A stretch of DNA of 64,000 nt, from contig NZ_JAPEMU010000001.1 in assembly GCF_026342405.1 (NCBI RefSeq), forward strand, positions 6,448,001-6,512,000, given 5' to 3'. Position numbers and translations under genes: made by a program. Positions within the stretch are counted from its first letter, which is position 1; every line of letters begins with the position of its first letter. The notes under the pieces were generated by a model. The model did not search any database. It was not told the DNA's origin and was given only the letters and a program-made list of their open reading frames with translations. Below are positions 1-64,000 of this stretch, in pieces. This stretch comes from Kitasatospora sp. NBC_00240. Its GTDB lineage: Bacteria; Actinomycetota; Actinomycetes; Streptomycetales; Streptomycetaceae.

Positions 1-1770
1 GCCGCCAAGTCGGACGTCGAGCGCCAGGTCGACGCCAAGGTCAAGACCGGTGTCTTCACCGGCGCCTACGCCACCAACCCGGTCAGCGGCGAGCCCGTCC
101 CGGTGTTCATCGCCGACTACGTGCTGATGGGCTACGGCACCGGTGCCATCATGGCCGTCCCCGCCCACGACCACCGCGACTTCGCCTTCGCCCGCGCCTT
201 CGCGCTGCCGATGCGCTGCGTCGTCAGGCCCACCGACGGCCGCGACCTGGACCCGCACACCTGGGACGACGCGTTCGACACGTACGACTCCGTCATCGTC
301 AACTCGGCGCATTCCACCGACGACGTGGCCGCCGAGAACGGCATCTCGCTGGACGGCCTGAGCGTCGTCGAGGCCAAGCAGGCCGTCACCGCCTGGCTGG
401 CCGGCCACGGCATCGGCGAGGGCACCGTCAACTACCGCCTGCGCGACTGGCTGTTCAGTCGCCAGCGGTACTGGGGCGAGCCCTTCCCGATCGTCTACGA
501 CGAGGACGGCGTGATGCACGCGCTGCCCGACTCGATGCTGCCGGTCGAGGTCCCCGAGGTCGAGGACTACTCGCCGCACACCTACGACCCGTACGACTCC
601 ACCTCCTCGCCGAAGACCCCGCTGTCGCGCAACGAGGACTGGGTCAACGTCGAGCTGGACCTGGGCGACGGCGTCAGGACGTACCGCCGCGAGACCAACA
701 CCATGCCCAACTGGGCGGGTTCGTGCTGGTACGAGCTGCGCTACATCGACCCCGCGAACAGCGAGAAGGTCGTCGACCCGGCCAACGAGCGGTACTGGCT
801 GGGCGCGACCGCCGAGAAGCCGGCCGGCGGCGCCGACCTGTACGTCGGCGGGGCCGAGCACGCCGTGCTGCACCTGCTGTACGCGCGGTTCTGGCACAAG
901 GTGCTGCACGACCTGGGCCACGTCTCCTCGGTCGAGCCGTTCCACAAGCTGTTCAACCAGGGCATGATCACCGCCGACGTCTACCGCGACGAGCGGGGCT
1001 TCCCGGTGCCCGCCGCCGAGGTCGAGGAGCAGGGCGGCGGCTACGTCTGGAACGGCGAGGTGGTCAAGCGCGAGGCCGGCAAGATGGGCAAGTCCCTGAA
1101 GAACGCCGTCGCGCCGGACGAGATCGCCGACCAGTACGGCGCCGACACCCTGCGCCTGTACGAGATGTCGATGGGCCCGCTGGACGTCTCCCGCCCCTGG
1201 GACGACCGTGCCGTGGTCGGCTCGTACCGCTTCCTGCAGCGGCTGTGGCGCAACATCGCCTCCGAGTCCACCGGCGAGCTGGTCGTCACCGACGAGCCCG
1301 CCGACGAGGCGACCCTGCGGGCCCTGCACAAGGCCATCGACGGCATCCGCGGCGACATGGCGGGCCTGCGCTTCAACACGGCCGTCGCCAAGGCCATCGA
1401 GCTGAACAACTTCCTGGTCAAGCGCGGTTCCACGCCGCGCGAGGTGGCCGAGCAGATCGTCCTGCTGGTCGCGCCGCTGGCCCCGCACATCGCCGAGGAG
1501 CTGTGGCGCAAGCTGGGCCACGCCGAGTCGCTGGCGTACGCCGACTACCCGGTCGCCGACCCGGCGTACGTGGTCGACGAGTCGGTCACCTGCGTCGTCC
1601 AGATCAAGGGCAAGGTCAAGGCCCGGCTGGAGGTCTCCCCGGAGATCACCGACGCGGACCTGGAGACGCTGGCGCTGGCCGACCCGGCCGTGGTCGCGGC
1701 CGTCGGCGACGCCGCGGTGCGCAAGGTGATCGTGCGGGCGCCGAAGCTGGTGAACATCGTCACCGGCTGA
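1..1770 (+). CDS. leuS: Leucyl-tRNA synthetase, C-terminal part (5' end outside window)
   Basis: Class Ia aminoacyl-tRNA synthetase that charges tRNA-Leu in the cytoplasm. The open frame runs in from the left edge, so the N-terminal catalytic half with the HIGH motif is missing from the window. Seen here are the end of the editing (CP1) domain (GTGAIMAVPAHDHRDF, around base 140), the RQRYWGEPFP block that returns to the catalytic core (around 460), the KMSKS-type loop as GKMGKS at about 1078-1095, the helical anticodon-binding domain, and the C-terminal extension ending KLVNIVTG. It is followed by a rho-independent terminator, so it is probably the last gene of its transcript. Identification is secure. 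Confidence 0.97.
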   Translation, partial: AAKSDVERQVDAKVKTGVFTGAYATNPVSGEPVPVFIADYVLMGYGTGAIMAVPAHDHRDFAFARAFALPMRCVVRPTDGRDLDPHTWDDAFDTYDSVIVNSAHSTDDVAAENGISLDGLSVVEAKQAVTAWLAGHGIGEGTVNYRLRDWLFSRQRYWGEPFPIVYDEDGVMHALPDSMLPVEVPEVEDYSPHTYDPYDSTSSPKTPLSRNEDWVNVELDLGDGVRTYRRETNTMPNWAGSCWYELRYIDPANSEKVVDPANERYWLGATAEKPAGGADLYVGGAEHAVLHLLYARFWHKVLHDLGHVSSVEPFHKLFNQGMITADVYRDERGFPVPAAEVEEQGGGYVWNGEVVKREAGKMGKSLKNAVAPDEIADQYGADTLRLYEMSMGPLDVSRPWDDRAVVGSYRFLQRLWRNIASESTGELVVTDEPADEATLRALHKAIDGIRGDMAGLRFNTAVAKAIELNNFLVKRGSTPREVAEQIVLLVAPLAPHIAEELWRKLGHAESLAYADYPVADPAYVVDESVTCVVQIKGKVKARLEVSPEITDADLETLALADPAVVAAVGDAAVRKVIVRAPKLVNIVTG

Positions 1771-1787
1771 CGGATCGTCAGCAGTGG

Positions 1788-1825
1788 TCGGCCCCGCCGG
1801 ATGTCCGGCGGGGCCGACTTTTTTT
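1788..1825 (+). terminator. Rho-independent terminator of leuS
   Basis: A perfect 13-bp GC stem (TCGGCCCCGCCGG at 1788-1800 with its complement at 1805-1817, loop ATGT) is followed by C and seven T residues, 18 bases after the leuS stop. A T-tract this long is unusual for this GC-rich genome, which makes the call firm. Confidence 0.93.
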
Positions 1826-1959
1826 GCGCCCGCTCCAGGGGTTTGTCGTGCGGTTGAGCGGGTGGGGCCCGGCGGTTCTGCCGGGAGACGGTCCGCGCGG
1901 GCTCGGTGCGGTTGCCGCATCCGTTGCCCCGAGGCTGTGCCTGCCCTTCCCGGTGCCTG

Positions 1960-1992
1960 CCCGTTCCCGTTCCCGTTCCCGTTTTCGTTCCC
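1960..1992 (+). repeat. Hexanucleotide repeat CCCGTT
   Basis: Four tandem CCCGTT units at 1960-1983, followed by a degenerate unit to 1992, lie in the 457-bp gap between leuS and the next gene. No gene is recognisable in that gap. A short inverted repeat (CCCTGA/TCAGGG, about 2029-2048) and a possible -10 (TACCTT, about 2128) precede the next gene. Confidence 0.6.
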
Positions 1993-2227
1993 AAGCCCGA
2001 TTCCGGGCTCTCGCCGGGGACGATCCGCCCCTGACAGTCCCGGTCAGGGCTGGGGGAGAACCCCGATCTGTCCCTGATCTCGGCCGCGGTGCCCGCTTTG
2101 CCCCGCCCGAGGCCCGGTGGGACGGTTACCTTGGAAACCTCGGTGACCGCTGCGGGCCGTGGCCCGGCGGCGGGCGGTCCGGTGCGGCCGGGTCGGCGTG
2201 CTCGGTTTCGGTGGAAGGTGGCTCGTG

Positions 2228-3013
2228 ATGGACGCGGTCGGAGTGGTGCTGGGCCTGATCCTGCTGATCGGTGTCGGCCTGCTGAGCCTTGCCGTGGTCG
2301 GCACGGTCAAGGCGGCCAAGGCGATGGCTGCCAAGGTCGAACGGCACGAGGCGAACGCCAGGCGCGCGGTGGAGAACGTCGCGCTGAAGGCGAAGAAGTA
2401 CACCAAGCCGGGCGCGCAGGGGCAGATCTCCGCCACCCGCCTCGCCCTGCGGACCTCGCTCGACGGCACCCGCCTGGTGCTGGAGGCCGGCGTCGCCGAG
2501 GACGGCCAGCTGGTCGAGTCGCTGCAGCTGCTGGCCCGGCTGGACGTGCACGCCGCCGAACTGGACGGCGAGTTGCGCATCCTGGAGCGTGAGCCCGACG
2601 CAGGCCGGATCTCCGCCAAGCTCCCCGAACTGCGTGAGCGCGCCGAGCGGATCACCCACTCCGCGGAGACCATGCGCTGGGCGGCCCAGGACCGTATGCA
2701 CCGCTTCGCCGAGGATGAACTGACCAGGCTCAGCAAGGAGTGCGAGAGCGAGGCCGGCGCTCTCCGGCACTGGGACGCGGCGCCGCAGGGGCCGGCTCCC
2801 GCCGACTCCTCGGGCGGCTCCGGGGCGGGCTCGGCTGCGGCCTCCGGCCCCGGGGCGGCTGCCGGCTCGGGTACCGGTACGCAGCCGCGCCGGGCCGGGC
2901 TGACCGCCGGCCCTGGCGGCCCGGGCGCGGAGGAACTGCTCGGCCTGGGCGACCCGCTCTCGCGCCTCGCGCAGCGCCTGCGCAAGCCGTCGACGGGGCC
3001 GTCGGCCGGCTGA
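2228..3013 (+). CDS. Conserved small membrane-anchored protein, function unknown
   Basis: About 261 residues. One N-terminal membrane helix (roughly residues 3-28, rich in V, L, I and G) is followed by a Lys/Arg-rich stretch, a long charged helical region with coiled-coil character (residues about 35-190) and a Gly/Ala/Ser/Pro-rich tail. This is the layout of a membrane-anchored cytoplasmic helical protein. The ATG at 2228 is preceded by GGAAGGTGG; an in-frame start further upstream (2159) would add an Arg-rich, poorly membrane-compatible segment and is rejected. It lies between leuS and degV on the same strand. I do not recognise a named family. Confidence 0.8.
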   Translation: MDAVGVVLGLILLIGVGLLSLAVVGTVKAAKAMAAKVERHEANARRAVENVALKAKKYTKPGAQGQISATRLALRTSLDGTRLVLEAGVAEDGQLVESLQLLARLDVHAAELDGELRILEREPDAGRISAKLPELRERAERITHSAETMRWAAQDRMHRFAEDELTRLSKECESEAGALRHWDAAPQGPAPADSSGGSGAGSAAASGPGAAAGSGTGTQPRRAGLTAGPGGPGAEELLGLGDPLSRLAQRLRKPSTGPSAG

Positions 3014-3172
3014 GTCCCCCGCCGTGACCGACGTCTGCCGCCGTGACCGAGTGGCCGCTCGGGCCTGAGGGGGACAGGCCGATACGGCTCGTTCGAGCAC
3101 GAATGTCGGACAGTACGGCCAGGGCCGGTACGGCGCTGTCCTCCGAGGCGTACGGGGAGTAACCTCCGGCTC

Positions 3173-4018
3173 ATGCCCGCTGACCTCGCCATCGTCACCG
3201 ACTCCACGGCCTACCTGCCGCAGGACGCAGTCGACCGCCACGGGATCACCGTGGTGCCGCTGAGCGTCGCGGTCGGTGACGAGGTGCTCGACGAGGGCGT
3301 GGAGATCTCGCCCAAGGACGTCGCCGAGGCGCTGCGCGGCAAGCGCCGGGTGACCACCTCCCGTCCCAACCCGGAGACTTTCGCGGCGGCGTACCGGGCG
3401 GCCGCCGAGTCCGGCGCCACCGGCGTGGTGTCGCTGCACCTGTCGGCCGAGCTGTCCGGTACCTGCGAGGCGGCCCGGCTGGCCGCCGCCGAGGCGCCGA
3501 TCCCGGTCCGGGTGGTGGACAGCCGACTGGTCGGGATGGCCCTGGGGTACTGCGTGCTGACGGCCGCCCGGAGCGCCGAGTCCGGACTCAGCCTGGACGA
3601 GGTGGCCGCCTCCGCCACCCGGCGAGCCGGTCTGACCAGCGGATTCTTCTACGTCGACACCCTGGAGCACCTCCGCCGGGGCGGCCGGATCGGCGCCGCC
3701 CGGGCGCTGCTCGGCTCCGCGCTCGCGGTCAAGCCGCTGCTGCACCTCTCGGGCGGCCGGATCGAGCCCCTGGAGAAGGTCCGCACGGCGTCCAGGGCGA
3801 TCGCCCGGCTGGAGGAGATCGCCGTCGAGCGGGCGGCCGACCGCGAGGTGGACATCGCCGTGCACCACCTCGCCTCCGCGGACCGGGCCGAGCCGCTCGC
3901 CGAGCGGCTGCGCGAACGCGTTCCGGGGCTGCGCGAGCTCTACGTGGGTGAGGTGGGCGCGGTGATCGGCGCACACGTCGGCCCGGGCCTGCTCGCGGTG
4001 GTGCTCTCACCCCGCTGA
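3173..4018 (+). CDS. DegV family fatty-acid-binding protein
   Basis: 281 residues, normal length for DegV/FakB proteins, which bind a fatty acid and present it to a FakA-type kinase or other partner in the cytosol. The N-terminal block AIVTDSTAYLP with the family TDS motif, the VTTSRPNPETF segment, the HLSAELSGT motif and the SRLVGMALG block are all visible. The C-terminal domain contains VKPLLHLSGGRIEPLEKVRT, characteristic of the family. The ATG is preceded only by weak purine runs, so initiation may be inefficient or leaderless. No fakA kinase gene is seen nearby. Confidence 0.95.
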   Translation: MPADLAIVTDSTAYLPQDAVDRHGITVVPLSVAVGDEVLDEGVEISPKDVAEALRGKRRVTTSRPNPETFAAAYRAAAESGATGVVSLHLSAELSGTCEAARLAAAEAPIPVRVVDSRLVGMALGYCVLTAARSAESGLSLDEVAASATRRAGLTSGFFYVDTLEHLRRGGRIGAARALLGSALAVKPLLHLSGGRIEPLEKVRTASRAIARLEEIAVERAADREVDIAVHHLASADRAEPLAERLRERVPGLRELYVGEVGAVIGAHVGPGLLAVVLSPR

Positions 4019-4071
4019 GCGGTCTCCGCGTGACACCTCGGGCCCTGATTCACTCCTGTGGGGGACACCGG

Positions 4072-4097
4072 ATATCCACAGGCCGGGGTTGTCCACA
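4072..4097 (+). promoter_or_regulatory. Pair of DnaA-box-like nonamers upstream of comEA
   Basis: ATATCCACA at 4072-4080 (one mismatch to the classical TTATCCACA box) and TTGTCCACA at 4089-4097 (identical to the consensus box reported for Streptomyces) lie in the same orientation 8 bp apart, about 55 bp before the comEA start. Known: DnaA also acts as a transcription regulator in several bacteria. Inferred: these sites may tie comEA-comEC expression to replication status, or may simply titrate DnaA. Confidence 0.5.
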
Positions 4098-4150
4098 GGA
4101 TCCGGGCGGTTTTCCCTCGGGCGCCGGTGCGATGCGTACCGTCCTGGGCC

Positions 4151-5407
4151 ATGAGAACCCTGACACCGGGCGCCGCCAGGCGCCGAGAGACCGCCGAGAC
4201 CGTCCGCGCCCGGCTGGCGCAGCTCCTCGCCGGGCGGCCGCCGGGTGAGCCCCCCGGCGCCGTCGCCTCCACCGGGCCGGTCGGGGCGCCGGCCGACCCT
4301 CCCACCCTCGATGACAGTTCGAGCGGCTCCGCTCCCGATGGGGGCCGACCTGACCCCTACGGCCTGGGCGGCGGACCGCACCCCGCCGGGGCCGGGCGTG
4401 ATCCGGGCCCGCCGGTCGGCGCTCCCGCGGGTGCTCCCGCCGGCGCCCCGCCCGGTGCGTCCGTCGGTGCATCCGTCGGTGCCGCCCGCGGGCGTGGCGC
4501 TCGCGGCGGAGCCGGTGCTGCCGCGTTCCCGGCGCCGCACCTGGATCCGCTCTCCCGGGTGCCTCCCGGAGGGGTTCCTCCGCCGGTCCTTCCAGCCTTC
4601 CTCCCGCCGGAGCCGGAGCCGGAGCCGGAGCCGGGGCCGGGGCCGGGGCCGGGCGGGCAAGCGCAGGTGCACGCGCCCGGCTCGGGGGTTGCGTCGGCCC
4701 CGGCGACAGCCGGGGCTCCGCGCCCACCGCTTCGCCTGACACTGCGTCCGGCCTTCGGATTCGACCGGCGGGCGGTGCTCGGCCTGGCCGTCCTGCTCGC
4801 GCTGGCCGTCGCATACGCGGTGCAGCACTTCTGGTTCGGCCGACCCGAGGCCGTGCAGATCCCGGCGGCGTCGCCGACCGTCAGAGCCGGTCCCGAGCTG
4901 CCCGCCGGCCCGGCCCGGCCCGGGCAGTCCGCAGAGCCCGCCCAGTCCGGCCAGCCTGCCGGAACGGCCGGTCAGCCGGGGTCGCCCGGCGGCGGCGGCG
5001 TAGTGGTGGTGGTGGACATCGCCGGGAAGGTCCAGACCCCGGGGGTCCGGGCCCTGCCGGGCGGCTCCCGGGTGGCCGACGCCCTGCGCGCGGCCGGCGG
5101 CGCGCTGCCCGACACCGACACCAGCGCGCTCAACCTGGCCCGGGTCCTGACGGACGGTGAGCAGATCCTGGTCGGCGGTCCACCCCCGCCGCCGGGTGCC
5201 GGTCCCACCACCAGAAGCCCGGTCAGCCTCAACCGTGCCACGACGGAGCAACTCGACGCACTGCCAGGCGTCGGCCCGACGCTCGCCCAACGCATCGTCG
5301 CCTACCGGGAGGCGCACGGCGGATTCCGCTCGCTGGACCAGCTCCGCCAGGTGAGCGGCATCGGCGACCGGACGTACGCCGAACTGAAACCGCTACTCGT
5401 CCTCTGA
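4151..5407 (+). CDS. comEA: ComEA family DNA-binding protein (SLBB plus helix-hairpin-helix)
   Basis: 418 residues. A long Pro/Gly/Ala-rich cytoplasmic N-terminus (about 195 residues, including a Pro-Glu then Pro-Gly repeat coded by tandem CCGGAG/CCGGGG hexamers at about 4607-4654) precedes a single membrane helix (AVLGLAVLLALAVAYAVQHFWF). An SLBB-like domain (VVVVDIAGKVQTPGVRAL) and a C-terminal helix-hairpin-helix pair (LDALPGVGPTLAQRIVAYR and LRQVSGIGDRTYAEL) follow. In competent bacteria ComEA binds incoming double-stranded DNA outside the membrane and hands it to ComEC, encoded next. The start is the ATG at 4151; an upstream in-frame start (4058) would run through the DnaA-box region. 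The N-terminal tail is longer than in Bacillus ComEA. Confidence 0.92.
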   Translation: MRTLTPGAARRRETAETVRARLAQLLAGRPPGEPPGAVASTGPVGAPADPPTLDDSSSGSAPDGGRPDPYGLGGGPHPAGAGRDPGPPVGAPAGAPAGAPPGASVGASVGAARGRGARGGAGAAAFPAPHLDPLSRVPPGGVPPPVLPAFLPPEPEPEPEPGPGPGPGGQAQVHAPGSGVASAPATAGAPRPPLRLTLRPAFGFDRRAVLGLAVLLALAVAYAVQHFWFGRPEAVQIPAASPTVRAGPELPAGPARPGQSAEPAQSGQPAGTAGQPGSPGGGGVVVVVDIAGKVQTPGVRALPGGSRVADALRAAGGALPDTDTSALNLARVLTDGEQILVGGPPPPPGAGPTTRSPVSLNRATTEQLDALPGVGPTLAQRIVAYREAHGGFRSLDQLRQVSGIGDRTYAELKPLLVL

Positions 5408-5479
5408 CAAGCCTGCCCACCCTCCGACCCACCCCGCCCGGGGCTTTGCTCCCGGCACACCCGACCCGGTCCGGCAACG

Positions 5480-5488
5480 AGGAGGTGA
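5480..5488 (+). promoter_or_regulatory. Perfect Shine-Dalgarno without a canonical in-frame start (comEC)
   Basis: AGGAGGTGA matches the complement of the 16S rRNA 3' end over nine bases, 72 bp after the comEA stop. Its own TGA (5486-5488) is the last stop in the comEC frame. From 5489 to 5729 that frame is open and encodes family-typical sequence but contains no ATG, GTG or TTG. A GTG at 5485 would be in frame with comEC if the run of five C at 5491-5495 were one base shorter. Confidence 0.6.
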
Positions 5489-5728
5489 ACCCCCGTCGAT
5501 CCCGCCATCCGTGCCGGCGGCGCCCGCACCGCCCACCTCGGGGCCGGCCTCGGTGATCCCGGCTCCGGCACCGGCCCCGCCGCTCCCGCTCCCACTCCGG
5601 CTCGCGCCACCTCCGCTCCCGGTACCGACCTTCCGCACGGTGTCCCCGAGGGATCGTCCGTCCTGGCCCCCGCGGCGGACCTCCGGCTGCTGCTCCCGGC
5701 CCTCTCGGCCTGGGGCGCCGCGGCGGCG

Positions 5729-8341
5729 GTGCTCCGGCTTGGCCCCGGCCAGCGCCCGGGTGCTGTCGTCGCCGCATGCTTCGCCGCGGTCCTCGCCACC
5801 GTCCTCCTGCTCGTCCGCCGCAGCGGTCACGGTCGGGCGACCGTGACCCTGGCCGGCATCCTCCTCACCGCCGCCGCGGCGACCGCCACCACCCTGCTGC
5901 ACACCGCCGACCTCCACCGGGGTCCCCTCCCCGCACTCGCCCGCCCCGAGGCTGCCGGAGCCCCGCCCCCCGCCACTCCTGGAGCCGCCACTCCCGGAAC
6001 CATCTCTCCCGGAGCCGCCACTCCCGGAGCCGCCACCGCGACACCCGTAGGTGCGTCCGAACTGAGAGTCGAGCTCACGATCGCGGGCGATCCCAAGTCC
6101 CGTACTTCGCGGGCGCGGGGAACGGCGCCGGGGCAGTCCCTGCTGACCGTCGAGGCCGTGGCCGATCAGGTGGCTGTCCCGGACGCGGCGGGCCTGGTCA
6201 CCGTCACCCGGGGCAGGACCCCCGTTCTCGTCATGGTGCGCGCCCAGGACGCGGACCCCTGGCAGGTCCTGCTGCCGTCGACCCGGGTGGCCGCCGACGT
6301 CCGGGTCCTGCCGGCGGGCGAGGGGTTCCGCGACAGTGCGGCCGTCCTGCTGGTCCACGGCCCGCCCCGGCCGATCGAAGGGCCGAGCCTTGCCCAGCGC
6401 ATCGCCGGCCGGCTCCGGGCCGGCCTCCGGTCCGCCTGCGACGGCCTTCCCGCCGACGCCCGTGGCCTGCTCCCCGGCCTTGTGGTGGGGGACACCTCCC
6501 GCCTCCCGGACGACCTCAAGGAGGACTTCCGGGCCACCGACCTGACCCACCTGACGGCGGTCAGCGGGGCGAATCTCGCGATCCTGCTGGCGGTGCTGCT
6601 CGGCGCGCCCGGCCGGGCGGGCACGCCCGAACGCCGCGGGCTCGCCGCGCTGCTCGGGCTCTCCCTGCGCAAGACCGCGCTGCTGGGAACCGCCGTGACA
6701 CTCGCCTTCGTCACCGTCTGCCGCCCTGACCCGAGCGTTCTCCGAGCGGCTGCCACCGGCCTGATCGGGCTGCTCGCCCTGGCCTCGGGTCGCCCCCGGC
6801 ACGCGCTGCCGGCGCTCTCCGGTGCGGTGCTCGTCCTCGTCCTGCTCGACCCCGACCTCGCCCGCTCCTACGGCTTCCTGCTCTCGGTGCTCGCCACCAC
6901 CGGCCTGCTGGTACTGGGCCCCCGGTGGGCGGCGGCCCTGCGCGCCCGGGGCTGGCCGGGACCGCTGGCTACGGGCGTCGCGGCCGCCACGGCCGCGCAG
7001 GCCCTGTGCGCCCCCGTCACGGTGCTACTGGCACCACGGGTCAGCCTCGTCGCGGTGCCCTGCAACCTTCTGGCCGAGCTGGCCGTCGCGCCGGCCACCC
7101 TGCTCGGCTTCGCCGTCCTCGCGCTCGAACCCCTCGCACCCCCGGTGGCACGGCTGCTCGCCGGCCTGGCCGGGGTCCCGGCCGGGTGGCTGGCCACGGT
7201 CGCCCGGGTGGGCGCGTCCCTCCCCGGCGCCCAGCTCGCCTGGCCCGGCGGACTGTTCGGCGCGGGCGCCCTCGTGGTGGCCTCCGCGGCCGCGTGCTGG
7301 GCGGCGCCGCTCCTCTTGCCACCACGTACCGCCCCGGACGCCACGGCCGGGCCACGGGCCGTCCGCTCACGACGCCTCCGGATGCTGTCGGCCGCCGTCC
7401 TCGCCGTCACCCTGCTGCTCGTTCTGCTGCGCCCGCCGGTTCTCACCCGGATCGCCACGGGCTGGCCGCCCGACGGCTGGCGACTCGCCATGTGCGACGT
7501 CGGCCAGGGCGACATGCTGGTGCTGCCGGTCCTCCCGGACGACCGAGCAGGCGCCGTGCCTGACGGGGCCGTGCCCGACAGCGCGGTGGTCGTCGACGCC
7601 GGACCGGACCCGCACGCAGCCGACGCCTGTCTGCGGAGCCTCGGCATCACCCGCGTCGCGCTCCTGCTGCTGACCCACTTCCACGCGGACCACGTCGAGG
7701 GCATGCCCGGCGTGCTGCGCGGACGCCAGGTGGGTGCCGTCGAGACGACCGTCCTGGACGAGCCGGCGGCCGAGGCCGCCAGGGTGCGGGGCTGGGCTGC
7801 AGCGGCGGGCGTGCCGCTGCTGCGGGCCGCGGCCGGGGAGCGCCGTACGGCCGGGCCCGGGCTTTCCTGGGAGGTGCTCTGGCCGTCCGGGCCGTCCGGG
7901 CCGTTCGGGCCGTCCGGCCCCGAGGCGCCGGGGGCCAACAACGCCAGCGTCGCGCTGCTGGCCACCCTCGGGCACGCCGACGGGTCGGCCGGGGAGCTGC
8001 GCGTCGCCCTCCTGGGTGACCTGGAACCACCGGCGCAGGCGGCCCTGCTCGCCGGCCGCAGGATCGGCCGGGTGGACGTCCTCAAGGTGGCCCACCACGG
8101 CTCCGCGCATCAGGACCGGAACCTCGCCGCGGCCCTGCGGCCCCGGCTGGCACTGATCTCCTGCGGTCGGGACAATCCCTACGGCCACCCCGCGGCCCGC
8201 ACCGTCGACCGGCTTCGGGGGCTCGGCGCGACCGTGCTGCGCACCGACCTGTCCGGCGACGTCGCGGTCCTCGGTGACACCTCCGCCACCCTCGGCGCGG
8301 TCACCCGTCCCCACGACCGGGCGGAGGGCGCCCGCCGATGA
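5729..8341 (+). CDS. comEC: ComEC/Rec2 DNA-uptake channel protein (5' end uncertain)
   Basis: Polytopic membrane protein that forms the single-strand DNA uptake channel of competence systems. After the N-terminal helices comes an OB-like DUF4131 region, then the Competence domain with the block LTHLTAVSGANLAILLA (about residues 270-285) and many membrane helices, and a C-terminal metallo-beta-lactamase-like domain (CDVGQGDMLVLP, LTHFHADHVEG, KVAHHGSAHQD). The first canonical start is GTG 5729, which falls inside the first membrane segment. The same frame is open back to 5489 and encodes the usual segment before that helix (ADLRLLLPALSAWGAAAVLRL), so the true protein very likely starts upstream. 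A short Gly-Pro-Ser repeat interrupts the nuclease-like domain at about 7888-7920. Identification is secure; the start is not. Confidence 0.93.
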   Translation: MLRLGPGQRPGAVVAACFAAVLATVLLLVRRSGHGRATVTLAGILLTAAAATATTLLHTADLHRGPLPALARPEAAGAPPPATPGAATPGTISPGAATPGAATATPVGASELRVELTIAGDPKSRTSRARGTAPGQSLLTVEAVADQVAVPDAAGLVTVTRGRTPVLVMVRAQDADPWQVLLPSTRVAADVRVLPAGEGFRDSAAVLLVHGPPRPIEGPSLAQRIAGRLRAGLRSACDGLPADARGLLPGLVVGDTSRLPDDLKEDFRATDLTHLTAVSGANLAILLAVLLGAPGRAGTPERRGLAALLGLSLRKTALLGTAVTLAFVTVCRPDPSVLRAAATGLIGLLALASGRPRHALPALSGAVLVLVLLDPDLARSYGFLLSVLATTGLLVLGPRWAAALRARGWPGPLATGVAAATAAQALCAPVTVLLAPRVSLVAVPCNLLAELAVAPATLLGFAVLALEPLAPPVARLLAGLAGVPAGWLATVARVGASLPGAQLAWPGGLFGAGALVVASAAACWAAPLLLPPRTAPDATAGPRAVRSRRLRMLSAAVLAVTLLLVLLRPPVLTRIATGWPPDGWRLAMCDVGQGDMLVLPVLPDDRAGAVPDGAVPDSAVVVDAGPDPHAADACLRSLGITRVALLLLTHFHADHVEGMPGVLRGRQVGAVETTVLDEPAAEAARVRGWAAAAGVPLLRAAAGERRTAGPGLSWEVLWPSGPSGPFGPSGPEAPGANNASVALLATLGHADGSAGELRVALLGDLEPPAQAALLAGRRIGRVDVLKVAHHGSAHQDRNLAAALRPRLALISCGRDNPYGHPAARTVDRLRGLGATVLRTDLSGDVAVLGDTSATLGAVTRPHDRAEGARR

Positions 8342-8474
8342 GGACCTACCGCGCCGCCCCCTGGCCGCACCCCGCGGCTGTACCCCGGCGTCACCCCTGG
8401 CAACGCCCTGACCGCCGTCGCGCCTCCGGATCCGCCCTTGCGTTCCTTCGCTCCCCCGAGCGCCGCCGGTCCGC

Positions 8475-8747
8475 TCAGCCTTCCTCGCGCCAGCCCTCGT
8501 ACTCGATCGCGAGGGCGTCGAGCTCGGCCAGCAGGCCGGTCGTCCACCCGCTCTCCGGCGGCTCCACGACGACCAGCCACTGCGCGTCCTCGGCGTCGTC
8601 CTCACCGGCCAGGGCGTCCCGGACGACGTCGAGGTCCCCGAACGGGGGCCGACGGGCAGCCAGGTTCTCCGCCGCCTCGTCGGCGGCGTCACGGTCGGGC
8701 AGCACGAGCAGCTGGCGGGTGTGGAGGTCGATGTCGTTGTCGTTCAC
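8475..8747 (-). CDS. Small acidic conserved protein, function unknown
   Basis: 90 residues, strongly acidic, starting at GTG 8747 (VNDNDIDLHTRQLLVLPDRD) after a GGGGGC run, convergent with comEC. Motifs visible: ARRPPFGDLDVVRDALAGED and the C-terminal LLAELDALAIEYEGW. No membrane segment, Cys pair or known catalytic motif. The longer upstream in-frame start (8837) would add a low-complexity Gly/Arg-rich piece and is not preferred. It reads like a soluble conserved actinobacterial protein, but I do not recognise a family. Confidence 0.7.
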   Translation of the reverse strand: MNDNDIDLHTRQLLVLPDRDAADEAAENLAARRPPFGDLDVVRDALAGEDDAEDAQWLVVVEPPESGWTTGLLAELDALAIEYEGWREEG

Positions 8748-8982
8748 GCCCCCATTCTCCAGATCCCGACCCGAGCCCCTGCACCCCGGCCGTCGCTTCT
8801 GCTGCTCCGGTCCGTCCTGTCCCGTCCGTCCAGTCACGCCTGCCCTGTCCCGCAGGTCCGGCCGACCCCGCTCGCTGACCTCTCTCGCTGCTTCCTCTCA
8901 CTGCTCCCGCCCCACCCACCGCTCCCGCCCCACCCACCGCTCCCGCCGGGATTGTCCGGGCCCCGTGGGATGCTGGTACGCG

Positions 8983-9978
8983 ATGGCCAGGAAGAGTGCA
9001 CCCGACGATCTGCTCGCCCCGCTCACCCTCGTGGTCGGCCAGGAGGAGCTGCTGCTCGACCGCGCGGTCGCCCAGGTGGTGACGGCGGCCAAGGCGGCCG
9101 ACCCCGACACCGACGTACGCGACCTGGCACCGGGCAGCCTCCAGCCCGGCAGCCTGGCCGAGCTCACCACGCCCTCGCTGTTCGCCGAGCGCAAGGTCAT
9201 CGTGGTCCGCGCGGCCCAGGACCTCTCCGCCGACTCCGTGAAGGAGGTCAAGGCGTACATCGAGAACCCGGCCGAGGAAGTGATCATTGTCCTGGTGCAC
9301 GCGGGCGGGGTGAAGGGCAAGGGCCTGCTGGACGCCGGGCGCAAGGCGGGCGGACGCGAGGTCACCTGCCCGAAACTGACCAAGGCCGGCGACCGGCTGG
9401 CTTTCGTCCGCGGTGAGTTCCGCACCCTCGGCCGCTCCGCGAGCCAGGAGGCCTGCCAGGCTCTGCTGGACGCACTCGGCAGCGATCTGCGTGAGCTCGC
9501 TGCCGCCTGCAGCCAGCTGACCGCCGATGTCGAGGGCACCATCGACGAGACGGTGGTGGCCCGTTACTACAGCGGCCGGGCCGAGGCGACCGGCTTCGAG
9601 GTGGCCGACCTCGCCGTCACCGGCCGGGCCGCCGAGGCACTGGAGCGACTGCGCTGGGCCTTGGCGGTCGGGCAGCCGCCCACCGGTATCACCTACGCCC
9701 TGGCCTCCGGCGTCCGCAGCATCGGCCGCCTCGCCACCACCGGCCGGAACATGCGCCCGGCCGACCTCGCCCGTGAGTTGGGCATGCCGCCGTGGAAGGT
9801 CGACCGGGTCCGCCAGCAGATGCGCGGCTGGACGGGCGACGCCGTCGCCACCGCTCTGACCGCCATCGCCCAGGCCGACGCGGCGGTCAAGGGCGGATCG
9901 GACGACCCGGCGTACGCGCTGGAGCGCGCGGTGGTCGCGGTCGCCAAGGCGGCCCGCTCCGGCGCCCGCTCCTACTGA
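8983..9978 (+). CDS. holA: DNA polymerase III delta subunit (clamp-loader)
   Basis: 331 residues, the usual length of HolA. The delta subunit opens the beta sliding clamp within the clamp-loader complex. Visible blocks are LTLVVGQEELLLDRAV at the N-terminus, PSLFAERKVIVVRAAQDL, and the degenerate AAA+ core without a Walker A motif, as expected for delta. The C-terminal collar domain contains ALASGVRSIGRLA and LGMPPWKVDRVRQQMRGW, highly typical of HolA. The chosen start is ATG 8983 (MARKSAPDDLLAPL); longer in-frame openings overlap the minus-strand gene. Gene order comEA-comEC-holA-rpsT is the common bacterial order, here broken by insertions between holA and rpsT. Confidence 0.96.
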   Translation: MARKSAPDDLLAPLTLVVGQEELLLDRAVAQVVTAAKAADPDTDVRDLAPGSLQPGSLAELTTPSLFAERKVIVVRAAQDLSADSVKEVKAYIENPAEEVIIVLVHAGGVKGKGLLDAGRKAGGREVTCPKLTKAGDRLAFVRGEFRTLGRSASQEACQALLDALGSDLRELAAACSQLTADVEGTIDETVVARYYSGRAEATGFEVADLAVTGRAAEALERLRWALAVGQPPTGITYALASGVRSIGRLATTGRNMRPADLARELGMPPWKVDRVRQQMRGWTGDAVATALTAIAQADAAVKGGSDDPAYALERAVVAVAKAARSGARSY

Positions 9979-10087
9979 CCCACCGGGCCCGGCGCACCAC
10001 CGCCCGGGGCCGATGTCTTCGTACCGGTACGTCTCGGCCGGTAGGTCCGGGCCGGGAGCTCCAAGCCGGGCGACGTCTCCCGGGCGG

Positions 10088-10858
10088 TCAGCGGCCGCCG
10101 ATCGCCTTCAGCAGGTCCCGGCTGTCGGCGAGCAGCGCCTGGCGGATCGTCTCCTGCTCGGGCACGCTGGTCTTGCCCTCCTGGTAGCTTCCCGACCAGG
10201 ACAGGTAGTACGTCATACCGCCTTCGCGCAGCAGCAGTTCGTGCGTGATGCTGTGCCAGCTCTTGTCCGTGGCGCTGGGTTCGTCCCGGTAGGCGGTGTA
10301 GGCCGAGTCGCCGAAGCCGGGCACGTCGGTGATCCGGTACCCGTCCTGCCGGCGGCCGGCCTTCTCGGCGTCGAACTCGGGGCTCACGTTGACCGCCTTG
10401 TGCAGGCCGACCTGCGCGTACAGCGAGGCGTATTCGGTGTCACCGGCGCTGCCGCCGACCGATCCCTGCTGCAGGGAGAGCACGCAGTTCATCGAGTCGA
10501 GCGCGGGCGCCCGGTCGGTGCGGTGGTTAGGGGTGTCGTCCGGCTTGCGGTAGATCTGGTTGAACTTGACCAACTTGGCCTTGGCGCAGAGGTCGTCGAC
10601 GGCGTGGTAGCCGCGCAGACCGAGGGGCGACCCCGGGGTGGTGACCATCCCGGGCACGGTGAGGACGACGGCCGTCCACACGACGGAGACCAGCACGGCC
10701 CCCACGAAGGCCCAGCCCGCGTTCCGTCGCAGGCTCCCCCGGCGGTTGTCGGACGCCGGCGGCGCCGGCTGCGGCGCCGGGTGGCCGTATCCGGGCGCGG
10801 CGGTCTGCTGCGCCGGCAAACCTCCGTAGCCGGTGCCGGCTTGCGGTGGCGTCGTCAT
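10088..10858 (-). CDS. Single-pass membrane protein, function unknown
   Basis: 256 residues: a Pro/Gly/Ala/Tyr-rich cytoplasmic tail (about 45 residues), one membrane helix (AGWAFVGAVLVSVVWTAVVLTV) and an extracellular domain of about 180 residues. That domain contains AVDDLCAKAKLVKF and a second cysteine in DSMNCVLSL, suggesting one disulfide. No protease or kinase motif is visible. The start is ATG 10858, preceded by CAGGGGGATTCC. Many streptomycete proteins share this proline-rich tail plus exported sensor-like domain, but I do not know the function. Confidence 0.8.
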   Translation of the reverse strand: MTTPPQAGTGYGGLPAQQTAAPGYGHPAPQPAPPASDNRRGSLRRNAGWAFVGAVLVSVVWTAVVLTVPGMVTTPGSPLGLRGYHAVDDLCAKAKLVKFNQIYRKPDDTPNHRTDRAPALDSMNCVLSLQQGSVGGSAGDTEYASLYAQVGLHKAVNVSPEFDAEKAGRRQDGYRITDVPGFGDSAYTAYRDEPSATDKSWHSITHELLLREGGMTYYLSWSGSYQEGKTSVPEQETIRQALLADSRDLLKAIGGR

Positions 10859-11094
10859 GGAATCCCCCTGAGATGTCCAGCGTCCTCGGCATCGTCGATG
10901 CCGGTTCGAAGACGATAGCGGCAGTGTCCGCCGGTCCTCGGGGGAAGGGTGGGTGCACCGGACGAAGGCCCTCGCGACCGTCGCGCCTCCCGCCCGGTGG
11001 CCCCGCCTTCTGCCCAGTGGCCCCCGCTGGGCGCACGAGTGGGGCCCCGCGCATCCGCGAGGCCCCACGACACCCGCGCCCGCCGCCGCCCGCC

Positions 11095-11190
11095 GACACC
11101 GGAGCTCCACGACACCGGAGCTCCACGACACCGGAGCTCCACGACACCGGAGCTCCACGACATCCCTGCTCCACGACATCCCTACCCCAC
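11095..11190 (-). repeat. Tandem 16-bp repeat with internal GAGCTC palindrome
   Basis: Four identical 16-bp units (GACACCGGAGCTCCAC, 11095-11158) followed by two degenerate units (11159-11174, 11175-11190) lie in the 405-bp gap between the divergent minus-strand membrane-protein promoter region and the end of the methionine-synthase-like gene. On the minus strand it lies upstream of the 10858 start. Sixteen is not a multiple of three, so no single frame is repeated; I read it as non-coding. Confidence 0.85.
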
Positions 11191-11263
11191 GATCCGACAG
11201 GCAGGGCCGGTTCCGCAGACCCGGTCCCCGCCCGTCGGCGGGCGGTGGCGATCGAAGCGGCGC

Positions 11264-12328
11264 TCAGACCCCCAGTGCGGCCGAGGCCAGAGCGGTGCCC
11301 TCGATCCGCGCGGCGATCTTGGCGAAGGCAGTCTCCCGGGAGGTGGAGAGGTCGTCGGCGAAGGGCGCGAAGCCGCAGTCGTCGCAGCTGCCGAGGCGTG
11401 CCGGGTCGATGTACTCGGCCGCCGTCAGCACTCGGTCGCGGACCTGCTCGGCGGTCTCGACCACCGGGTCGATCGGGTCGGTCACCCCGACGAAGATCTG
11501 CTGGTCCGCGCCCGAGTGCTTGGCCACCAGGTCGAGCACACGCCGCGGGTCCGCCTCCGCCGCCAGCTCCAGGTAGAACGCGCCTGCCCGGAGCGCGAAG
11601 AGGCGGGGCAGCAGCAAGGAGTAGTCGACGTCCGCGCTGTGCGTGGAGTCCTGGTCGCCTCCGGGGCAGGTGTGGACGCCGATCCGGGCCCGGTCCTTGT
11701 CGGAGAACCGCTCCAGCACGCTGTTGTTGAGCGCGACGAAGGAGTCGAGGAGCCCGCCCGAGGGGTCGAGCTTCAGCGCGAGGCGCCCCTCGGTGAAGTC
11801 GATCTGGACGCGCTGGGCGCCCGCACGCAGGCAGCGGCGGATGTCCTGTTCCGCCTGGTCCTGCAGGTCGGCGACGAACTGCTCCCGCGGGTACCCGTCG
11901 ATGCCGTCCGCCGGGTAGATCAGGCTGATCGCCGACGGCGCGATGACGGCCTGCTTCACCGGCACGGTGGCGTACTGCCGGGCGGCGAGCAGGTAGCTGT
12001 CGGCGTACGTCCCGTAGCGGAACGGTCCGGCGGTGAGCAGCGGCAGTTGACGCGTGTGCCCGTCCGCGAACGGGATGACGGCGCCCTCCGGGGCGAGGCC
12101 GGTGAGCCCCTCCAGCGGGTACGTGGCAAAACTGGACTTGGCCTGCTCGCCGTCGGTCACGACGGGTGAGCCGAGGGCTTCGAGGCGCGCGATGGTGTCC
12201 CGTACGGCGTCCTGCCGCTGCTGCGCCAGCGAGGCGTCGTCGATCTGCCCGGCGGCGTGCTGTGCGACCGCCGCCAGCAGCTGCGCGGAGCGGGGAAGAC
12301 TTCCGATGAGTTCCGTGGGAAGCGTCAT
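11264..12328 (-). CDS. Cobalamin-independent methionine synthase-like protein (MetE C-terminal type)
   Basis: 354 residues, the size of the single-domain MetE/UROD-fold proteins rather than full-length two-domain MetE. It begins LPTELIGSLPRSAQLL, typical of the family. Zinc ligands expected for methyl transfer to a thiol are present: His-x-Cys in VHTCPGGD and a second Cys in GSCDDCGF near the C-terminus. The block VQIDFTEGRLALKLDP is also characteristic. The likely reaction is methyl transfer to homocysteine or a related thiol, but the methyl donor cannot be read from sequence because the N-terminal folate-binding half of MetE is absent. The start at 12328 has little Shine-Dalgarno; a short ORF with a strong ribosome site lies 50 bp upstream, so translation may be coupled. 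Confidence 0.88.
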   Translation of the reverse strand: MTLPTELIGSLPRSAQLLAAVAQHAAGQIDDASLAQQRQDAVRDTIARLEALGSPVVTDGEQAKSSFATYPLEGLTGLAPEGAVIPFADGHTRQLPLLTAGPFRYGTYADSYLLAARQYATVPVKQAVIAPSAISLIYPADGIDGYPREQFVADLQDQAEQDIRRCLRAGAQRVQIDFTEGRLALKLDPSGGLLDSFVALNNSVLERFSDKDRARIGVHTCPGGDQDSTHSADVDYSLLLPRLFALRAGAFYLELAAEADPRRVLDLVAKHSGADQQIFVGVTDPIDPVVETAEQVRDRVLTAAEYIDPARLGSCDDCGFAPFADDLSTSRETAFAKIAARIEGTALASAALGV

Positions 12329-12378
12329 GAACAGCACACTAGCGATACGCAGAGCATCCGGTCCATCACCAAGAGCAT

Positions 12379-12684
12379 TCAAGGCGTGCTGCGCGTCGAC
12401 CAGTTGACCGCCCGGGGGAGAGGTGCGGGTTGAAGGGGCCATGGTCGGCGCGGATGGGGGGTGTGTGCTGCGAGGGCTGACCGGGTCACGTGTTCGTAGT
12501 AGTCGAATTGACGATCCGCCAGAGAAGTCCGTTCCCGATCGCGCGGGAGGGCGGTGGTCACGGCACGGATCCGCAGTGCCTCCCGGTAGCGGGTCCGCAA
12601 CTCCCCGGCAGGCCCGTCGGCGGGCCTGGAAGTCTGTGCCGTGCGCGGGTGCCCCGCGTTGACCGCGACCCTGGAGTGCTGCAT
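12379..12684 (-). CDS. Small ORF with strong ribosome site upstream of the methionine-synthase-like gene
   Basis: 101 codons from ATG 12684 to a stop 50 bp before the methionine-synthase-like start. AGGAGGT lies five bases before the ATG, the best ribosome site in this neighbourhood. The product starts MQHSRVAVNAGHPRTAQ, has a basic middle (LRTRYREALRIRAV, QFDYYEHVTRSALAAH) and a Pro-rich C-terminus. No motif is recognised. Either it is a real small protein or the upstream part is a leader ORF controlling the downstream gene. Base composition at third positions is GC-rich but less extreme than in proven genes, so I am unsure. Confidence 0.4.
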   Translation of the reverse strand: MQHSRVAVNAGHPRTAQTSRPADGPAGELRTRYREALRIRAVTTALPRDRERTSLADRQFDYYEHVTRSALAAHTPHPRRPWPLQPAPLPRAVNWSTRSTP

Positions 12685-13016
12685 GCCGTACCTCCTGGAG
12701 GACGCCTCGCCCCTGGAGGCGCCTCGCTCCGGGAGGCGCTCCGGGAGAACGAGGACGGTAGGCGCCCGATGCTCTCCCTCCTGGTGACGAGCAAGGAGCC
12801 GCGGATGCCGTCGATCGGGTTCTTCGAACTCGCCGCCCGGATCCCGTTCTCCCGTCCCCTTCGGGGTGCCGCACTGTGGGAGGGGGAGCGGGACGCGGTC
12901 ACACGGAGTTCGCCCGGCCTTGGCACCCGGCCGGCCGACCCACCCGTAGGCGCACCTCGTTCAGGCGCACCTCGTCGAGCGCCGCCGAGAAAAAGTCAAA
13001 AATTCTTGGACGGTGA

Positions 13017-13043
13017 TGTCGAGAACCCGTGGCCTGCTCCGTC
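13017..13043 (+). promoter_or_regulatory. ECF42-type promoter of the DGPF-sigma operon
   Basis: TGTCGA at 13017-13022 and CGTC at 13040-13043 are separated by 17 bp and lie about 50 bp before the start of the DGPF gene. Known: ECF42 sigma factors recognise a -35 of TGTCGA and a -10 of CG(A/T)C upstream of DGPF genes. The match predicts that the sigma factor encoded just downstream transcribes its own operon. An AT-rich block (about 12988-13005) lies immediately upstream. Confidence 0.75.
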
Positions 13044-13095
13044 CCAGGGGTGAATGCGACCACAATGGGCCGCACCAGCACCGAGGAGTAACACC

Positions 13096-13503
13096 ATGGC
13101 CAAGTACCTGCTGCTCAAGCACTACCGCGGCGCTCCGGCCCCGGTCAACAACGTGCCGATGGAGAAGTGGACGCCGGAGGAGATCTCGGCCCACGTGCAG
13201 TACATGCGTGACTTCGCCACCCGGCTGGAGGGGACGGGCGAGTTCGTCGACGGCCAGGCGCTGGCCCCCGGCGGCACGTTCGTCCGCTACGACGGCGAGG
13301 GGCGCCCGCCGGTGACGGACGGTCCGTTCGCCGAGACCAAGGACCTCATCGCCGGCTGGATGGTGATCGACGTCGACAGTTACGAGCGCGCCGTCGAGCT
13401 GGCCGGGGAGCTGTCGGCCGCCCCCGGCGCCGGCGGGGAGCCGATCCACGAGTGGCTGGAGCTGCGCCCGTTCCTGACCGAGCCGCCCACCGTCACGGAG
13501 TGA
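13096..13503 (+). CDS. DGPF/YCII-domain protein, partner of ECF42 sigma factor
   Basis: 135 residues, one YCII-related ferredoxin-like domain. It starts MAKYLLLKHYRGAP and carries the signature TDGPFAETKDLIAGWMVIDV that gives DGPF proteins their name. Such proteins are almost always co-encoded with ECF42 sigma factors; their biochemical role is not settled. RBS GAGGAG precedes ATG 13096. The next gene starts 8 bp after its stop, so the two form one operon. Confidence 0.92.
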   Translation: MAKYLLLKHYRGAPAPVNNVPMEKWTPEEISAHVQYMRDFATRLEGTGEFVDGQALAPGGTFVRYDGEGRPPVTDGPFAETKDLIAGWMVIDVDSYERAVELAGELSAAPGAGGEPIHEWLELRPFLTEPPTVTE

Positions 13504-13511
13504 CCCTGCCC

Positions 13512-14717
13512 ATGGACGAGGTACTGCTGCGCAGCCTCACCCCTGGTGTGCTCGGAATCCTCGTCCGCCGCGGAGCTGACTTCGCGGCGGCCGAGGACGC
13601 CGTGCAGGACGCGCTGGTCGAGGCGGCCCGTGTCTGGCCGGCCGACCTCTCCCCAGGCTCTTCGAGCAGGGGACACCCCATGCGGGACCCGAAGGGCTGG
13701 TTGGTCACCGTGGCCTGGCGCCGGTTCCTCGACGCGACCCGGGCGGATGCCGCCCGCCGTCGGCGCGAGCTCCTCGTCGACGAGGAGCCGGCGCCCGGGC
13801 CCGCGCCGGAGCTGGACGACACGCTCCAGCTCTACTTCCTGTGTGCCCACCCGTCGTTGACGCCGTCGTCCGCGGTCGCGCTCACGTTGCGGGCGGTCGG
13901 CGGGCTGACCACCCGCCAGATCGCCCAGGCCTACCTGGTGCCCGAGGCGACCATGGCGCAGCGCATCAGCCGGGCCAAGCGCACCGTCTCCGGCGTGAGG
14001 TTCGACCGGCCCGGTGATGTCGCCACCGTGCTGCGCGTCCTCTACCTGGTGTTCAACGAGGGCTACTCCGGCGACGTCGACCTCGCTGCCGAAGCCATCC
14101 GCCTCACCCGGCAGCTCGCGGCCGCGATCGACCACCCCGAGGTGGCGGGGCTGCTCGCCCTCATGCTGCTCCACCACGCCCGGCGCCCCTCGCGGACGGC
14201 GCGGGACGGCAGTCTGGTGCCGCTCGCCGAGCAGGACCGCAGCCGGTGGGACACCGGGGCGATCGCCGAGGGCGTCGAGATCCTGCAGGCGGCCCTGGCC
14301 CACGACCGGCTGGGCGAGTTCCAGGCGCAGGCCGCCGTCGCGGCCCTGCATGCCGACGCGCCCACCGCCGAGGAGACCGACTGGGTGCAGATCGTCGAGT
14401 GGTACGACGAGCTCGCGCGCCTGACCGACAGCCCGGTCGTCCGGCTGAACCGCGCGGTCGCCGTCGGCGAGGCCGACGGACCGCGCGCCGGGCTGGCGGC
14501 GCTCGCGGCCCTGGACGACTCCTCCCCGGGCTCCCGGAGCGGGGGGCACGCCGTCCCCCGCTACCTCGCGGTGGCGGCCTACCTCCACGAGCGCGACGGT
14601 GATCCGGCCACGGCGGCCCGGCTGTACGCCGAGGCGGCCCGGGAGGCGCCGAACCTGGCCGAGCGCGACCACCTGACGCGCCAGGCCGCCCGCCTCAACA
14701 CCCGGCTGCGCCCCTGA
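13512..14717 (+). CDS. RNA polymerase sigma factor, ECF42 group (with C-terminal extension)
   Basis: 401 residues, about twice a minimal ECF sigma factor, because ECF42 members carry a TPR-like C-terminal extension (about residues 185-401). The sigma2 region (AAEDAVQDALVEAARVW, WLVTVAWRRFLD) and sigma4 region (LTTRQIAQAYLVPEATMAQRISRAKRTV) are clear. The extension includes ALLLHHARR-like and LNRAVAVGEADGPRAGL blocks typical of the DUF6596 family. No anti-sigma factor gene is adjacent, as is usual for this group. Two short related segments (encoding SPGSSSRGHP and SPGSRSGGHA) interrupt the normal alignment of the sigma2 and TPR regions; see the repeat entries. Confidence 0.93.
   Translation: MDEVLLRSLTPGVLGILVRRGADFAAAEDAVQDALVEAARVWPADLSPGSSSRGHPMRDPKGWLVTVAWRRFLDATRADAARRRRELLVDEEPAPGPAPELDDTLQLYFLCAHPSLTPSSAVALTLRAVGGLTTRQIAQAYLVPEATMAQRISRAKRTVSGVRFDRPGDVATVLRVLYLVFNEGYSGDVDLAAEAIRLTRQLAAAIDHPEVAGLLALMLLHHARRPSRTARDGSLVPLAEQDRSRWDTGAIAEGVEILQAALAHDRLGEFQAQAAVAALHADAPTAEETDWVQIVEWYDELARLTDSPVVRLNRAVAVGEADGPRAGLAALAALDDSSPGSRSGGHAVPRYLAVAAYLHERDGDPATAARLYAEAAREAPNLAERDHLTRQAARLNTRLRP
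13650..13679 (+). repeat. 30-bp mini-insertion, copy 1, inside the sigma-factor gene
   Basis: Imperfect palindromic 30-mer beginning TCCCCAGGCTC and ending with a CACCCC block. It matches the segment at 14524-14553 at 23 of 30 positions. It encodes SPGSSSRGHP, which falls in a surface position of sigma region 2 without breaking the frame. Confidence 0.6.
14524..14553 (+). repeat. 30-bp mini-insertion, copy 2, inside the sigma-factor gene
   Basis: Begins TCCCCGGGCTC and continues into CGGGGGGCACG. It encodes SPGSRSGGHA in a loop of the C-terminal TPR-like region. Together with copy 1 it suggests a short mobile or recombining palindromic element that inserts in multiples of three. Confidence 0.6.
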
Positions 14718-14851
14718 CGGGTCGCGCTCGGCCCTGCGGCTCCCCGGCCGGGCAGGGCGCCGTCACGAGCAGGAGCTCGGACCGGGTCTCCGGGGCGGCG
14801 GACTGCCAAGGGCGGGCGACCAAGGGCGGGCGACGACCAGGAGAGGCGAAA

Positions 14852-14877
14852 GGGGCCCGGCCACCGGCCTGGGCCCC
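14852..14877 (+). terminator. Hairpin after the ECF sigma gene
   Basis: GGGGCCCGGCC pairs with GGCCTGGGCCCC with one bulge and a three-base loop. No T-tract follows, as is common in Streptomyces. A direct repeat of CCAAGGGCGGGCGAC (about 14805-14834) precedes it. Confidence 0.6.
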
Positions 14878-14939
14878 CTCGCAGGGGTCGGCGCCGTCCG
14901 TCCGGCGGGCCTGGTCGGTCGGCGCGAATCTGCGCACAC

Positions 14940-15051
14940 ATGCGTACTGCCCGCCAGGGAATCCCTGGCGGGCAGTAGCGATAGCGCCTATGAGCCGGCA
15001 CTTCAGTCAGTCCATGTGCACCGCACCCGCGTGGCGAACGCAGGCCGCGTG
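14940..15051 (+). other. attL: left attachment site of the integrated element
   Basis: This 112-bp segment recurs as an imperfect direct repeat at 30089-30202. The right-hand 41 bp (15011-15051, starting TCCATGTGCACCGC) are identical in both copies and are the likely crossover region. The left part carries a perfect 15-bp inverted repeat (14946-14960 and 14962-14976, arm ACTGCCCGCCAGGGA, one-base loop). No tRNA gene can be folded here on either strand, so the target seems to be another structured non-coding sequence or a terminator. Confidence 0.85.
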
Positions 15052-15088
15052 TGTTCGAAGCATCTGACTGACCTGCAGAAACAGCCTC

Positions 15089-15147
15089 ATAGGCCGGTTG
15101 ACCAGCGAAAACGTATTCACGCGTTATCACGCATAGTCCCGGCCTAT
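15089..15147. repeat. Inverted repeat in the left end of the element
   Basis: ATAGGCCGG at 15089-15097 is inverted as CCGGCCTAT at 15139-15147. The 41 bp between are unusually AT-rich (GAAAACGTATTCACG). The position just inside attL fits an integrase/excisionase accessory binding region or a promoter for the left arm. Confidence 0.6.
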
Positions 15148-15155
15148 CACTGCCT

Positions 15156-15178
15156 CATGTGTACTGAATGTGTACTGC
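15156..15178 (+). repeat. Arm-type repeat, left end copy
   Basis: CATGTGTAC followed by AATG and GTACTGC. A close variant lies at 30077-30099 immediately before attR. The paired placement near both ends suggests integrase arm-binding sites. On the right, the copy runs into the start of the att repeat. Confidence 0.5.
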
Positions 15179-15258
15179 GAGACAGGACGGCGCCGCCCGG
15201 TGTGCAACCACCTGACGGCGCCTGAGCCGGGCCCCTCCAGAACAGGGAGTCCGACCTG

Positions 15259-15561
15259 ATGAACGACCCTACCCCCGCCATGCCCGCCCGCCGGCGCAGG
15301 CTGCCCGACTACGCGGCGACCGGCCCGCTGCACCTGCTCATGCTGCAGATGGGGCTGAGCGTCGACGACCCGCGGGACGTCCTGCTCGCCGCGGCCTACC
15401 AGCTGGCCGCCCGACTGGAGCGCCACATCGCGCCGTGGGACGCCGAGGGCCTCGACCTGCTCGACGCGCACACCTCGTACCGGCTCACGGCCGGCCCGTG
15501 CAGCGTCCACCTGGCCGCCCGCGTCGCCGGGTACACCGAGCTGCAGAGCAGCCCCCGGTGA
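15259..15561 (+). CDS. Small element-borne protein, function unknown
   Basis: 100 residues starting MNDPTPAMPARRRRLPDY after CAGGGAGTCC. The middle is helical (LHLLMLQMGLSVDDPRDVLLAAAYQLAARLERH); two tyrosines and one cysteine occur in the C-terminal part. Its TGA overlaps the GTG start of the next gene, so the two are translationally coupled. First gene of the left arm and therefore likely the first gene of its operon. Family not recognised. Confidence 0.75.
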   Translation: MNDPTPAMPARRRRLPDYAATGPLHLLMLQMGLSVDDPRDVLLAAAYQLAARLERHIAPWDAEGLDLLDAHTSYRLTAGPCSVHLAARVAGYTELQSSPR

Positions 15562-16073
15562 GCGCCCCGACCACGGCGTGCGGTGTCCGCCGTCCCGGAT
15601 GGACGGACGGCCCGGCCATCGGCCGCCACCGCCTTCCCTGCGTGCTGCCCGCCGGCCACGGCCCGGAGCACCGGGACGCCCTCGGCGAGACGTGGCAGGA
15701 GCCCGTCGTCACCGTGACCACCCTCGACCACGGCCCCGTGACCGTCGCCGAGCCCGCCTGGTGCACCGGCCGGCACGAGGACGGTCTGCACCTGGTCGAC
15801 CTCTCCCACGACGGCCCCGAGACCCTGCTCGCCGTCGGCACCGAGCGCGGCGACGTCGAGCTGATGCGCCTGTTCCTCACACGGTCCCCGTACTCCGGCC
15901 GGCCCGAGGACCGGCGCACCAGCCTGGTGGTGGAGATCGGCAGCGAGTGCTACCGCTTCCGGGACGAGAGTGCCCTGCGCCTGCTGGCCGCCGAGCTGGT
16001 GGTCCGTGCCGGCCGGGTGCGTGACCTCGCGGCCGAGCTGACCGCGGTTCAGGATGCGGAGGGCGCCCTGTGA
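15558..16073 (+). CDS. DUF6907-like protein
   Basis: 171 residues starting at GTG 15558, overlapping the previous stop by four bases. The segment AEPAWCTGRHEDGLHLVDLSHDGP matches the C-x-G-x-H core of the DUF6907 family, common on Streptomyces plasmids and integrative elements. The C-terminal helix ALRLLAAELVVRAGRVRDLAAEL is the usual ending. Function unknown; small size and position suggest an accessory role in the element. The stop overlaps the start of the DUF2637 gene. Confidence 0.7.
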   Translation: MSAPTTACGVRRPGWTDGPAIGRHRLPCVLPAGHGPEHRDALGETWQEPVVTVTTLDHGPVTVAEPAWCTGRHEDGLHLVDLSHDGPETLLAVGTERGDVELMRLFLTRSPYSGRPEDRRTSLVVEIGSECYRFRDESALRLLAAELVVRAGRVRDLAAELTAVQDAEGAL

Positions 16074-17467
16074 TGCGCGACCACTCCAGCCGGCTGACTG
16101 CCGCGGCGGCCGCCGTGATCGGTCTGCTGACCGGCTCCGCGTTCTGGCTGTCCTACGCGCACCTGCACACCGTGGCCGCCGAGCACGGCCTCGGCGGCTC
16201 GACCGCCCGGGCGTGGGCGTGGCCGGGCTGCCTGGACCTGTTCATCGTGGCGGGCGAGTTGCTGATGCTCCGCGCTTCGCTGTCCCGCCGTACGGACTGG
16301 TGGGCGATCGCCCTGACCGTGGTCGGCTCGGGCGGGTCCATCGCCCTGAACATCGCCGGCGTCGTCGGGTCCGACCCGCTGGACTACGTGGTCGCCGCGG
16401 TGCCCCCGACCGCCGCGCTGCTCGCCTTCGGCGCGCTGATGCGGCAGGTCCACGACGCGCTGAGCGACGGTGCAGGTCGGACCGCCCTAAGCATTGCTGA
16501 GACCCCCGCTGACCAGGCTTTTCCGGCGATCACCGAAACGGGGAAGGCCTCTGACCAGCCATTTTCCCGGGTCCGGGAAAATGCCCCGGCAGTCGGGCAC
16601 GGGCATCCGCTCACCGGACCCGAAGACGCGGCCAGTCGTGGCGATACCGCAACGACTGTGAGGGACAGCCAGTCCCTCACAGAGGGACAGCCCGTCCACC
16701 TGTCGGCCGAGAGGGTCAAGTTGACCCCGTCAGAGGTCCCGGCGGGACCCCTGTCTGTTGGGTCCCCCGGGGACCTTGCAAACGGGGAGGGTACTCACCC
16801 GGCGAGTACCCCCGACCATGTTGGCGGCGCCGCCCGGAAGGGTGTGCAGACCGTGCACACCCCCGAGGTTCCGTCAGCCGCCGTGACGGAATTCGTAACG
16901 GAAAGGGCGTCCACGGCCACGGACACCCCCGGGGGCAACCGTGGCGGTACCGCAACGGATGGCGTCGGCCCGGCCGACGCCAGTGCCCTCGATGCCGTCG
17001 AGGCCACCCCAGATGCACCGCATCCGGCTGCATCTGATGCTGCATCCGGGCACCCGTGGGCGGCTGACCAACGACTGCCCGAGGTTCCGTCCGCCGGCCG
17101 GACGGTACCCGTGCTCGGCCCGATCCCGTGGCCCGGACTGGACGGCGCATCCGTGCACCCCGCCCTGCATCCGGCCGCATCCGCCGCAGGTCAGGACGAC
17201 CTTGATCACTTTGTGGGCGCCGACAAAGTGATCACCGGTGACGTCAGTGCAGCTGACCCCACCCCGGGGCCGGATGCACCGGACGCACCGGATGCACTCC
17301 CGGATGCGGACGCACCCGAAGCCGCCCTGATCGCCACGGCCCGCGCCGTCGACCGGGCCGCCCGCGCCGAGACCGGCCGCGCCGCATCCCTGCGCCGGCT
17401 GCAAGCCGAACTGCGCATCGGCCAGCCCCGCGCGCAACAGCTGCAGCGCATCCTCGCCAACGCCTAA
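16073..17467 (+). CDS. DUF2637 membrane protein (SpdA-like) with long linker and C-terminal helical domain
   Basis: 464 residues from ATG 16073 (a GTG at 16070 is also possible). The N-terminal DUF2637 domain has about four membrane helices with the family blocks FWLSYAHLHTVAAEHGL and AWPGCLDLFIVAGELLMLRAS. A Pro/Ala/Thr-rich linker of about 280 residues follows. The C-terminal 45 residues (ARAVDRAARAETGRAA then LRRLQAELRIGQPRAQQL) form a helix-turn-helix-like module usual in this family. DUF2637 proteins are encoded on Streptomyces conjugative plasmids and elements beside transfer and spread genes. The linker-coding DNA (about 16560-17260) has fewer GC third positions than its neighbours and is packed with perfect inverted repeats; see the repeat entries and findings. 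Confidence 0.85.
   Translation: MRDHSSRLTAAAAAVIGLLTGSAFWLSYAHLHTVAAEHGLGGSTARAWAWPGCLDLFIVAGELLMLRASLSRRTDWWAIALTVVGSGGSIALNIAGVVGSDPLDYVVAAVPPTAALLAFGALMRQVHDALSDGAGRTALSIAETPADQAFPAITETGKASDQPFSRVRENAPAVGHGHPLTGPEDAASRGDTATTVRDSQSLTEGQPVHLSAERVKLTPSEVPAGPLSVGSPGDLANGEGTHPASTPDHVGGAARKGVQTVHTPEVPSAAVTEFVTERASTATDTPGGNRGGTATDGVGPADASALDAVEATPDAPHPAASDAASGHPWAADQRLPEVPSAGRTVPVLGPIPWPGLDGASVHPALHPAASAAGQDDLDHFVGADKVITGDVSAADPTPGPDAPDAPDALPDADAPEAALIATARAVDRAARAETGRAASLRRLQAELRIGQPRAQQLQRILANA
16560..16583. repeat. 11-bp perfect inverted repeat
   Basis: Arm CATTTTCCCGG at 16560-16570 and complement at 16573-16583, two-base spacer. First clear member of the inverted-repeat chain in the DUF2637 gene. 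Confidence 0.85.
16656..16682. repeat. 11-bp perfect inverted repeat
   Basis: Arm CTGTGAGGGAC at 16656-16666 and complement at 16672-16682, spacer AGCCA. Part of the chain. Confidence 0.85.
16713..16891. repeat. Cluster of seven short inverted repeats
   Basis: Perfect arms, left to right: GGGTCAA (16713-16719/16721-16727), GGTCCC (16735-16740/16744-16749), GGTCCCC (16761-16767/16769-16775), GGGTACTC (16789-16796/16804-16811), the self-complementary GGCGGCGCCGCC (16823-16834), GGGTGTGCA (16840-16848/16854-16862) and TTCCGTCA (16869-16876/16884-16891). No two share a sequence, so they are not copies of one repeat. Confidence 0.85.
16917..17105. repeat. Second cluster of short inverted repeats
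   Basis: CCACGG/CCGTGG around a CCCCCGGGGG centre (16917-16944), a near-perfect 10-bp pair centred on GCGGTACCGC (16939-16958), GGCGTCGGCC (16961-16970/16972-16981), CCTCGA (16987-16992/16998-17003), CAGATGCA (17010-17017/17029-17036) and CCGTCCG (17087-17093/17099-17105). An 18-bp stretch at 16637-16654 recurs at 16940-16957 with one change. Confidence 0.8.
17020..17307. repeat. 8-bp iterons GCATCCGG around a 12-bp palindrome
   Basis: GCATCCGG occurs at 17020-17027, 17042-17049 and 17167-17174 (near-copies at 17147-17154 and 17177-17184), and its complement CCGGATGC at 17270-17277, 17288-17295 and 17300-17307. Between them, TGATCACTTTGT (17203-17214) is inverted at 17223-17234 with an 8-bp spacer, followed by the self-complementary octamers or decamers GTGATCAC, TCACCGGTGA and TGACGTCA (17229-17246). 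The symmetric layout suggests a protein-binding locus inside the gene. Confidence 0.75.
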
Positions 17468-17481
17468 GGGGCCCCTTTCCC

Positions 17482-17634
17482 ATGCTGCTCGCCCTCGCGG
17501 CGTGGCTGCTGCTGACGACGGCCGGGTTCACCGGCCTGGCCGTCGTCGCGCCCCACGCCCTCCCCGCGGTCCTGCGGACCACCGCCCTGATCGTCCTCGC
17601 CTGCGCCTGCGTCGCCGGCCTGTTCACCCTGTGA
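17482..17634 (+). CDS. 50-residue membrane protein
   Basis: Two hydrophobic helices fill the protein: LLALAAWLLLTTAGFTGLAVV and LIVLACACVAGLFTL, with two cysteines in the second. ATG 17482 follows the DUF2637 stop by 14 bp. Tight packing between element genes on the same strand supports it as real. Possibly a spread-type (Spd) protein or a small-membrane partner of the neighbours; no family is recognised. Confidence 0.7.
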   Translation: MLLALAAWLLLTTAGFTGLAVVAPHALPAVLRTTALIVLACACVAGLFTL

Positions 17635-17642
17635 GGAACCCC

Positions 17643-17792
17643 ATGCTCGAGAACCGCGAGCCCCACCCCGACCCTGCCAGGACCGACCAGTACGGGCAGC
17701 GGCTCCCCAGCCCCACCCCGGACCCCCAGCACGTCCTCGACCGCCTCGGTCGGGGCGCCCAGCCCCAGCAGCCGGAGCCCGGCCGTGGCTGA
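17643..17792 (+). CDS. 49-residue hydrophilic protein, function unknown
   Basis: MLENREPHPDPARTDQYG followed by a Pro/Gln-rich tail; no membrane helix. ATG 17643 lies 8 bp after the previous stop behind TGAGGAA, and its end overlaps the next gene (GTG 17785). The overlap and operon position support coding; nothing indicates function. Confidence 0.6.
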   Translation: MLENREPHPDPARTDQYGQRLPSPTPDPQHVLDRLGRGAQPQQPEPGRG

Positions 17793-18237
17793 CACCGTCC
17801 CGCCCCCGCCGGACTACGCGCCCACCCCGGGCCTGGTCACCCCCTGGCACACCACCGGCCGGGCGCCGGCCCCGGCCACCCCGGCCGTCACGGTCCTCGC
17901 CCACCCGGCCGCCGTCATCCGCGAACTGCCCGCGGACCACCACCACGCCGTCGACTGGCCCCGGGTACGGCGCGCGGCGCGGGCCTGCTGCACCCCGGCC
18001 ACCATCACCGGCCTCGCCCTGTCCCCGGCCTGGGCCCGCACCACATACTCGCTCGTCCTCGACCACGGCCTCCCGGCCGTAGTCGGCCTCGCCTTCATGA
18101 CCGCCGTCTGGACCGGCATCGCCCGGGGCCTGGGCTACATCCCCAACGCCCTCGTCACCGTCACCCTCGTCGCTGTCGGCGCGGGCACCCTCTGGCTCGT
18201 CCCCGTCGCCATCACCACCGCCCTCATGGAGAACTGA
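17785..18237 (+). CDS. Element-borne membrane protein, function unknown
   Basis: 150 residues from GTG 17785. About 75 polar, Pro-rich residues precede a membrane region with two or three helices (LPAVVGLAFMTAVWTGIA and ALVTVTLVAVGAGTLWLVPVA). The next gene begins one base after the stop. The position in a run of small membrane genes is like the spd region of Streptomyces conjugative plasmids, but I do not recognise the family. Confidence 0.75.
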   Translation: MADTVPPPPDYAPTPGLVTPWHTTGRAPAPATPAVTVLAHPAAVIRELPADHHHAVDWPRVRRAARACCTPATITGLALSPAWARTTYSLVLDHGLPAVVGLAFMTAVWTGIARGLGYIPNALVTVTLVAVGAGTLWLVPVAITTALMEN

Positions 18238-18238
18238 C

Positions 18239-18763
18239 GTGAACCCGATCGAAATCACCCACGCTGTCAGCCGCGCCGGCGCCGCCTTCGGGTTCGCCGT
18301 CATGGCCATCACCGGCATGGCGATCTACTACAGCCGCGGCCGCAGCTTCACCGCCCTCAAGTCCAAGTCGGTGTGGCTGCCCTGGTCCCTGACCGCCGTC
18401 ACCATGGTCCTGGCCAGCGCAGTCACCGGCGGCTTCATCAGCAGCCTCTCCGGCAGCCTCACCGGCACCGGCAACAAGGGCGGGGCCGTGGTCGGGCACG
18501 CCGCCCTCGGCCAGGACGCCGACGGGGCCGTCAAGGTCTCCGCGGCCCGGGTCCTGTCCTACTCCGGCTCCTGGATCGTCCTGGTCCTGCTCGTCGCCGT
18601 CGGCCTGTTCATCTGGTTCGCCAAGTCCTGGAAGGAGAGGGCCCTCGCCGTCTCCGGCGCCCTCACCGGCGCCACCTGGGGCATCACCTCTGCCCTCGGC
18701 GGCTGGGCCGCCATGATCGGCGTCCCGCTCCTCTCCTGGATCGGAAAGGTCGTGATCGGCTGA
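18239..18763 (+). CDS. Four-helix membrane protein, function unknown
   Basis: 174 residues from GTG 18239. Four hydrophobic segments: residues about 14-30 (AAFGFAVMAITGMAIYY), 48-67, 110-128 (SWIVLVLLVAVGLFIWFA) and 139-172, the last rich in Gly and Ala. A Gly-rich loop (SLTGTGNKGGAVVGH) sits between helices 2 and 3. The stop overlaps the ATG of the next gene (TGATG), indicating coupled translation and a likely complex. It could be a pore-forming spread or entry-channel component; inference only. Confidence 0.75.
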   Translation: MNPIEITHAVSRAGAAFGFAVMAITGMAIYYSRGRSFTALKSKSVWLPWSLTAVTMVLASAVTGGFISSLSGSLTGTGNKGGAVVGHAALGQDADGAVKVSAARVLSYSGSWIVLVLLVAVGLFIWFAKSWKERALAVSGALTGATWGITSALGGWAAMIGVPLLSWIGKVVIG

Positions 18764-19776
18764 TGTCCACCACCACCGAGACCACCAAGACGCCCAAGCC
18801 GGGCACCCCGCCGACCCTCGCCCGCGTCGGCGCCGGCGCCGGACACATCGCCGTCGCCGTCGCCCACTGGGCCGGTGGCCACACCATCGGCCCGGAGGAG
18901 ATCACCCGCCGCATCGTCAAGGCACGGGCGGAGGCCCACGCCGCAGCCGTCGCCGAGCACGGCCGAGCCGGACGGGCCGCCGGCAAGAAGGTCCGCCGGC
19001 TGAAGAACCGCGCCAGCCTGAACGGCGGCCTGGTCCCGGCCGACATCACGACCCTGGCGGCCGCCGAGCACGAGGCCCAGCGCCACGACGCAGCGATCAG
19101 CGCGCTGGGGGAGTTCACCGTCCCGATGCTCGACCCCGGGCAGATCCGCCACCGGCGCCACCGCATCGCCGCCGTGCGGTGCGTGGTGCTGACCCTGCCG
19201 GTCGGCGCCGTCGTCGCCGGATCCTGGATGGTCTCCGGCTCGGTGTTCCTGTTCTCCGTCGTCGGCGGCCTCGCGGCCTGCCTCGCCCGCGGCGACCGCC
19301 CGTTCGAACTGACCGTGCGGCCGGTCCCGGCCGAACTGCTGGCGGCCACACCGCTGGTGCTGCCGACCGTGACGGCCGACGTGGTGGTCGAGCCGGTCGC
19401 CGTCGACACCGGAGCGTGGAAGGAGGAGCTGCGGCTGTACGTCGAGCACTCCGTCGCCCTGGCCGACCTCGACGGCCTCGCCGGTGTCCACGTGGCCGAC
19501 CTGCTCGCCGGACTGCAGTCCTCCGGGCTCCACCTCGGCCAGAGCACGAAGACCTTCCCCGGCGTCCTGCGAGACGCCGGGATCCCCGTCCAGGTCATCA
19601 ACCTCAAGTCGTCCGGCAGCGGCCTCGGCGTCCGCTACGACAAGCTCGGCCCGGCCCTCGGCCACCAGCCCCGCATCCCCGCCCACCTCGTGCCCGACAT
19701 CACCACCAACGAAGAGGCGACCCCGGGGGAGTACCCCTCTCCCAACCCCTCCCCCGCCACTCGGCACGCCGGGTAA
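18763..19776 (+). CDS. TraB/FtsK-like protein without ATPase motor (membrane plus winged-helix)
   Basis: 337 residues. A helical charged N-terminal region (residues about 45-115), a two-helix membrane hairpin (CVVLTLPVGAVVAGSWMVSG and SVFLFSVVGGLAACLA), then FELTVRPVPAELL, which resembles the linker entering the motor of actinomycete TraB/FtsK proteins. The C-terminal domain (VHVADLLAGLQSSGLHLG, KTFPGVLRDAGIPV, GLGVRYDKLG) resembles the winged-helix DNA-binding domain at the end of such proteins. No Walker A (GxxxxGK[S/T]) or Walker B is present. Inferred: a DNA-binding membrane protein that may use host FtsK or an ATPase encoded elsewhere, or a derivative that lost its motor in frame. Hairpin terminators follow. 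Confidence 0.55.
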   Translation: MSTTTETTKTPKPGTPPTLARVGAGAGHIAVAVAHWAGGHTIGPEEITRRIVKARAEAHAAAVAEHGRAGRAAGKKVRRLKNRASLNGGLVPADITTLAAAEHEAQRHDAAISALGEFTVPMLDPGQIRHRRHRIAAVRCVVLTLPVGAVVAGSWMVSGSVFLFSVVGGLAACLARGDRPFELTVRPVPAELLAATPLVLPTVTADVVVEPVAVDTGAWKEELRLYVEHSVALADLDGLAGVHVADLLAGLQSSGLHLGQSTKTFPGVLRDAGIPVQVINLKSSGSGLGVRYDKLGPALGHQPRIPAHLVPDITTNEEATPGEYPSPNPSPATRHAG

Positions 19777-19863
19777 ACCGGGTAAACGTCCAGCTCAGCC
19801 CTTTACCGTTTACCTTTACCCCCGGATTTACCGCCCCCCGTAAGGGGATGTGGATCACGATCG

Positions 19864-19896
19864 GAGCCCCCGTCAGCACCCTGCTGGCGGGGGCTC
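19864..19896. terminator. Hairpin after the left-arm operon
   Basis: GAGCCCCCGTCAGCA pairs with TGCTGGCGGGGGCTC (15 bp, one G-T wobble, loop CCC), 88 bp after the 19776 stop and facing the convergent minus-strand gene. Confidence 0.8.
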
Positions 19897-19953
19897 ACAC
19901 GTTCACGGTACGGCGGCTCTGATCACTCGATCCCCGCAGCTGCAGGGCACGCA

Positions 19954-19987
19954 GAAGGGGCCCCGGCCGGATGGCTGGGGCCCCTTC
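19954..19987. terminator. Second, bidirectional hairpin between convergent operons
   Basis: GAAGGGGCCCCGGCC pairs with GGCTGGGGCCCCTTC around GGAT with one wobble. It ends next to the stop codon at 19989 of the minus-strand gene, so it probably serves both directions. Confidence 0.75.
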
Positions 19988-19988
19988 G

Positions 19989-20216
19989 TCATGTCTCGTC
20001 GGATGGTCGCCGTCGTCTGCTGCAGGTGCACCCCGGGGTCGGGCAGCGGCACACCAGGACCAGCGCGCGGCCCTCGTCGCGGATGCCGCCCGGACAGCCG
20101 TGGTGCGCGTCGAGCTGGCACTCCGCGCTGACGTAGGTACCGGACTTGCGGCAGTCGAAGTCGATCACGATGTGCTCGGCGGAGCCGATGCCCGCCGGTG
20201 CGAGGTCGGTGCTCAT
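19989..20216 (-). CDS. Cys-rich small protein, possible zinc-binding
   Basis: 75 residues with seven cysteines (FDCRKSG, AECQLD, HHGCPGG, VCRCPTPGCTCS), a strong sign of metal binding. ATG 20216 overlaps the stop of the upstream gene (ATGA) and has GGGAGG in front, so expression is coupled. Its partner gene and divergent GntR regulator suggest a role in the element's control or stability circuit, but no family is recognised. Confidence 0.7.
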   Translation of the reverse strand: MSTDLAPAGIGSAEHIVIDFDCRKSGTYVSAECQLDAHHGCPGGIRDEGRALVLVCRCPTPGCTCSRRRRPSDET

Positions 20217-20449
20217 GAGTCCTCCCGGACGATGGCCCATACGGTCTGCCGGCCGGCGGCGTCGGTGGCGCCCCACTGGTCGGCACTCTCAACGACCCGC
20301 AGGATCGCGGCCCACCGCTCCGCCACGCACGGGGTCGGCACCGGGGCCGTGAGCCGCAGGCCGGCGGTGGTCTGACTGCTGGTGACGTGCTGGCCGGTCG
20401 CGTGCTGCAGGGCAGCCCGTAGTTCGTCTGCGCGCATGCTGGATTGCAC
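20213..20449 (-). CDS. Small protein, function unknown
   Basis: 78 residues from GTG 20449 (AGGGGA nearby); ATG 20437 is an alternative start. Sequence begins MQSSMRADELRAALQHATGQHV, with a helical N-terminus and WAAILRVVESADQW in the middle. Divergent from the GntR-type regulator across a 48-bp gap containing short inverted repeats, so probably regulated by it. Confidence 0.65.
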   Translation of the reverse strand: MQSSMRADELRAALQHATGQHVTSSQTTAGLRLTAPVPTPCVAERWAAILRVVESADQWGATDAAGRQTVWAIVREDS

Positions 20450-20453
20450 CGAA

Positions 20454-20497
20454 GTTCCCCTATCGGCACGGATTGATCGTATCGATAGAGTAGAGGT
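20454..20497. promoter_or_regulatory. Divergent promoter/operator region of the GntR-type regulator
   Basis: This AT-rich 44-bp gap contains CTATCG and CGATAG as inverted arms (about 20459-20464 and 20482-20487) and the overlapping ATCGTATCGAT. A possible -10 (TAGAGT, 20486-20491) precedes the regulator. GntR/KorSA repressors of integrative elements usually bind their own promoter; inference from position. Confidence 0.45.
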
Positions 20498-20551
20498 ATG
20501 CGCGCTACGGTGTCACTCAGACCACACCATCCGATTACGGAGGAGGAGTCC

Positions 20552-21307
20552 TTGGCCGCCGACGCCACACCCTCCTACCTGCGCATTGCCGACGACCTCA
20601 GGGCAACGGCACAGCGCTCGGCCGCGGGCACCCGCATGCCGTCCATCAGCACCCTCGGCGCGGAGCACGGCGTCTCGACCGGGGTGGTGCAGCGCGCGTA
20701 CGCCGTCCTCGTCGAGGAAGGCCTCGTCCTCGCCCGGCCGGGAGCCGGCTACTACGTCCGCTCCCAGGAGCCGCCCGAGGTGATGGTCCGCCGGCCGCGC
20801 GCCGCATCCGGCGACGGGTCACCCACCGCCGCCGTCCTCGCCGAGCAGGGCATCGCCGGCACCTGGCGGAGCGAGTCCTCCCCGGTGCGCGCGACCGCAG
20901 AGACCGCCGCCCGACTGGAGATCCCGGCCGGTGACCCGGTCATGCACACCAGCTACGTCTACCTCGCCGACGGGGTGCCGCTCATGCTCGCCGAGTCCTG
21001 GGAGCCGATGGCCGTCACGGGCGGCAGCCTCATCGTCCTTCCCGAGGCCGGCCCGCACGCGGGCATAGGCGTGGCGGACCGCATGGCGCTGATCGGGATC
21101 GACGTCGGCATGCCGGTCGAGCGCGTCACCGCCCGGGCCGCGAGCCGCACGGAAGCGGGCGCCCTCGGTGTCGCGCCCGCCGTACCGGTGCTGGCAGTCG
21201 TGCGCACCTACTACGACCAGGGCACGGGGCGGCCGGTCGAGACCGCCGACGTCGTGATGCTCGGCAGCCGGTGGGTGGCGGAGTACGGCGCCCGACCGCG
21301 TCGGTGA
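20552..21307 (+). CDS. GntR/UTRA family transcriptional regulator (KorSA-like)
   Basis: About 251 residues from TTG 20552, directly preceded by AGGAGGAG; ATG 20498 in the same frame would add 18 residues and has a weaker site. N-terminal winged helix: TPSYLRIADDLRATAQ, MPSISTLGAEHGVSTGVVQRAYAVLVEEGLV and PGAGYYVR. C-terminal UTRA ligand-binding domain: VMHTSYVYLADGVPLMLAESWEP and the ending ADVVMLGSRWVAEY. Such repressors (KorSA of pSAM2 is the model) keep transfer functions silent. Its place between the two arms fits that job. Confidence 0.88.
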   Translation: MAADATPSYLRIADDLRATAQRSAAGTRMPSISTLGAEHGVSTGVVQRAYAVLVEEGLVLARPGAGYYVRSQEPPEVMVRRPRAASGDGSPTAAVLAEQGIAGTWRSESSPVRATAETAARLEIPAGDPVMHTSYVYLADGVPLMLAESWEPMAVTGGSLIVLPEAGPHAGIGVADRMALIGIDVGMPVERVTARAASRTEAGALGVAPAVPVLAVVRTYYDQGTGRPVETADVVMLGSRWVAEYGARPRR

Positions 21308-21314
21308 TCTCGGA

Positions 21315-21337
21315 AGGTGTCTGGATTCCGGACACCT
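21315..21337 (+). terminator. Hairpin after the GntR-type gene
   Basis: AGGTGTCTGGA pairs with TCCGGACACCT (11 bp, one wobble, one-base loop) eight bases after the stop. No T-tract. Confidence 0.6.
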
Positions 21338-21469
21338 GCAGGTCTCGGAGAGTCGAGCTGACGGACATGGCAATGCGCCCGGTCTTGATTACTCTGGCGG
21401 CACCACCAACTTGATCTGTAGATCCCGAGGCCCTACCGCTCCCGCTGCCTGGCGCCTACTGTCTCGCCC

Positions 21470-21724
21470 ATGACTGGATCAGGAGATGACCCGCGGCCGC
21501 TTCCCCCGCTCGGCTGGTGCGCCGAATGCATCCGCGAAGGTGTGTGGATGCGGGCAGCAACCCTCTGCAGGGGATCGGCGCTCTGCGCTCAGCACGTCAT
21601 CTACACGGCTGGAGTAGGCGACGTCGACATCCCGGAGGACCGGGCACCGCTAGGGAAGTCGCAAGCGGTGCTGGACCAGCTGCGCGAGGGAATGCACAGG
21701 AAGGCAAGGACCGCCGGGTTCTAA
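21470..21724 (+). CDS. Small Cys-containing protein, possible zinc ribbon
   Basis: 84 residues from ATG 21470. The pattern WCAEC - 13 residues - TLCRGSALCAQH gives four cysteines and a histidine, consistent with a zinc-binding knuckle. No Shine-Dalgarno is visible; TACTGT lies about 12 bp upstream, so the message may be nearly leaderless. It stands alone between a terminator and a convergent hairpin. Function unknown. Confidence 0.65.
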   Translation: MTGSGDDPRPLPPLGWCAECIREGVWMRAATLCRGSALCAQHVIYTAGVGDVDIPEDRAPLGKSQAVLDQLREGMHRKARTAGF

Positions 21725-21740
21725 CAATCCCCGACGCGAC

Positions 21741-21774
21741 GATGCGCCCGGCCGCCGAGGCAACCGGGCGCATC
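21741..21774. terminator. Hairpin between convergent genes
   Basis: GATGCGCCCGG (21741-21751) is inverted at 21764-21774. It lies 17 bp after the 21724 stop and before the end of the right-arm operon at 21851. Confidence 0.75.
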
Positions 21775-21850
21775 ACAGCACGTCAGAGGGGTGGGGAGGG
21801 GACCCCAAGGGCCCTCACGCTGACCGGTGCCGTGTTGAAGGGCTGGATTC

Positions 21851-22051
21851 CTACGGGTCTGGGGGATTCGGGAGCCGGCCCGCGGCCCACTCCTCCCGGG
21901 CGTCGGACCAGGCGTAGAAGGCGCTGACCCACCCGAACGGACCGTGATGCGGATCATCCTTCCACTCCGGGCGAAGCCATTGCCCGACCTCGAACTGTCG
22001 CAACTCCTCAGGCAGGTCGGACTCGCGGTTGGTCGCCCGCCGCCGGCTCAT
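21851..22051 (-). CDS. Small protein downstream of small terminase
   Basis: 66 residues from ATG 22051, which overlaps the terminase stop (ATGA). Rich in Trp and Glu: EVGQWLRPEWKDDP and WVSAFYAWSDAREEWAAGRL. Translational coupling to terS points to a joint role, for example in packaging, but the family is unknown. Last gene of the right arm. Confidence 0.65.
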   Translation of the reverse strand: MSRRRATNRESDLPEELRQFEVGQWLRPEWKDDPHHGPFGWVSAFYAWSDAREEWAAGRLPNPPDP

Positions 22052-22416
22052 CCGGTCCTGCCCCACCGCGCGAGGGCCGCCTGCCGGGCCTGTGACGACC
22101 TCGCCCGCGCGTCCCTCTCGCCGCCGGCTTCCTCGTCGTCCGGCAGGCGGAGAGCGCCCAGCAGCCGCGCCACCAGGGCGCGATGCTGCCGAAGTTCCTG
22201 CACCAGGGGTGAGGCAACCACCTGCCCCATGCTGCCCTTCACCAGCAGCGGCTGCCCCCGTAGTGCGTCCTCAAGGCGTTCGACCAAGTCGACCTCCCGG
22301 CAGGCATCCTCCAGGATCCGCAGCTCGTCCACCCGCAGATGGTTCTCGTCATTGACGTCCGACCACAGCCGGCCGCCCTGCTCGCCGAGGTTCGCCGGCG
22401 GCTCCAACGTGCCCAT
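22048..22416 (-). CDS. terS: Phage small terminase subunit (P27 family-like)
   Basis: 122 residues from ATG 22416 after TTGGAGG. Family pattern is clear: LGEQGGRLWSDVNDE, ILEDACREVDLVERLEDAL, a Gly/Ser loop (KGSMGQVVASPLVQELRQ) and RALVARLLGALRLPDDEE. TerS recognises the DNA packaging site and loads the large subunit TerL. No TerL, portal or HNH gene is near, which in phage satellites is the sign of redirected packaging by a helper phage. Transcribed away from the integrase, after a hairpin that separates it from the upstream genes. Confidence 0.75.
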   Translation of the reverse strand: MGTLEPPANLGEQGGRLWSDVNDENHLRVDELRILEDACREVDLVERLEDALRGQPLLVKGSMGQVVASPLVQELRQHRALVARLLGALRLPDDEEAGGERDARARSSQARQAALARWGRTG

Positions 22417-22506
22417 AGGGCCTCCAATCCGACCCTGGTAGGGCCTGAAAAACACAGCGCAATCAGCACGCTCATGGTCCGGTGCTATACGGGTCCGATC
22501 AGCGGA

Positions 22507-22534
22507 GGTGGGGGGAGGGGGGTCACCCCCCACC
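22507..22534 (-). terminator. Hairpin between the 22557 gene and terS
   Basis: GGTGGGGGG (22507-22515) is inverted as CCCCCCACC (22526-22534). On the minus strand it follows the stop at 22557. A TATAGC element downstream of it (about 22484-22489 on the minus strand) could be the -10 of a separate promoter for terS. Confidence 0.6.
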
Positions 22535-22556
22535 CCTCGGCCGTTGGTCGGCCGGC

Positions 22557-23378
22557 TCAGCGTCCGGCCTGCAGCCGGGTGATGGGCCTGCTGGGGTCGC
22601 CGCCGCTGATCTGGGCGATGGTCGCCTCGCGCCACGTCTCGGCGGTCGCTGCCCGCTGGTGGACCTCTGCGGGTGTGGTGGCCAGGTCGAGGGTGAGCGC
22701 GTCCTGTCGGGCGAGGTGAACCCATCGGCTGACGGGCTGCTGCCGCAGTTCGCGCCACTGTGCGATGGCGGGTGCGATGTGCCGGCGCCACTGGTCGGCG
22801 GCGACGTGGTCGACGGTGGGCTGCGGGACGGCGGCGATGGCGTACAGCTGGTTGTCCCGGGCGGCGTCGCGGCCGCACACCCGGGAGATCACGTCGCGGT
22901 CGGAGACGAGCTGGTCGAGTTGGACGGCGGCGCCTTCGGCCTGCTGCCAGGCTGCGCTGACCTTGGAGTCGGTCCAGTCGATTCGGGTGGTGTCGGTGTC
23001 GGCGGGCAGCTTGGGCGCGGCCTGGCGCAGGGTGGTGACGAGCGTGGTGAACTCCTTGCCGAGGGCGGTGATCCAGCCGGGTGCGGCGGCTCGGACGGCG
23101 AGGATGTACCGGTCTGCGGCCTGGTCCTGGTAGCGGTCGGCGGTGCGCCGGGTGTGGTCGGCGAGGCGCAGGGCCGCGGCGTGCTCGGCGATGGTCTGCG
23201 CGACGTCGTCGGCCTTGGCGGGCAGGGGCGGCTGTTCGGGGTCGGCGCCGGTGGCGGCGGCCTGTACGGCGGCGAGGACGGCGGCGGCGTCGGTGACGGC
23301 GGCCGGGGTCTTGAGCTTGCGGCGGCGGGCGGCGGCGGTGGCCTGCTCAGCGTCGTGGACGCCTGCTCCGATGATCAC
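22557..23378 (-). CDS. Helical protein, function unknown
   Basis: 273 residues from ATG 23378, overlapping the upstream stop (ATGA). Ala-rich and helical throughout (ATAAARRRKLKTPAAVTDAA, VAQTIAEHAAALRLADHTRR, RAATAETWREATIAQISGG), with no membrane segment or catalytic motif. Composition resembles phage scaffold or structural proteins, but nothing decides this. Second of a pair with the following gene. Confidence 0.65.
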   Translation of the reverse strand: MIIGAGVHDAEQATAAARRRKLKTPAAVTDAAAVLAAVQAAATGADPEQPPLPAKADDVAQTIAEHAAALRLADHTRRTADRYQDQAADRYILAVRAAAPGWITALGKEFTTLVTTLRQAAPKLPADTDTTRIDWTDSKVSAAWQQAEGAAVQLDQLVSDRDVISRVCGRDAARDNQLYAIAAVPQPTVDHVAADQWRRHIAPAIAQWRELRQQPVSRWVHLARQDALTLDLATTPAEVHQRAATAETWREATIAQISGGDPSRPITRLQAGR

Positions 23379-23998
23379 TGCTGGTCTCCGAGGTCGGCGG
23401 CGGCGAGGGAGTTGACGGAGTAGTCGGGCAGGCCGTTCAGTTCGCTGGGCTGCGGCACGCCGTAGGCGATGGCGGCGCGGAGCTTGGCGGGGCCGCTGTC
23501 GATGTCGGGGAGTTCCTGCAGGGCCCGCATGTCACCGGCCCAGGCGGGGCGGGTGGCGGCGTACTCGTTGATGAGGTCGCCCCAGCCCCATTCGACGGCG
23601 CGGGCGGCGATGGCCTGGGCCATGCTGGTGTCGCCGTCGCGTTCGGCGCGCTTGAGGGCGGCGGAGGCTTCGCGGGGGTCGTCGAGCTGGGCGGCACGTT
23701 CGTGGGCGTCGCGCCGGGCGAGGACGGCGCCGGGGTCGTTGCTGCCGGCGGCGCCGTACAACTGCTTCTCCAGGCGGGCCTGCCGGTCGCGCACCTGCTG
23801 CTCGGCCTTCTCTCGGAGCGCGGTGGCCTGGTCGCGGGCGGTGGCGTAGGCGCGGGCGATGTACACGCGCCGGGCGTGGTCGTTGAGCGTCTTGTTGGCG
23901 TTGATCCGCTCGACCTGGGTGGCCATGGTGTGGTGGATGCGGGCGACGTCGTCGGCGGTGGTGACGAGGGTCGGGTCGGTGTCGTACTGGTTGGGCAT
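23375..23998 (-). CDS. Coiled-coil-like protein, function unknown (scaffold-like composition)
   Basis: 207 residues from ATG 23998 with a strong ribosome site (AAGGAG). The N-terminal half is a long charged helix (VERINANKTLNDHARRVY, TARDQATALREKAEQQVRDR); the C-terminal half has WGWGDLINEYAATRP and a Pro-rich end. Charge pattern resembles phage scaffold or tape-associated proteins. Not recognised as a named family. Confidence 0.65.
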   Translation of the reverse strand: MPNQYDTDPTLVTTADDVARIHHTMATQVERINANKTLNDHARRVYIARAYATARDQATALREKAEQQVRDRQARLEKQLYGAAGSNDPGAVLARRDAHERAAQLDDPREASAALKRAERDGDTSMAQAIAARAVEWGWGDLINEYAATRPAWAGDMRALQELPDIDSGPAKLRAAIAYGVPQPSELNGLPDYSVNSLAAADLGDQQ

Positions 23999-24009
23999 GG
24001 TGTTCTCCT

Positions 24010-24396
24010 TCAGGCTGCTCGGGTGGCTCGGTAGTGCTGCAGGTCTTCGAGGGCGATGCGCCACCGCCCGTCGATGCGGCGGGCGGGCAGGGTGCCGGTT
24101 TCGCAGGCGAGGCGGACGGTTCGGGGTGCGAGGCCGAGCTGGCCGGCTGCTGCGGTGGTGCCCAACCAGAGTGGGGCGGGTGCCGGTTCTTGCCGTACCG
24201 GTGTGCCGGTGGCGGTAGCGCGCCAGGCGAGGGCGGCGAGGTGGAGGGACAGGAGGGTGTCGTAGACCTCGGGGTCGCCGGCGCGTTGGGCGACGCGGAG
24301 TTGGTCGAGGCCGGCGTGCCGTTCCAGCCAGGCGGCGATGCGGGCGGGGACGACGACGATGGGGCCGCCGTCCCCGTACAGGTGGGTGGGGGTCAC
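24010..24396 (-). CDS. Helix-turn-helix (MerR/excisionase-type) protein
   Basis: 128 residues from GTG 24396. The C-terminal 55 residues are a typical winged HTH of the excisionase/MerR class: GTTAAAGQLGLAPRTVRLACETGTLPARRIDGRWRI is the domain region (positions about 84-118), followed by LEDLQHYRA. The N-terminal part (IVVVPARIAAWLERHAGLDQLR) is not recognised. It may regulate the right-arm operon or aid excision. Eight bases separate it from the upstream gene. Confidence 0.75.
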   Translation of the reverse strand: MTPTHLYGDGGPIVVVPARIAAWLERHAGLDQLRVAQRAGDPEVYDTLLSLHLAALAWRATATGTPVRQEPAPAPLWLGTTAAAGQLGLAPRTVRLACETGTLPARRIDGRWRIALEDLQHYRATRAA

Positions 24397-24404
24397 GGTG
24401 TGGC

Positions 24405-24584
24405 CTACGCGGCGTCGTCGGGGGTGTCGTCGTCCTGCTGGCCGAGCCGGGCGAGCTTGGCCCGCACGCGGGCCTGCAGTCCGTACGCCCGGGCGGCGGC
24501 GTAGCGGGCGCGCCGTGCGGCTTGTGCGTCGCGCCGTCGGGCGGCCTCGGCGATGAGGTCGGCCACGCGGTCGTTGGTGGTCAC
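24405..24584 (-). CDS. Small basic helical protein
   Basis: 59 residues from GTG 24584, overlapping the upstream stop by four bases (GTGA). One long helix rich in Ala and Arg (RVADLIAEAARRRDAQAARR) and an acidic tail. The overlap on both sides supports coding. Function unknown; it could be a nucleic-acid-binding accessory. Confidence 0.6.
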   Translation of the reverse strand: MTTNDRVADLIAEAARRRDAQAARRARYAAARAYGLQARVRAKLARLGQQDDDTPDDAA

Positions 24585-24838
24585 CGGGCCGCCCCGTTCT
24601 CGGCGGTGGGCCGGTAGCGGCTGGTCTCGGGCTTCTCGCCGGGCGGGACCAGCCAGTAGCCCGAGTTGCTGTCGAGGTCGGGGTCGCCGACCAGGACGGT
24701 GCCGATGGTGGCGAGGACCGGGCAGCCGACGCCCCCTCGGAACTCCCAGGCGATGACAGGCTCGGACCAGACCCCGCCTTCGTCGTCGAGGCAGGCGACC
24801 TGCCAGTTGCCACCGGGGATGTAGTGACGCTCGATCAT
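24581..24838 (-). CDS. Small protein, function unknown
   Basis: 85 residues from ATG 24838, overlapping the previous stop (ATGA). Sequence MIERHYIPGGNWQVACLDDE with beta-rich character and no known motif. Part of the overlapping replication-control operon of the element. Confidence 0.65.
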   Translation of the reverse strand: MIERHYIPGGNWQVACLDDEGGVWSEPVIAWEFRGGVGCPVLATIGTVLVGDPDLDSNSGYWLVPPGEKPETSRYRPTAENGAAR

Positions 24839-25113
24839 GCGGGGGTCTCCTTCGGTCGGGGCTGCGGCACCATGGCGCCGGCCATGCTCTTCGCCGCGGG
24901 CCAGTCAGGCACCGTCCACTGCATCCAGGTGGGGCCGATCAGCTCGGCGAGGAAGGCCCGGAGGTAGCCGGCGGTGTAGGCGGCGTGCAGGGCCTGCCGC
25001 TGGTCGTCGGCCTCGCGGGCATCGATGACGGCCTGCTCCAGCTCGGTGATCCGTCCGTACAGGCTGCGGGTGGCGAGCCGCAGCCCGGGGTTTAGGGGGT
25101 TGGGGTGGCCCAT
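24835..25113 (-). CDS. Small protein, function unknown
   Basis: 92 residues from ATG 25113, 12 bp after the DUF3987 gene, with GGAGATCACC as ribosome site. A helix (GRITELEQAVIDAREADDQR) precedes GYLRAFLAELIGPTWMQW. No recognised family. Confidence 0.65.
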   Translation of the reverse strand: MGHPNPLNPGLRLATRSLYGRITELEQAVIDAREADDQRQALHAAYTAGYLRAFLAELIGPTWMQWTVPDWPAAKSMAGAMVPQPRPKETPA

Positions 25114-25125
25114 GGTGATCTCCTG

Positions 25126-26820
25126 TCAGTTGGTGGGCGGGGTGTGCACCCAGGGGTGCACGTCGTACTCGGGCGAGGGCTTGCGGCCGCGAGTGCCGGG
25201 AGGACGCTCGGGCGGGGGAATCAGGGCGAGCCAGCCGAACTCTTCGAGGCGCTCCATAGCGGCGTGCACGGCGTCGGCGCCGCCTTCGTCGACCCAGCTG
25301 CGACCGTGCAGTGCCCGGTGTGCGTTGCGGACGCTGCACGGCTCCTTGCGCTTCTCCCGACGCAGCCAGTCGAGGACGTCACGAGCCGGGATGAGCTTGG
25401 CGTCCCGATTGGCGCCCATGAGGTCGAGGCAGATGCGGGCGTGCGCAACGAAGTACGGGGCGAGGTCGAGGGCTCGGCCCACGTAGTCGGCGGTGATGGT
25501 CCGGGCGTGCGCGTTGTCGTAGAGGGTGAGGGCGCCGGCGATGCGGACCAGCTTGCCCGCCAGCTTGCTGGCCCAGGACGCGATCGAGTGCAGGTCCCCG
25601 CCGTTGCGCAGACGGGGCTGCATCTGCTCCTGGAACTGGTACATCAACTCGTCGGCGTCCGCGTCGAGGCGCAGCGATTCGCTTTCGTGCGCGGTCCAGA
25701 TGTTGGTGATCAGGGTGTGGATCCGGCGCGCGTACTCCGCGGCGACGTCGGCCGGGACGGGCCTGGACCGCCGGGGGTCCTGCAGCCCGAGGTTCGAGGG
25801 CGGGTTGGAGTAGAGGAAGCGCTGCACGAACCCGTTGTGCAGCATCTCGTCGTCGCGCTTGCGGCCGAGCTGCTCGAAGATGATCGGCTGGACCAGCAGG
25901 CCGATCGTCAGGTGCGCGCTCGCCATCTCGGTGGTGCCCCGCTGTACCCGGTCGACCGGTACGGCCTTGCCGTCGTACGCGTCGAGTGCGAAGCCGGTCT
26001 CCGACTGGCCGCTGTTGTAGATTCCGGCGAACTGCTTGATGACGGTGCCCTCGGCGTGGACGACGGCCATGCGCCCCGCGTTCTCAGCCGCCTTGATGGT
26101 CATGGCCGCCGGCGTGATGTCCCCGAACAGCAGGCGCGGCGGAGCGGGAACGGGGCCCAGGTCGGCCATGGCCCGCCGGGCGACGGCGGCGTCGCTGGCC
26201 GCCATCTCGGCCGTGTCGGCCTTCGCCCTGATGGCGGCGCGCTCGGCTTCCTCCAGCCGGCCCTTGGCGATCCGCACCGCCTGCTCGGCGTCCTCGATCT
26301 CAGGCTGGGCCTTCTCCCGCAACTGCCTCTCGGCCTCGCGGAGCGGCGCCGTGAGCGAAGCCTCGACCGCGCTCTTGCGCTCGCCCGGGCCAGCAAGGGT
26401 CGCGGTCCACAGTGGCGAGGCCTCGCGCCAGCCGGGCCTCACGACGTAGTCGCGGCGTCCGCCGATGGCGCTGGCGATGGTCGCCAGCGAGAGCATCGCG
26501 GGGAGGTCCGGGGCAACCTGCAGTTCGTCGGCGACGGCGTTGACCTTCGCGCCGAGCTGCGGTCCGAGCTTGTCCACGGGGAAGGTCGGCAGGGGCGGCC
26601 TGTCCACCGGGATGGGGTCCTCCCAGGCAGTGACAGAATTGACAGAATCACCCTGACTGTCCATCCAGTGAGACGCCGAAGTGTTTCTGTCATTTCTGTC
26701 ACTGCCATGCGGGCGGGAGGGTTCGGCCGGGACGCCGTCGTCGAACTCGGGCGGCGGGCCGTACCGATCCCAGATCTCGCCGCGGAACGGATCGTCCTCG
26801 GGGGTGTCGTAGGTCGTCAC
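25126..26820 (-). CDS. DUF3987 replication-type ATPase (helicase/primase-associated)
   Basis: 564 residues from GTG 26820 (four-base overlap with the upstream stop). About 80 disordered residues are followed by the DUF3987 domain: LPAMLSLATIASAIGGRRDYVVRPG, an ATP-binding loop GPGERKSAV, a long charged coil (residues about 175-245), LLFGDITPAAM and the family block FVQRFLYSNPPS. A C-terminal winged helix (ARDVLDWLRREKRKEPCSVR) is likely DNA-binding. DUF3987 proteins act as replication helicases of plasmids, phages and phage satellites, often beside a primase-polymerase; none is seen here. It is the largest gene of the right arm and the most likely replication initiator of the excised element. 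Confidence 0.85.
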   Translation of the reverse strand: MTTYDTPEDDPFRGEIWDRYGPPPEFDDGVPAEPSRPHGSDRNDRNTSASHWMDSQGDSVNSVTAWEDPIPVDRPPLPTFPVDKLGPQLGAKVNAVADELQVAPDLPAMLSLATIASAIGGRRDYVVRPGWREASPLWTATLAGPGERKSAVEASLTAPLREAERQLREKAQPEIEDAEQAVRIAKGRLEEAERAAIRAKADTAEMAASDAAVARRAMADLGPVPAPPRLLFGDITPAAMTIKAAENAGRMAVVHAEGTVIKQFAGIYNSGQSETGFALDAYDGKAVPVDRVQRGTTEMASAHLTIGLLVQPIIFEQLGRKRDDEMLHNGFVQRFLYSNPPSNLGLQDPRRSRPVPADVAAEYARRIHTLITNIWTAHESESLRLDADADELMYQFQEQMQPRLRNGGDLHSIASWASKLAGKLVRIAGALTLYDNAHARTITADYVGRALDLAPYFVAHARICLDLMGANRDAKLIPARDVLDWLRREKRKEPCSVRNAHRALHGRSWVDEGGADAVHAAMERLEEFGWLALIPPPERPPGTRGRKPSPEYDVHPWVHTPPTN

Positions 26821-27095
26821 GCGGCGATCTCCTGAACGGTGAGGTACTTGCCCGGCTGGCCGGGGATGGCGATGGGCGGCCAACCGGGTGTCGCGCGGAG
26901 CTGTCGGGGCGGGGGGAGCTTGCGCAGCTGCTGCTGCTCGGCCCAGGTGGGCGTCTCGCGGATCTCGGCGAGACGCTGGCGGACGGGGGCCCAGGCTGCG
27001 GCTTCGGCGGCGTCCATGGCGGCGGTCCACTTCCGGAACAGGTGGGCTTCGAGGTGCAGGACGAACGCGTCGACCAGGATCGGGCTCATCTCCAT
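26817..27095 (-). CDS. Small protein, function unknown
   Basis: 92 residues from ATG 27095 (ATG 27089, giving an ATGA overlap, is an alternative start). Helical: ILVDAFVLHLEAHLFRKWTA and PVRQRLAEIRETPTW. Its end overlaps the DUF3987 start, suggesting a partner of that ATPase. Family not recognised. Confidence 0.65.
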   Translation of the reverse strand: MEMSPILVDAFVLHLEAHLFRKWTAAMDAAEAAAWAPVRQRLAEIRETPTWAEQQQLRKLPPPRQLRATPGWPPIAIPGQPGKYLTVQEIAA

Positions 27096-27271
27096 GGCGG
27101 CCCCCAGGTGCGGGGGCTGCCGAAGCGGCGGTGGAGTTCCCACAGCTGCCAGCCGGCGGCGGCCAGGCGGCGGAGTTCCGCGCGGGTCTCGCGGCGGGTG
27201 AGCCCGTAGGGTGCGGGCCCGGGGGCCCCCGCCGTGACGGCGGGGACCTCCGGGGTGGTGCGGCTGGTCAC
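27086..27271 (-). CDS. Small basic protein, function unknown
   Basis: 61 residues from GTG 27271, overlapping the upstream stop by four bases and the downstream start by ten. C-terminal LTRRETRAELRRLAAAGWQLWELHRRFG looks like a short DNA-binding helix pair (reported in two pieces: LTRRETRAELRRLAAAG and WQLWELHRRFG). No family. Confidence 0.55.
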   Translation of the reverse strand: MTSRTTPEVPAVTAGAPGPAPYGLTRRETRAELRRLAAAGWQLWELHRRFGSPRTWGPPWR

Positions 27272-27948
27272 TCGTCCTCGCCCGAGGTGGCGTACAGCTC
27301 GGGGCGGGCGCACCGCGCGATGGCCAGCTCGACGGAGGCGCACAGCCCGTCGCGGGTGTCGAGTGCGCCGGCCGCCGCGGTGAGCCCGTCGGCCTGGGCG
27401 CCTTCGGCGTGACGCCGGACGACCTCGTTGATCAGCGTGTCCGCCGCCCGGTAGAACGGGTTGGACGCCCGGTCGGCGTTGCTCCAGTCGGACTGGTCGC
27501 AGAACGGGCTGACGTCCTCGGCGATCTCGACGACGGCGAGGAGGAGTCTGCGTACGACGTCGTGGGGGCGGTCGGCGGCGGTGAGTGCCGCCCGGATGGC
27601 GTTCTCGGCGAGGCGCACTCCGGCGGGCAGGACCTCGGCGGCCGGTGGGCACTGGGTGTCGCCGCAGGCGTGGAGGACGTGGCCGTCGGGGGTGATGGCC
27701 CACGGCAGCAGGGGGACGTCGTCGCCGGGGTCGACGGCGTGGACGGCGCACTCGCCGCCGTCGAGCTGCAGGCCGTTGTAGTCGCCGACCGGGGCGGCGG
27801 GGAGCGCGAGGGTGAGCGCGGCGATCTGGTCGAGGTGGGGGTACTTGGTGCGGCGGTCGGCGTCGTGCCAGAGGTGGTCACTGCCGAACGGGGCGACCAG
27901 CTCGGTCGGGCTGGTGGTCTTGGTGGTGGTGCCCTTACTGTTGAACAC
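27268..27948 (-). CDS. Element-borne protein, function unknown
   Basis: 226 residues from GTG 27948 with AAGGAG as ribosome site. A Lys/Thr-rich N-terminus (FNSKGTTTKTTSP), then GSDHLWHDADRRTKYPHLDQ, two Cys-containing segments (GGECAVHA, HACGDTQCPP) and acidic ends. No known motif. It may be an early gene controlled by the XRE and AlpA-like proteins. Confidence 0.7.
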   Translation of the reverse strand: MFNSKGTTTKTTSPTELVAPFGSDHLWHDADRRTKYPHLDQIAALTLALPAAPVGDYNGLQLDGGECAVHAVDPGDDVPLLPWAITPDGHVLHACGDTQCPPAAEVLPAGVRLAENAIRAALTAADRPHDVVRRLLLAVVEIAEDVSPFCDQSDWSNADRASNPFYRAADTLINEVVRRHAEGAQADGLTAAAGALDTRDGLCASVELAIARCARPELYATSGEDE

Positions 27949-28075
27949 AGCGTTCTCCTTCGTGAGGTCGTCGCCCTCGGGAACCAGCCGGCTAAGCGGA
28001 CCCGGGGGCTTCGTCGTGTCGGAGTGCGTCAGGCCTCTGCCCGGATTGCCGTCCAGGTGGAGGCCGTTCGCGTTG

Positions 28076-28288
28076 TTAGGCCGCGATGGTCTGCGAGTCG
28101 ATCCACTTCTCGACGATGCTGCGGCGGTAGCGAACAGCCGACGATCGTCCGTCGCCGAGCTTCCGGAACTCAGGCCCCGTGCCCCGCCAGCGCAGGTTCG
28201 CCAGCGTTCCGACCGAGAGCCGCGTCAGCTCGGCAGCCTCACGCGGCGTCAGCCACTCATCCGGGTGCGAGTTGCGCACAGTGCGCAT
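28076..28288 (-). CDS. xis: AlpA/excisionase-type DNA-binding protein
   Basis: 70 residues from ATG 28288 after GGGGAGAGGAG. It is a single winged helix: WLTPREAAELTRLSVGTLAN, LRWRGTGPEFRKLGDG and VRYRRSIVEKWIDSQ. AlpA-like excisionases of integrative elements direct integrase toward excision and may also act as activators. It is divergent from the XRE gene and first in the right-arm operon. Longer in-frame openings have no good start. Confidence 0.88.
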   Translation of the reverse strand: MRTVRNSHPDEWLTPREAAELTRLSVGTLANLRWRGTGPEFRKLGDGRSSAVRYRRSIVEKWIDSQTIAA

Positions 28289-28313
28289 GAGCACTCCTCT
28301 CCCCTTGTTTGGT

Positions 28314-28336
28314 AGACCGATCAATCTGTTCGGTCT
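28314..28336. promoter_or_regulatory. Operator-like inverted repeat between xis and the XRE gene
   Basis: AGACCGA (28314-28320) is inverted as TCGGTCT (28330-28336) with a 9-bp AT-rich spacer, 26 bp upstream of the xis start. Likely repressor or Xis binding site. Confidence 0.6.
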
Positions 28337-28387
28337 CCTGATCACAATGTAGCGCTGGGAAGGGATGTGAACAAGTGGGATTGCCAA

Positions 28388-28404
28388 CGCATCATTTTGA
28401 TGCG
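28388..28404. promoter_or_regulatory. Operator-like inverted repeat before the XRE start
   Basis: CGCATCA and TGATGCG around TTT (17 bp), 11 bp before the GTG start of the XRE gene. Placement fits autorepression. Confidence 0.6.
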
Positions 28405-28415
28405 AAGCTGAGGGC

Positions 28416-28865
28416 GTGACCGAGGACAAGAAGACTTCGCTCGGCCCGACCGGACATCGGTTGCGGGCCAACGTGACCCGACTGCGAACCGCGCTCGGGA
28501 TGAGTAAGAAGGACCTCTCCGATCGAGTGGGCGAACTTGGCCGGCCGATTCCGCCTCTTGGGATTACAAGGCTTGAGGCGGGAACGCGCCGGGTCGATGC
28601 CGATGACCTGATCGCGCTATCGGTAGCACTCGGAGTGAATCCGTCGACCCTCTTGCTGCCGTTCACAGACGAAGCGGACGAAGAGGTCGAGATCACAGCA
28701 ATCGGCTGGATGGAAGCCGATCGAGCCTGGGACTGGTTGGACGGTGCAGCGCCCGCAGAACGGATCGAGCCAGGAGACCCCCAAGGTCGCCTGTTGCGTT
28801 GGGAGTACTACGCCCGGCCCGCTGGGCGCCGCATGCAGTTCGGACCGGCAGGCGAGGGGGACTGA
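28416..28865 (+). CDS. XRE-family transcriptional regulator
   Basis: 149 residues from GTG 28416. HTH region at residues about 13-70: GHRLRANVTRLRTALGMSKK, LSDRVGELGRP, GITRLEAGTRRVDADDLIALS and LGVNPSTLLLPFTD. The C-terminal half is acidic with tryptophans (WMEADRAWDWLDG). Its stop overlaps the integrase ATG (TGATG), so the regulator and integrase are co-translated. Role: probably the switch between integrated and excised state. Confidence 0.85.
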   Translation: MTEDKKTSLGPTGHRLRANVTRLRTALGMSKKDLSDRVGELGRPIPPLGITRLEAGTRRVDADDLIALSVALGVNPSTLLLPFTDEADEEVEITAIGWMEADRAWDWLDGAAPAERIEPGDPQGRLLRWEYYARPAGRRMQFGPAGEGD

Positions 28866-30061
28866 TGGCCAGGGTCTGGATTGAGGACCGTGCGACGCAG
28901 AAGGACTACGTCCTCGCCATGGAGAAGTGGCGCGCGGCGAAGAAGGCCGGCAGCAAGCGCACCGAGCCCGGCCGGTGGCGGGTCCGCTGGTACGGGCCGG
29001 ACGGCAAGCCGAAGGCACTGACGTGCGCGAAGCTGCCGCAGGCCGAGAAGGAGCAGCAGGCGCTCATCCAGCGCCTCGACAAGGGCACCTACCGGGACCC
29101 GAAGCAGGGCAAGGTGCTCTTCTCCGAGGTCGCCGAGCAGTGGTATGGAGCGCTCCGCCGGCCCGGGGAGCGCACGAAAGCAGACTACCGGGAGCTGCTG
29201 GACTTGTACGTCCTGCCGAAGTGGGGGACGTGGCCGGTCGCCTCGATCCGGTGGGAGGATGTGTCCGCCTGGCTGACCGTCCTGTGCGAGACCCCCGGCA
29301 AGCGCGGGAAGATCCTGTCGCCGGCCCGGATCGGCAAGACGCACCTGGTGCTCAGCATGGTGATGAAGTACGCCGTGAAGACCGGCAAGATCTCGGCGAG
29401 CCCCGCAGCTGATCACGAGCTTCCGCCGGACGAGGACGACGACGATCACGTCTACCTCACGCACGAGCAGGTCGCCGACCTGGTCGACGCGGCCGGCCCG
29501 AACGGCCTGCTTCTCCTGGTCCTGGCCTACTGCGGGATCCGGTGGGGCGAGGCGTCGGCGCTGAAGGTCGGCCGGGTGCAGCTCGGCGCCCGCCGACTGC
29601 GCATCGTGCAGGCGTACACCCGCCAGCGCGGCGGGGGGCTGCTGCTCAAGGACGTGAAGAACCACGAGAAGCGGTCCGTCCCGCTCCTGGCGTCACTGGT
29701 CGCGGACCTCAAGTCCGTGGTCGACCGGCGCCCGGCCGATCAGCTGGTGTTCCGCGGGCAGGACGGCGAGGCGATGACGTACTGGGAGTTCCGGTCCGGC
29801 ATCTTCGACCCCGCGGTGAAGGCGGCCGGCCTCGACGGGCTCGGCATCACCCCGCACAAGCTGCGGCACACGGCGGCCTCGCTCGCCATCGCGGCTGGCG
29901 CGGACGTGAAGGTTGTGCAGCAGATGCTCGGCCACAAGTCGGCGGCCATGACCCTGGACGTCTACGGGCACCTGTTCCCGGAGCGGCTGGACGAGGTCGC
30001 GGACGCTCTCGACATCGGCCGGTCGGCCGCACTCGCGGCCCGTACTGCGCTCGCCGCCTAG
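28865..30061 (+). CDS. int: Tyrosine recombinase (integrase) of the element
   Basis: 398 residues. N-terminal AP2-like arm-binding region (WRVRWYGPDGKPKALTCAK), SAM-like core-binding domain (LFSEVAEQWYGAL, KTHLVLSMVMKYAVKTGKI) and C-terminal catalytic domain with Arg in CGIRWGEASALK, His-x-x-Arg in HKLRHTAAS, His in MLGHKSAAMT and the nucleophile Tyr in LDVYGHLFPE. Length and motifs are normal for actinomycete element integrases. The stop is 28 bp from attR. Expressed with the XRE regulator by overlapping stop/start. Confidence 0.95.
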   Translation: MARVWIEDRATQKDYVLAMEKWRAAKKAGSKRTEPGRWRVRWYGPDGKPKALTCAKLPQAEKEQQALIQRLDKGTYRDPKQGKVLFSEVAEQWYGALRRPGERTKADYRELLDLYVLPKWGTWPVASIRWEDVSAWLTVLCETPGKRGKILSPARIGKTHLVLSMVMKYAVKTGKISASPAADHELPPDEDDDDHVYLTHEQVADLVDAAGPNGLLLLVLAYCGIRWGEASALKVGRVQLGARRLRIVQAYTRQRGGGLLLKDVKNHEKRSVPLLASLVADLKSVVDRRPADQLVFRGQDGEAMTYWEFRSGIFDPAVKAAGLDGLGITPHKLRHTAASLAIAAGADVKVVQQMLGHKSAAMTLDVYGHLFPERLDEVADALDIGRSAALAARTALAA

Positions 30062-30076
30062 GAGAGGTCCAGAATC

Positions 30077-30099
30077 CATGTGTACAAAATGCGTACTGC
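30077..30099 (+). repeat. Arm-type repeat, right end copy
   Basis: CATGTGTAC followed by AAAATG and GTACTGC, matching 15156-15178 with few changes. It overlaps the left edge of attR. Confidence 0.5.
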
Positions 30100-30202
30100 C
30101 CGCCAGGGCATCCCCTGACGGGCAGTAGCGAAAGTGCCTATGAGCTGGCACTTCAGGTCGATCCATGTGCACCGCACCCGCGTGGCGAACGCAGGCCGCG
30201 TG
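30089..30202 (+). other. attR: right attachment site
   Basis: Imperfect direct repeat of 14940-15051; the last 41 bp (30162-30202) are identical. The hairpin arms differ from attL (ACTGCCCGCCAGGG against CCCTGACGGGCAGT) yet still pair, so the element brings its own version of the left half of the target. The right flank continues into the rpsT terminator region. Confidence 0.85.
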
Positions 30203-30261
30203 CGGTACGAGTCTGTGCGCCTCAGGGTCCCGGGTAGAGGGCCGGTTCGACCTGAGGGGGT

Positions 30262-30278
30262 GGGGCCGTGACGGCCCC
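30262..30278 (-). terminator. Hairpin downstream of rpsT
   Basis: GGGGCCGT and ACGGCCCC around a single G, six bases after the rpsT stop on the minus strand. An outer pair (CCTCAGG about 30220, CCTGAGG about 30250) lies further out. Confidence 0.55.
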
Positions 30279-30284
30279 GGGGCG

Positions 30285-30554
30285 TCAGGCCTGGGCGGCC
30301 GTGTTGACGCGCTTGGTGATGGCCGACTTCTTGTTGGCGGCCTGGTTGGCGTGGATGACGCCCTTGCTGACGGCCTTGTCGAGGGCCTTGGAGGCCTCGC
30401 GGGCCAGCACGGTGGCCTTCTCGGTCTCGCCGGCGGCAGCGGCCTCGCGGGCCTTGCGCAGGGCGGTCTTGAGCGAGGACTTGACGGCCTTGTTGCGCAG
30501 GCGCGCCTTCTCGTTGGTCTTGTTGCGCTTGATCTGGGACTTGATGTTCGCCAC
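30285..30554 (-). CDS. rpsT: 30S ribosomal protein S20
   Basis: 89 residues, normal for S20, a primary 16S rRNA-binding protein of the small subunit. Begins [20 protein letters not shown] and contains [21 protein letters not shown], both diagnostic. ATG 30554 follows AAGGAG. A self-complementary GGAGGTACCTCC lies 32 bp upstream (about 30587-30598) in the leader, a possible site for autoregulation. In most relatives rpsT stands close to holA; here the sigma operon and the element separate them. Confidence 0.98.
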
Positions 30555-30713
30555 GAAGGAGCCTCAGTCTTGTTCGTAATGGTTCTGGAGGTACCTCCCG
30601 GCCGAGACCGGGGGAGGCAGCACCGCACGGTCCGGTCTGCTGAGAGGGCATGCCAGGGCCAGGTGCAGCGGCCAACGCTACCAGGGGCGGGGGGCTCGCC
30701 CCAAACCGGCCGG

Positions 30714-30779
30714 GCCGCGGAGCGGGACGTGCGGCGCCGCGGAGCGGGACGTGCGGGCGCGTGGAGCGAGGCGTGCCGG
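30714..30779. repeat. Three tandem 22-bp units
   Basis: Units at 30714-30735 and 30736-30757 differ at the last base (core GCGGAGCGGGACGTGCGG); the unit at 30758-30779 is diverged. Located between rpsT and the monooxygenase-like gene, in the 292-bp non-coding gap. Confidence 0.7.
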
Positions 30780-30846
30780 GCCGTCGAGCCGGTGCGCCGT
30801 AGGGCCGGCCCCGCGGCAGCGCGGGCCCTGGGCCGTAGCTGCCCCG

Positions 30847-31152
30847 CTAGGCGCTGAGCACGGGCTCCCCGTAGTGCTCGACCTCGGGGAACGGCGAGTA
30901 GTAGGGGTGCAGCAGGGCGCGCCAGCGCTCGTACTCGGCGGAGCGGCGGAAGCCCTCGGTGTGGTCGGCCAGGGCCTCCCACTCCACCTGGAGCAGGAAG
31001 CGGGAGGCGCGGCCCTCGTCCAGGCAGCGGCGCAGCTGGAGGGAGCGGAAGCCCGGCTGGACCGCGATCAGCGGCTTGGCCTCGGTGAACGCCGTGAGGA
31101 AGTCCTCCTCGCGGCCGGGCAGGACGTCGAGCAGTGCGCTTTCCAAGATCAT
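30847..31152 (-). CDS. Antibiotic biosynthesis monooxygenase (ABM) fold protein
   Basis: 101 residues: MILESALLDVLPGREEDF, FTEAKPLIAVQPGFRSLQLRR and FLLQVEWEALADHTEGFRRS give the dimeric ferredoxin-like ABM pattern. Such proteins include quinone monooxygenases and heme-degrading enzymes, but no heme or substrate residue can be assigned here. The ATG at 31152 lacks a good ribosome site. Divergent from lepA. Confidence 0.85.
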   Translation of the reverse strand: MILESALLDVLPGREEDFLTAFTEAKPLIAVQPGFRSLQLRRCLDEGRASRFLLQVEWEALADHTEGFRRSAEYERWRALLHPYYSPFPEVEHYGEPVLSA

Positions 31153-31353
31153 GGGAGGCAGTTTAGGAGCCGTTCCGGCGGCGGGTGCCCGGCTGGACGG
31201 TGAGCCGATGCGCGCTCGTGGGAAGATGGTCGGAGCCATATCGATCGGACGAGACCGTCCGGTCCCCGGGAAGCGGCTCCTTAACTCGACGTCGAGTGCG
31301 ACGGCGAGGGGGGCGAGCGCCCGGCCCCCGGACCAACGGAGAATCGGACCAAG

Positions 31354-33222
31354 GTGCCCGCGACCCCCAGCAATGTGCCACAGCCCAGCCGTACCGACCC
31401 GGCGCTGATCCGCAACTTCTGCATCATCGCCCACATCGACCACGGCAAGTCGACCCTCGCCGACCGGATGCTGCAGATCACCGGCGTCGTCGACCCCCGG
31501 CAGATGCGTGCCCAGTACCTCGACCGTATGGACATCGAGCGCGAGCGCGGTATCACCATCAAGTCGCAGGCGGTCCGCCTCCCGTGGGCGCCGACGGTCG
31601 GCGAGGGCGTGGGGAAGACCCACATCCTCAACATGATCGACACCCCGGGCCACGTCGACTTCACGTACGAGGTGTCCCGCTCGCTCGCCGCCTGCGAGGG
31701 CACCATCCTCGTGGTGGACGCCGCCCAGGGCATCGAGGCGCAGACCCTCGCCAACCTGTACCTGGCGCTGGAGAACAACCTCACGATCATCCCGGTCCTG
31801 AACAAGATCGACCTGCCGGCCGCCCAGCCGGAGAAGTACGCCGCCGAGATCGCGCACATCATCGGGTGCGAGCCGGAGGACGTCCTCAAGGTCAGCGCCA
31901 AGAGCGGCCTCGGCGTGCCGGAGCTGCTCGACCACGTGGTCGCGAGGATCCCGGCCCCGGTCGGCGTGAAGAACGCCCCGGCCCGCGCGATGATCTTCGA
32001 CTCCGTCTACGACACCTACCGCGGCGTGGTCACCTACGTCCGAGTGGTCGACGGCGAGCTCACCAAGCGTGAGCGGATCGAGATGATGTCCACCGGCGCG
32101 ACCCACGAGCTGCTGGAGATCGGCGTCATCTCGCCGGAGCCCAAGGTCGCGGACGGCCTCGGTGTCGGCGAGGTGGGCTACATCATCACCGGGGTGAAGG
32201 ACGTCCGGCAGTCCAAGGTCGGCGACACCATCACCTCGATGCACAAGGGCGCGACGGAGCCGCTGGGCGGCTACAAGGAGCCGCGCCCGATGGTGTTCTC
32301 CGGTCTCTACCCGCTGGACGGCAGCGACTACCCGCTGCTGCGCGACGCCCTCGACAAGCTCCAGCTCAACGACGCCGCCCTGGTGTACGAGCCGGAGACG
32401 TCGGTCGCGCTGGGCTTCGGCTACCGCTGTGGCTTCCTGGGCCTGCTGCACCTGGAGATCGTCCGGGAGCGGCTGGAGCGCGAGTTCAACCTCGACCTGA
32501 TCTCCACCGCCCCCAACGTGGTCTACCGGGTGGTGATGGAGGACGGCACCGAGCACACCGTCACCAACCCGAGCGAGTTCCCGACCGGCAAGATCTCCGA
32601 GGTGCACGAGCCGGTCGTCCGCGGGTCCATCCTGGTGCCGAACGAGTTCGTCGGCGCCGTCATGGAGCTCTGCCAGAGCCGTCGCGGCAACATGCAGGGC
32701 ATGGACTACCTGTCCGAGGACCGGGTGGAGCTGCGCTACACCCTCCCGCTCGCCGAGATCGTCTTCGACTTCTTCGACATCCTGAAGTCCAAGACCCGCG
32801 GTTACGGCTCCTTCGACTACGAGCCGATCGGCGAGCAGACGGCCGACCTGGTGAAGGTCGACATCCTGCTGCACGGCGACGCGGTCGACGCGTTCTCCGC
32901 GATCGTGCACAAGGACAAGGCGTACAACTACGGCATCATGATGGCCGGCAAGCTGCAGAAGCTGATCCCGCGCCAGCAGTTCGAGGTGCCGATCCAGGCC
33001 GCCATCGGCTCGCGGGTGATCGCCCGTGAGACCGTCCGCGCGATCCGCAAGGACGTCCTCGCCAAGTGCTACGGCGGTGACATCTCGCGTAAGCGCAAGC
33101 TGCTGGAGAAGCAGAAGGAGGGCAAGAAGCGGATGAAGATGGTCGGCCGTGTGGAGGTCCCGCAGGAGGCCTTCATCGCCGCGCTGTCCACCGACGCGGA
33201 TGCCCCGAAGGAAAAGAAGTAG
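31354..33222 (+). CDS. lepA: Elongation factor 4 (LepA), GTPase
   Basis: 622 residues. EF4 acts on the ribosome as a back-translocase or initiation helper. G1 motif AHIDHGKST, switch region [11 protein letters not shown]3 DTPGH and G4 NKID are all present; domain V-specific C-terminus ([18 protein letters not shown]) identifies LepA rather than EF-G. Start GTG 31354 follows a long leader. Divergent from the ABM protein and followed by a strong terminator. Confidence 0.98.
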
Positions 33223-33262
33223 TCCGCCGGCCGGTCTCCGTCGGCGGAGTCCGGTAGCGCAC

Positions 33263-33300
33263 GAGGGCGCCACCACCCCGGTCAGGGTGGCGGCGCCCTC
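33263..33300 (+). terminator. Terminator after lepA
   Basis: GAGGGCGCCACCACCCC pairs with GGGTGGCGGCGCCCTC around GGTCA with one bulge, 40 bp after the stop. Confidence 0.8.
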
Positions 33301-33347
33301 GGTGTTTCCGGAGCGGCGCGGGGCGCCAGGGCCCCGGAGCCCCGCGC

Positions 33348-33941
33348 TCAGGCCCCGCCGGGGAAGGCCGGGTCGACGGTGATCACCACCTGCGGCGCGT
33401 ACCGCGCGATGGTGGTCAGCAGCTGCCGGACGTCGAGCTCCCAGAGGTGGATCGGGCGGCTGGCGGTCACCAGCGCGATGGGCCTCCCGGCGGCCCGCTC
33501 GGTGGCCTGGAGCGTCTTGGGGTTGGTCGTGGCGGCGGGGAGGTCCGGGGCGCCCTCGATCCGGTGCAGGCCGACGTACGCCATGGCGCCGGCCCGCTGG
33601 ACCCAGAGCTCCACCCCGACGATGTCGCCCCAGGGGACCAAGGCGCTGGTGCCCTCGTACCGCAGGGGGTGGCCGCCGAGCAGGATGCCGTCGCGGTCCA
33701 CCCGCAGGGCGGTCCGGCCGCCGCGGACGGCGGCCGCCGTGAGGGCGAGCGAGGCGCCCGCGGTGAGCAGGGCGAGGAGACCGAGGGTGACCAGCACCAG
33801 CCCGGCCGTGCCTCTCGCGACCGCGCCGATCGCGAGCGCGACCAGGCCGGTCAGCGCGCCGACGGCGTTGGTGACGGCCTTGCGGGTGCTCCTTCCGGTC
33901 CAGCCGAAGTGGGTCTCGTAGACGTCCTGGGGTGTTGGCAC
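33348..33941 (-). CDS. Membrane protein with two helices, function unknown
   Basis: 197 residues. Two adjacent membrane helices (ALTGLVALAIGAVARGTAG and LVLVTLGLLALLTAGASLAL) near the N-terminus, then a soluble PH-like domain (ALRVDRDGILLGGHPLRY, LVPWGDIVGVELWVQRAG). The ending contains LWELDVRQLLTTIARYAP. Such PH-domain membrane proteins are common in streptomycetes with unknown role. Confidence 0.8.
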   Translation of the reverse strand: MPTPQDVYETHFGWTGRSTRKAVTNAVGALTGLVALAIGAVARGTAGLVLVTLGLLALLTAGASLALTAAAVRGGRTALRVDRDGILLGGHPLRYEGTSALVPWGDIVGVELWVQRAGAMAYVGLHRIEGAPDLPAATTNPKTLQATERAAGRPIALVTASRPIHLWELDVRQLLTTIARYAPQVVITVDPAFPGGA

Positions 33942-34052
33942 GGGTGCGAGTGTGGCAGCGCCGGGGGCGGCACGGAAGATCTTTTTCAGGCGGTGAAGCA
34001 GCCGGTCCGCGCCCGGTGGGGCTGGGGAGGCGGCCGGGACGGGCGGTGCACG

Positions 34053-34089
34053 ACGAGGGGGAGGCCGGTCGTACCGGCCTCCCCCTCGT
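34053..34089 (-). terminator. Terminator of the ABC exporter operon
   Basis: A 16-bp perfect stem (ACGAGGGGGAGGCCGG) with loop TCGTA, 41 bp after the 34130 stop. Confidence 0.85.
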
Positions 34090-34129
34090 CACGTCCGGCC
34101 GCGGGACGCGACCCGCGCCCGCGCCGCGG

Positions 34130-36226
34130 TCAGTCGACCTCGGCCACCGCCTCGGCGAACTGCGCCTTGTACAGGCGGGCGTAGGCCCCGCCGACGGCGA
34201 TCAGGTCGTCGTGCGAGCCCTGCTCGACGATCGAGCCGTTCTCCATCACCAGGATCACGTCGGCGTCCCGGATGGTGGAGAGCCGGTGGGCGATCACGAA
34301 GCTGGTCCGGCCGCTGCGCAGGCGGGCCATGGCCCGCTGGATCAGCACCTCGGTCCGGGTGTCGACGGAGCTGGTCGCCTCGTCCAGGACGAGGATGCTC
34401 GGCTCCGCGAGGAAGGCCCGGGCGATGGTGATCAGCTGCTTCTCGCCCGCGCTGACGCCGGTGCCCTCGTCGTCGATGACGGTGTCGTAGCCGTCCGGCA
34501 GGGTGCGGACGAAGCGGTCGACGTGGGCGGCCTTCGCGGCCTCGACGATCTGCTCGCGGGTGGCGCCGCGCTCGGCGCCGTACGCGATGTTCTCGGCGAT
34601 GGTGCCGCCGAACAGCCAGGTGTCCTGGAGCACCATGCCGATGCCGGCCCGCAGTTCCTCGCGGGACATCGCGGCGATGTCCACCCCGTCCAGGGTGATC
34701 GTGCCGCCGCTGACCTCGTAGAACCGCATCAGCAGGTTCACCAGGGTGGTCTTGCCGGCACCGGTCGGGCCGACGATGGCCACCGTGTGGCCGGGCTCGA
34801 CCTTCAGCGAGAGGTCCTCGATGAGCGGCTTCTCCGGGTCGTAGCGGAACGCCACGTCCTCGAAGGCGACCCGCCCGCGCAGCTCGGCCGGGCGCTCCGG
34901 CCGCTCGGGCTCGGAGGACTGCTCGGGGGCGTCCAGCAGCTCGAAGACCCGCTCCGCGGAGGCGACCCCGGACTGCACCAGGTTGGCCATGCTGGCGACC
35001 TGGGTGAGCGGCTGGCTGAACTGCCGGGAGTACTGGATGAACGCCTGCACGTCGCCGATGGACAGGGCGCCGCTCGCCACCCGCAGGCCGCCGACCACGG
35101 CGACCAGCACGTAGTTGAGGTTGCCGATCAGCATCATCGCCGGCTGGATGATCCCGGAGATGAACTGGGCCCGGAAGCTCGACGCGTACAGCGCCTCGTT
35201 GTGCTCGCGGAAGGTCGCGGCGGACTCCTTCTGCCGGCCGAAGACCTTCACCAGCGCGTGGCCGGTGTACATCTCCTCGATGTGGCCGTTCAGCTGGCCG
35301 GTGGTCTTCCACTGGGAGACGAACTGCGGCTGCGCCCGCTTGCCGACCTTGGTCGCCACGACGACCGAGACCGGGACGGAGATCAGCGCGATCAGCGCCA
35401 GGATCGGGGAGATCCAGAACATCATGGCGAGCACGCCGACCACGGTGAGTGTGGAGTTCACCACCTGGCCGGTGGTCTGCTGCATCGACTGGCCGATGTT
35501 GTCGATGTCGTTGGTGACGCGGCTGAGCACCTCGCCGCGCGGCTGCTTGTCGAAGTAGCTGAGCGGCAGCCGGGACAGCTTGGCGTCCACCGATTCGCGC
35601 AGCCGGAAGATCGTGCGCTGGATCGCGTTGGCCGCGATCCGGCCCTGCACGATGCCGAAGAGGGCGGAGGAGACGTAGATCGCCAGCACCCAGAGCAGCA
35701 CGGTGCCGATGGCGCCGAAGTCCATGCCCTGGCCGGGGGTGAAGTCGACCGAGTTGAGCAGGTCGGCGACGCCGCCCTGGCCGCTCGCCCGCAGGCCCTC
35801 GACGACCTGGGCCTTGCTCTCCCCGGGCGGGCTCTGCCGGCCGACCACGCCGGCGAAGATCAGGTCGGTCGCGTTGCCGAGCACCTTCGGGCCGACGACG
35901 GCGCAGCCGATGCTGAGCACGCCGAGTGCGAGCACCCCGCCGATGGCCGCGCGCTCGGGGCGCAGCAGGTTCAGCAGGCGCTTGCCGGAGCCCTTGAAGT
36001 CCATCGACTTCTCGGCGCCCTGGCCGCCCATGAAGCGGCCGGGGCCGGCCGGGCCGCGCCGGGCGGCGGCGGTCTGCGAGTCGCTGACGGCGACCTTGGG
36101 CGCGCCGCCGCCCGCCGGGCTGTTCCCGGCCGGGACCGCGCTCCCGGGGCCGGTGCTTCCCGGCCCCGGGTTCTCCGGGCCGCCGGGGCCCGGGTTCGCG
36201 GGGCCCTTGTTCGTCGGGGTGGTCAC
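34130..36226 (-). CDS. ABC exporter subunit, transmembrane plus ATPase (second of pair)
   Basis: 698 residues from GTG 36226, overlapping the upstream stop by four bases. A Gly/Pro-rich N-terminal tail of about 70 residues precedes six membrane helices (ABC type-1 domain) and a nucleotide-binding domain: Walker A GPTGAGKTT, signature VSAGEKQL, Walker B ILVLDEATS, H-loop AHRLS. The SAGEKQ signature is usual for one half of heterodimeric multidrug-type exporters. The other half is encoded just upstream; together they form one transporter, with unknown substrate. Confidence 0.93.
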   Translation of the reverse strand: MTTPTNKGPANPGPGGPENPGPGSTGPGSAVPAGNSPAGGGAPKVAVSDSQTAAARRGPAGPGRFMGGQGAEKSMDFKGSGKRLLNLLRPERAAIGGVLALGVLSIGCAVVGPKVLGNATDLIFAGVVGRQSPPGESKAQVVEGLRASGQGGVADLLNSVDFTPGQGMDFGAIGTVLLWVLAIYVSSALFGIVQGRIAANAIQRTIFRLRESVDAKLSRLPLSYFDKQPRGEVLSRVTNDIDNIGQSMQQTTGQVVNSTLTVVGVLAMMFWISPILALIALISVPVSVVVATKVGKRAQPQFVSQWKTTGQLNGHIEEMYTGHALVKVFGRQKESAATFREHNEALYASSFRAQFISGIIQPAMMLIGNLNYVLVAVVGGLRVASGALSIGDVQAFIQYSRQFSQPLTQVASMANLVQSGVASAERVFELLDAPEQSSEPERPERPAELRGRVAFEDVAFRYDPEKPLIEDLSLKVEPGHTVAIVGPTGAGKTTLVNLLMRFYEVSGGTITLDGVDIAAMSREELRAGIGMVLQDTWLFGGTIAENIAYGAERGATREQIVEAAKAAHVDRFVRTLPDGYDTVIDDEGTGVSAGEKQLITIARAFLAEPSILVLDEATSSVDTRTEVLIQRAMARLRSGRTSFVIAHRLSTIRDADVILVMENGSIVEQGSHDDLIAVGGAYARLYKAQFAEAVAEVD

Positions 36227-37971
36227 GCCGCCTCCTGCTCGGTGAGCTGGGAGAGCACGATCTCCCGGTATGTCGGGTTGTCGGCCATCAGCTCGTGGTG
36301 CGTGCCGACGCCGACCACGGCGCCCTCGTCCAGGACGATGATCCGGTCGGCGTCGCGGATGGTGCTGACCCGCTGGGCGACGATCAGCACGGTCGCCTCG
36401 GCGGTCTCCTGCGCGAGGGCCTTGCGCAGCTTCGCGTCGGTGGCGTAGTCGAGCGCCGAGAACGAGTCGTCGAAGAGGTACACGCCGGGCTTGCGGACCA
36501 GGGCGCGGGCGATCGCCAGGCGCTGGCGCTGGCCGCCGGAGACGTTGCCGCCGCCCTGGGCGATCGGGGCGTCCAGGCCCTCGGGGAACTTCTCCACGAA
36601 CTCTTTCGCCTGGGCGACCTCCAGCGCGTGCCAGAGCTCCTCGTCGGTCGCGTCCGGCCGGCCGTAGCGGAGATTTCCGGCCACCGTGCCGGAGAACAGG
36701 TACGGCTTCTGCGGGACCAGTCCGACGGTCTCGGCGATCAGCTCGGGCGCCAGCCGGCGGACGTCGACGCCGTCCAGCAGCACCTCGCCGCCGGTGGCGT
36801 CGAACAGCCGCGGGACGAGGCCGAGCAGGGTGGACTTGCCACTGCCGGTGGAGCCGATCACGGCGGTGGTCTCGCCGGGCCGGGCCAGGATGTCGATGCC
36901 GCGCAGCACCGGGGCCTCGGCGCCCGGGTAGCGGAACTCGACGTTGCGCAGCTCCAGGTTGCCGCGGCGCAGCAGCTCGGTGACCGGGTCGGTGGGCGGG
37001 ACGACGCTGGACTCGGTGCCCAGCACCTCCTCGATGCGCTCGGCGCAGACCTCGGCGCGCGGCACCATCATGAACATGAAGGTGGCCATCATGACGCTCA
37101 TCAGGATCTGCATCAGGTAGGAGAGGAAGGCCGTCAGCGCGCCGATCTGCATCTCGCCGCTGTCGATCCGGTGCGCGCCGAACCACATCACGGCGATGCT
37201 GGAGACGTTCACCACGAACATCACGCTGGGGAACATGAAGGCCATCAGCTTGCCGACCCGCAGCGAGACGTCGGTCAGCTCCTGGTTGGCGCCGGCGAAG
37301 CGTTCCTGCTCGTGCCCGTCCTTCACGAAGGCGCGGATCACCCGGATACCGGTGATCTGCTCGCGCAGCACCCGGTTGACCGTGTCGATCTTCGTCTGCA
37401 TGCTGCGGAACTGCGGCCGCAGCCGGCGCACCAGCAGGACGACCACGGTGCCCAGCACCGGCACCACGACCAGCAGCAGCGCGGACAGCGGGACGTCCTG
37501 GTTGAGGGCCATCAGCACGCCGCCGAAGCACATGATCGGCGCGGCGACCATCAGGTTGAAGCCCATCAGCACCAGCATCTGGACCTGCTGGACGTCGTTG
37601 GTGGTGCGGGTGATCAGGGAGGGCGCGCCGAACTGTCCGAGTTCGCGGGCCGAGAAGCTCTGCACCCGGTCGAAGACCGAGGCGCGGATGTCGCGGCCGA
37701 CCGCCATGGCGGTGCGCGCGCCGTAGTACACCGCGCCGATCGAGCAGGCCGCCTGGGCCAGGGTGACGGCGATCATCACCGCGCCGATCTGCAGGATGTA
37801 GCCGGTGTCGCCCTTCACCACGCCGTCGTCGATGATGTCGGCGTTCAGGGTCGGCAGGTAGAGGGCTGCGATGGTGGAGACCAGCTGGAGCAGCACCAGC
37901 AGGGAGATCGGTCGGGAGTAGGGCGTCAGATGGGCCCTGAGCAGTCTGATCAGCACTGGCAACACTCTCAT
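36223..37971 (-). CDS. ABC exporter subunit, transmembrane plus ATPase (first of pair)
   Basis: 582 residues from ATG 37971 (MRVLPVLIRLLRAHLTPY). Six membrane helices, then Walker A GSTGSGKST, signature NVSGGQRQR and Walker B YLFDDSFSALD. The Asp after Walker B in place of Glu (LFDDS) suggests a degenerate catalytic site, normal in one half of heterodimeric exporters. Longer in-frame starts (38070, 37992) are possible but would add a non-homologous tail. Confidence 0.92.
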   Translation of the reverse strand: MRVLPVLIRLLRAHLTPYSRPISLLVLLQLVSTIAALYLPTLNADIIDDGVVKGDTGYILQIGAVMIAVTLAQAACSIGAVYYGARTAMAVGRDIRASVFDRVQSFSARELGQFGAPSLITRTTNDVQQVQMLVLMGFNLMVAAPIMCFGGVLMALNQDVPLSALLLVVVPVLGTVVVLLVRRLRPQFRSMQTKIDTVNRVLREQITGIRVIRAFVKDGHEQERFAGANQELTDVSLRVGKLMAFMFPSVMFVVNVSSIAVMWFGAHRIDSGEMQIGALTAFLSYLMQILMSVMMATFMFMMVPRAEVCAERIEEVLGTESSVVPPTDPVTELLRRGNLELRNVEFRYPGAEAPVLRGIDILARPGETTAVIGSTGSGKSTLLGLVPRLFDATGGEVLLDGVDVRRLAPELIAETVGLVPQKPYLFSGTVAGNLRYGRPDATDEELWHALEVAQAKEFVEKFPEGLDAPIAQGGGNVSGGQRQRLAIARALVRKPGVYLFDDSFSALDYATDAKLRKALAQETAEATVLIVAQRVSTIRDADRIIVLDEGAVVGVGTHHELMADNPTYREIVLSQLTEQEAA

Positions 37972-38106
37972 GCTCGGCAGTGGGATTCGCATCCCAATTT
38001 TCGGTCCTCGGGGGACTCGTACAACGGCATTGCCTCGGTCCGACCCTGAGACTAGTGGCGCACATTGCACTTGCGGCGCGCCGGTGTGCCAGCTGGAGTC
38101 ACCCTC

Positions 38107-38135
38107 TTACGGAACGGCTGGTTTCCCCCTAGGCT
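38107..38135 (+). promoter_or_regulatory. Candidate promoter of the acyl-CoA ligase
   Basis: TTACGG (38107-38112) and TAGGCT (38130-38135) with 17 bp between, about 98 bp before the TTG start. The -10 is good, the -35 weak. Confidence 0.45.
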
Positions 38136-38146
38136 GCTGCCATCCC

Positions 38147-38169
38147 CTTGTTACTTGTCGGTTAACAAG
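38147..38169. promoter_or_regulatory. Operator-like inverted repeat downstream of the promoter
   Basis: CTTGTTA (38147-38153) is inverted as TAACAAG (38163-38169) with a 9-bp spacer. It is AT-rich for this genome and sits just after the candidate -10, a position typical of TetR- or FadR-type repressor sites. Confidence 0.55.
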
Positions 38170-38232
38170 ACGGCCCGGCGGCCGCCCCCACGGTCACCGT
38201 TCACCCTCGGCCACCCGCCCCCGGAGGTCTCG

Positions 38233-40155
38233 TTGAGTTCCGCGCAGTCCCTGATCGGCTCCGGCAGTGTCGACATCGTCGCCGGGCGCCCCGCCTCCGT
38301 CGCACACCTGTTCCTCGACCGGGTGGCGGCGACACCCGACGGTGAGGCCTACCGCTACCCCGTGCCGGTGGACGAGCACGCCGCGGACGGCGCCCCCGGC
38401 GCCGAGCAGTGGCGCTCGCTGACCTGGGCGCAGACCGCCACCCGGGTCAAGGCGGTGGCCGCCGGTCTGATGTCGCTCGGCATCGAGCCGGAGGACCGGG
38501 TCGCACTCTCCTCCTCCACCCGGGTCGAGTGGATCATCGCCGACCTCGGGAACATGTGCGCCGGCGCCGCCACCACCACCGTCTACCCGAGCACCAACGC
38601 CGACGAGACGGCGTTCATCCTGTCGAACTCCGGCTCGAAGGCCCTGTTCGCGGAGAACGCGGCCCAGCTGGAGAAGGCCGTCAGCCAGCAGGAGCATCTG
38701 CCGGAGCTGAGGACCGTCATCCTGTTCGACGCCCCCGCCGAGATCCCCGAGCCCGCCGGCCTGGCCGTGCTCACCCTGGCGGAGCTGGAGCGGCTCGGCG
38801 CCGAGTACCTGGCGGAGCACGCCGACGCGGTCGACAAGACCGTCGCGGCGATCGACAAGGAGCAGCTCGCCACCCTCATCTACACCTCCGGCACCACCGG
38901 CCGGCCCAAGGGCGTGCGCCTGGTGCACGACTGCTGGGCGTACGAGGGCCGGGCCCAGGAGGCCAGCGGGCTGCTGCGGGCCGAGGACATCCAGTTCATG
39001 TGGCTGCCGCTGTCGCACGTGTTCGGCAAGACGCTGATCTCCGGGCAGATCGCCACCGGGCACGTGATGGCCCTGGACGGCCGGGTCGACCGGATCATCC
39101 ACAACCTGCCGGTCATCCGTCCGACCCTGATGGCCTCCGCACCGCGGATCTTCGAGAAGGTCTACAACGGCATCGCCGGCAAGGCCCGGGCCGAGGGCGG
39201 CGCCAAGTACAAGATCTTCCAGTGGGCGGCGAAGGTCGCCCGCGAGCACGCCCGGATCTCCCAGGCCAGCCGGATCGCCACCGGCCGGGAGTCGGTGCCG
39301 TTCGCGCTGGACCTGCAGCACACGCTGGCCGACAAGCTCGTCTACGCCAAGATCCGCGCGGCCTTCGGCGGCCGGATGCGCGGCTCGGTCTCCGGCAGCG
39401 CCGCGCTGGCGCCCGAGATCGGCTACTTCTTCGCCGGCGCCGGCGTCCCGATCCTGGAGGGCTACGGCCTCACCGAGACCAGCGCCGGGTCCTGCGTCAA
39501 CCGCGCGGAGGACTTCCGGATCGGCACCGTCGGCCTGCCGCTGCCGGGCACCGAGGTCCGGATCGCCGAGGACGGCGAGATCCTGCTGCGCGGCCCGGGC
39601 GTCATGCGCGGCTACCACAACCTGCCGGAGAAGACCGCGGAGGTGCTGGAGCCGGACGGCTGGTTCCACACCGAGGACATCGGCGAGCTGACCGAGGACG
39701 GCTTCCTGCGGATCACCGACCGCAAGAAGGACCTGTTCAAGACCTCCGGCGGCAAGTACGTCGCGCCGAGCGAGGTGGAGGGCAAGTTCAAGGCGATCTG
39801 CCCGTTCGTCAGCAACATCCTGGTGCTCGGCAACGGCCGCAACTACTGCACCGCGCTGATCGCCCTGGACGAAGCGGTGATCATGCCGTGGGCCGCCGAG
39901 CACGAGCTGGCCGGCCGCTCCTACGCCGAGGTGGTCTCCTCGCCGCAGGTGCGCGAGCTGATCGAGGGCTTCGTGCAGCGGCTCAACGCCGATCTCCAGC
40001 GCTGGCAGACGGTGAAGAAGTTCACCCTGCTCCCGCGCGACCTGGACATCGAGCACGGCGAGCTGACCCCGAGCCTCAAGATCAAGCGCCCGGTGGTCGA
40101 GAAGACGTACGCCGACGCGGTCACCGAGATGTACGCGGGCGCCGTCGAGGCGTAG
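38233..40155 (+). CDS. Long-chain fatty-acid-CoA ligase (AMP-binding)
   Basis: 640 residues from TTG 38233, preceded by GGAGG at five bases. Adenylates a fatty acid and transfers it to CoA. AMP-binding motif YTSGTTGRPKGV, A5 region GYGLTETSA, A7 motif HTEDIGEL and A8 ITDRKKDLFKTSGGKYVAP, which is specific to long-chain ligases (FadD15 type). No membrane helix. A fatty-acid responsive repressor may act through the inverted repeat just upstream. Followed by a very strong terminator. Confidence 0.93.
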   Translation: MSSAQSLIGSGSVDIVAGRPASVAHLFLDRVAATPDGEAYRYPVPVDEHAADGAPGAEQWRSLTWAQTATRVKAVAAGLMSLGIEPEDRVALSSSTRVEWIIADLGNMCAGAATTTVYPSTNADETAFILSNSGSKALFAENAAQLEKAVSQQEHLPELRTVILFDAPAEIPEPAGLAVLTLAELERLGAEYLAEHADAVDKTVAAIDKEQLATLIYTSGTTGRPKGVRLVHDCWAYEGRAQEASGLLRAEDIQFMWLPLSHVFGKTLISGQIATGHVMALDGRVDRIIHNLPVIRPTLMASAPRIFEKVYNGIAGKARAEGGAKYKIFQWAAKVAREHARISQASRIATGRESVPFALDLQHTLADKLVYAKIRAAFGGRMRGSVSGSAALAPEIGYFFAGAGVPILEGYGLTETSAGSCVNRAEDFRIGTVGLPLPGTEVRIAEDGEILLRGPGVMRGYHNLPEKTAEVLEPDGWFHTEDIGELTEDGFLRITDRKKDLFKTSGGKYVAPSEVEGKFKAICPFVSNILVLGNGRNYCTALIALDEAVIMPWAAEHELAGRSYAEVVSSPQVRELIEGFVQRLNADLQRWQTVKKFTLLPRDLDIEHGELTPSLKIKRPVVEKTYADAVTEMYAGAVEA

Positions 40156-40165
40156 CGGTCCGACC

Positions 40166-40210
40166 GGCGGCGCGCCGGCGCGGGGGCAGCCCCCGCGCCG
40201 GCGCGCCGCC
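40166..40210 (+). terminator. Strong hairpin after the acyl-CoA ligase
   Basis: 21-bp perfect GC stem (40166-40186 with 40190-40210) and three-base loop, 10 bp after the stop. Among the longest stems in the window. Confidence 0.9.
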
Positions 40211-40277
40211 GCGTGTCCGGTCGCGCCCGCCCAGGCGGCCCGTCCGGCACACCCGTGCCGTACGGGACAATGGACCA

Positions 40278-41507
40278 ATGCCCTCCGCACTCCCCGACGG
40301 CGAACCCGTGCCGTCCGACGGTTCCCTGCCCGCCCACGCCCTCGACGGACTGGGCGAGCGGCCCTTCGGGTTCTACGTGCACGTGCCGTACTGCGCCACC
40401 CGCTGCGGCTACTGCGACTTCAACACCTACACCGCCACCGAGCTGCGCTCCTCGGGCACGGTCGCCTCGCAGGAGACCTACGCCGACAACCTGGTCGCGG
40501 AGATCCGGCTCGCCCGCACGGTGCTCGGCGACGCGGACGTCCCGGTGCGGACGGTCTTCCTCGGCGGCGGCACCCCCACCCTGCTGCCCGCCCGCGACCT
40601 GGTGCGGATGCTCGCGGCGATCCGCGAGGAGTTCGGGCTCGCGCCCGGCGCGGAGGTCACCACCGAGGCGAACCCGGAGTCGGTCGACCCCGCCTACCTC
40701 GCCGAACTGCGCGAGGGCGGCTTCAACCGGATCTCCTTCGGCATGCAGAGCGCCCGCCCGCACGTCCTGCAGCTGCTCGACCGCCACCACACCCCCGGCC
40801 GGCCCGAGGCCTGCGTGGCCGAGGCCAGGGCGGCCGGCTTCGAGCACGTCAACCTGGACCTGATCTACGGCACCCCCGGCGAGTCGGATGACGACTGGCG
40901 GGCCTCGCTGGACGCCGCCATCGGCGCGGGCCCCGACCACGTCTCCGCGTACTCGCTGATCGTCGAGGACGGCACCAAGCTCGCCGCCCGGGTCAAGCGC
41001 GGCGAGCTGCCGATGATCGACGACGACGTGCACGCCGACCGCTACCTGATCGCCGACGAGGCGCTCGGCAAGGCCGGGTTCGGCTGGTACGAGGTCTCCA
41101 ACTGGGCCACCGACGAGGCCGCTCGCTGCCGCCACAACGAGCTGTACTGGACCGGCGCCGACTGGTGGGGCGCCGGCCCCGGCGCGCACAGCCACGTCGG
41201 CGGCGTCCGCTGGTGGAACGCCAAGCACCCGGCCGCGTACGCCCAGGCCCTGGCCGAGGGCCGCACGCCGGGCCAGGGCCGCGAGGTGCTCCCGGCGGCG
41301 GACCGTCGGGTCGAGCGCATCCTGCTGGAGCTGCGGCTGGTCGAGGGCTGCCCGCTCTCCCTGCTCGCCCCGGCCGGCCTGGAGGCCGCCGAGCGGGCGC
41401 TGGCCGACGGCCTGCTCGACGCCGGCGCCTTCGAGGGGGGCCGGGCCGTCCTGACCCTGCGGGGGCGGCTGCTGGCGGACGGCGTCGTGCGTGACCTGGT
41501 GGACTGA
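40278..41507 (+). CDS. hemW: Radical SAM heme chaperone HemW
   Basis: 409 residues. Radical SAM core with the cluster motif CATRCGYC (C-x3-C-x2-C) in VHVPYCATRCGYCDFNTY, the GGGTPTLL glycine motif and LIYGTPGES. HemW C-terminal blocks (GWYEVSNWATD, CRHNELYW, GAGPGAHSH) separate it from genuine coproporphyrinogen oxidases (HemN). It delivers heme to target proteins. ATG 40278 chosen; longer openings overlap the terminator. Confidence 0.94.
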   Translation: MPSALPDGEPVPSDGSLPAHALDGLGERPFGFYVHVPYCATRCGYCDFNTYTATELRSSGTVASQETYADNLVAEIRLARTVLGDADVPVRTVFLGGGTPTLLPARDLVRMLAAIREEFGLAPGAEVTTEANPESVDPAYLAELREGGFNRISFGMQSARPHVLQLLDRHHTPGRPEACVAEARAAGFEHVNLDLIYGTPGESDDDWRASLDAAIGAGPDHVSAYSLIVEDGTKLAARVKRGELPMIDDDVHADRYLIADEALGKAGFGWYEVSNWATDEAARCRHNELYWTGADWWGAGPGAHSHVGGVRWWNAKHPAAYAQALAEGRTPGQGREVLPAADRRVERILLELRLVEGCPLSLLAPAGLEAAERALADGLLDAGAFEGGRAVLTLRGRLLADGVVRDLVD

Positions 41508-41545
41508 ATCCCGTTGACGTGGGAGCAGCCTTCCGAAGGAGTTGG

Positions 41546-41869
41546 ATGACCGCCGTGGAGGCCCGCGTGCGGGGGATCTTCGAGGATCTTGAGGTTCCCG
41601 AGGGATTCAAGGCCGAGCTTGTCTCAAGGACGAGCGCCCATCGTGACGATCGGATCAAGCGCGAGATGTACGCCGGAGGCACCAGCCCCGTCCATCTGAT
41701 CGTCGACCCGATCAGGGGTGTCTGCGTGCTCCTCACCGAGCCCGGTCGGGCGACGGCCTCGGGCCTGCCGGACCACCTCTCCGAGCGGACGACCAAGTTC
41801 GGCGAACCCGTTCCGGTGGGGCTGCTCGGGGTGACGCTCGACACCTCCGAGTTCCAGACGTACGCCTGA
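41546..41869 (+). pseudogene. Uma2-type restriction-endonuclease-like gene with an internal in-frame deletion
   Basis: 107 residues from ATG 41546 (GAAGGAG in front). The N-terminus (FEDLEVPEGFKAELV) matches the start of Uma2 family proteins and the C-terminus (KREMYAGGTSPVHLIVDP, VCVLLTEP, GVTLDTSEFQTYA) matches their end, but the roughly 80 central residues that carry the first catalytic Asp of the PD-(D/E)xK fold are missing. The junction is within LVSRTSAHRD. Full-length members are about 190 residues. The frame is intact, so a short protein may still be made, but nuclease function is unlikely. Confidence 0.7.
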
Positions 41870-41875
41870 GGCCGC

Positions 41876-42712
41876 TCAGTCCTCGGTGAGCGTCACGAAG
41901 TCGATCAGTTCCTCGACCCGGCCCAGCAGGGCCGGGTCGAGGTCGCGGTAGGAGTTCACCGAGGCGAGGATCCGCTTCCAGGCGGCCGGGGTGTCCACCG
42001 GCCAGCCGAGCCGGCGGCAGACGCCCTCCTTCCAGGACTCCCCGCGCGGCACCTGCGGCCAGCCGGGGATGCCGACGCTGGCCGGCTTCACGGCCTCCCA
42101 GACGTCGATGTACGGGTGGCCGACGACGAGCACCGAGGAGCCGGTGACCTGGCCGGCGATCCGGTGCTCCTTGGTGCCCGGCAGCAGGTGGTCGACCAGC
42201 ACGCCGAGGCGCCGGCCCGGGCCGGGGGCGAACTCGTTGACGATCGCGGGCAGGTCGTCGATGCCCTCCAGGTACTCCACCACCACGCCCTCGATCCGCA
42301 GGTCGTCGCCCCAGACCCGTTCGACCAGCTCGGCGTCGTGCCGGCCCTCCACGTAGATCCGCGACTCACGGGCGACCCGGGCCCGGGCGCCGGGCACCGC
42401 CACCGAGCCGGACGCCGTCCGGCCCGGCCCCTTCGCGGGCGCGGGCGTCGCGCCGGCCGGGCGGACCAGGGTGACCACCCGCCCCTCCAGCAGGAAGCCG
42501 CGCGGGCCCATCGGGAACACCCGCTGCTTGCCGAAGCGGTCCTCCAGCGTGACGGTCAGGCCCTCCGCCGTCTTCTCGCACCGCACCACCGCCCCGCAGA
42601 AACCGGTGGCCGCCTCCTCCACCACGAGGTCCCGCTCGGCGGGCACCTCGGGTGCGGGCTGCTGCCGCTTCCACGGCGGGGTCAGGTCCGGGCCGTAACT
42701 CCTGCTGCGCAT
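41876..42712 (-). CDS. DUF3097 family protein
   Basis: 278 residues starting MRSRSYGPDLTPPWKR, the family signature. Conserved blocks RIYVEGRHDAELVERVWGDD and LGVLVDHLLPGTKEHRIA resemble the Toprim-like fold of RNase M5/DnaG; EGRHDAELVE with the later DH pair could form a metal site. Often found near hemW and hrcA in actinobacteria. Function not established. Confidence 0.9.
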   Translation of the reverse strand: MRSRSYGPDLTPPWKRQQPAPEVPAERDLVVEEAATGFCGAVVRCEKTAEGLTVTLEDRFGKQRVFPMGPRGFLLEGRVVTLVRPAGATPAPAKGPGRTASGSVAVPGARARVARESRIYVEGRHDAELVERVWGDDLRIEGVVVEYLEGIDDLPAIVNEFAPGPGRRLGVLVDHLLPGTKEHRIAGQVTGSSVLVVGHPYIDVWEAVKPASVGIPGWPQVPRGESWKEGVCRRLGWPVDTPAAWKRILASVNSYRDLDPALLGRVEELIDFVTLTED

Positions 42713-42770
42713 CCTCGGACTATACGAAACCCGCCGTCAACCCACCCACGGGGCACGCGCACCGGGCGGC

Positions 42771-43565
42771 TCACCCGAGATACGGCGTCACCGTCGAGAG
42801 CACCTCGGCGAGCCGCGCCAGCAGCGCCGCACGATGCGTCAGCGCCACCGCGTCGCCCGTCCCGTGCGGCCCCGGGCGCACGCCGCGGTCGGCCAGCAGG
42901 TAGAGCATCCGCAGGGTGCGCATGGTGTTGGAGGCGTACGCGGGGACGGGCCCGGGCGTGCCGGCCGCGAAGTCGGCGGCGACCGCGTCGAGCCAGCCGA
43001 CCGACTGTTCCCCGGTCAGTTCGGGACGGGTCAGGGTCAGGGCCAGCGCCCGGGCGAGCCGGTCGTCCTCCTGTGCGTCCCACACGTGGGTGGCGGGGGT
43101 CAGCAGACGGGCCGCGCCGAGGTCGAGCAGCGGCGCCGGCGCGACCTGCGGGTGGCGTCCGAGGGCGCCCAGCAGGTCGGCGCCGTGGGCCACCGCGTGC
43201 AGCCAGCCGAGCGCCGGGTCGTAGCCGCGCAGGTCCGCCTCGGCGGGGTACCAGTCGGCGAACGCCGTGACCCAACGGGCCTCGTGGTCGCCGTTCCTGA
43301 CGAGGTCGGCGAGGACCAGCGCGGCGAAGCTCCGGGCCTGGATCTCCGGGTCGGTCAGCCGCGCGGCCATCGTGTCGCCCAGGCCGCGTCGCAGCTCCGG
43401 GTCCAGTCCGGGGGTCCGGCGGGCCAGCAGGGTGTACGCCTGCTCGTCGCGGAGCGCCGGGTCGGGCGAGCGCAGGGCCTCGACGAGTCCGGCGACCAGC
43501 GCGGCCGGGGAGCCGTCGGCGGGCCGGGCCGTGCCGTGGTCCATGATCTGCTGCCAGTCGGTCAT
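42771..43565 (-). CDS. DUF2785 domain protein
   Basis: 264 residues from ATG 43565 (MTDWQQIMDHG). Helical repeats with SPDPALRDEQAYTLLARR and FADWYPAEADLRGYDPALGWLHAVAHGADLLGALGRHP (given in part: RGYDPALGWLHAVAHGADL), the core of DUF2785. No enzymatic motif. Function unknown; some members lie near resistance or modification genes. Confidence 0.85.
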   Translation of the reverse strand: MTDWQQIMDHGTARPADGSPAALVAGLVEALRSPDPALRDEQAYTLLARRTPGLDPELRRGLGDTMAARLTDPEIQARSFAALVLADLVRNGDHEARWVTAFADWYPAEADLRGYDPALGWLHAVAHGADLLGALGRHPQVAPAPLLDLGAARLLTPATHVWDAQEDDRLARALALTLTRPELTGEQSVGWLDAVAADFAAGTPGPVPAYASNTMRTLRMLYLLADRGVRPGPHGTGDAVALTHRAALLARLAEVLSTVTPYLG

Positions 43566-43619
43566 GACCGGCAACGGTAGGGCCCGGACGGCGCCGGTAC
43601 CAGGGGATTCCGGGACGGC

Positions 43620-44204
43620 TCAGAGCCCCGGCGCACCCCAGACCGGGAACCAGCGGGAGAGGTCCGACTCGACCCGTAGGTCGTTGCCGAGCATCGCCTT
43701 GATCTGCAGCTCCAGCGGGCTGTTGCGCCGCTCGCCCCCGCCGGGCATCGGCGCGAAGGGGTAGAAGGTGCCGCGCTTGTACAGGTACACCAGAGCCAGG
43801 GACTGCCCGGCGGTGTCGCGGAAGGCCACCAGGGAGCAGAGCAGTTGCGGGCCGAAGCCGTTCGCCTCCAGCTCGCTGTTGACCGCGTGCAGGTCGTTGA
43901 CCAGCTCCGGCAGTTCCTCGGGTGAGTGCCGGGCCAGCAGCCAGGAGTAGCCGTAGCCGTCCTGGCTCGCCTCCACGGGGACGCCGCCGCGGTCGGTGTC
44001 GGCGTCCAGCAGTGCGCGGACCTGGCGCTCCACCTCGCCGAAGGCGCCGCCCTCGACCGCCGCGAAGCAGACCGAGCCGAGGCCGGTGGGCCGGAAGTCG
44101 GTGGCGGCCTCCAGGGTCAGCGCGGCCGACGGTACGCCGAAGAGCTGGTCGAGGTCGGGCCGGACCGGCTTGCTGCGGCCGAACAGGGTGTCCAGGAATC
44201 CCAT
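43620..44204 (-). CDS. pspAB: PspA-associated protein PspAB
   Basis: 194 residues starting MGFLDTLFGRSKPVRPDLDQLF, with DGYGYSWLLARHSPEELPEL and LVYLYKRGTFYPFAP. In actinobacteria this family is linked with PspA and membrane-stress response, and here it is adjacent to htpX in the same direction (52 bp apart), which agrees with that role. Confidence 0.85.
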   Translation of the reverse strand: MGFLDTLFGRSKPVRPDLDQLFGVPSAALTLEAATDFRPTGLGSVCFAAVEGGAFGEVERQVRALLDADTDRGGVPVEASQDGYGYSWLLARHSPEELPELVNDLHAVNSELEANGFGPQLLCSLVAFRDTAGQSLALVYLYKRGTFYPFAPMPGGGERRNSPLELQIKAMLGNDLRVESDLSRWFPVWGAPGL

Positions 44205-44256
44205 GGGGCTGCTCCACGGTCGATGGGCGGGCTGGGAGGCGTCGTCCCGGGGCCGG

Positions 44257-45177
44257 TCACCGGTTGAGGTCGGTCGAGATCCGCGCGAGCTGTTCCAGCC
44301 GCTTCTCCAGCGACGGGTGGGTGGAGAACAGCTGGGTGGCGGCCTCCCGGGCGCTCAGCGCGGGGGCGAAGTAGAAGGCGTTGTACGGCTGCGCCTGGCG
44401 CAGGTCCCTGGTGGGGATGGCGGCGATCTGGCCGGTCACCTTGGTCAGGGCGGAGGCCAGCGCGCTGGGGCGGCCGGTCAGCTGGGCGGCGGCCCGGTCG
44501 GCGGCCAGTTCGCGGTAGCGGGACAGCAGCCGGGTCAGCAGGAAGCTGATCGCGTACACGACCATCGAGACCAGCGGGATGATCAGCATCGCGATGGCGG
44601 CGTTCTGGTCGTTGCTGTTGCGGTTGCCGCCCATCAGCCCGCTGTACATGGCCATCCGGGTCATCGCGCCGGCCAGCACGCCGAGGAATCCGGCGACCGT
44701 CATGACCGCGACGTCCCGGTGGGCGACGTGCGAGAGTTCGTGGGCGAGGACGCCCTCCAGCTCCTCCGGCTCCAGCCGGCGCAGCAGGCCGGTGGTGACG
44801 CAGACCACGGACTTCTCGGGTTTGCGGCCGGTGGCGAAGGCGTTCGGCATGTCGTTCTGCGAGACCGCGACCCTGGGTTTGGGCATGTCGGCGAGCGCGC
44901 AGAGCCGGTCAATGGTGCCGTGCAGCTGGGGGTACTGCTCGGGGGTGACCTCGTGGGCGCCCATCGCCCGTTCGGTGATCTTGTCGCTGAACCAGAACTG
45001 GGCGACGAACAGGCCGCCCGAGATCAGCACGATGATCGGCCAGGCCCCGCGCAGCAGCACGATGAGCAGACCGGTGAAGCCCACGTACAGGAGGCCGATC
45101 ACGAACATGGTGGCGACCATCCGGCCGGTCAGTCCACGGTCGGGCGCGAAACGGGTGTGCTGGCCTGAGGTCGACAT
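44257..45177 (-). CDS. htpX: Zinc metalloprotease HtpX
   Basis: 306 residues from ATG 45177 with GAGGAG in front. Two N-terminal membrane helices ([36 protein letters not shown]), catalytic HELSH in [15 protein letters not shown], two further helices and the downstream Glu in [15 protein letters not shown]. HtpX degrades damaged membrane proteins. Forms a membrane-stress pair with pspAB, and lies divergently from the heat-shock regulator hrcA. Confidence 0.95.
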
Positions 45178-45324
45178 CGCTGCTCCTCGCATTCGCCGGT
45201 TGCCTTCGATGCTGCCACCTGGCGGGGCGAGCGGCATCACCCCGCGCGGGGCGGTGCGTGCAGGATCACCACCGACGGGCCGTTCCTGCCGTCGAGCCCG
45301 GGCCTTACACTGGCAGGTACGGTT

Positions 45325-45351
45325 CTGGCACTCGACTGTCCTGAGTGCCAG
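45325..45351 (+). promoter_or_regulatory. CIRCE operator of hrcA-dnaJ
   Basis: CTGGCACTC-N9-GAGTGCCAG at 45325-45351. This matches the CIRCE palindrome (consensus TTAGCACTC-N9-GAGTGCTAA) except for two symmetric end changes. It is 80 bp before hrcA and is the binding site for the encoded HrcA repressor. Confidence 0.9.
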
Positions 45352-45430
45352 GCGGCCCACAGCGGGTGATCCACCGGGTGACCCAGACCGAGTCATAACG
45401 GACAACGTGCGAAGACGGAGGTGCGTGCCC

Positions 45431-46522
45431 ATGGCCAACGAGCGCAGGGCGGACGATCGCAAGTCCGACACCAGGCACCTCGACGGCAGGCAGCTCGACG
45501 TGCGTCCGCTGGACGACCGCAAGCTCGCGGTGCTGCGCGCGATCGTCCAGGACTACGTCGGCACCGAGGAGCCGGTCGGCTCCAAGGCCCTGGTCGAGCG
45601 GCACAGTCTCGGGGTCTCCCCGGCGACCGTGCGCAACGACATGGCGGCCCTGGAGGAGGACGGCTACATCCAGCAGCCGCACACCAGTGCCGGACGGATC
45701 CCCACCGACAAGGGCTACCGGCTCTTCGTCGACCGCCTCGCCGAGGTGAAGCCGATGACCGCGCCCGAGCGGCGTGCGATCCGGCACTTCCTGGACGGCG
45801 CGGTGGACCTGGACGACGTGGTCGCCCGTACGGTCCGGCTGCTCGCGCAGCTGACCCGGCAGGTCGCCGTCGTGCAGTACCCCTCGCTCTCACGTTCGAC
45901 CGTGCGGCACATCGAGCTGGTCGCCCTGGCGCCGGCGAAGGTGATGCTCGTCCTGATCACCAACACCGGCCGGGTCGAGCAGCGGATGGTCGACTGCCCG
46001 GGCACGGTCGGCGAGACCGTCCTGGCGGACCTGCGGGCCCGGATCAACGCCCGGGCCGTCGGGCAGCGGCTGCCGGACGTCCCCGAGCTGCTGGAGGCCC
46101 TGCCGGCGGCCTTCGAAGCGCCCGACCGCCCGACCGTCACCACCGTGCTGGCGACCCTCTTCGAGGCGCTCGCCGAGCAGAACGAGGAGCGGATCATGCT
46201 GGCCGGCACGGCCAACCTGACCCGCTTCGGGCACGACTTCCCGCTCACCATCCAGCCGGTGCTGGAGGCCCTGGAGGAGCAGGTCGTCCTGCTCCGCCTG
46301 CTGGGTGAGACCGGCGACGCCGGGATGATGGTCCGGATCGGCCGGGAGAACGCGTACGAAGGGCTCAATTCCACCTCGGTCGTCTCGGTCGGTTACGGTT
46401 CGGGCGACGAGAGTGTGGCGAAGCTGGGCGTGATCGGTCCGACTCGGATGGACTACCCGGGCACAATGGGGGCGGTGCGAGCGGTGGCACGGTACGTGGG
46501 CCAGATCCTGGCCGAGTCGTAG
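45431..46522 (+). CDS. hrcA: Heat-inducible transcription repressor HrcA
   Basis: 363 residues. N-terminal winged helix ([26 protein letters not shown] in two parts: [17 protein letters not shown] and [20 protein letters not shown]), [16 protein letters not shown] and the central GAF-like domain with [12 protein letters not shown]. Repressor of chaperone genes, acting at CIRCE. GGAGGTG precedes; GTG 45425 is an alternative start. Forms an operon with dnaJ, 73 bp downstream. Confidence 0.96.
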
Positions 46523-46595
46523 AACAGCGCCGTTGGACCTCCAACGGTGACAACCAGTCGCAGCACTTCTAGAGGCGGAACAAGCGGAGCATTTG

Positions 46596-47735
46596 GTGGC
46601 CACGGACTACTACGCGGTACTCGGCGTCCGACGGGATGCGGGGCAGGACGAGATCAAGAAGGCGTTCCGGCGCCTTGCCCGTGAACTGCACCCGGACGTC
46701 AACCCGGACCCGAAGACGCAGGAGCGGTTCAAGGAGATCAACGCCGCCTACGAGGTGCTCTCGGACCCGGCCAAGCGCCAGGTCTACGACCTCGGCGGCG
46801 ACCCCCTCTCCCCGAACGGCGGCGGCGCGGGCGGGTTCGGCGCGGGCGCGGCCGGATTCGGCTTCTCCGACATCATGGACGCGTTCTTCGGCGCCGCATC
46901 CGGCCAGCGCGGGCCCCGCTCGCGCACCCGGCGCGGCCAGGACGCGATGATCCGGCTGGAGATCACCCTGGAGGAGGCCGCTTTCGGCACCACCAAGGAA
47001 CTCCAGGTCGACACCGCCGTCACCTGCACCACCTGTTCCGGCGAGGGGGCGGCCCCCGGCACCTCCGCGCAGACCTGTGACATGTGTCGCGGCAAGGGCG
47101 AGGTCTCCCAGGTCACCCGGTCCTTCCTGGGCCAGGTCATGACCTCCCGCCCGTGCCCGCAGTGCCAGGGCTTCGGCACCGTCGTGCCCACTCCCTGCCC
47201 GGAGTGCGCGGGCGACGGCCGGGTCCGCGCCCGCCGGACGCTCACCGTCAAGATCCCGGCCGGGGTCGACAACGGCACCCGGATCCAGCTGGCCGGCGAG
47301 GGCGAGGTCGGCCCCGGTGGCGGCCCCGCCGGCGACCTGTACGTGGAGATCGCCGAGACCGCGCACCCGACCTTCCAGCGGCGCGGCGACGATCTGCACT
47401 GCACGGTCACCATCCCGATGACGGCGGCCTCGCTCGGCACCCAGGTGCCGCTGCAGACCCTGGACGGGCTGGAGGAGGTCGACATCCGGCCCGGCACCCA
47501 GTCCGGCCAGTCGATCCCGTTGCACGGGCGGGGCATCACCCACCTCCGCGGCGGCGGCCGGGGCGACTTGATAGTGCATGTCGAGGTGCAGACGCCCACC
47601 AAGCTCGACCCCGAGCAGGAGGAGCTGCTGCGCCGCCTGGCGCTGCTGCGCGGCGAGGAGCGCCCCTCGGGGACCTTCGCCCCCGGCCAGCAGGGCCTGT
47701 TCTCCCGGCTGAAGGACGCCTTCAACGGCCGCTGA
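46596..47735 (+). CDS. dnaJ: Chaperone DnaJ
   Basis: 379 residues from GTG 46596 (TTG 46593 is the alternative). J domain with HPD in RELHPDVNPD, a Gly/Phe region (GGGAGGFGAGAAGFGFSD), four zinc-finger CxxCxGxG repeats (CTTCSGEG, CDMCRGKG, CPQCQGFG, CPECAGDG) and the C-terminal substrate-binding domains. Co-chaperone of DnaK. Behind hrcA, a layout typical of streptomycete dnaJ2. Confidence 0.96.
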   Translation: MATDYYAVLGVRRDAGQDEIKKAFRRLARELHPDVNPDPKTQERFKEINAAYEVLSDPAKRQVYDLGGDPLSPNGGGAGGFGAGAAGFGFSDIMDAFFGAASGQRGPRSRTRRGQDAMIRLEITLEEAAFGTTKELQVDTAVTCTTCSGEGAAPGTSAQTCDMCRGKGEVSQVTRSFLGQVMTSRPCPQCQGFGTVVPTPCPECAGDGRVRARRTLTVKIPAGVDNGTRIQLAGEGEVGPGGGPAGDLYVEIAETAHPTFQRRGDDLHCTVTIPMTAASLGTQVPLQTLDGLEEVDIRPGTQSGQSIPLHGRGITHLRGGGRGDLIVHVEVQTPTKLDPEQEELLRRLALLRGEERPSGTFAPGQQGLFSRLKDAFNGR

Positions 47736-47765
47736 GCCGTCGAGCCGGCCGGGCGCAGAGCGCGG

Positions 47766-47805
47766 CAGCGGCCCGTGTCCCCTACGACGGGGGCGCGGGC
47801 CGCTG
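47766..47805 (+). terminator. Terminator after dnaJ
   Basis: CAGCGGCCCGTGTCCCC pairs with GGGGGCGCGGGCCGCTG with one mismatch around TACGAC, 31 bp after the stop. Confidence 0.75.
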
Positions 47806-47914
47806 TCACCCCCGCGCGGGCCGGTGAGGGCGCGCCCCCTGGGTGCTCCGCGAGCCGGGACGGTCTTGCGCGCTCCCCGGCGTGCGTCACCGCTCCGGCT
47901 CGGGGCAGCACCTC

Positions 47915-48030
47915 GCGCCCCACGCCCGCGCCCCACCCCACCACGCCCGCGCCCCACCCCCCCACGCCCGCGCCCCACCCCCCACGCCCGCGCCCCACCC
48001 CCCCCACGCCCGCGCCCCACCCCCCCACAC
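47915..48030 (+). repeat. Tandem CACGCCCGCGCCCCAC repeats with variable C-runs
   Basis: Five copies of CACGCCCGCGCCCCAC separated by variable C-runs (period 20-22 bp) fill the leader region upstream of rsmE. Variable spacing breaks every reading frame, so this is not coding. Slippage-prone C-runs suggest strain-to-strain variation. Confidence 0.8.
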
Positions 48031-48094
48031 CCGAGCACCAGTACCGCAGCGCCCGCACCAGCACCGCGGCGCCAGCCCCCGGAGGCAGACCCCG

Positions 48095-48844
48095 ATGACC
48101 GCACCCGTGTTCGTCACCGACTCCGCGCGGCTCGACGGCGCCGCCGCCGGCACGGTGGTCCGCCTGGACGGCCCCGAGGGCCGGCACGCCGCCGCCGTGA
48201 AGCGGCTGGAGCCCGGCGAGGCGGTCACCCTCGCGGACGGCCTCGGCCTCGGCGTGGACGGCATCGTCGCGGCCGTGCACGGCAAGGACGCGATCGACGT
48301 CACGGTCGTCGAGGTGCGCCGCGCGCCCGAGCCGTCCCCGCGGATCGTGGTCGTCCAGGCCCTGCCCAAGGGCGACCGGGGCGAGCTCGCGGTCGAGACC
48401 ATGACCGAGGTCGGCGTCGACGTGGTGATCCCGTGGCCGGCCTCCCGCTGCATCACCCAGTGGAAGGGCGACCGGGGCGCCAAGGCGCTCGCCAAGTGGC
48501 GGGCCACCGCCCGGGAGGCGGGCAAGCAGTCCCGCCGGCTGCGGTTCCCCGAGGTCCGCGACCCGATGACGACCCGCCAGCTGGCGCCGTTGCTGGCCGG
48601 GTCCGCGTTCGCCGCCGTCCTGCACGAGGACGGCGCCGAGCCGCTCGCGGCCGCCACGCTGCCCCCGGCCGGCGACCTGGTGCTGATCGTCGGCCCCGAG
48701 GGCGGGGTCTCCCCGGAGGAGCTGGCCGCCTTCGCCGAGGCCGGCGCGGGGCCCTACCGGCTCGGCCCTTCCGTCCTGCGCACCTCGACGGCGGGGGTGG
48801 CGGCCGGCGCCCTGCTGCTCGGGCGGACCGGGCGCTGGTCCTGA
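48095..48844 (+). CDS. rsmE: 16S rRNA (uracil-1498-N3)-methyltransferase RsmE
   Basis: 249 residues. N-terminal PUA-like domain (EGRHAAAVKRLEPGEAVTL), C-terminal SPOUT methyltransferase with VVQALPKGDRGELAVETMTEVGVD, RQLAPLLAG, the knot motif LIVGPEGGVSPEEL and RLGPSVLRTSTAG. RBS GGAGG before ATG 48095. In actinobacteria rsmE follows hrcA-dnaJ as here. Confidence 0.96.
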   Translation: MTAPVFVTDSARLDGAAAGTVVRLDGPEGRHAAAVKRLEPGEAVTLADGLGLGVDGIVAAVHGKDAIDVTVVEVRRAPEPSPRIVVVQALPKGDRGELAVETMTEVGVDVVIPWPASRCITQWKGDRGAKALAKWRATAREAGKQSRRLRFPEVRDPMTTRQLAPLLAGSAFAAVLHEDGAEPLAAATLPPAGDLVLIVGPEGGVSPEELAAFAEAGAGPYRLGPSVLRTSTAGVAAGALLLGRTGRWS

Positions 48845-48894
48845 CCCTGCGCCGCGCCTGGCCCTGCGCCGCGCCTGGCCCTGCGCCGCGGCTG
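48845..48894. repeat. 17-bp tandem repeat after rsmE
   Basis: CCCTGCGCCGCGCCTGG at 48845-48861 and 48862-48878, then a partial third copy. The 304-bp gap to the tricorn gene contains nothing else recognisable except an AT-rich stretch (about 49100-49140) that probably holds its promoter. Confidence 0.7.
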
Positions 48895-49148
48895 AACGGG
48901 CGGGCGCCCCGGGCCCGTCGGGGCCGGGCCGGACGCGAACGGCCGCCCGCCGGGCGGCGCGACCGTCCCCCGGTCGGCCCATGACCGACCCGCCGCCGAC
49001 GCGCGACCGGCTCGCGACCGGCCCGCCGCCGACCTGCGGCCGGGCACGCTCCGGGGCTCGGCCGGTCCCCGCGGCGGGGGTCGCCCACCCAGGTTCGCTG
49101 TCGAAGAAAACGCTTCGTACTGTGCGTGCACATGCATAAAGTGACGCC

Positions 49149-52100
49149 GTGACCGAACCCCACAGCACCCTCGTGGGCGCGTACCTGCGCCACCCCCACC
49201 TGCACGGCGACCTGATCACCTTCGTCGCCGAGAACGACATCTGGCTGGCCCCGCTCGACGGTGGCCGGGCCTGGCGGCTGACCGCCGATCAGGTCCCGGT
49301 CTCGCACCCCAGATTCTCCCCGGACGGCCGGCACATCGCCTGGACGTCGACCCGGGACGGCGCCCCCGAGATCCACCTGGCACCGGTCGAGGGCGGCCCG
49401 GCCCGCCGGCTGACGTACTGGGGCAGCGGCCAGACCAGGATGCGCGGCTGGACGGCGGACGGCCGCCCGATCGCCACCACCACGGCCGGCCAGGAGACCC
49501 TGCGGCGCAGCTGGGCGTTCGCCGTCCCGCTGGACGGCGGCGAGCCCGCCCGGCTGCCGTACGGGCCGGTCGGCGGCCTGGCGCAGGAGCCCGAAGCCGG
49601 GGGCAGGGTGCTGCTGCTGTCCGCTTGGAGCCGCGAGCCCGCGCACTGGAAGCGCTACCGCGGCGGCACGGCCGGCAAGCTGTGGATCGGCACCGAGGAG
49701 TTCACCCGGGTGCACGCCGGGCTGGGCGGCAACATCGAGTCCCCGCTCTGGGTCGGTGACCGGATCGCCTTCCTCTCCGACCACGAGGGCGCGGGCCGGC
49801 TCTACTCCAGCCTCCCGGACGGCAGCGACCTGCGGGCCCACACCACCGCCGAGGACGGCTTCTACGCCCGCAACGCCACCACCGACGGCGCCCGGGTGGT
49901 CTGGCACAGCGCGGGCGACCTCTGGATCCTGGACGACCTGGACGGCGCCGCGCCGCGCCGCCTGGACATCCGGCTGGCCGGCCCCGCGACCGGCCGCCGG
50001 CCGCGCCCGGTCAGCGCCGCGCACTGGCTGTCGAGCGCGGCCCCGGACCGCACCGGCCGGGCCAGCGCCGTGGTGGTGCGCGGCAGCGTGCACTGGCTGA
50101 CGCACCGTGAGGGCCCGGCCCGGGTGCTGGACGAGACGCCGGGCGTCCGGGCCCGGCTGGCCCGGGTGGTGCCGGGCGAGGACGGCGCCCAGGGCGTGCT
50201 CTGGGTGACCGACGCCGAGGGTGACGACGCCCTCGAGTACGCCCCGGCGGTGCTCGGCGCGGAGCGGCGCCGGCTGGCCGCCGGGCAGCTCGGCCGGGTG
50301 CTCGGCCTGGTCGTCTCGCCGGACGGCAAGCAGCTGGCGGTCGCCTCGCACGACGGCCGGGTGCTGCTGGTGACGCTCGCCGACGGCGCCGTGCACGAGC
50401 TGGCCCGCAGCACCGACGGCGAGGTCAACGGGCTGGTGTTCAGCCCCGACTCGGCCTGGCTGGCCTGGTCGCAGCCGGCGCTCGGGCCGTGGTCGCTGCG
50501 CCAGATCGTGCTCGCGAACCTGGCCACCCGGTCGGTCGGCGAGGCCACTCCGCAGCGGTTCGTCGACACCTCGCCGGCCTTCACCGCGGACGGCAAGCAC
50601 CTCGCGTTCCTGTCGGTGCGCAACTTCGACCCGGTGTACGACGCGCACGTCTTCGACCTGTCCTTCCCCAACGGCTGCCGCCCGTACCTGATCACACTGG
50701 CCGCCGACACGCCGTCCCCGTTCGGCCCGCAGCGCGCCGGCCGGCCGTTCGGCGGCGAGGACGACGACGCCAAGGGCAAGAAGGCGGACGCCGAGGACGG
50801 CTCGGACACGACCCCCGTCACCCGCGTCGACCTGGACGGCATCGCGGACCGGATCATCCCCTTCCCGGTCGAGGGCGGCCGCTTCGGCAGCCTGCGCGCG
50901 GCCAAGGACGGCGTGCTCTGGACCAGGCTGCCGCTGCTCGGCGAACTCGGCGACGAGGCGGCCTCGCTGGAGGACGAGCGGCCGCGTCCGGTGCTGGAGC
51001 GGTTCGACTTCAAGAAGCTGCGCGCCGAGGAGCTGGTCGCCGGACTGGACTCGTTCTCCGTCACCGGGGACGGCGGCCGGCTGGCGGTGCTGGACGAGGG
51101 ACAGTTGCGGATCGTCCCGGCCGACCACAAGGCGGCGGGGGAGGACGACGAGACCGATGTGGACCTCTCCCGGCTGCGGGTCACCGTCGACCCGGCGGCC
51201 GAGTGGCGGCAGATGTTCGACGAGAACGGCCGCATCATGCGCGACAACTTCTGGCGCGCGGACATGGGCGGCTTCGACTGGGCGGGCGCGCTGGCCCGCT
51301 ACCGGCCGCTGGTGGATCGGCTCGGCTCGCACGACGACCTGGTCGACCTGCTCTGGGAGGTCCAGGGCGAGCTGGGCACCTCGCACGCGTACGTGACCCC
51401 GTACGGCACCGGCACCGAGGCCGCCCGCCGGCAGGGCCTGCTCGGCGCGGACCTCGTGAAGGACGGCGAGGTCTGGCGGATCGAGCGGATCCTGCCCGGC
51501 GAGTCCTCCGACCCGCGGGCCCGTTCGCCGCTGGCCGCGCCCGGCGCCGCCGTCCGCCCGGGGGACGCCGTGCTGGCCGTCAACGGCCGCCCGGTGGACC
51601 CGGTCACCGGCCCGGCGCCGCTGCTGGCGGGCACGGCCGGCCAGCCGGTCGAGCTGACCGTCGCGGGCAAGGGCGGCACCGACCAGCGGTACCCGGTGGT
51701 GGTGCCGCTGGCGGACGAGGAGGCGCTGCGCTACCACGACTGGGTGGCCGGGCGCCGGGCCGCCGTCCGGGAGCTCTCCGGCGGCCGGCTCGGCTACCTG
51801 CACGTCCCGGACATGGTCAGCGCCGGCTGGGCGCAGCTGCACCGCGACCTGCGGGTCGAGATGGCCAAGGAGGGCGTGGTGGTCGACCTGCGGGAGAACC
51901 GCGGGGGCCACACCTCCCAGCTGGTGATCGAGAAGCTCAACCGGAAGATCATCGGCTGGGACCGGGCCCGGGACGTCGCGGGCGCCGACCCGTACCCGGG
52001 TGACGCCCCGCGCGGTCCGGTGGTGGCGCTGGCCAACGAGTTCTCCGGCTCGGACGGCGACATCGTCAACGCCGCGATCCAGGCGCTGAAGATCGGCCCG

Positions 52101-52379
52101 GTGGTCGGGACCCGCACCTGGGGCGGTGTGATCGGGATCGACAGCAAGTACAGCCTGGTCGACGGCACCGGGGTTACCCAGCCCAAGTACGCCTTCTGGC
52201 TGGAGGGTTACGGCTGGGGCGTGGAGAACCACGGGGTGGATCCGGACGTCGAGGTGCCGATCGCCCCGCACCAGTACGCGGCCGGCGAGGACCCGCAGCT
52301 GGCCGAGGGCGTGCGGCTGGCGCTGGCCGCCCTGGCGGAGACCCCGGCGAAGACCCCGCCGCCGGTTCCCGGGCTGTAG
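49149..52379 (+). CDS. Tricorn-type protease (S41 family)
   Basis: 1076 residues, full-length for tricorn. N-terminal beta-propellers (FSPDGRHIAWTSTRDG repeats, residues about 15-650), a PDZ domain (about 770-860) and the S41 catalytic core (about 870-1050) with VVVDLRENRGGH, ANEFSGSDGDIVNAAIQ containing the nucleophile Ser, and GTRTWGGVIGI. Cytosolic protease that degrades peptides from the proteasome. GTG start 49149; the gene may be nearly leaderless. Followed by a 21-bp stem. Confidence 0.96.
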   Translation: MTEPHSTLVGAYLRHPHLHGDLITFVAENDIWLAPLDGGRAWRLTADQVPVSHPRFSPDGRHIAWTSTRDGAPEIHLAPVEGGPARRLTYWGSGQTRMRGWTADGRPIATTTAGQETLRRSWAFAVPLDGGEPARLPYGPVGGLAQEPEAGGRVLLLSAWSREPAHWKRYRGGTAGKLWIGTEEFTRVHAGLGGNIESPLWVGDRIAFLSDHEGAGRLYSSLPDGSDLRAHTTAEDGFYARNATTDGARVVWHSAGDLWILDDLDGAAPRRLDIRLAGPATGRRPRPVSAAHWLSSAAPDRTGRASAVVVRGSVHWLTHREGPARVLDETPGVRARLARVVPGEDGAQGVLWVTDAEGDDALEYAPAVLGAERRRLAAGQLGRVLGLVVSPDGKQLAVASHDGRVLLVTLADGAVHELARSTDGEVNGLVFSPDSAWLAWSQPALGPWSLRQIVLANLATRSVGEATPQRFVDTSPAFTADGKHLAFLSVRNFDPVYDAHVFDLSFPNGCRPYLITLAADTPSPFGPQRAGRPFGGEDDDAKGKKADAEDGSDTTPVTRVDLDGIADRIIPFPVEGGRFGSLRAAKDGVLWTRLPLLGELGDEAASLEDERPRPVLERFDFKKLRAEELVAGLDSFSVTGDGGRLAVLDEGQLRIVPADHKAAGEDDETDVDLSRLRVTVDPAAEWRQMFDENGRIMRDNFWRADMGGFDWAGALARYRPLVDRLGSHDDLVDLLWEVQGELGTSHAYVTPYGTGTEAARRQGLLGADLVKDGEVWRIERILPGESSDPRARSPLAAPGAAVRPGDAVLAVNGRPVDPVTGPAPLLAGTAGQPVELTVAGKGGTDQRYPVVVPLADEEALRYHDWVAGRRAAVRELSGGRLGYLHVPDMVSAGWAQLHRDLRVEMAKEGVVVDLRENRGGHTSQLVIEKLNRKIIGWDRARDVAGADPYPGDAPRGPVVALANEFSGSDGDIVNAAIQALKIGPVVGTRTWGGVIGIDSKYSLVDGTGVTQPKYAFWLEGYGWGVENHGVDPDVEVPIAPHQYAAGEDPQLAEGVRLALAALAETPAKTPPPVPGL

Positions 52380-52384
52380 CCGGG

Positions 52385-52431
52385 CCGGCGTCCGCCGGGC
52401 GGGAGCAGGCCTCCCGCCCGGCGGACGCCGG
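52385..52431 (+). terminator. Terminator after the tricorn protease gene
   Basis: 21-bp perfect stem (52385-52405 with 52411-52431), loop CAGGC, six bases after the stop. Confidence 0.9.
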
Positions 52432-52479
52432 TTAGGATGCGTGGCTGATTCATGATCACCGCGTAACGGGGGCAGCGAG

Positions 52480-53148
52480 ATGGCACAGGCACACCCGCAG
52501 GGTTCGTACGGCCGGGGCCCGTACCAGCAGCCGGCGGCCGGCCCGTACGGGCAGCAGGCGCCGCCGTACCCGCCGCAGCCGTACCCGTACGCGCAGCAGG
52601 CGTACCCCCGGCCGCCGTACCCGTCGCAGCCGTACGCCGAGCAGCAGCCGTACCCTCAGCACCCCCAGCCCCAGCAGTCCCACTACCCCCAGTCTCCCCA
52701 CCCCGGCCATGGCCCGCAGCTCCCGCCGGCGCCGGAGGAGGCGGGGGACGGCCGCCGGATCCTGGCGGCCGTCCTCGACGGGGTCTTCGCCCTGGTGGCC
52801 GGGTTCGCGGCGGCCAAGAGCTCCTCGCAGCACGGCGGTTCGGCGGGCGCCTACTTCGGGCTGCTGCTGGCGGTGTCCGTCGGCTTCTCCTTCGTCAACC
52901 ACGTGGTGCTCGCCCGGTTGCTCGGATTCAGCCTGGGCAAGGGCCTGCTGGCCGCACGGGTGATCCGGTACAAGGACGTCAGCCGGCCGGGCACCTGGCG
53001 GCTGGCCAGGCGTTGGCTGCTCGGCTTCGTGATGCTCCCGATCGGCCTGATGCTCGAAGAGCTGGAGCCGGAGGAGGCCTGCGGGGTAAGGGTCGTGCGC
53101 CGCAAGCACCTGGACGGGTGGAAGCGGCGGGCCGGGCGGCTCGGCTAG
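52480..53148 (+). CDS. RDD family membrane protein with Pro/Tyr/Gln-rich N-terminus
   Basis: 222 residues. The first 90 are low-complexity (YPPQPYPYAQQAYPRPPYP-type). The RDD domain follows: RRILAAVLDGVFALVAGF, the second helix AYFGLLLAVSVGFSFVNHVV, GFSLGKGLLAARVIRYKD and ARRWLLGFVMLPIGLM. RDD proteins are small transporters or membrane adaptors. The Pro-rich tail may contact cell division or cell wall partners; unproven. Confidence 0.85.
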   Translation: MAQAHPQGSYGRGPYQQPAAGPYGQQAPPYPPQPYPYAQQAYPRPPYPSQPYAEQQPYPQHPQPQQSHYPQSPHPGHGPQLPPAPEEAGDGRRILAAVLDGVFALVAGFAAAKSSSQHGGSAGAYFGLLLAVSVGFSFVNHVVLARLLGFSLGKGLLAARVIRYKDVSRPGTWRLARRWLLGFVMLPIGLMLEELEPEEACGVRVVRRKHLDGWKRRAGRLG

Positions 53149-53190
53149 CATGCGGCGGTAGCCCCGACCCGATTCCGCGAGGAGACACCG

Positions 53191-53550
53191 ATGTCCGGCG
53201 AGCCGCAGTCCGACTGCCCGTTCTGCAAGATCGTGGCGGGGGAGATCCCGGCGACGGTGGTCCGGCAGAACGAGCGCACCGTCGCGTTCCGGGACATCAA
53301 CCCGCAGGCCCCGACCCACATCCTGGTGATCCCCAAGGCGCACTACCCGAACGCGGCCGCGCTCGCCGCCGCCGAACCCGCGCTGGCCGCCGAACTGCTG
53401 GTCGAGGCGGGCGAGGTGGCGGCCGACGAGAAGATCGACGCGGCGGGCTACCGGCTGATCTTCAACACCGGTGCCGGCGCCGGCCAGACCGTCTTCCACG
53501 CGCACGTCCACGTGCTCGGCGGCACGCCGCTTCGTGAGGGCCTGGTCTGA
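53191..53550 (+). CDS. HIT family hydrolase
   Basis: 119 residues with zinc-type N-terminus ([14 protein letters not shown]) and the histidine triad HAHVHVLGG. Hydrolyses nucleotide-phosphoramide or similar bonds. GAGGAG precedes ATG 53191; the next gene starts 4 bp after the stop. Confidence 0.95.
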
Positions 53551-53554
53551 CACC

Positions 53555-54472
53555 GTGTCGCAACGCGAACTCGTCGTCCTGGGCACCGCCAGCCAGGTGC
53601 CCACCCGGCACCGCAACCACAACGGCTACCTGCTCCGCTGGGACGGCGAGGGGCTCCTGTTCGACCCGGGGGAGGGCACCCAGCGGCAGATGCTGCACGC
53701 CGGGGTCTCCGCCACCCAGATCACCCGGATCGGCGTCACGCACTTCCACGGCGACCACTGCCTCGGTCTGGCCGGAGTGATCCAGCGGATCAACCTGGAC
53801 CGGGTGCCGCACCCGGTGGACGTGTACTTCCCGGCCTCCGGCGAGGTCTTCTTCCACCGGCTGCGGCACGCCACGGCCTTCCACGAGACGGCCGTGCTGC
53901 GCCCGCACCCGGTGGAGGAGGCGGGCCCGCTGCCCGTCCCCGGGGCCCGCTTCACGCTGGACGCCGTCCGCCTGTCGCACCCCGTCGAGTCCTTCGGCTA
54001 CCGGCTGGCCGAGCCGGACGGCCGCCGGCTGGTGCCGGAGCGCCTGGCCGAGCTGGGCGTCTTCGGCCCGGCGGTGGGCCGGCTCCAGCACCAGGGCGCC
54101 ATCGAGGTGGACGGCCGGACCGTCACCCTGGAGGAGGTCAGCGAGCCGCGTCCCGGCCAGCGGTTCGCCTTCGTGATGGACACCCGGCTCTGCGACGGCG
54201 TGGGCGAGCTCGCCGAGGGCGCCGACCTGCTGGTGATGGAGGCGACCTTCCTGGACGCCGACGCGCACCTGGCCCGCGAGCACGGCCACCTCACCGCCGG
54301 CCAGGCCGCCCAGGTCGCCGCCGGGGCGGGCGCCCGGACCCTCGTGCTCACCCACTTCTCCCAGCGCTACCCGGACCTCGGCGGTCACCTGGCCGAGGCC
54401 CGCCGGTACTTCGACGGCGAGATCGTGGTCGCCGAGGACCTCGCCCGGGTGCCCGTCCCACCGCGCCGTTGA
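53555..54472 (+). CDS. rnz: RNase Z-like metallo-beta-lactamase-fold protein
   Basis: 305 residues from GTG 53555. RNase Z pattern: [21 protein letters not shown], catalytic [18 protein letters not shown], and [10 protein letters not shown] near the C-terminus. Processes tRNA 3' ends in relatives. Operon with the HIT gene. The GTASQVPT start agrees with the Z-phosphodiesterase family. Confidence 0.9.
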
Positions 54473-54734
54473 CCGGCGCCGTCGACCCGCGCCGGGAGCC
54501 GGCGCGAGCCACCGGCGGCGGGCCGGCGGGCGGTGGCGGCCGGTGGCCGCACGGAAAACCAGTCGCATCGGCCCCGGAACTGCCGGAGCATCGACCGCGT
54601 GCGCGATTCGTCCGCCGAGAGGTGGCGCCGCACCGCCCCGGCGATCACGCGCGCGGCGTACCCTGGTGACCCCGGACCGACCGAGCGGCACCACGAGACC
54701 ACGGATGGGATGAGGCAGGCCTCAGCGCCGACCT

Positions 54735-55880
54735 ATGAGTGACACATCACATACCCGTACGAACGGACAGTCGCGGCCTGCCCAGGCGGCCGGCTCCGAG
54801 CGGGTCGCCAGCGCCAGGATCGTCATTCCCGAGAAGCACCCGATGGTCACCCTGCTCGGTGCCACCGACTCGCTGCTGCGCGTGATCGAGCGGTCGTTCC
54901 CGGCCGCGGACATCCACGTCCGGGGCAACGAGGTCACCGCGACCGGCGAGCGTGCCGAGGTCGCCCTCGTGCAGCAGCTGTTCTCCGAGATGATGCTGGT
55001 GCTGCGCACCGGCCAGCCCCTGACGGAGGACGCCGTGGAGCGTTCGATCGCGATGCTGCGCAGTGCCGGGGACAACCCGGACGACCCGTCGCCGTCCCAG
55101 GTGTTCACCGCGAACATCCTCTCCAACCGCGGCCGGACCATCCGCCCCAAGACCCTCAACCAGCAGCGCTACGTCGACGCGATCGACAAGCACACGATCG
55201 TCTTCGGCCTCGGCCCGGCCGGTACCGGCAAGACCTACCTCGCGATGGCCAAGGCCGTGCAGGCGCTGCAGGCCAAAGAGGTCAACCGGATCATCCTGAC
55301 CCGGCCCGCCGTCGAGGCGGGGGAGCGCCTGGGCTTCCTGCCCGGCACCCTCTACGAGAAGATCGACCCGTACCTGCGCCCGCTCTACGACGCGCTGCAC
55401 GACATGATGGACCCGGACTCGATCCCCCGGCTGATGGCCGCCGGCACCATCGAGGTCGCCCCGCTGGCGTACATGCGCGGCCGTACCCTCAACGACGCCT
55501 TCATCATCCTGGACGAGGCCCAGAACACCTCGCCCGCGCAGATGAAGATGTTCCTCACCCGCCTCGGCTTCAACTCCCGGGTGGTGGTCACCGGTGACAC
55601 CAGCCAGGTCGACCTCCCGGGCGGTACCCGAAGCGGCCTCAAGGTCGTCCAGGAGATCCTGGCGGACGTACCCGACATCCACTTCTCCGTCCTCACCAGC
55701 ACCGATGTGGTCCGCCACAAGCTGGTCGGCCGGATCGTGGACGCGTACGAGCGCTGGGACGCCGTCCAGGAGGCCGCGGAGAACACCCCGCCCGCCCCCG
55801 CCCGCAAGCCGGCCCAGCGGCGCACCGTGAAGGCGCCGTCGGCCCGGGCACCCCGCCAGTCCCATCGCACCGAAAGCTGA
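54735..55880 (+). CDS. phoH: PhoH family ATPase
   Basis: 381 residues. An N-terminal KH-like domain ([17 protein letters not shown]) is followed by the ATPase core: Walker [27 protein letters not shown], Walker [13 protein letters not shown] and [12 protein letters not shown]. Linked to ribosome and RNA quality control with ybeY, 14 bp downstream. The preceding 262-bp gap contains no gene. Confidence 0.95.
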
Positions 55881-55894
55881 GTAACAGCCCCTCC

Positions 55895-56389
55895 ATGTCG
55901 ATCGACATCGCCAACGAGTCCGGTTGGGACGCCGACGAGGACTCCATCCTCGACATCGCCCGCTACGCCCTCGACAAGATGCGGATCCACCCGCAGTCCG
56001 AACTGTCCGTGATCCTGGTGGACAGCGCGGCGATGGAGGAGCTCCACATCCAGTGGATGGACCTGCCGGGCCCCACCGACGTGATGTCCTTCCCGATGGA
56101 CGAGCTGCGTCCGGGCAAGGAGGGCGACGAGCTGCCGCAGGGCCTGCTCGGTGACATCGTGCTCTGCCCGGAGGTCGCCAAGCAGCAGGGCGAGGCGGCC
56201 CCGTCGAAGCACTCCATGGACGAGGAGCTGCAGCTGCTCACCGTCCACGGGGTGCTGCACGTGCTCGGCTACGACCACGAGGAGCCGGACGAGGAGCGGG
56301 CGATGTTCGCGCTCCAGAAGCGGATCCTGGACGACTGGCGTGCCGGTCGGGGCCTCGGCGGCATCTCGCCGGCCCCCACCACCCACTGA
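55895..56389 (+). CDS. ybeY: rRNA maturation endoribonuclease YbeY
   Basis: 164 residues with the zinc motif [17 protein letters not shown] (H-x3-H-x5-H). [11 protein letters not shown] is the family block. Matures 16S rRNA and takes part in ribosome quality control. Part of the phoH-ybeY-corC operon. Confidence 0.97.
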
Positions 56390-56408
56390 GCGCGGGGTCC
56401 GATCCGCT

Positions 56409-57749
56409 GTGAGTGGCGAAAGTACGAGCTTCATCCTGGGTGCCGTCCTGCTCACCGGCGTCGGCTGGCTGGCCGCCTGCGCCGAGGCGGGCATCTCCCG
56501 GGTCTCCCGGTTCCGTGCCGAGGAGGCCGTCCGGGCCGGGCGGCGCGGCTCCGACCGGATGCTGACGCTGGCCTCCGACCCGATCCGCTACCTCAACCTG
56601 GCGACCCTGATCCGGGTGGCCAGCGAGATGGCGGCGGCGGTCATGGTCACCGTGGTCTGCGTCCGTAACGTGGAGCCGACCTGGCAGGCCGTGCTGCTGG
56701 CGTTCGGGGTGATGGTGCTGGTGTCCTTCGTCGCGGTCGGCGTCTCGCCGCGCACGATCGGCCGCCAGCACCCGCTGAGCACCGTCACGGCGGCGGCCTT
56801 CGTGCTGCTGCCGCTGGCCCGGATCCTCGGCCCGATCCCGCGGCTGCTGATCCTGACCGGCAACGCGCTCACCCCCGGCAAGGGGTACCGGGAGGGGCCG
56901 TTCGCCTCCGAGGCGGAGCTGCGGGCGCTGGTCGACCTGGCCGAGAAGGACGACCTGATCGAGGACGACGAGCGCCGGATGGTGCACTCGGTCTTCGAGC
57001 TGGGTGACACCATCGTGCGCGAGGTGATGGTGCCGCGCACCGACCTGGTGATGATCGAGCGGCACAAGACCGTCCGGCAGGCTCTCACGCTGGCGCTGCG
57101 CTCCGGCTTCTCGCGGATCCCGGTGGTCGGCGACAACGAGGACGACGTGGTCGGCATGGTCTACCTCAAGGACCTCGTACGCCTCACCCACATCAACCGT
57201 GACGCGGAGTCCGAGCCGGTCGGCGGCATGATGCGCCCGGCCGTCTTCATCCCCGACAGCAAGCCGGCCGGCGACCTGCTGCGCGAGATGCAGCAGATGC
57301 GCTCGCACGTCGCGATCGTGATCGACGAGTACGGCGGCACGGCCGGCCTGGTCACCATCGAGGACATCCTGGAGGAGATCGTCGGTGAGATCACCGACGA
57401 GTACGACCGGGAGATCGCACCCGTCGAGGACCTCGGCGACGGCTCGTACCGGATCACCGCCCGGCTGCTCGTCGAGGACCTCGGCGACCTGTTCGGCATC
57501 GAGCTGGAGGACGAGGACGTCGAGACCGTCGGCGGCCTGCTCGCCAAGCACCTCGGCCGGGTGCCGATCCCCGGCTCCGCCTGCGAGATACCGCTGCCGG
57601 AGGACGCCGGCACCGACCTCACCGCCATCCTGCTGACCGCCGAGAGCTCGGCCGGCCGGCGCAACCGGATCGGCACCGTGGTCGCCGCCCCGGTCCGCCC
57701 GGCGGACGACGGCCACGGCGAGGACGGCGACCGGCCCGACGGGCGCTGA
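56409..57749 (+). CDS. Hemolysin/CorC family protein (DUF21, CBS pair, CorC_HlyC)
   Basis: 446 residues from GTG 56409. N-terminal DUF21 membrane domain with three to four helices, two CBS repeats (VMVPRTDLVMIERHKTVRQAL and VVGDNEDDVVGMVYLKDLVRL as the main blocks), AIVIDEYGGTAGLVTIEDILEE, and a C-terminal CorC_HlyC FAD-binding-like domain. Probably a magnesium or cobalt efflux transporter. Operon with ybeY. Confidence 0.93.
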   Translation: MSGESTSFILGAVLLTGVGWLAACAEAGISRVSRFRAEEAVRAGRRGSDRMLTLASDPIRYLNLATLIRVASEMAAAVMVTVVCVRNVEPTWQAVLLAFGVMVLVSFVAVGVSPRTIGRQHPLSTVTAAAFVLLPLARILGPIPRLLILTGNALTPGKGYREGPFASEAELRALVDLAEKDDLIEDDERRMVHSVFELGDTIVREVMVPRTDLVMIERHKTVRQALTLALRSGFSRIPVVGDNEDDVVGMVYLKDLVRLTHINRDAESEPVGGMMRPAVFIPDSKPAGDLLREMQQMRSHVAIVIDEYGGTAGLVTIEDILEEIVGEITDEYDREIAPVEDLGDGSYRITARLLVEDLGDLFGIELEDEDVETVGGLLAKHLGRVPIPGSACEIPLPEDAGTDLTAILLTAESSAGRRNRIGTVVAAPVRPADDGHGEDGDRPDGR

Positions 57750-57847
57750 CCGGCACGACGGACGCCGACGACCGGGGCGGGCTGCGACCGCCCCGGAAGG
57801 CGCAGCACGAGTTGCCCGGCCGCCGGGCACGTCACCACCATGTGGTC

Positions 57848-58084
57848 ATGACTCATCAGTTGCGCGCTGAGTACGGCCCGCAGGGCCGGTCCGGCGGCGT
57901 CAGGACCTGGCACATCATGCGGACCGTCGGGGCCACCGAGGCCATGTGCGGCCGCACGATCGACCCGGACGCGGAGACCCGGCCGGAGGACGACTGGGGC
58001 AGGACCGAGCGGCCGGCCTGCCAGCAGTGCGGCTCGCTCTACCTGCACGAGGTGCCGCACGGGTCGGGCGACCCGCACCGCTAG
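57848..58084 (+). CDS. Small Cys-containing protein, function unknown
   Basis: 78 residues. HIMRTVGATEAMCGRTIDPDAET followed by RPACQQCGSLYLHE suggests a CxxC zinc knuckle. Residue order (TWHIM, CGRTI, CQQCGSLYL) is typical of short actinobacterial proteins of unknown function. ATG 57848 is chosen; an upstream start (57812) has no ribosome site. Confidence 0.7.
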   Translation: MTHQLRAEYGPQGRSGGVRTWHIMRTVGATEAMCGRTIDPDAETRPEDDWGRTERPACQQCGSLYLHEVPHGSGDPHR

Positions 58085-58228
58085 GGCCGGCCGGGGCTCG
58101 TCCGGCACCGCCGGGCGGCGCCGCGCCCGCCGCCATGCGGTCCCCGGGATCGGGCGTAGCGTGGAACGCGGGCCGCGTCGCTCGCCCGGCGCGCGGTCCA
58201 CGGCTTCTTCCGCATCGTGGAGGTCTCC

Positions 58229-58768
58229 ATGAAACTGCAAGACGAACTGCCCGTCGACCACCGGCTGGCCACGGTCTACCGGATCGGCGCGGGGCTGGGC
58301 GGGGCGTTCCTGGTGGTCTTCGGGATCCTCGGGCTGACCGGCCATCCGGGCTTCCTGTCCACCGACGGCGACCAGGTGGTCGGACTGTCGACCAACGGCG
58401 CGCTCAGCGTGCTCTCGGTGGTGATGGGCGTGGTGCTGATCGGCGGCGCGGTGGTGGGCGGCAACGTCGCCTCGAATGTCAACATGATCGTCGGCGTGCT
58501 GTTCGTGCTGTCCGGCTTCTACGGTCTGACGGTGCTCGGCCGGCCCGATGCGAACATCCTCAACTTCCGGATGTCCAACATCCTGTTCGCTTTCATCTTC
58601 GGTTTCGTGGTGCTGACCTTCGGGATGTACGGCCGAGTCAGCAGCCACCTGCCGCTGGACAACCCGTACTGGCAGAAGCGCCACCGCGAGGAGCAGCCGC
58701 TGCCCTCCGGCCCGCCGGCCTTCGTCAAGATCCTCAAGCCCGGGCCGCCGAACCCGTTCGGGCACTGA
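58229..58768 (+). CDS. DUF4383 membrane protein
   Basis: 179 residues from ATG 58229 (GGAGG at five bases). Four membrane helices; LATVYRIGAGLGGAFLVVFGILGL and NVNMIVGVLFVLSGFYGLTVLGRPDANILNF (seen as the RPDANILNF block) are characteristic of DUF4383. Function unknown. Confidence 0.85.
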   Translation: MKLQDELPVDHRLATVYRIGAGLGGAFLVVFGILGLTGHPGFLSTDGDQVVGLSTNGALSVLSVVMGVVLIGGAVVGGNVASNVNMIVGVLFVLSGFYGLTVLGRPDANILNFRMSNILFAFIFGFVVLTFGMYGRVSSHLPLDNPYWQKRHREEQPLPSGPPAFVKILKPGPPNPFGH

Positions 58769-58845
58769 GCGCGCGACGGGCCGCGCCCGGTCCCGGCGGC
58801 GGACGCGCCGACGCGTGACGATCACGGCCGCCTATGCTCTGCGGC

Positions 58846-59199
58846 ATGAGTGATGTCACCGAGCTGGACCCTGAGGACAAGAAGATCATCACCCTGGCCC
58901 GTTCCGCCCGCGCCCGCAACGGCGTGGCGGAGGGGGCCGCGGTGCGCGACGAGAACGGCCGCACCTACGTCGCCGGCACGGTCGCCCTGGAGTCGCTGAA
59001 GCTCAGCGCGCTGCAGACGGCCGTGGCGATGGCGGTGGCCAGCGGGGCACGCAGCCTGGAGGCGGCCGCCGTGGTCACCGAGGCCGGGCAGCCCGCCGAG
59101 GCCGACCTGGCCGCCGTGCGCGACCTCGGCGGCGCCGGCACCCCGGTGCTGCTGGCGGGCCCGGACGGCGCCCTGCGGGTGGCCGCCGAGGCCCGCTGA
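58846..59199 (+). CDS. Cytidine-deaminase-like protein lacking zinc ligands
   Basis: 117 residues with the cytidine deaminase fold pattern (ITLARSARARNGVAEGAAV, GRTYVAGTVALESLKLSALQTAVAMAVASG), at the position usual for cdd-like genes before era. There is no Cys or His at all, so neither the C/H-A-E motif nor the P-C-x-x-C motif exists. It cannot work as a zinc deaminase; it may be a structural or regulatory relic kept by selection. Confidence 0.75.
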   Translation: MSDVTELDPEDKKIITLARSARARNGVAEGAAVRDENGRTYVAGTVALESLKLSALQTAVAMAVASGARSLEAAAVVTEAGQPAEADLAAVRDLGGAGTPVLLAGPDGALRVAAEAR

Positions 59200-59316
59200 A
59201 GCAGGCTCGCCCGGAGCGCCGGGCCGGCAGGCGGACGGACGCCCACCCCCGTCGATCCGACGGATAATCTCACCGGGAGAGCTCCGGGGGGAGCTCCTGA
59301 CCGGGGGAGCCGGACG

Positions 59317-59478
59317 ATGGGGCCGTGGGCGTTCTTCGCTGGGCTGCTGCTCAGCGTGATGGGCATGGGCAAGTGGCAGGAGACCGGCTCGCCGTGGTGG
59401 CTGGGCGGCTCGATCGCCCTGTTCGTGATCGTCCTGGTCAGCGGCCTGGCCTCGCTCGGCGGCGGCAAGAAGCCGTAG
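59317..59478 (+). CDS. Small two-helix membrane protein
   Basis: 53 residues: MGPWAFFAGLLLSVMGMGKW and GGSIALFVIVLVSGLASLG form two membrane helices, and the tail is GGGKKP. Preceded by GGGGGAG. It is short but well-packed between the deaminase-like gene and era, which supports it. Function unknown. Confidence 0.65.
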   Translation: MGPWAFFAGLLLSVMGMGKWQETGSPWWLGGSIALFVIVLVSGLASLGGGKKP

Positions 59479-59540
59479 GCCGGGGCCGGGCTCCGGCGGC
59501 CTGTCCGTCCAGACCTTGGTGATCAGGGACAATGGGGCGC

Positions 59541-60482
59541 ATGAGCGTTACTTCCCCCTCCCAGGCCGGCACCTACCGATCCGGCTTCGCGTGCTTCGTC
59601 GGCCGCCCCAACGCGGGCAAGTCGACCCTGACCAACGCCCTGGTGGGGACGAAGGTCGCGATCACCTCCGACCGCCCCCAGACCACCCGGCACACCGTTC
59701 GCGGCATCGTGCACCGCCCGGACGCCCAGCTCGTGCTGGTCGACACCCCCGGCCTGCACAAGCCCCGCACCCTGCTCGGCGAGCGCCTCAACGACCTGGT
59801 CCGCAGCACCTGGGCGGAGGTCGACGTGATCGGCTTCTGCCTCCCGGCCGACCAGAAGCTCGGCCCCGGCGACAAGTTCATCGCCAAGGAGCTCGCCGAG
59901 GTCAAGAAGACGCCCAAGGTCGCCATCGTCACCAAGACCGACCTGGTCGACTCCAAGGCGCTGGCCGCCCAGCTGATCGCCATCCACCAGCTCGGCCTGG
60001 AACTCGGCATCGAGTGGGCCGAGATCGTTCCCGTCTCCGCCGTCGCCGACACCCAGGTCGGTCTGCTGGCCGACCTGCTCACCCCGCTGCTCCCGGCCGG
60101 CCCGCCGCTCTACCCGGACGGCGACCTCACCGACGAGCCCGAGCTGGTCATGGTCGCCGAGCTGATCCGCGAGGCGGCCCTGGAGGGTGTCCGCGACGAG
60201 CTGCCGCACTCGCTCGCCGTGGTGGTCGAGGAGATGATCCCGCGCGAGGGCCGCCCGGCGGACCGCCCCCTGCTGGACATCCACGCCAACGTGTACATCG
60301 AGCGGCAGAGCCAGAAGGCCATCGTGATCGGCGCCAAGGGTGCCCGCCTGAAGCATGTCGGCACCACCGCCCGCAAGCACATCGAGGCGCTGCTCGGCAC
60401 GCCGGTCTACCTCGACCTGCATGTCAAGGTCGCCAAGGACTGGCAGCGCGACCCCAAGCAGCTGCGCAAGCTCGGTTTCTGA
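59541..60482 (+). CDS. era: GTPase Era
   Basis: 313 residues. G1 GRPNAGKST, G2 region SDRPQTTRHT, G3 DTPGLHKP and G4 TKTD, followed by the C-terminal KH domain with IHANVYIERQSQKAIVIGAKG. Binds 16S rRNA during 30S assembly. ATG 59541. Terminator follows. Confidence 0.98.
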   Translation: MSVTSPSQAGTYRSGFACFVGRPNAGKSTLTNALVGTKVAITSDRPQTTRHTVRGIVHRPDAQLVLVDTPGLHKPRTLLGERLNDLVRSTWAEVDVIGFCLPADQKLGPGDKFIAKELAEVKKTPKVAIVTKTDLVDSKALAAQLIAIHQLGLELGIEWAEIVPVSAVADTQVGLLADLLTPLLPAGPPLYPDGDLTDEPELVMVAELIREAALEGVRDELPHSLAVVVEEMIPREGRPADRPLLDIHANVYIERQSQKAIVIGAKGARLKHVGTTARKHIEALLGTPVYLDLHVKVAKDWQRDPKQLRKLGF

Positions 60483-60506
60483 CGCACCGGTGGTCCGAGG
60501 ACACCG

Positions 60507-60540
60507 GCGAAGGGCCCGTCCGCCCGGACGGGCCCTTCGC
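60507..60540 (+). terminator. Terminator after era
   Basis: 15-bp perfect stem (60507-60521 with 60526-60540), loop GCCC, 24 bp after the stop. Confidence 0.88.
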
Positions 60541-60602
60541 CGTGCCCGGGGCCGTGCGCCCGGCCACCTCCGGCGGACGGCGACCCGGGGGCGGCCGGGG
60601 GC

Positions 60603-64000
<3,398 letters not shown>

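Follow-up and report, generated by a model that had tools for sequence, protein, structure and literature searches.

FtsK and SpoIIIE proteins are laid out as a membrane domain, a linker, a motor and a gamma domain. According to the available portions of the respective papers, the FtsK gamma domain reads 8-bp KOPS (PMC2680272); pSVH1 TraB reads TRS via its C-terminal winged helix, with clt loci holding short repeats (Vogelmann et al., quoted in PMC3583192); and the clt of pWTY27 overlaps its tra gene by 16 bp (PMC3583192). For pSAM2, according to the available portion of PMC9513070, no clt is described, and the question of whether elements borrow a foreign TraB is raised in the same paper. Excerpts of a further study (PMC4170104) describe SpdB2, encoded by the Streptomyces element pSVH1, as a membrane protein with nonspecific DNA binding, and report palindromic sites (sps) within the pIJ101 gene for SpdA2, the synonymous removal of which destabilised the plasmid.

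Herein, we compare these systems with a DUF2637 gene from an integrative element in the window, i.e., the whole 64-kb stretch of DNA that was analysed. As with SpdA2/sps, palindromes lie inside a gene coding for a protein that would, judging from its HTH, bind DNA; SpdA2, however, is small, has a zinc-finger-like match and carries 1 to 3 copies of a single 12-bp palindrome (excerpts of PMC4170104), whereas the DUF2637 gene encodes a membrane-type protein with an HTH and carries, besides its array of a 7-mer, numerous dyads that differ from one another. The sps palindrome itself, CGTCACGTGACG, does not occur in the window at up to 1 mismatch (a variant with a central insertion falls outside this search), and at 2 mismatches it has three matches in the window, none inside the DUF2637 gene. 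Short element-specific repeats of 7-9 bp, which a membrane-type protein would read through its C-terminus as TraB does through its winged helix, recall TraB/TRS as described in the excerpts above, but the DUF2637 protein is motorless, its element is without a TraB match, and the sites are bidirectional and situated inside the linker. The predicted succession of membrane-type helices, a disordered linker and an HTH weakly like gamma, together with short non-palindromic sites, is likewise reminiscent of FtsK/SpoIIIE, from which the DUF2637 protein differs in having no motor and in the concentration of sites in its own gene. By its excerpted description alone, SpdB2 is similar as a DNA-binding membrane protein of a Streptomyces element, although its binding is nonspecific, unlike the site-specific binding that we infer for the DUF2637 protein. 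The literature searched, in which one paper contains the name DUF2637, offered no described function for this family, nor, in titles and abstract openings, any site arrays in DUF2637 linkers. We report a chain of inverted repeats (IRs) beyond codon-preserving chance, a two-module structure of the linker DNA, and an association between linker motif and HTH type.

Genomic setting

The element and its principal features are as follows:

14940-30202: integrative element of ~15.2 kb inserted upstream of lepA, recognised from a flanking direct repeat, an integrase and lepA
14940-15051, forward strand: putative attL repeat (direct repeat)
15435-16073, forward strand: DUF6907 gene (Pfam PF21848, E 4.1e-24)
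16070-17467, forward strand: DUF2637 gene, 465 aa, labelled L007 (Pfam PF10935, E 7.3e-14)
18763-19776, forward strand: protein of unknown family, likely with a membrane part judging from its sequence, without an ATPase family match
20498-21307, forward strand: GntR/UTRA regulator
25126-27030, reverse strand: DUF3987 protein, a probable replication gene (PF13148, E 9.2e-83)
28799-30061, forward strand: tyrosine integrase (PF00589, E 2.4e-24)
30089-30202, forward strand: putative attR repeat (direct repeat)

The direct repeats bounding the element (14940-15051 and 30089-30202) align over 114 columns at 92%, and the putative attL contains a hairpin with 16-bp arms (14945-14977). On both sides, the flanks of the element are 86-96% alike to those in genome G015, in which both direct repeats are also present. 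With respect to the parts expected of an AICE, the integrase and DUF3987 are present and a TraB/FtsK transfer module was not found in the element; all 11 genome matches to the ATPase motor domain PF01580 fall outside it. No rolling-circle Rep family was detected among the scanned subset of element ORFs. Small membrane-like proteins are also encoded in the element. The genome contains 11 DUF2637 genes, of which only L007 and one other, L006, carry the dyad chain described below.

Predicted architecture of the DUF2637 protein

The PF10935 match spans residues 12-139 with 52.4 bits, compared to a curated cut-off of 22.8, whereas the ATPase motor domain PF01580 has no Pfam match in the protein. 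An AlphaFold model, built on 20 aligned sequences and with a mean pLDDT of 53.2 overall, predicts an order of membrane-type helices, disordered linker and HTH:

16070-16501, forward strand: membrane domain, predicted helices at residues 4-38, 50-71, 77-97 and 103-143
16502-17317, forward strand: linker, predicted disordered, residues ~144-410, with pLDDT below 50 over nearly all of it
17318-17464, forward strand: C-terminal three-helix HTH, FtsK-gamma-like, residues 417-464, with block-mean pLDDT of 92-97 from residue 421

The four long helices would insert in the membrane. As the predicted disorder spans residues ~144-410, the repeats detailed below fall in linker-coding DNA.

The HTH weakly resembles the gamma domain of FtsK in this model. 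At E <= 1, PF09397 (gamma) matched 11 of 19 aligned C-termini (best E 0.0014; the window's own is not among them), and FtsK chains are among the PDB profile matches at E 0.0059 to 0.8. In structural comparison (VIA-align), the KOPS-bound FtsK gamma chain 2ve9_B ranks first (Z 5.3, rmsd 1.2, 43 aligned residues); with LexA and others following within 1 Z, we treat the likeness as a lead only. The gamma domain had no match for five single C-termini of other HTH types, and Foldseek, run with the full model and with the HTH alone, returned nothing with an E under 0.001.

A chain of inverted repeats in the linker-coding DNA

The first-pass annotation had claimed for this linker a chain of more than 15 perfect, mutually unrelated IRs, with a lower third-position GC and a constraint beyond the protein. 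With arms of at least 7 and spacers of at most 12, we count 15 perfect IRs in the interval (16560-16583 to 17203-17234), a number reached in 0/1000 synonymous-codon shuffles (mean 1.64, max 6), 0/1000 codon-order shuffles (mean 1.11) and 0/1000 dinucleotide shuffles (mean 1.15, max 6). Under limits closer to those of the first-pass annotation (arms of at least 6, spacers of at most 11), there are 16 IRs, compared to a mean of 3.8 and a maximum of 10 in 500 dinucleotide shuffles. The chain is thus confirmed, and its excess stands under both the dinucleotide and the codon-preserving controls that the annotation had suggested. GC3 is indeed depressed, at 0.72 in the IR interval, whereas the membrane domain has 0.93 and ten other genes of the element range from 0.86 to 0.97; this and the codon-preserving shuffles, together with the compensatory changes in homologues given below, support a constraint beyond the protein.

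Across the window as a whole, 211 IRs were counted in 64 kb (~1.6 per 500 bp; arms of at least 7, spacers of at most 15). At least 9 IRs occur in 43 of 6713 500-bp windows, a biased and partly redundant sample that consists mostly of DUF2637 loci, and all 43, which were read by hand, overlap DUF2637 linkers of six arrays. Most DUF2637 linkers have few IRs; even without the group of L006, L007 and L013 (a copy from G015), the linkers together hold 149 IRs, compared to 90 expected.

Two modules can be discerned in the linker DNA. The first (16560-16982) is a dyad chain and accounts for 12 of the 15 IRs; the second (17020-17307) is an iterated 7-mer array. The dyads referred to in the text are:

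16560-16982: 5' module, dyad chain of 12 perfect IRs (arms of at least 7), 4 of the 12 with a 23-bp outer length
16560-16583: dyad D1, arms 11, spacer 2
16633-16658: dyad D2, arms 7, spacer 12, differing from L006 by two compensatory pairs
16656-16682: dyad D3, arms 11, spacer 5
16789-16811: dyad D9, 23 bp
16840-16862: dyad D11, 23 bp, with two pairs changed in compensation from G-C to C-G in L013
16869-16891: dyad D12, 23 bp, in L013 with a different loop and identical arms
16960-16982: dyad D14, 23 bp, arms 11, spacer 1
17203-17234: dyad D18, in the 3' part, arms 12, spacer 8, compensatory pairs versus L006 and L187

That the repeats are mutually unrelated holds insofar as their sequences mostly differ, but the dyads at 16789 and 16840 have in common the frame GGGT-NNN-C-N7-G-N'N'N'-ACCC, three dyads at 16735-16775 have a GGTCCC core, and CGTGGCGGTACCGCAACG at 16940 recurs with one mismatch at 16637 (in L006, the match is exact). 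An outer length of 23 bp is found in 5/16 IRs of L007, 5/18 of L006 and 3/11 of L013, whereas its share in the background is 0.055 (binomial 0.0013, 0.0024 and 0.020, respectively, for a length chosen post hoc and three copies that are related). In a geometry count that includes nested hits, a spacer of 7 is the commonest in L007 (10) and L006 (12), whereas in L013 a spacer of 5 (9) outnumbers 7 (6). In five of the 15 IRs, the arms are separated by a spacer of only 1-2.

We also considered the dyads as copies of one operator, and rejected this, as 9 of 15 tested arms form no dyad elsewhere in the window (at most 1 mismatch per arm). The other six arms (CAGTCGT, GGGTCAA, GGTCCCG, GGGACCC, GGTCCCC and CCGTCCG) have some to many window dyads, a recurrence to be expected of short GC-rich words.

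Copies of the chain and compensatory change

Four copies of the heterogeneous chain are known, all from one genus and found in 3/394 family genomes: L007 and L006 in the same genome, L013 in G015, and L187 in G049, the last being decayed and frame-broken. Among 70 genomes of the genus, one dyad pattern was found in 3, another in 12 and a third in 2, counts that include the genome of the window. Entire dyads are gained, lost or moved from copy to copy. L013 has 93-94% identity to L007 in the membrane domain and 66% over 422 bp in the dyad chain, while its 3' half matches L007 only as three pieces of 36-50 bp. BLAST with the chain turned up nothing beyond short, weak matches in 114 plasmid and 13 phage records.

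Relative to L007, 179 arm pairs were compared, with a one-sided change in 25 and a two-sided change in 9. The dyads were aligned by hand over three relatives, those with an equal-length counterpart being included, and all comparisons share L007 as a reference and are non-independent. Seven of the nine two-sided changes swap Watson-Crick pairs, compared to 1.84 expected (0/20000 permutations); one of the seven is probably a single event seen in both L006 and L187, leaving at most 6 independent. The comparison of homologues that the first-pass annotation had suggested thus reveals arm changes that are compensatory. Change per site amounts to 0.120 in arms and 0.359 in loops. In the decayed L187, several dyads have lost pairs.

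Folding of the two strands

Relative to synonymous shuffles, folding z scores for the sense and antisense strands are -7.0 and -9.2 in L007, -6.9 and -7.9 in L006, and -5.1 and -6.3 in L013; with antisense folding exceeding sense in the chain copies, the scores give no clear sign that the mRNA is under selection. Stems using G-U pairs number 5 (sense) and 6 (antisense) in L007, 5 and 6 in L006, and 6 and 10 in L013; against its own shuffles, L007 has 5 versus 1.9 (sd 1.3) in sense and 6 versus 3.9 in antisense, a greater rise on the sense strand, so that the comparison of strands does not settle the matter. In L145, which has a linker of the CGGTCC type described below, the sense strand is the stronger (z -5.7 vs -4.0). 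No Rfam family came near its gathering score (best 21.7 bits vs 64, on the minus strand).

Linker motif arrays matched to HTH type

The second module, as well as its link to the protein's own HTH, had been missed by the first-pass annotation:

17020-17307: 3' module of eight GCATCCG sites, five forward and then three reverse
17020, 17042, 17147, 17167 and 17177, forward strand: GCATCCG sites by motif count
17271, 17289 and 17301, reverse strand: GCATCCG sites by motif count

An array of short element-specific repeats, as in clt/TRS loci, is therefore present as eight GCATCCG sites over 17020-17307, and a ninth lies at 16603, inside the 5' module. For L007, the 7 counted copies compare to 1.75 in synonymous shuffles (0/1000).

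Linkers of 158 distinct best-matching DUF2637 genes were drawn from 394 family genomes, 392 second-genus genomes, GTDB contigs, plasmids and IMG/VR, with up to 30 places taken per genome search and one set contributing the best 80 of 92 relatives. Regular expressions for HTH types were written after the C-termini from viral contigs had been viewed, GCATCCG having been noted earlier in L006 and L007. A linker was scored positive with at least 3 motif copies, most types being counted via one to three overlapping 7-mers; exact duplicates were dropped and near-identical genes kept, and Fisher p values overstate independence. Linkers with at least 3 copies, within the type versus among the others, were:

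GCATCCG type: 12/14 versus 0/144 (L006 and L007 included; 10/12 without them)
CGGTCC type: 11/12 versus 0/146
CGGAACC type: 7/7 versus 8/151
CGGGTAC type: 3/3 versus 0/155
CGTCGAC type: 4/4 versus 2/154
GGTCACC type: 8/12 versus 6/146
GACGGAA type: 2/3 versus 3/155

In the viral-contig set alone, GCATCCG gave 10/11 versus 0/25. Pooled copy numbers exceed those of synonymous shuffles for GCATCCG (58 vs 17.6), CGGTCC (228 vs 124.2), CGGAACC (65 vs 17.9), CGGGTAC (17 vs 4.7), CGTCGAC (21 vs 9.4), GGTCACC (37 vs 19.8) and GACGGAA (18 vs 4.8), with 0/200 shuffles reaching the observed number in any of the seven types. For five types, the density of sites in linkers is 17-97x that elsewhere in the loci (copies per kb: GCATCCG 13.8 vs 0.61; CGGTCC 30.1 vs 1.18; CGGAACC 29.1 vs 0.30; CGGGTAC 16.2 vs 0.91, from two genes; GGTCACC 9.8 vs 0.59). 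Several types are packed with one 7-8-mer, mostly in both orientations. Genes of these types apparently carry sites of their own HTH.

This association varies in extent across the family. When genes were clustered by their last 65 residues, several types shared a motif rare in outsiders, whereas none was shared in the largest HTH cluster (47 genes) or in one of 9. Taken gene by gene, a 7-mer exceeds synonymous shuffles (p < 1e-4) in 11/122 linkers, L006 and L007 not being among them, and whole k-mer profiles correlate weakly by rank with C-terminal similarity, at 0.20 over 7381 pairs (0.16 for the N-domain). L145 has 39 copies of CGGTCCC in all six strand-phase frames, but GCATCCG, GGTCACC and CGGGTAC use three of the six and CGGAACC four; in all but CGGTCCC, protein sequence may thus contribute to the motif. 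In CGGTCC arrays, copies are irregular in spacing and orientation, and their inverted repeats stem from the many copies of one site, differing in kind from the 5' chain.

The motif of L013 is CGGGTAC, present in 8 copies and likewise found in L066 and L209, which have a related HTH subtype. L007 and L013 thus share domain and dyads but neither HTH subtype nor 3' motif, such that motif and HTH seem to have changed together.

Discussion

In the explanation that we favour, which we consider about evenly poised between right and wrong, the linker-coding DNA doubles as a centromere- or clt-like cis-acting locus, made up of an HTH-site array and a platform of dyads in double-stranded DNA. The HTH would bind sites in its own linker DNA, here GCATCCG, while the membrane helices would anchor the protein, with the DNA of the element docked at the membrane. 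Such docking would be a motorless analogue of FtsK gamma/KOPS and may serve segregation, positioning or transfer. The 5' chain would form the second half of the locus, offering dyads, often of 23 bp, to one or more dimeric partner proteins, with the dyads keeping their symmetry while their sequence drifts. Of the three options raised in the first-pass annotation (mRNA hairpin array, cruciform or single-strand transfer site, multi-protein binding platform), the last fits best. As regards a single sequence-specific dimer, the dyads differ in sequence more than such a protein would tolerate.

Several other accounts of the dyads can be set against this cis-acting locus. Unlikely, in our estimation, is a role as structure, i.e., as cruciforms or single-strand hairpins (e.g., in replication or transfer) that are read by shape; this would agree with pairing that is kept while dyad sequences differ, with compensatory arm changes beside loops free to vary, and with whole dyads inserted or deleted between copies, but less so with the spacers of only 1-2 in a third of the IRs, with a scanned ORF subset devoid of rolling-circle Rep families, or with pIJ101, for which excerpts of PMC4170104 report no effect of SpdA2/sps on single-strand conversion. 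Distinctly unlikely is a functionless mutational by-product, whereby template switching perfects imperfect palindromes in a freely drifting linker. Templated two-sided changes would mimic compensation, the linker is predicted to be disordered with recurrent sequence being scarce, and IRs are in excess even outside the L006/L007/L013 group; yet most DUF2637 linkers, though equally free, have few IRs, HTH-matched motif arrays lie in the same linkers, and arms change three times more slowly than loops.

An mRNA hairpin array tuning translation or stability of the transcript appears quite improbable and, if anything, a shade more so than the by-product. Sense-strand folding is strong in all three of L007, L006 and L013, and sense G-U stems in L007 exceed those of shuffles; antisense folding is at least equal, however, sense G-U stems are no commoner than antisense ones, and Rfam is without a family near its cut-off, so that this option of the first-pass annotation is not favoured. 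Very remote is a decoy or hitch-hiking function, in which dyads would be pairs of sites for the gamma-type domains of other elements, and the TraB-less element would use foreign transfer machines. The absence of an FtsK/TraB match from the element and arms of ~8 bp, like KOPS/TRS, would suit this, as would the foreign motifs in L006 (23 vs 14.0 expected, 0/60 shuffles) and L013 (25 vs 15.6, but 11 being of its own subtype) and the single pJV1 repeat, CCGCACA[C/G][C/G] (as given in excerpts of PMC3583192), in the decayed L187. Conversely, L007 shows no enrichment of foreign DUF2637-type motifs (18 vs 16.3 expected), and repeats of pJV1, pSVH1 and pWTY27 are absent from the L006, L007 and L013 linkers.

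Returning to the cis-acting locus, a bolder version, which we deem rather doubtful, would have the DUF2637 protein as a new kind of self-contained tether, spread over actinobacterial phages, small plasmids and integrative elements, i.e., an FtsK-like membrane protein that lacks a motor and has its own gene as centromere, through an array of HTH sites plus dyads selected for symmetry and not for sequence. A rule predicting the likely DNA site of a protein from its own gene makes the DUF2637 family testable type by type, and would provide a candidate cis locus for transfer or maintenance in AICE-like elements, with bearing on whether these borrow a foreign TraB. The dyad chain, for its part, would be a rare coding region that keeps DNA symmetry despite sequence drift.

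With regard to genomic neighbours, DUF2637 adjoins TraB in two small Streptomyces plasmids, and a TraB-like gene is found in the retrieved flank of 4/86 DUF2637 loci (of at least 8 kb; three shorter small plasmids, two with TraB, are excluded). In L091, DUF2637 adjoins a NikA-like protein and a relaxase, and in L208 it lies on a contig with a terminase. This breadth of contexts suits general maintenance or tethering better than a single transfer pathway.

The integrative element is bounded by direct repeats of about 114 bp that are 92% alike (14940-15051 and 30089-30202), the left copy of which contains a perfect hairpin with 16-bp arms. A related element in another genome, G015, occupies the same chromosomal site. 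Across most of the backbone, the window's element shares 94-98% DNA identity with a second element of the same genome (L163/L164; G000:C1:4620000-4659999); however, the integrases (51% protein identity) and the DUF3987 proteins (37% identity) of the two are unlike. It is as if modules had been exchanged.

Between the DUF2637 gene of the window (L007) and the second array copy in this genome (L006), the mid-linker (16656-17460) is near-identical while the 5' end of the inverted-repeat chain is scrambled, suggesting recent gene conversion between the two copies.

The chain dyad at 16656-16682, GTGAGGGAC-N5-GTCCCTCAC, is also present within an unrelated coding region of genome G049 (L185:1501-1523), and BLAST of the chain against phages returned weak matches, in part within antirepressor genes; both are probably due to chance.

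On two viral contigs, DUF2637 genes with GCATCCG copies occur together with phage-type genes, such as a terminase (L208) and endonuclease VII (L216). At a further locus (L091:5896-10000), NikA-like and relaxase genes are located directly downstream of a DUF2637 gene with a CGGTCC array.
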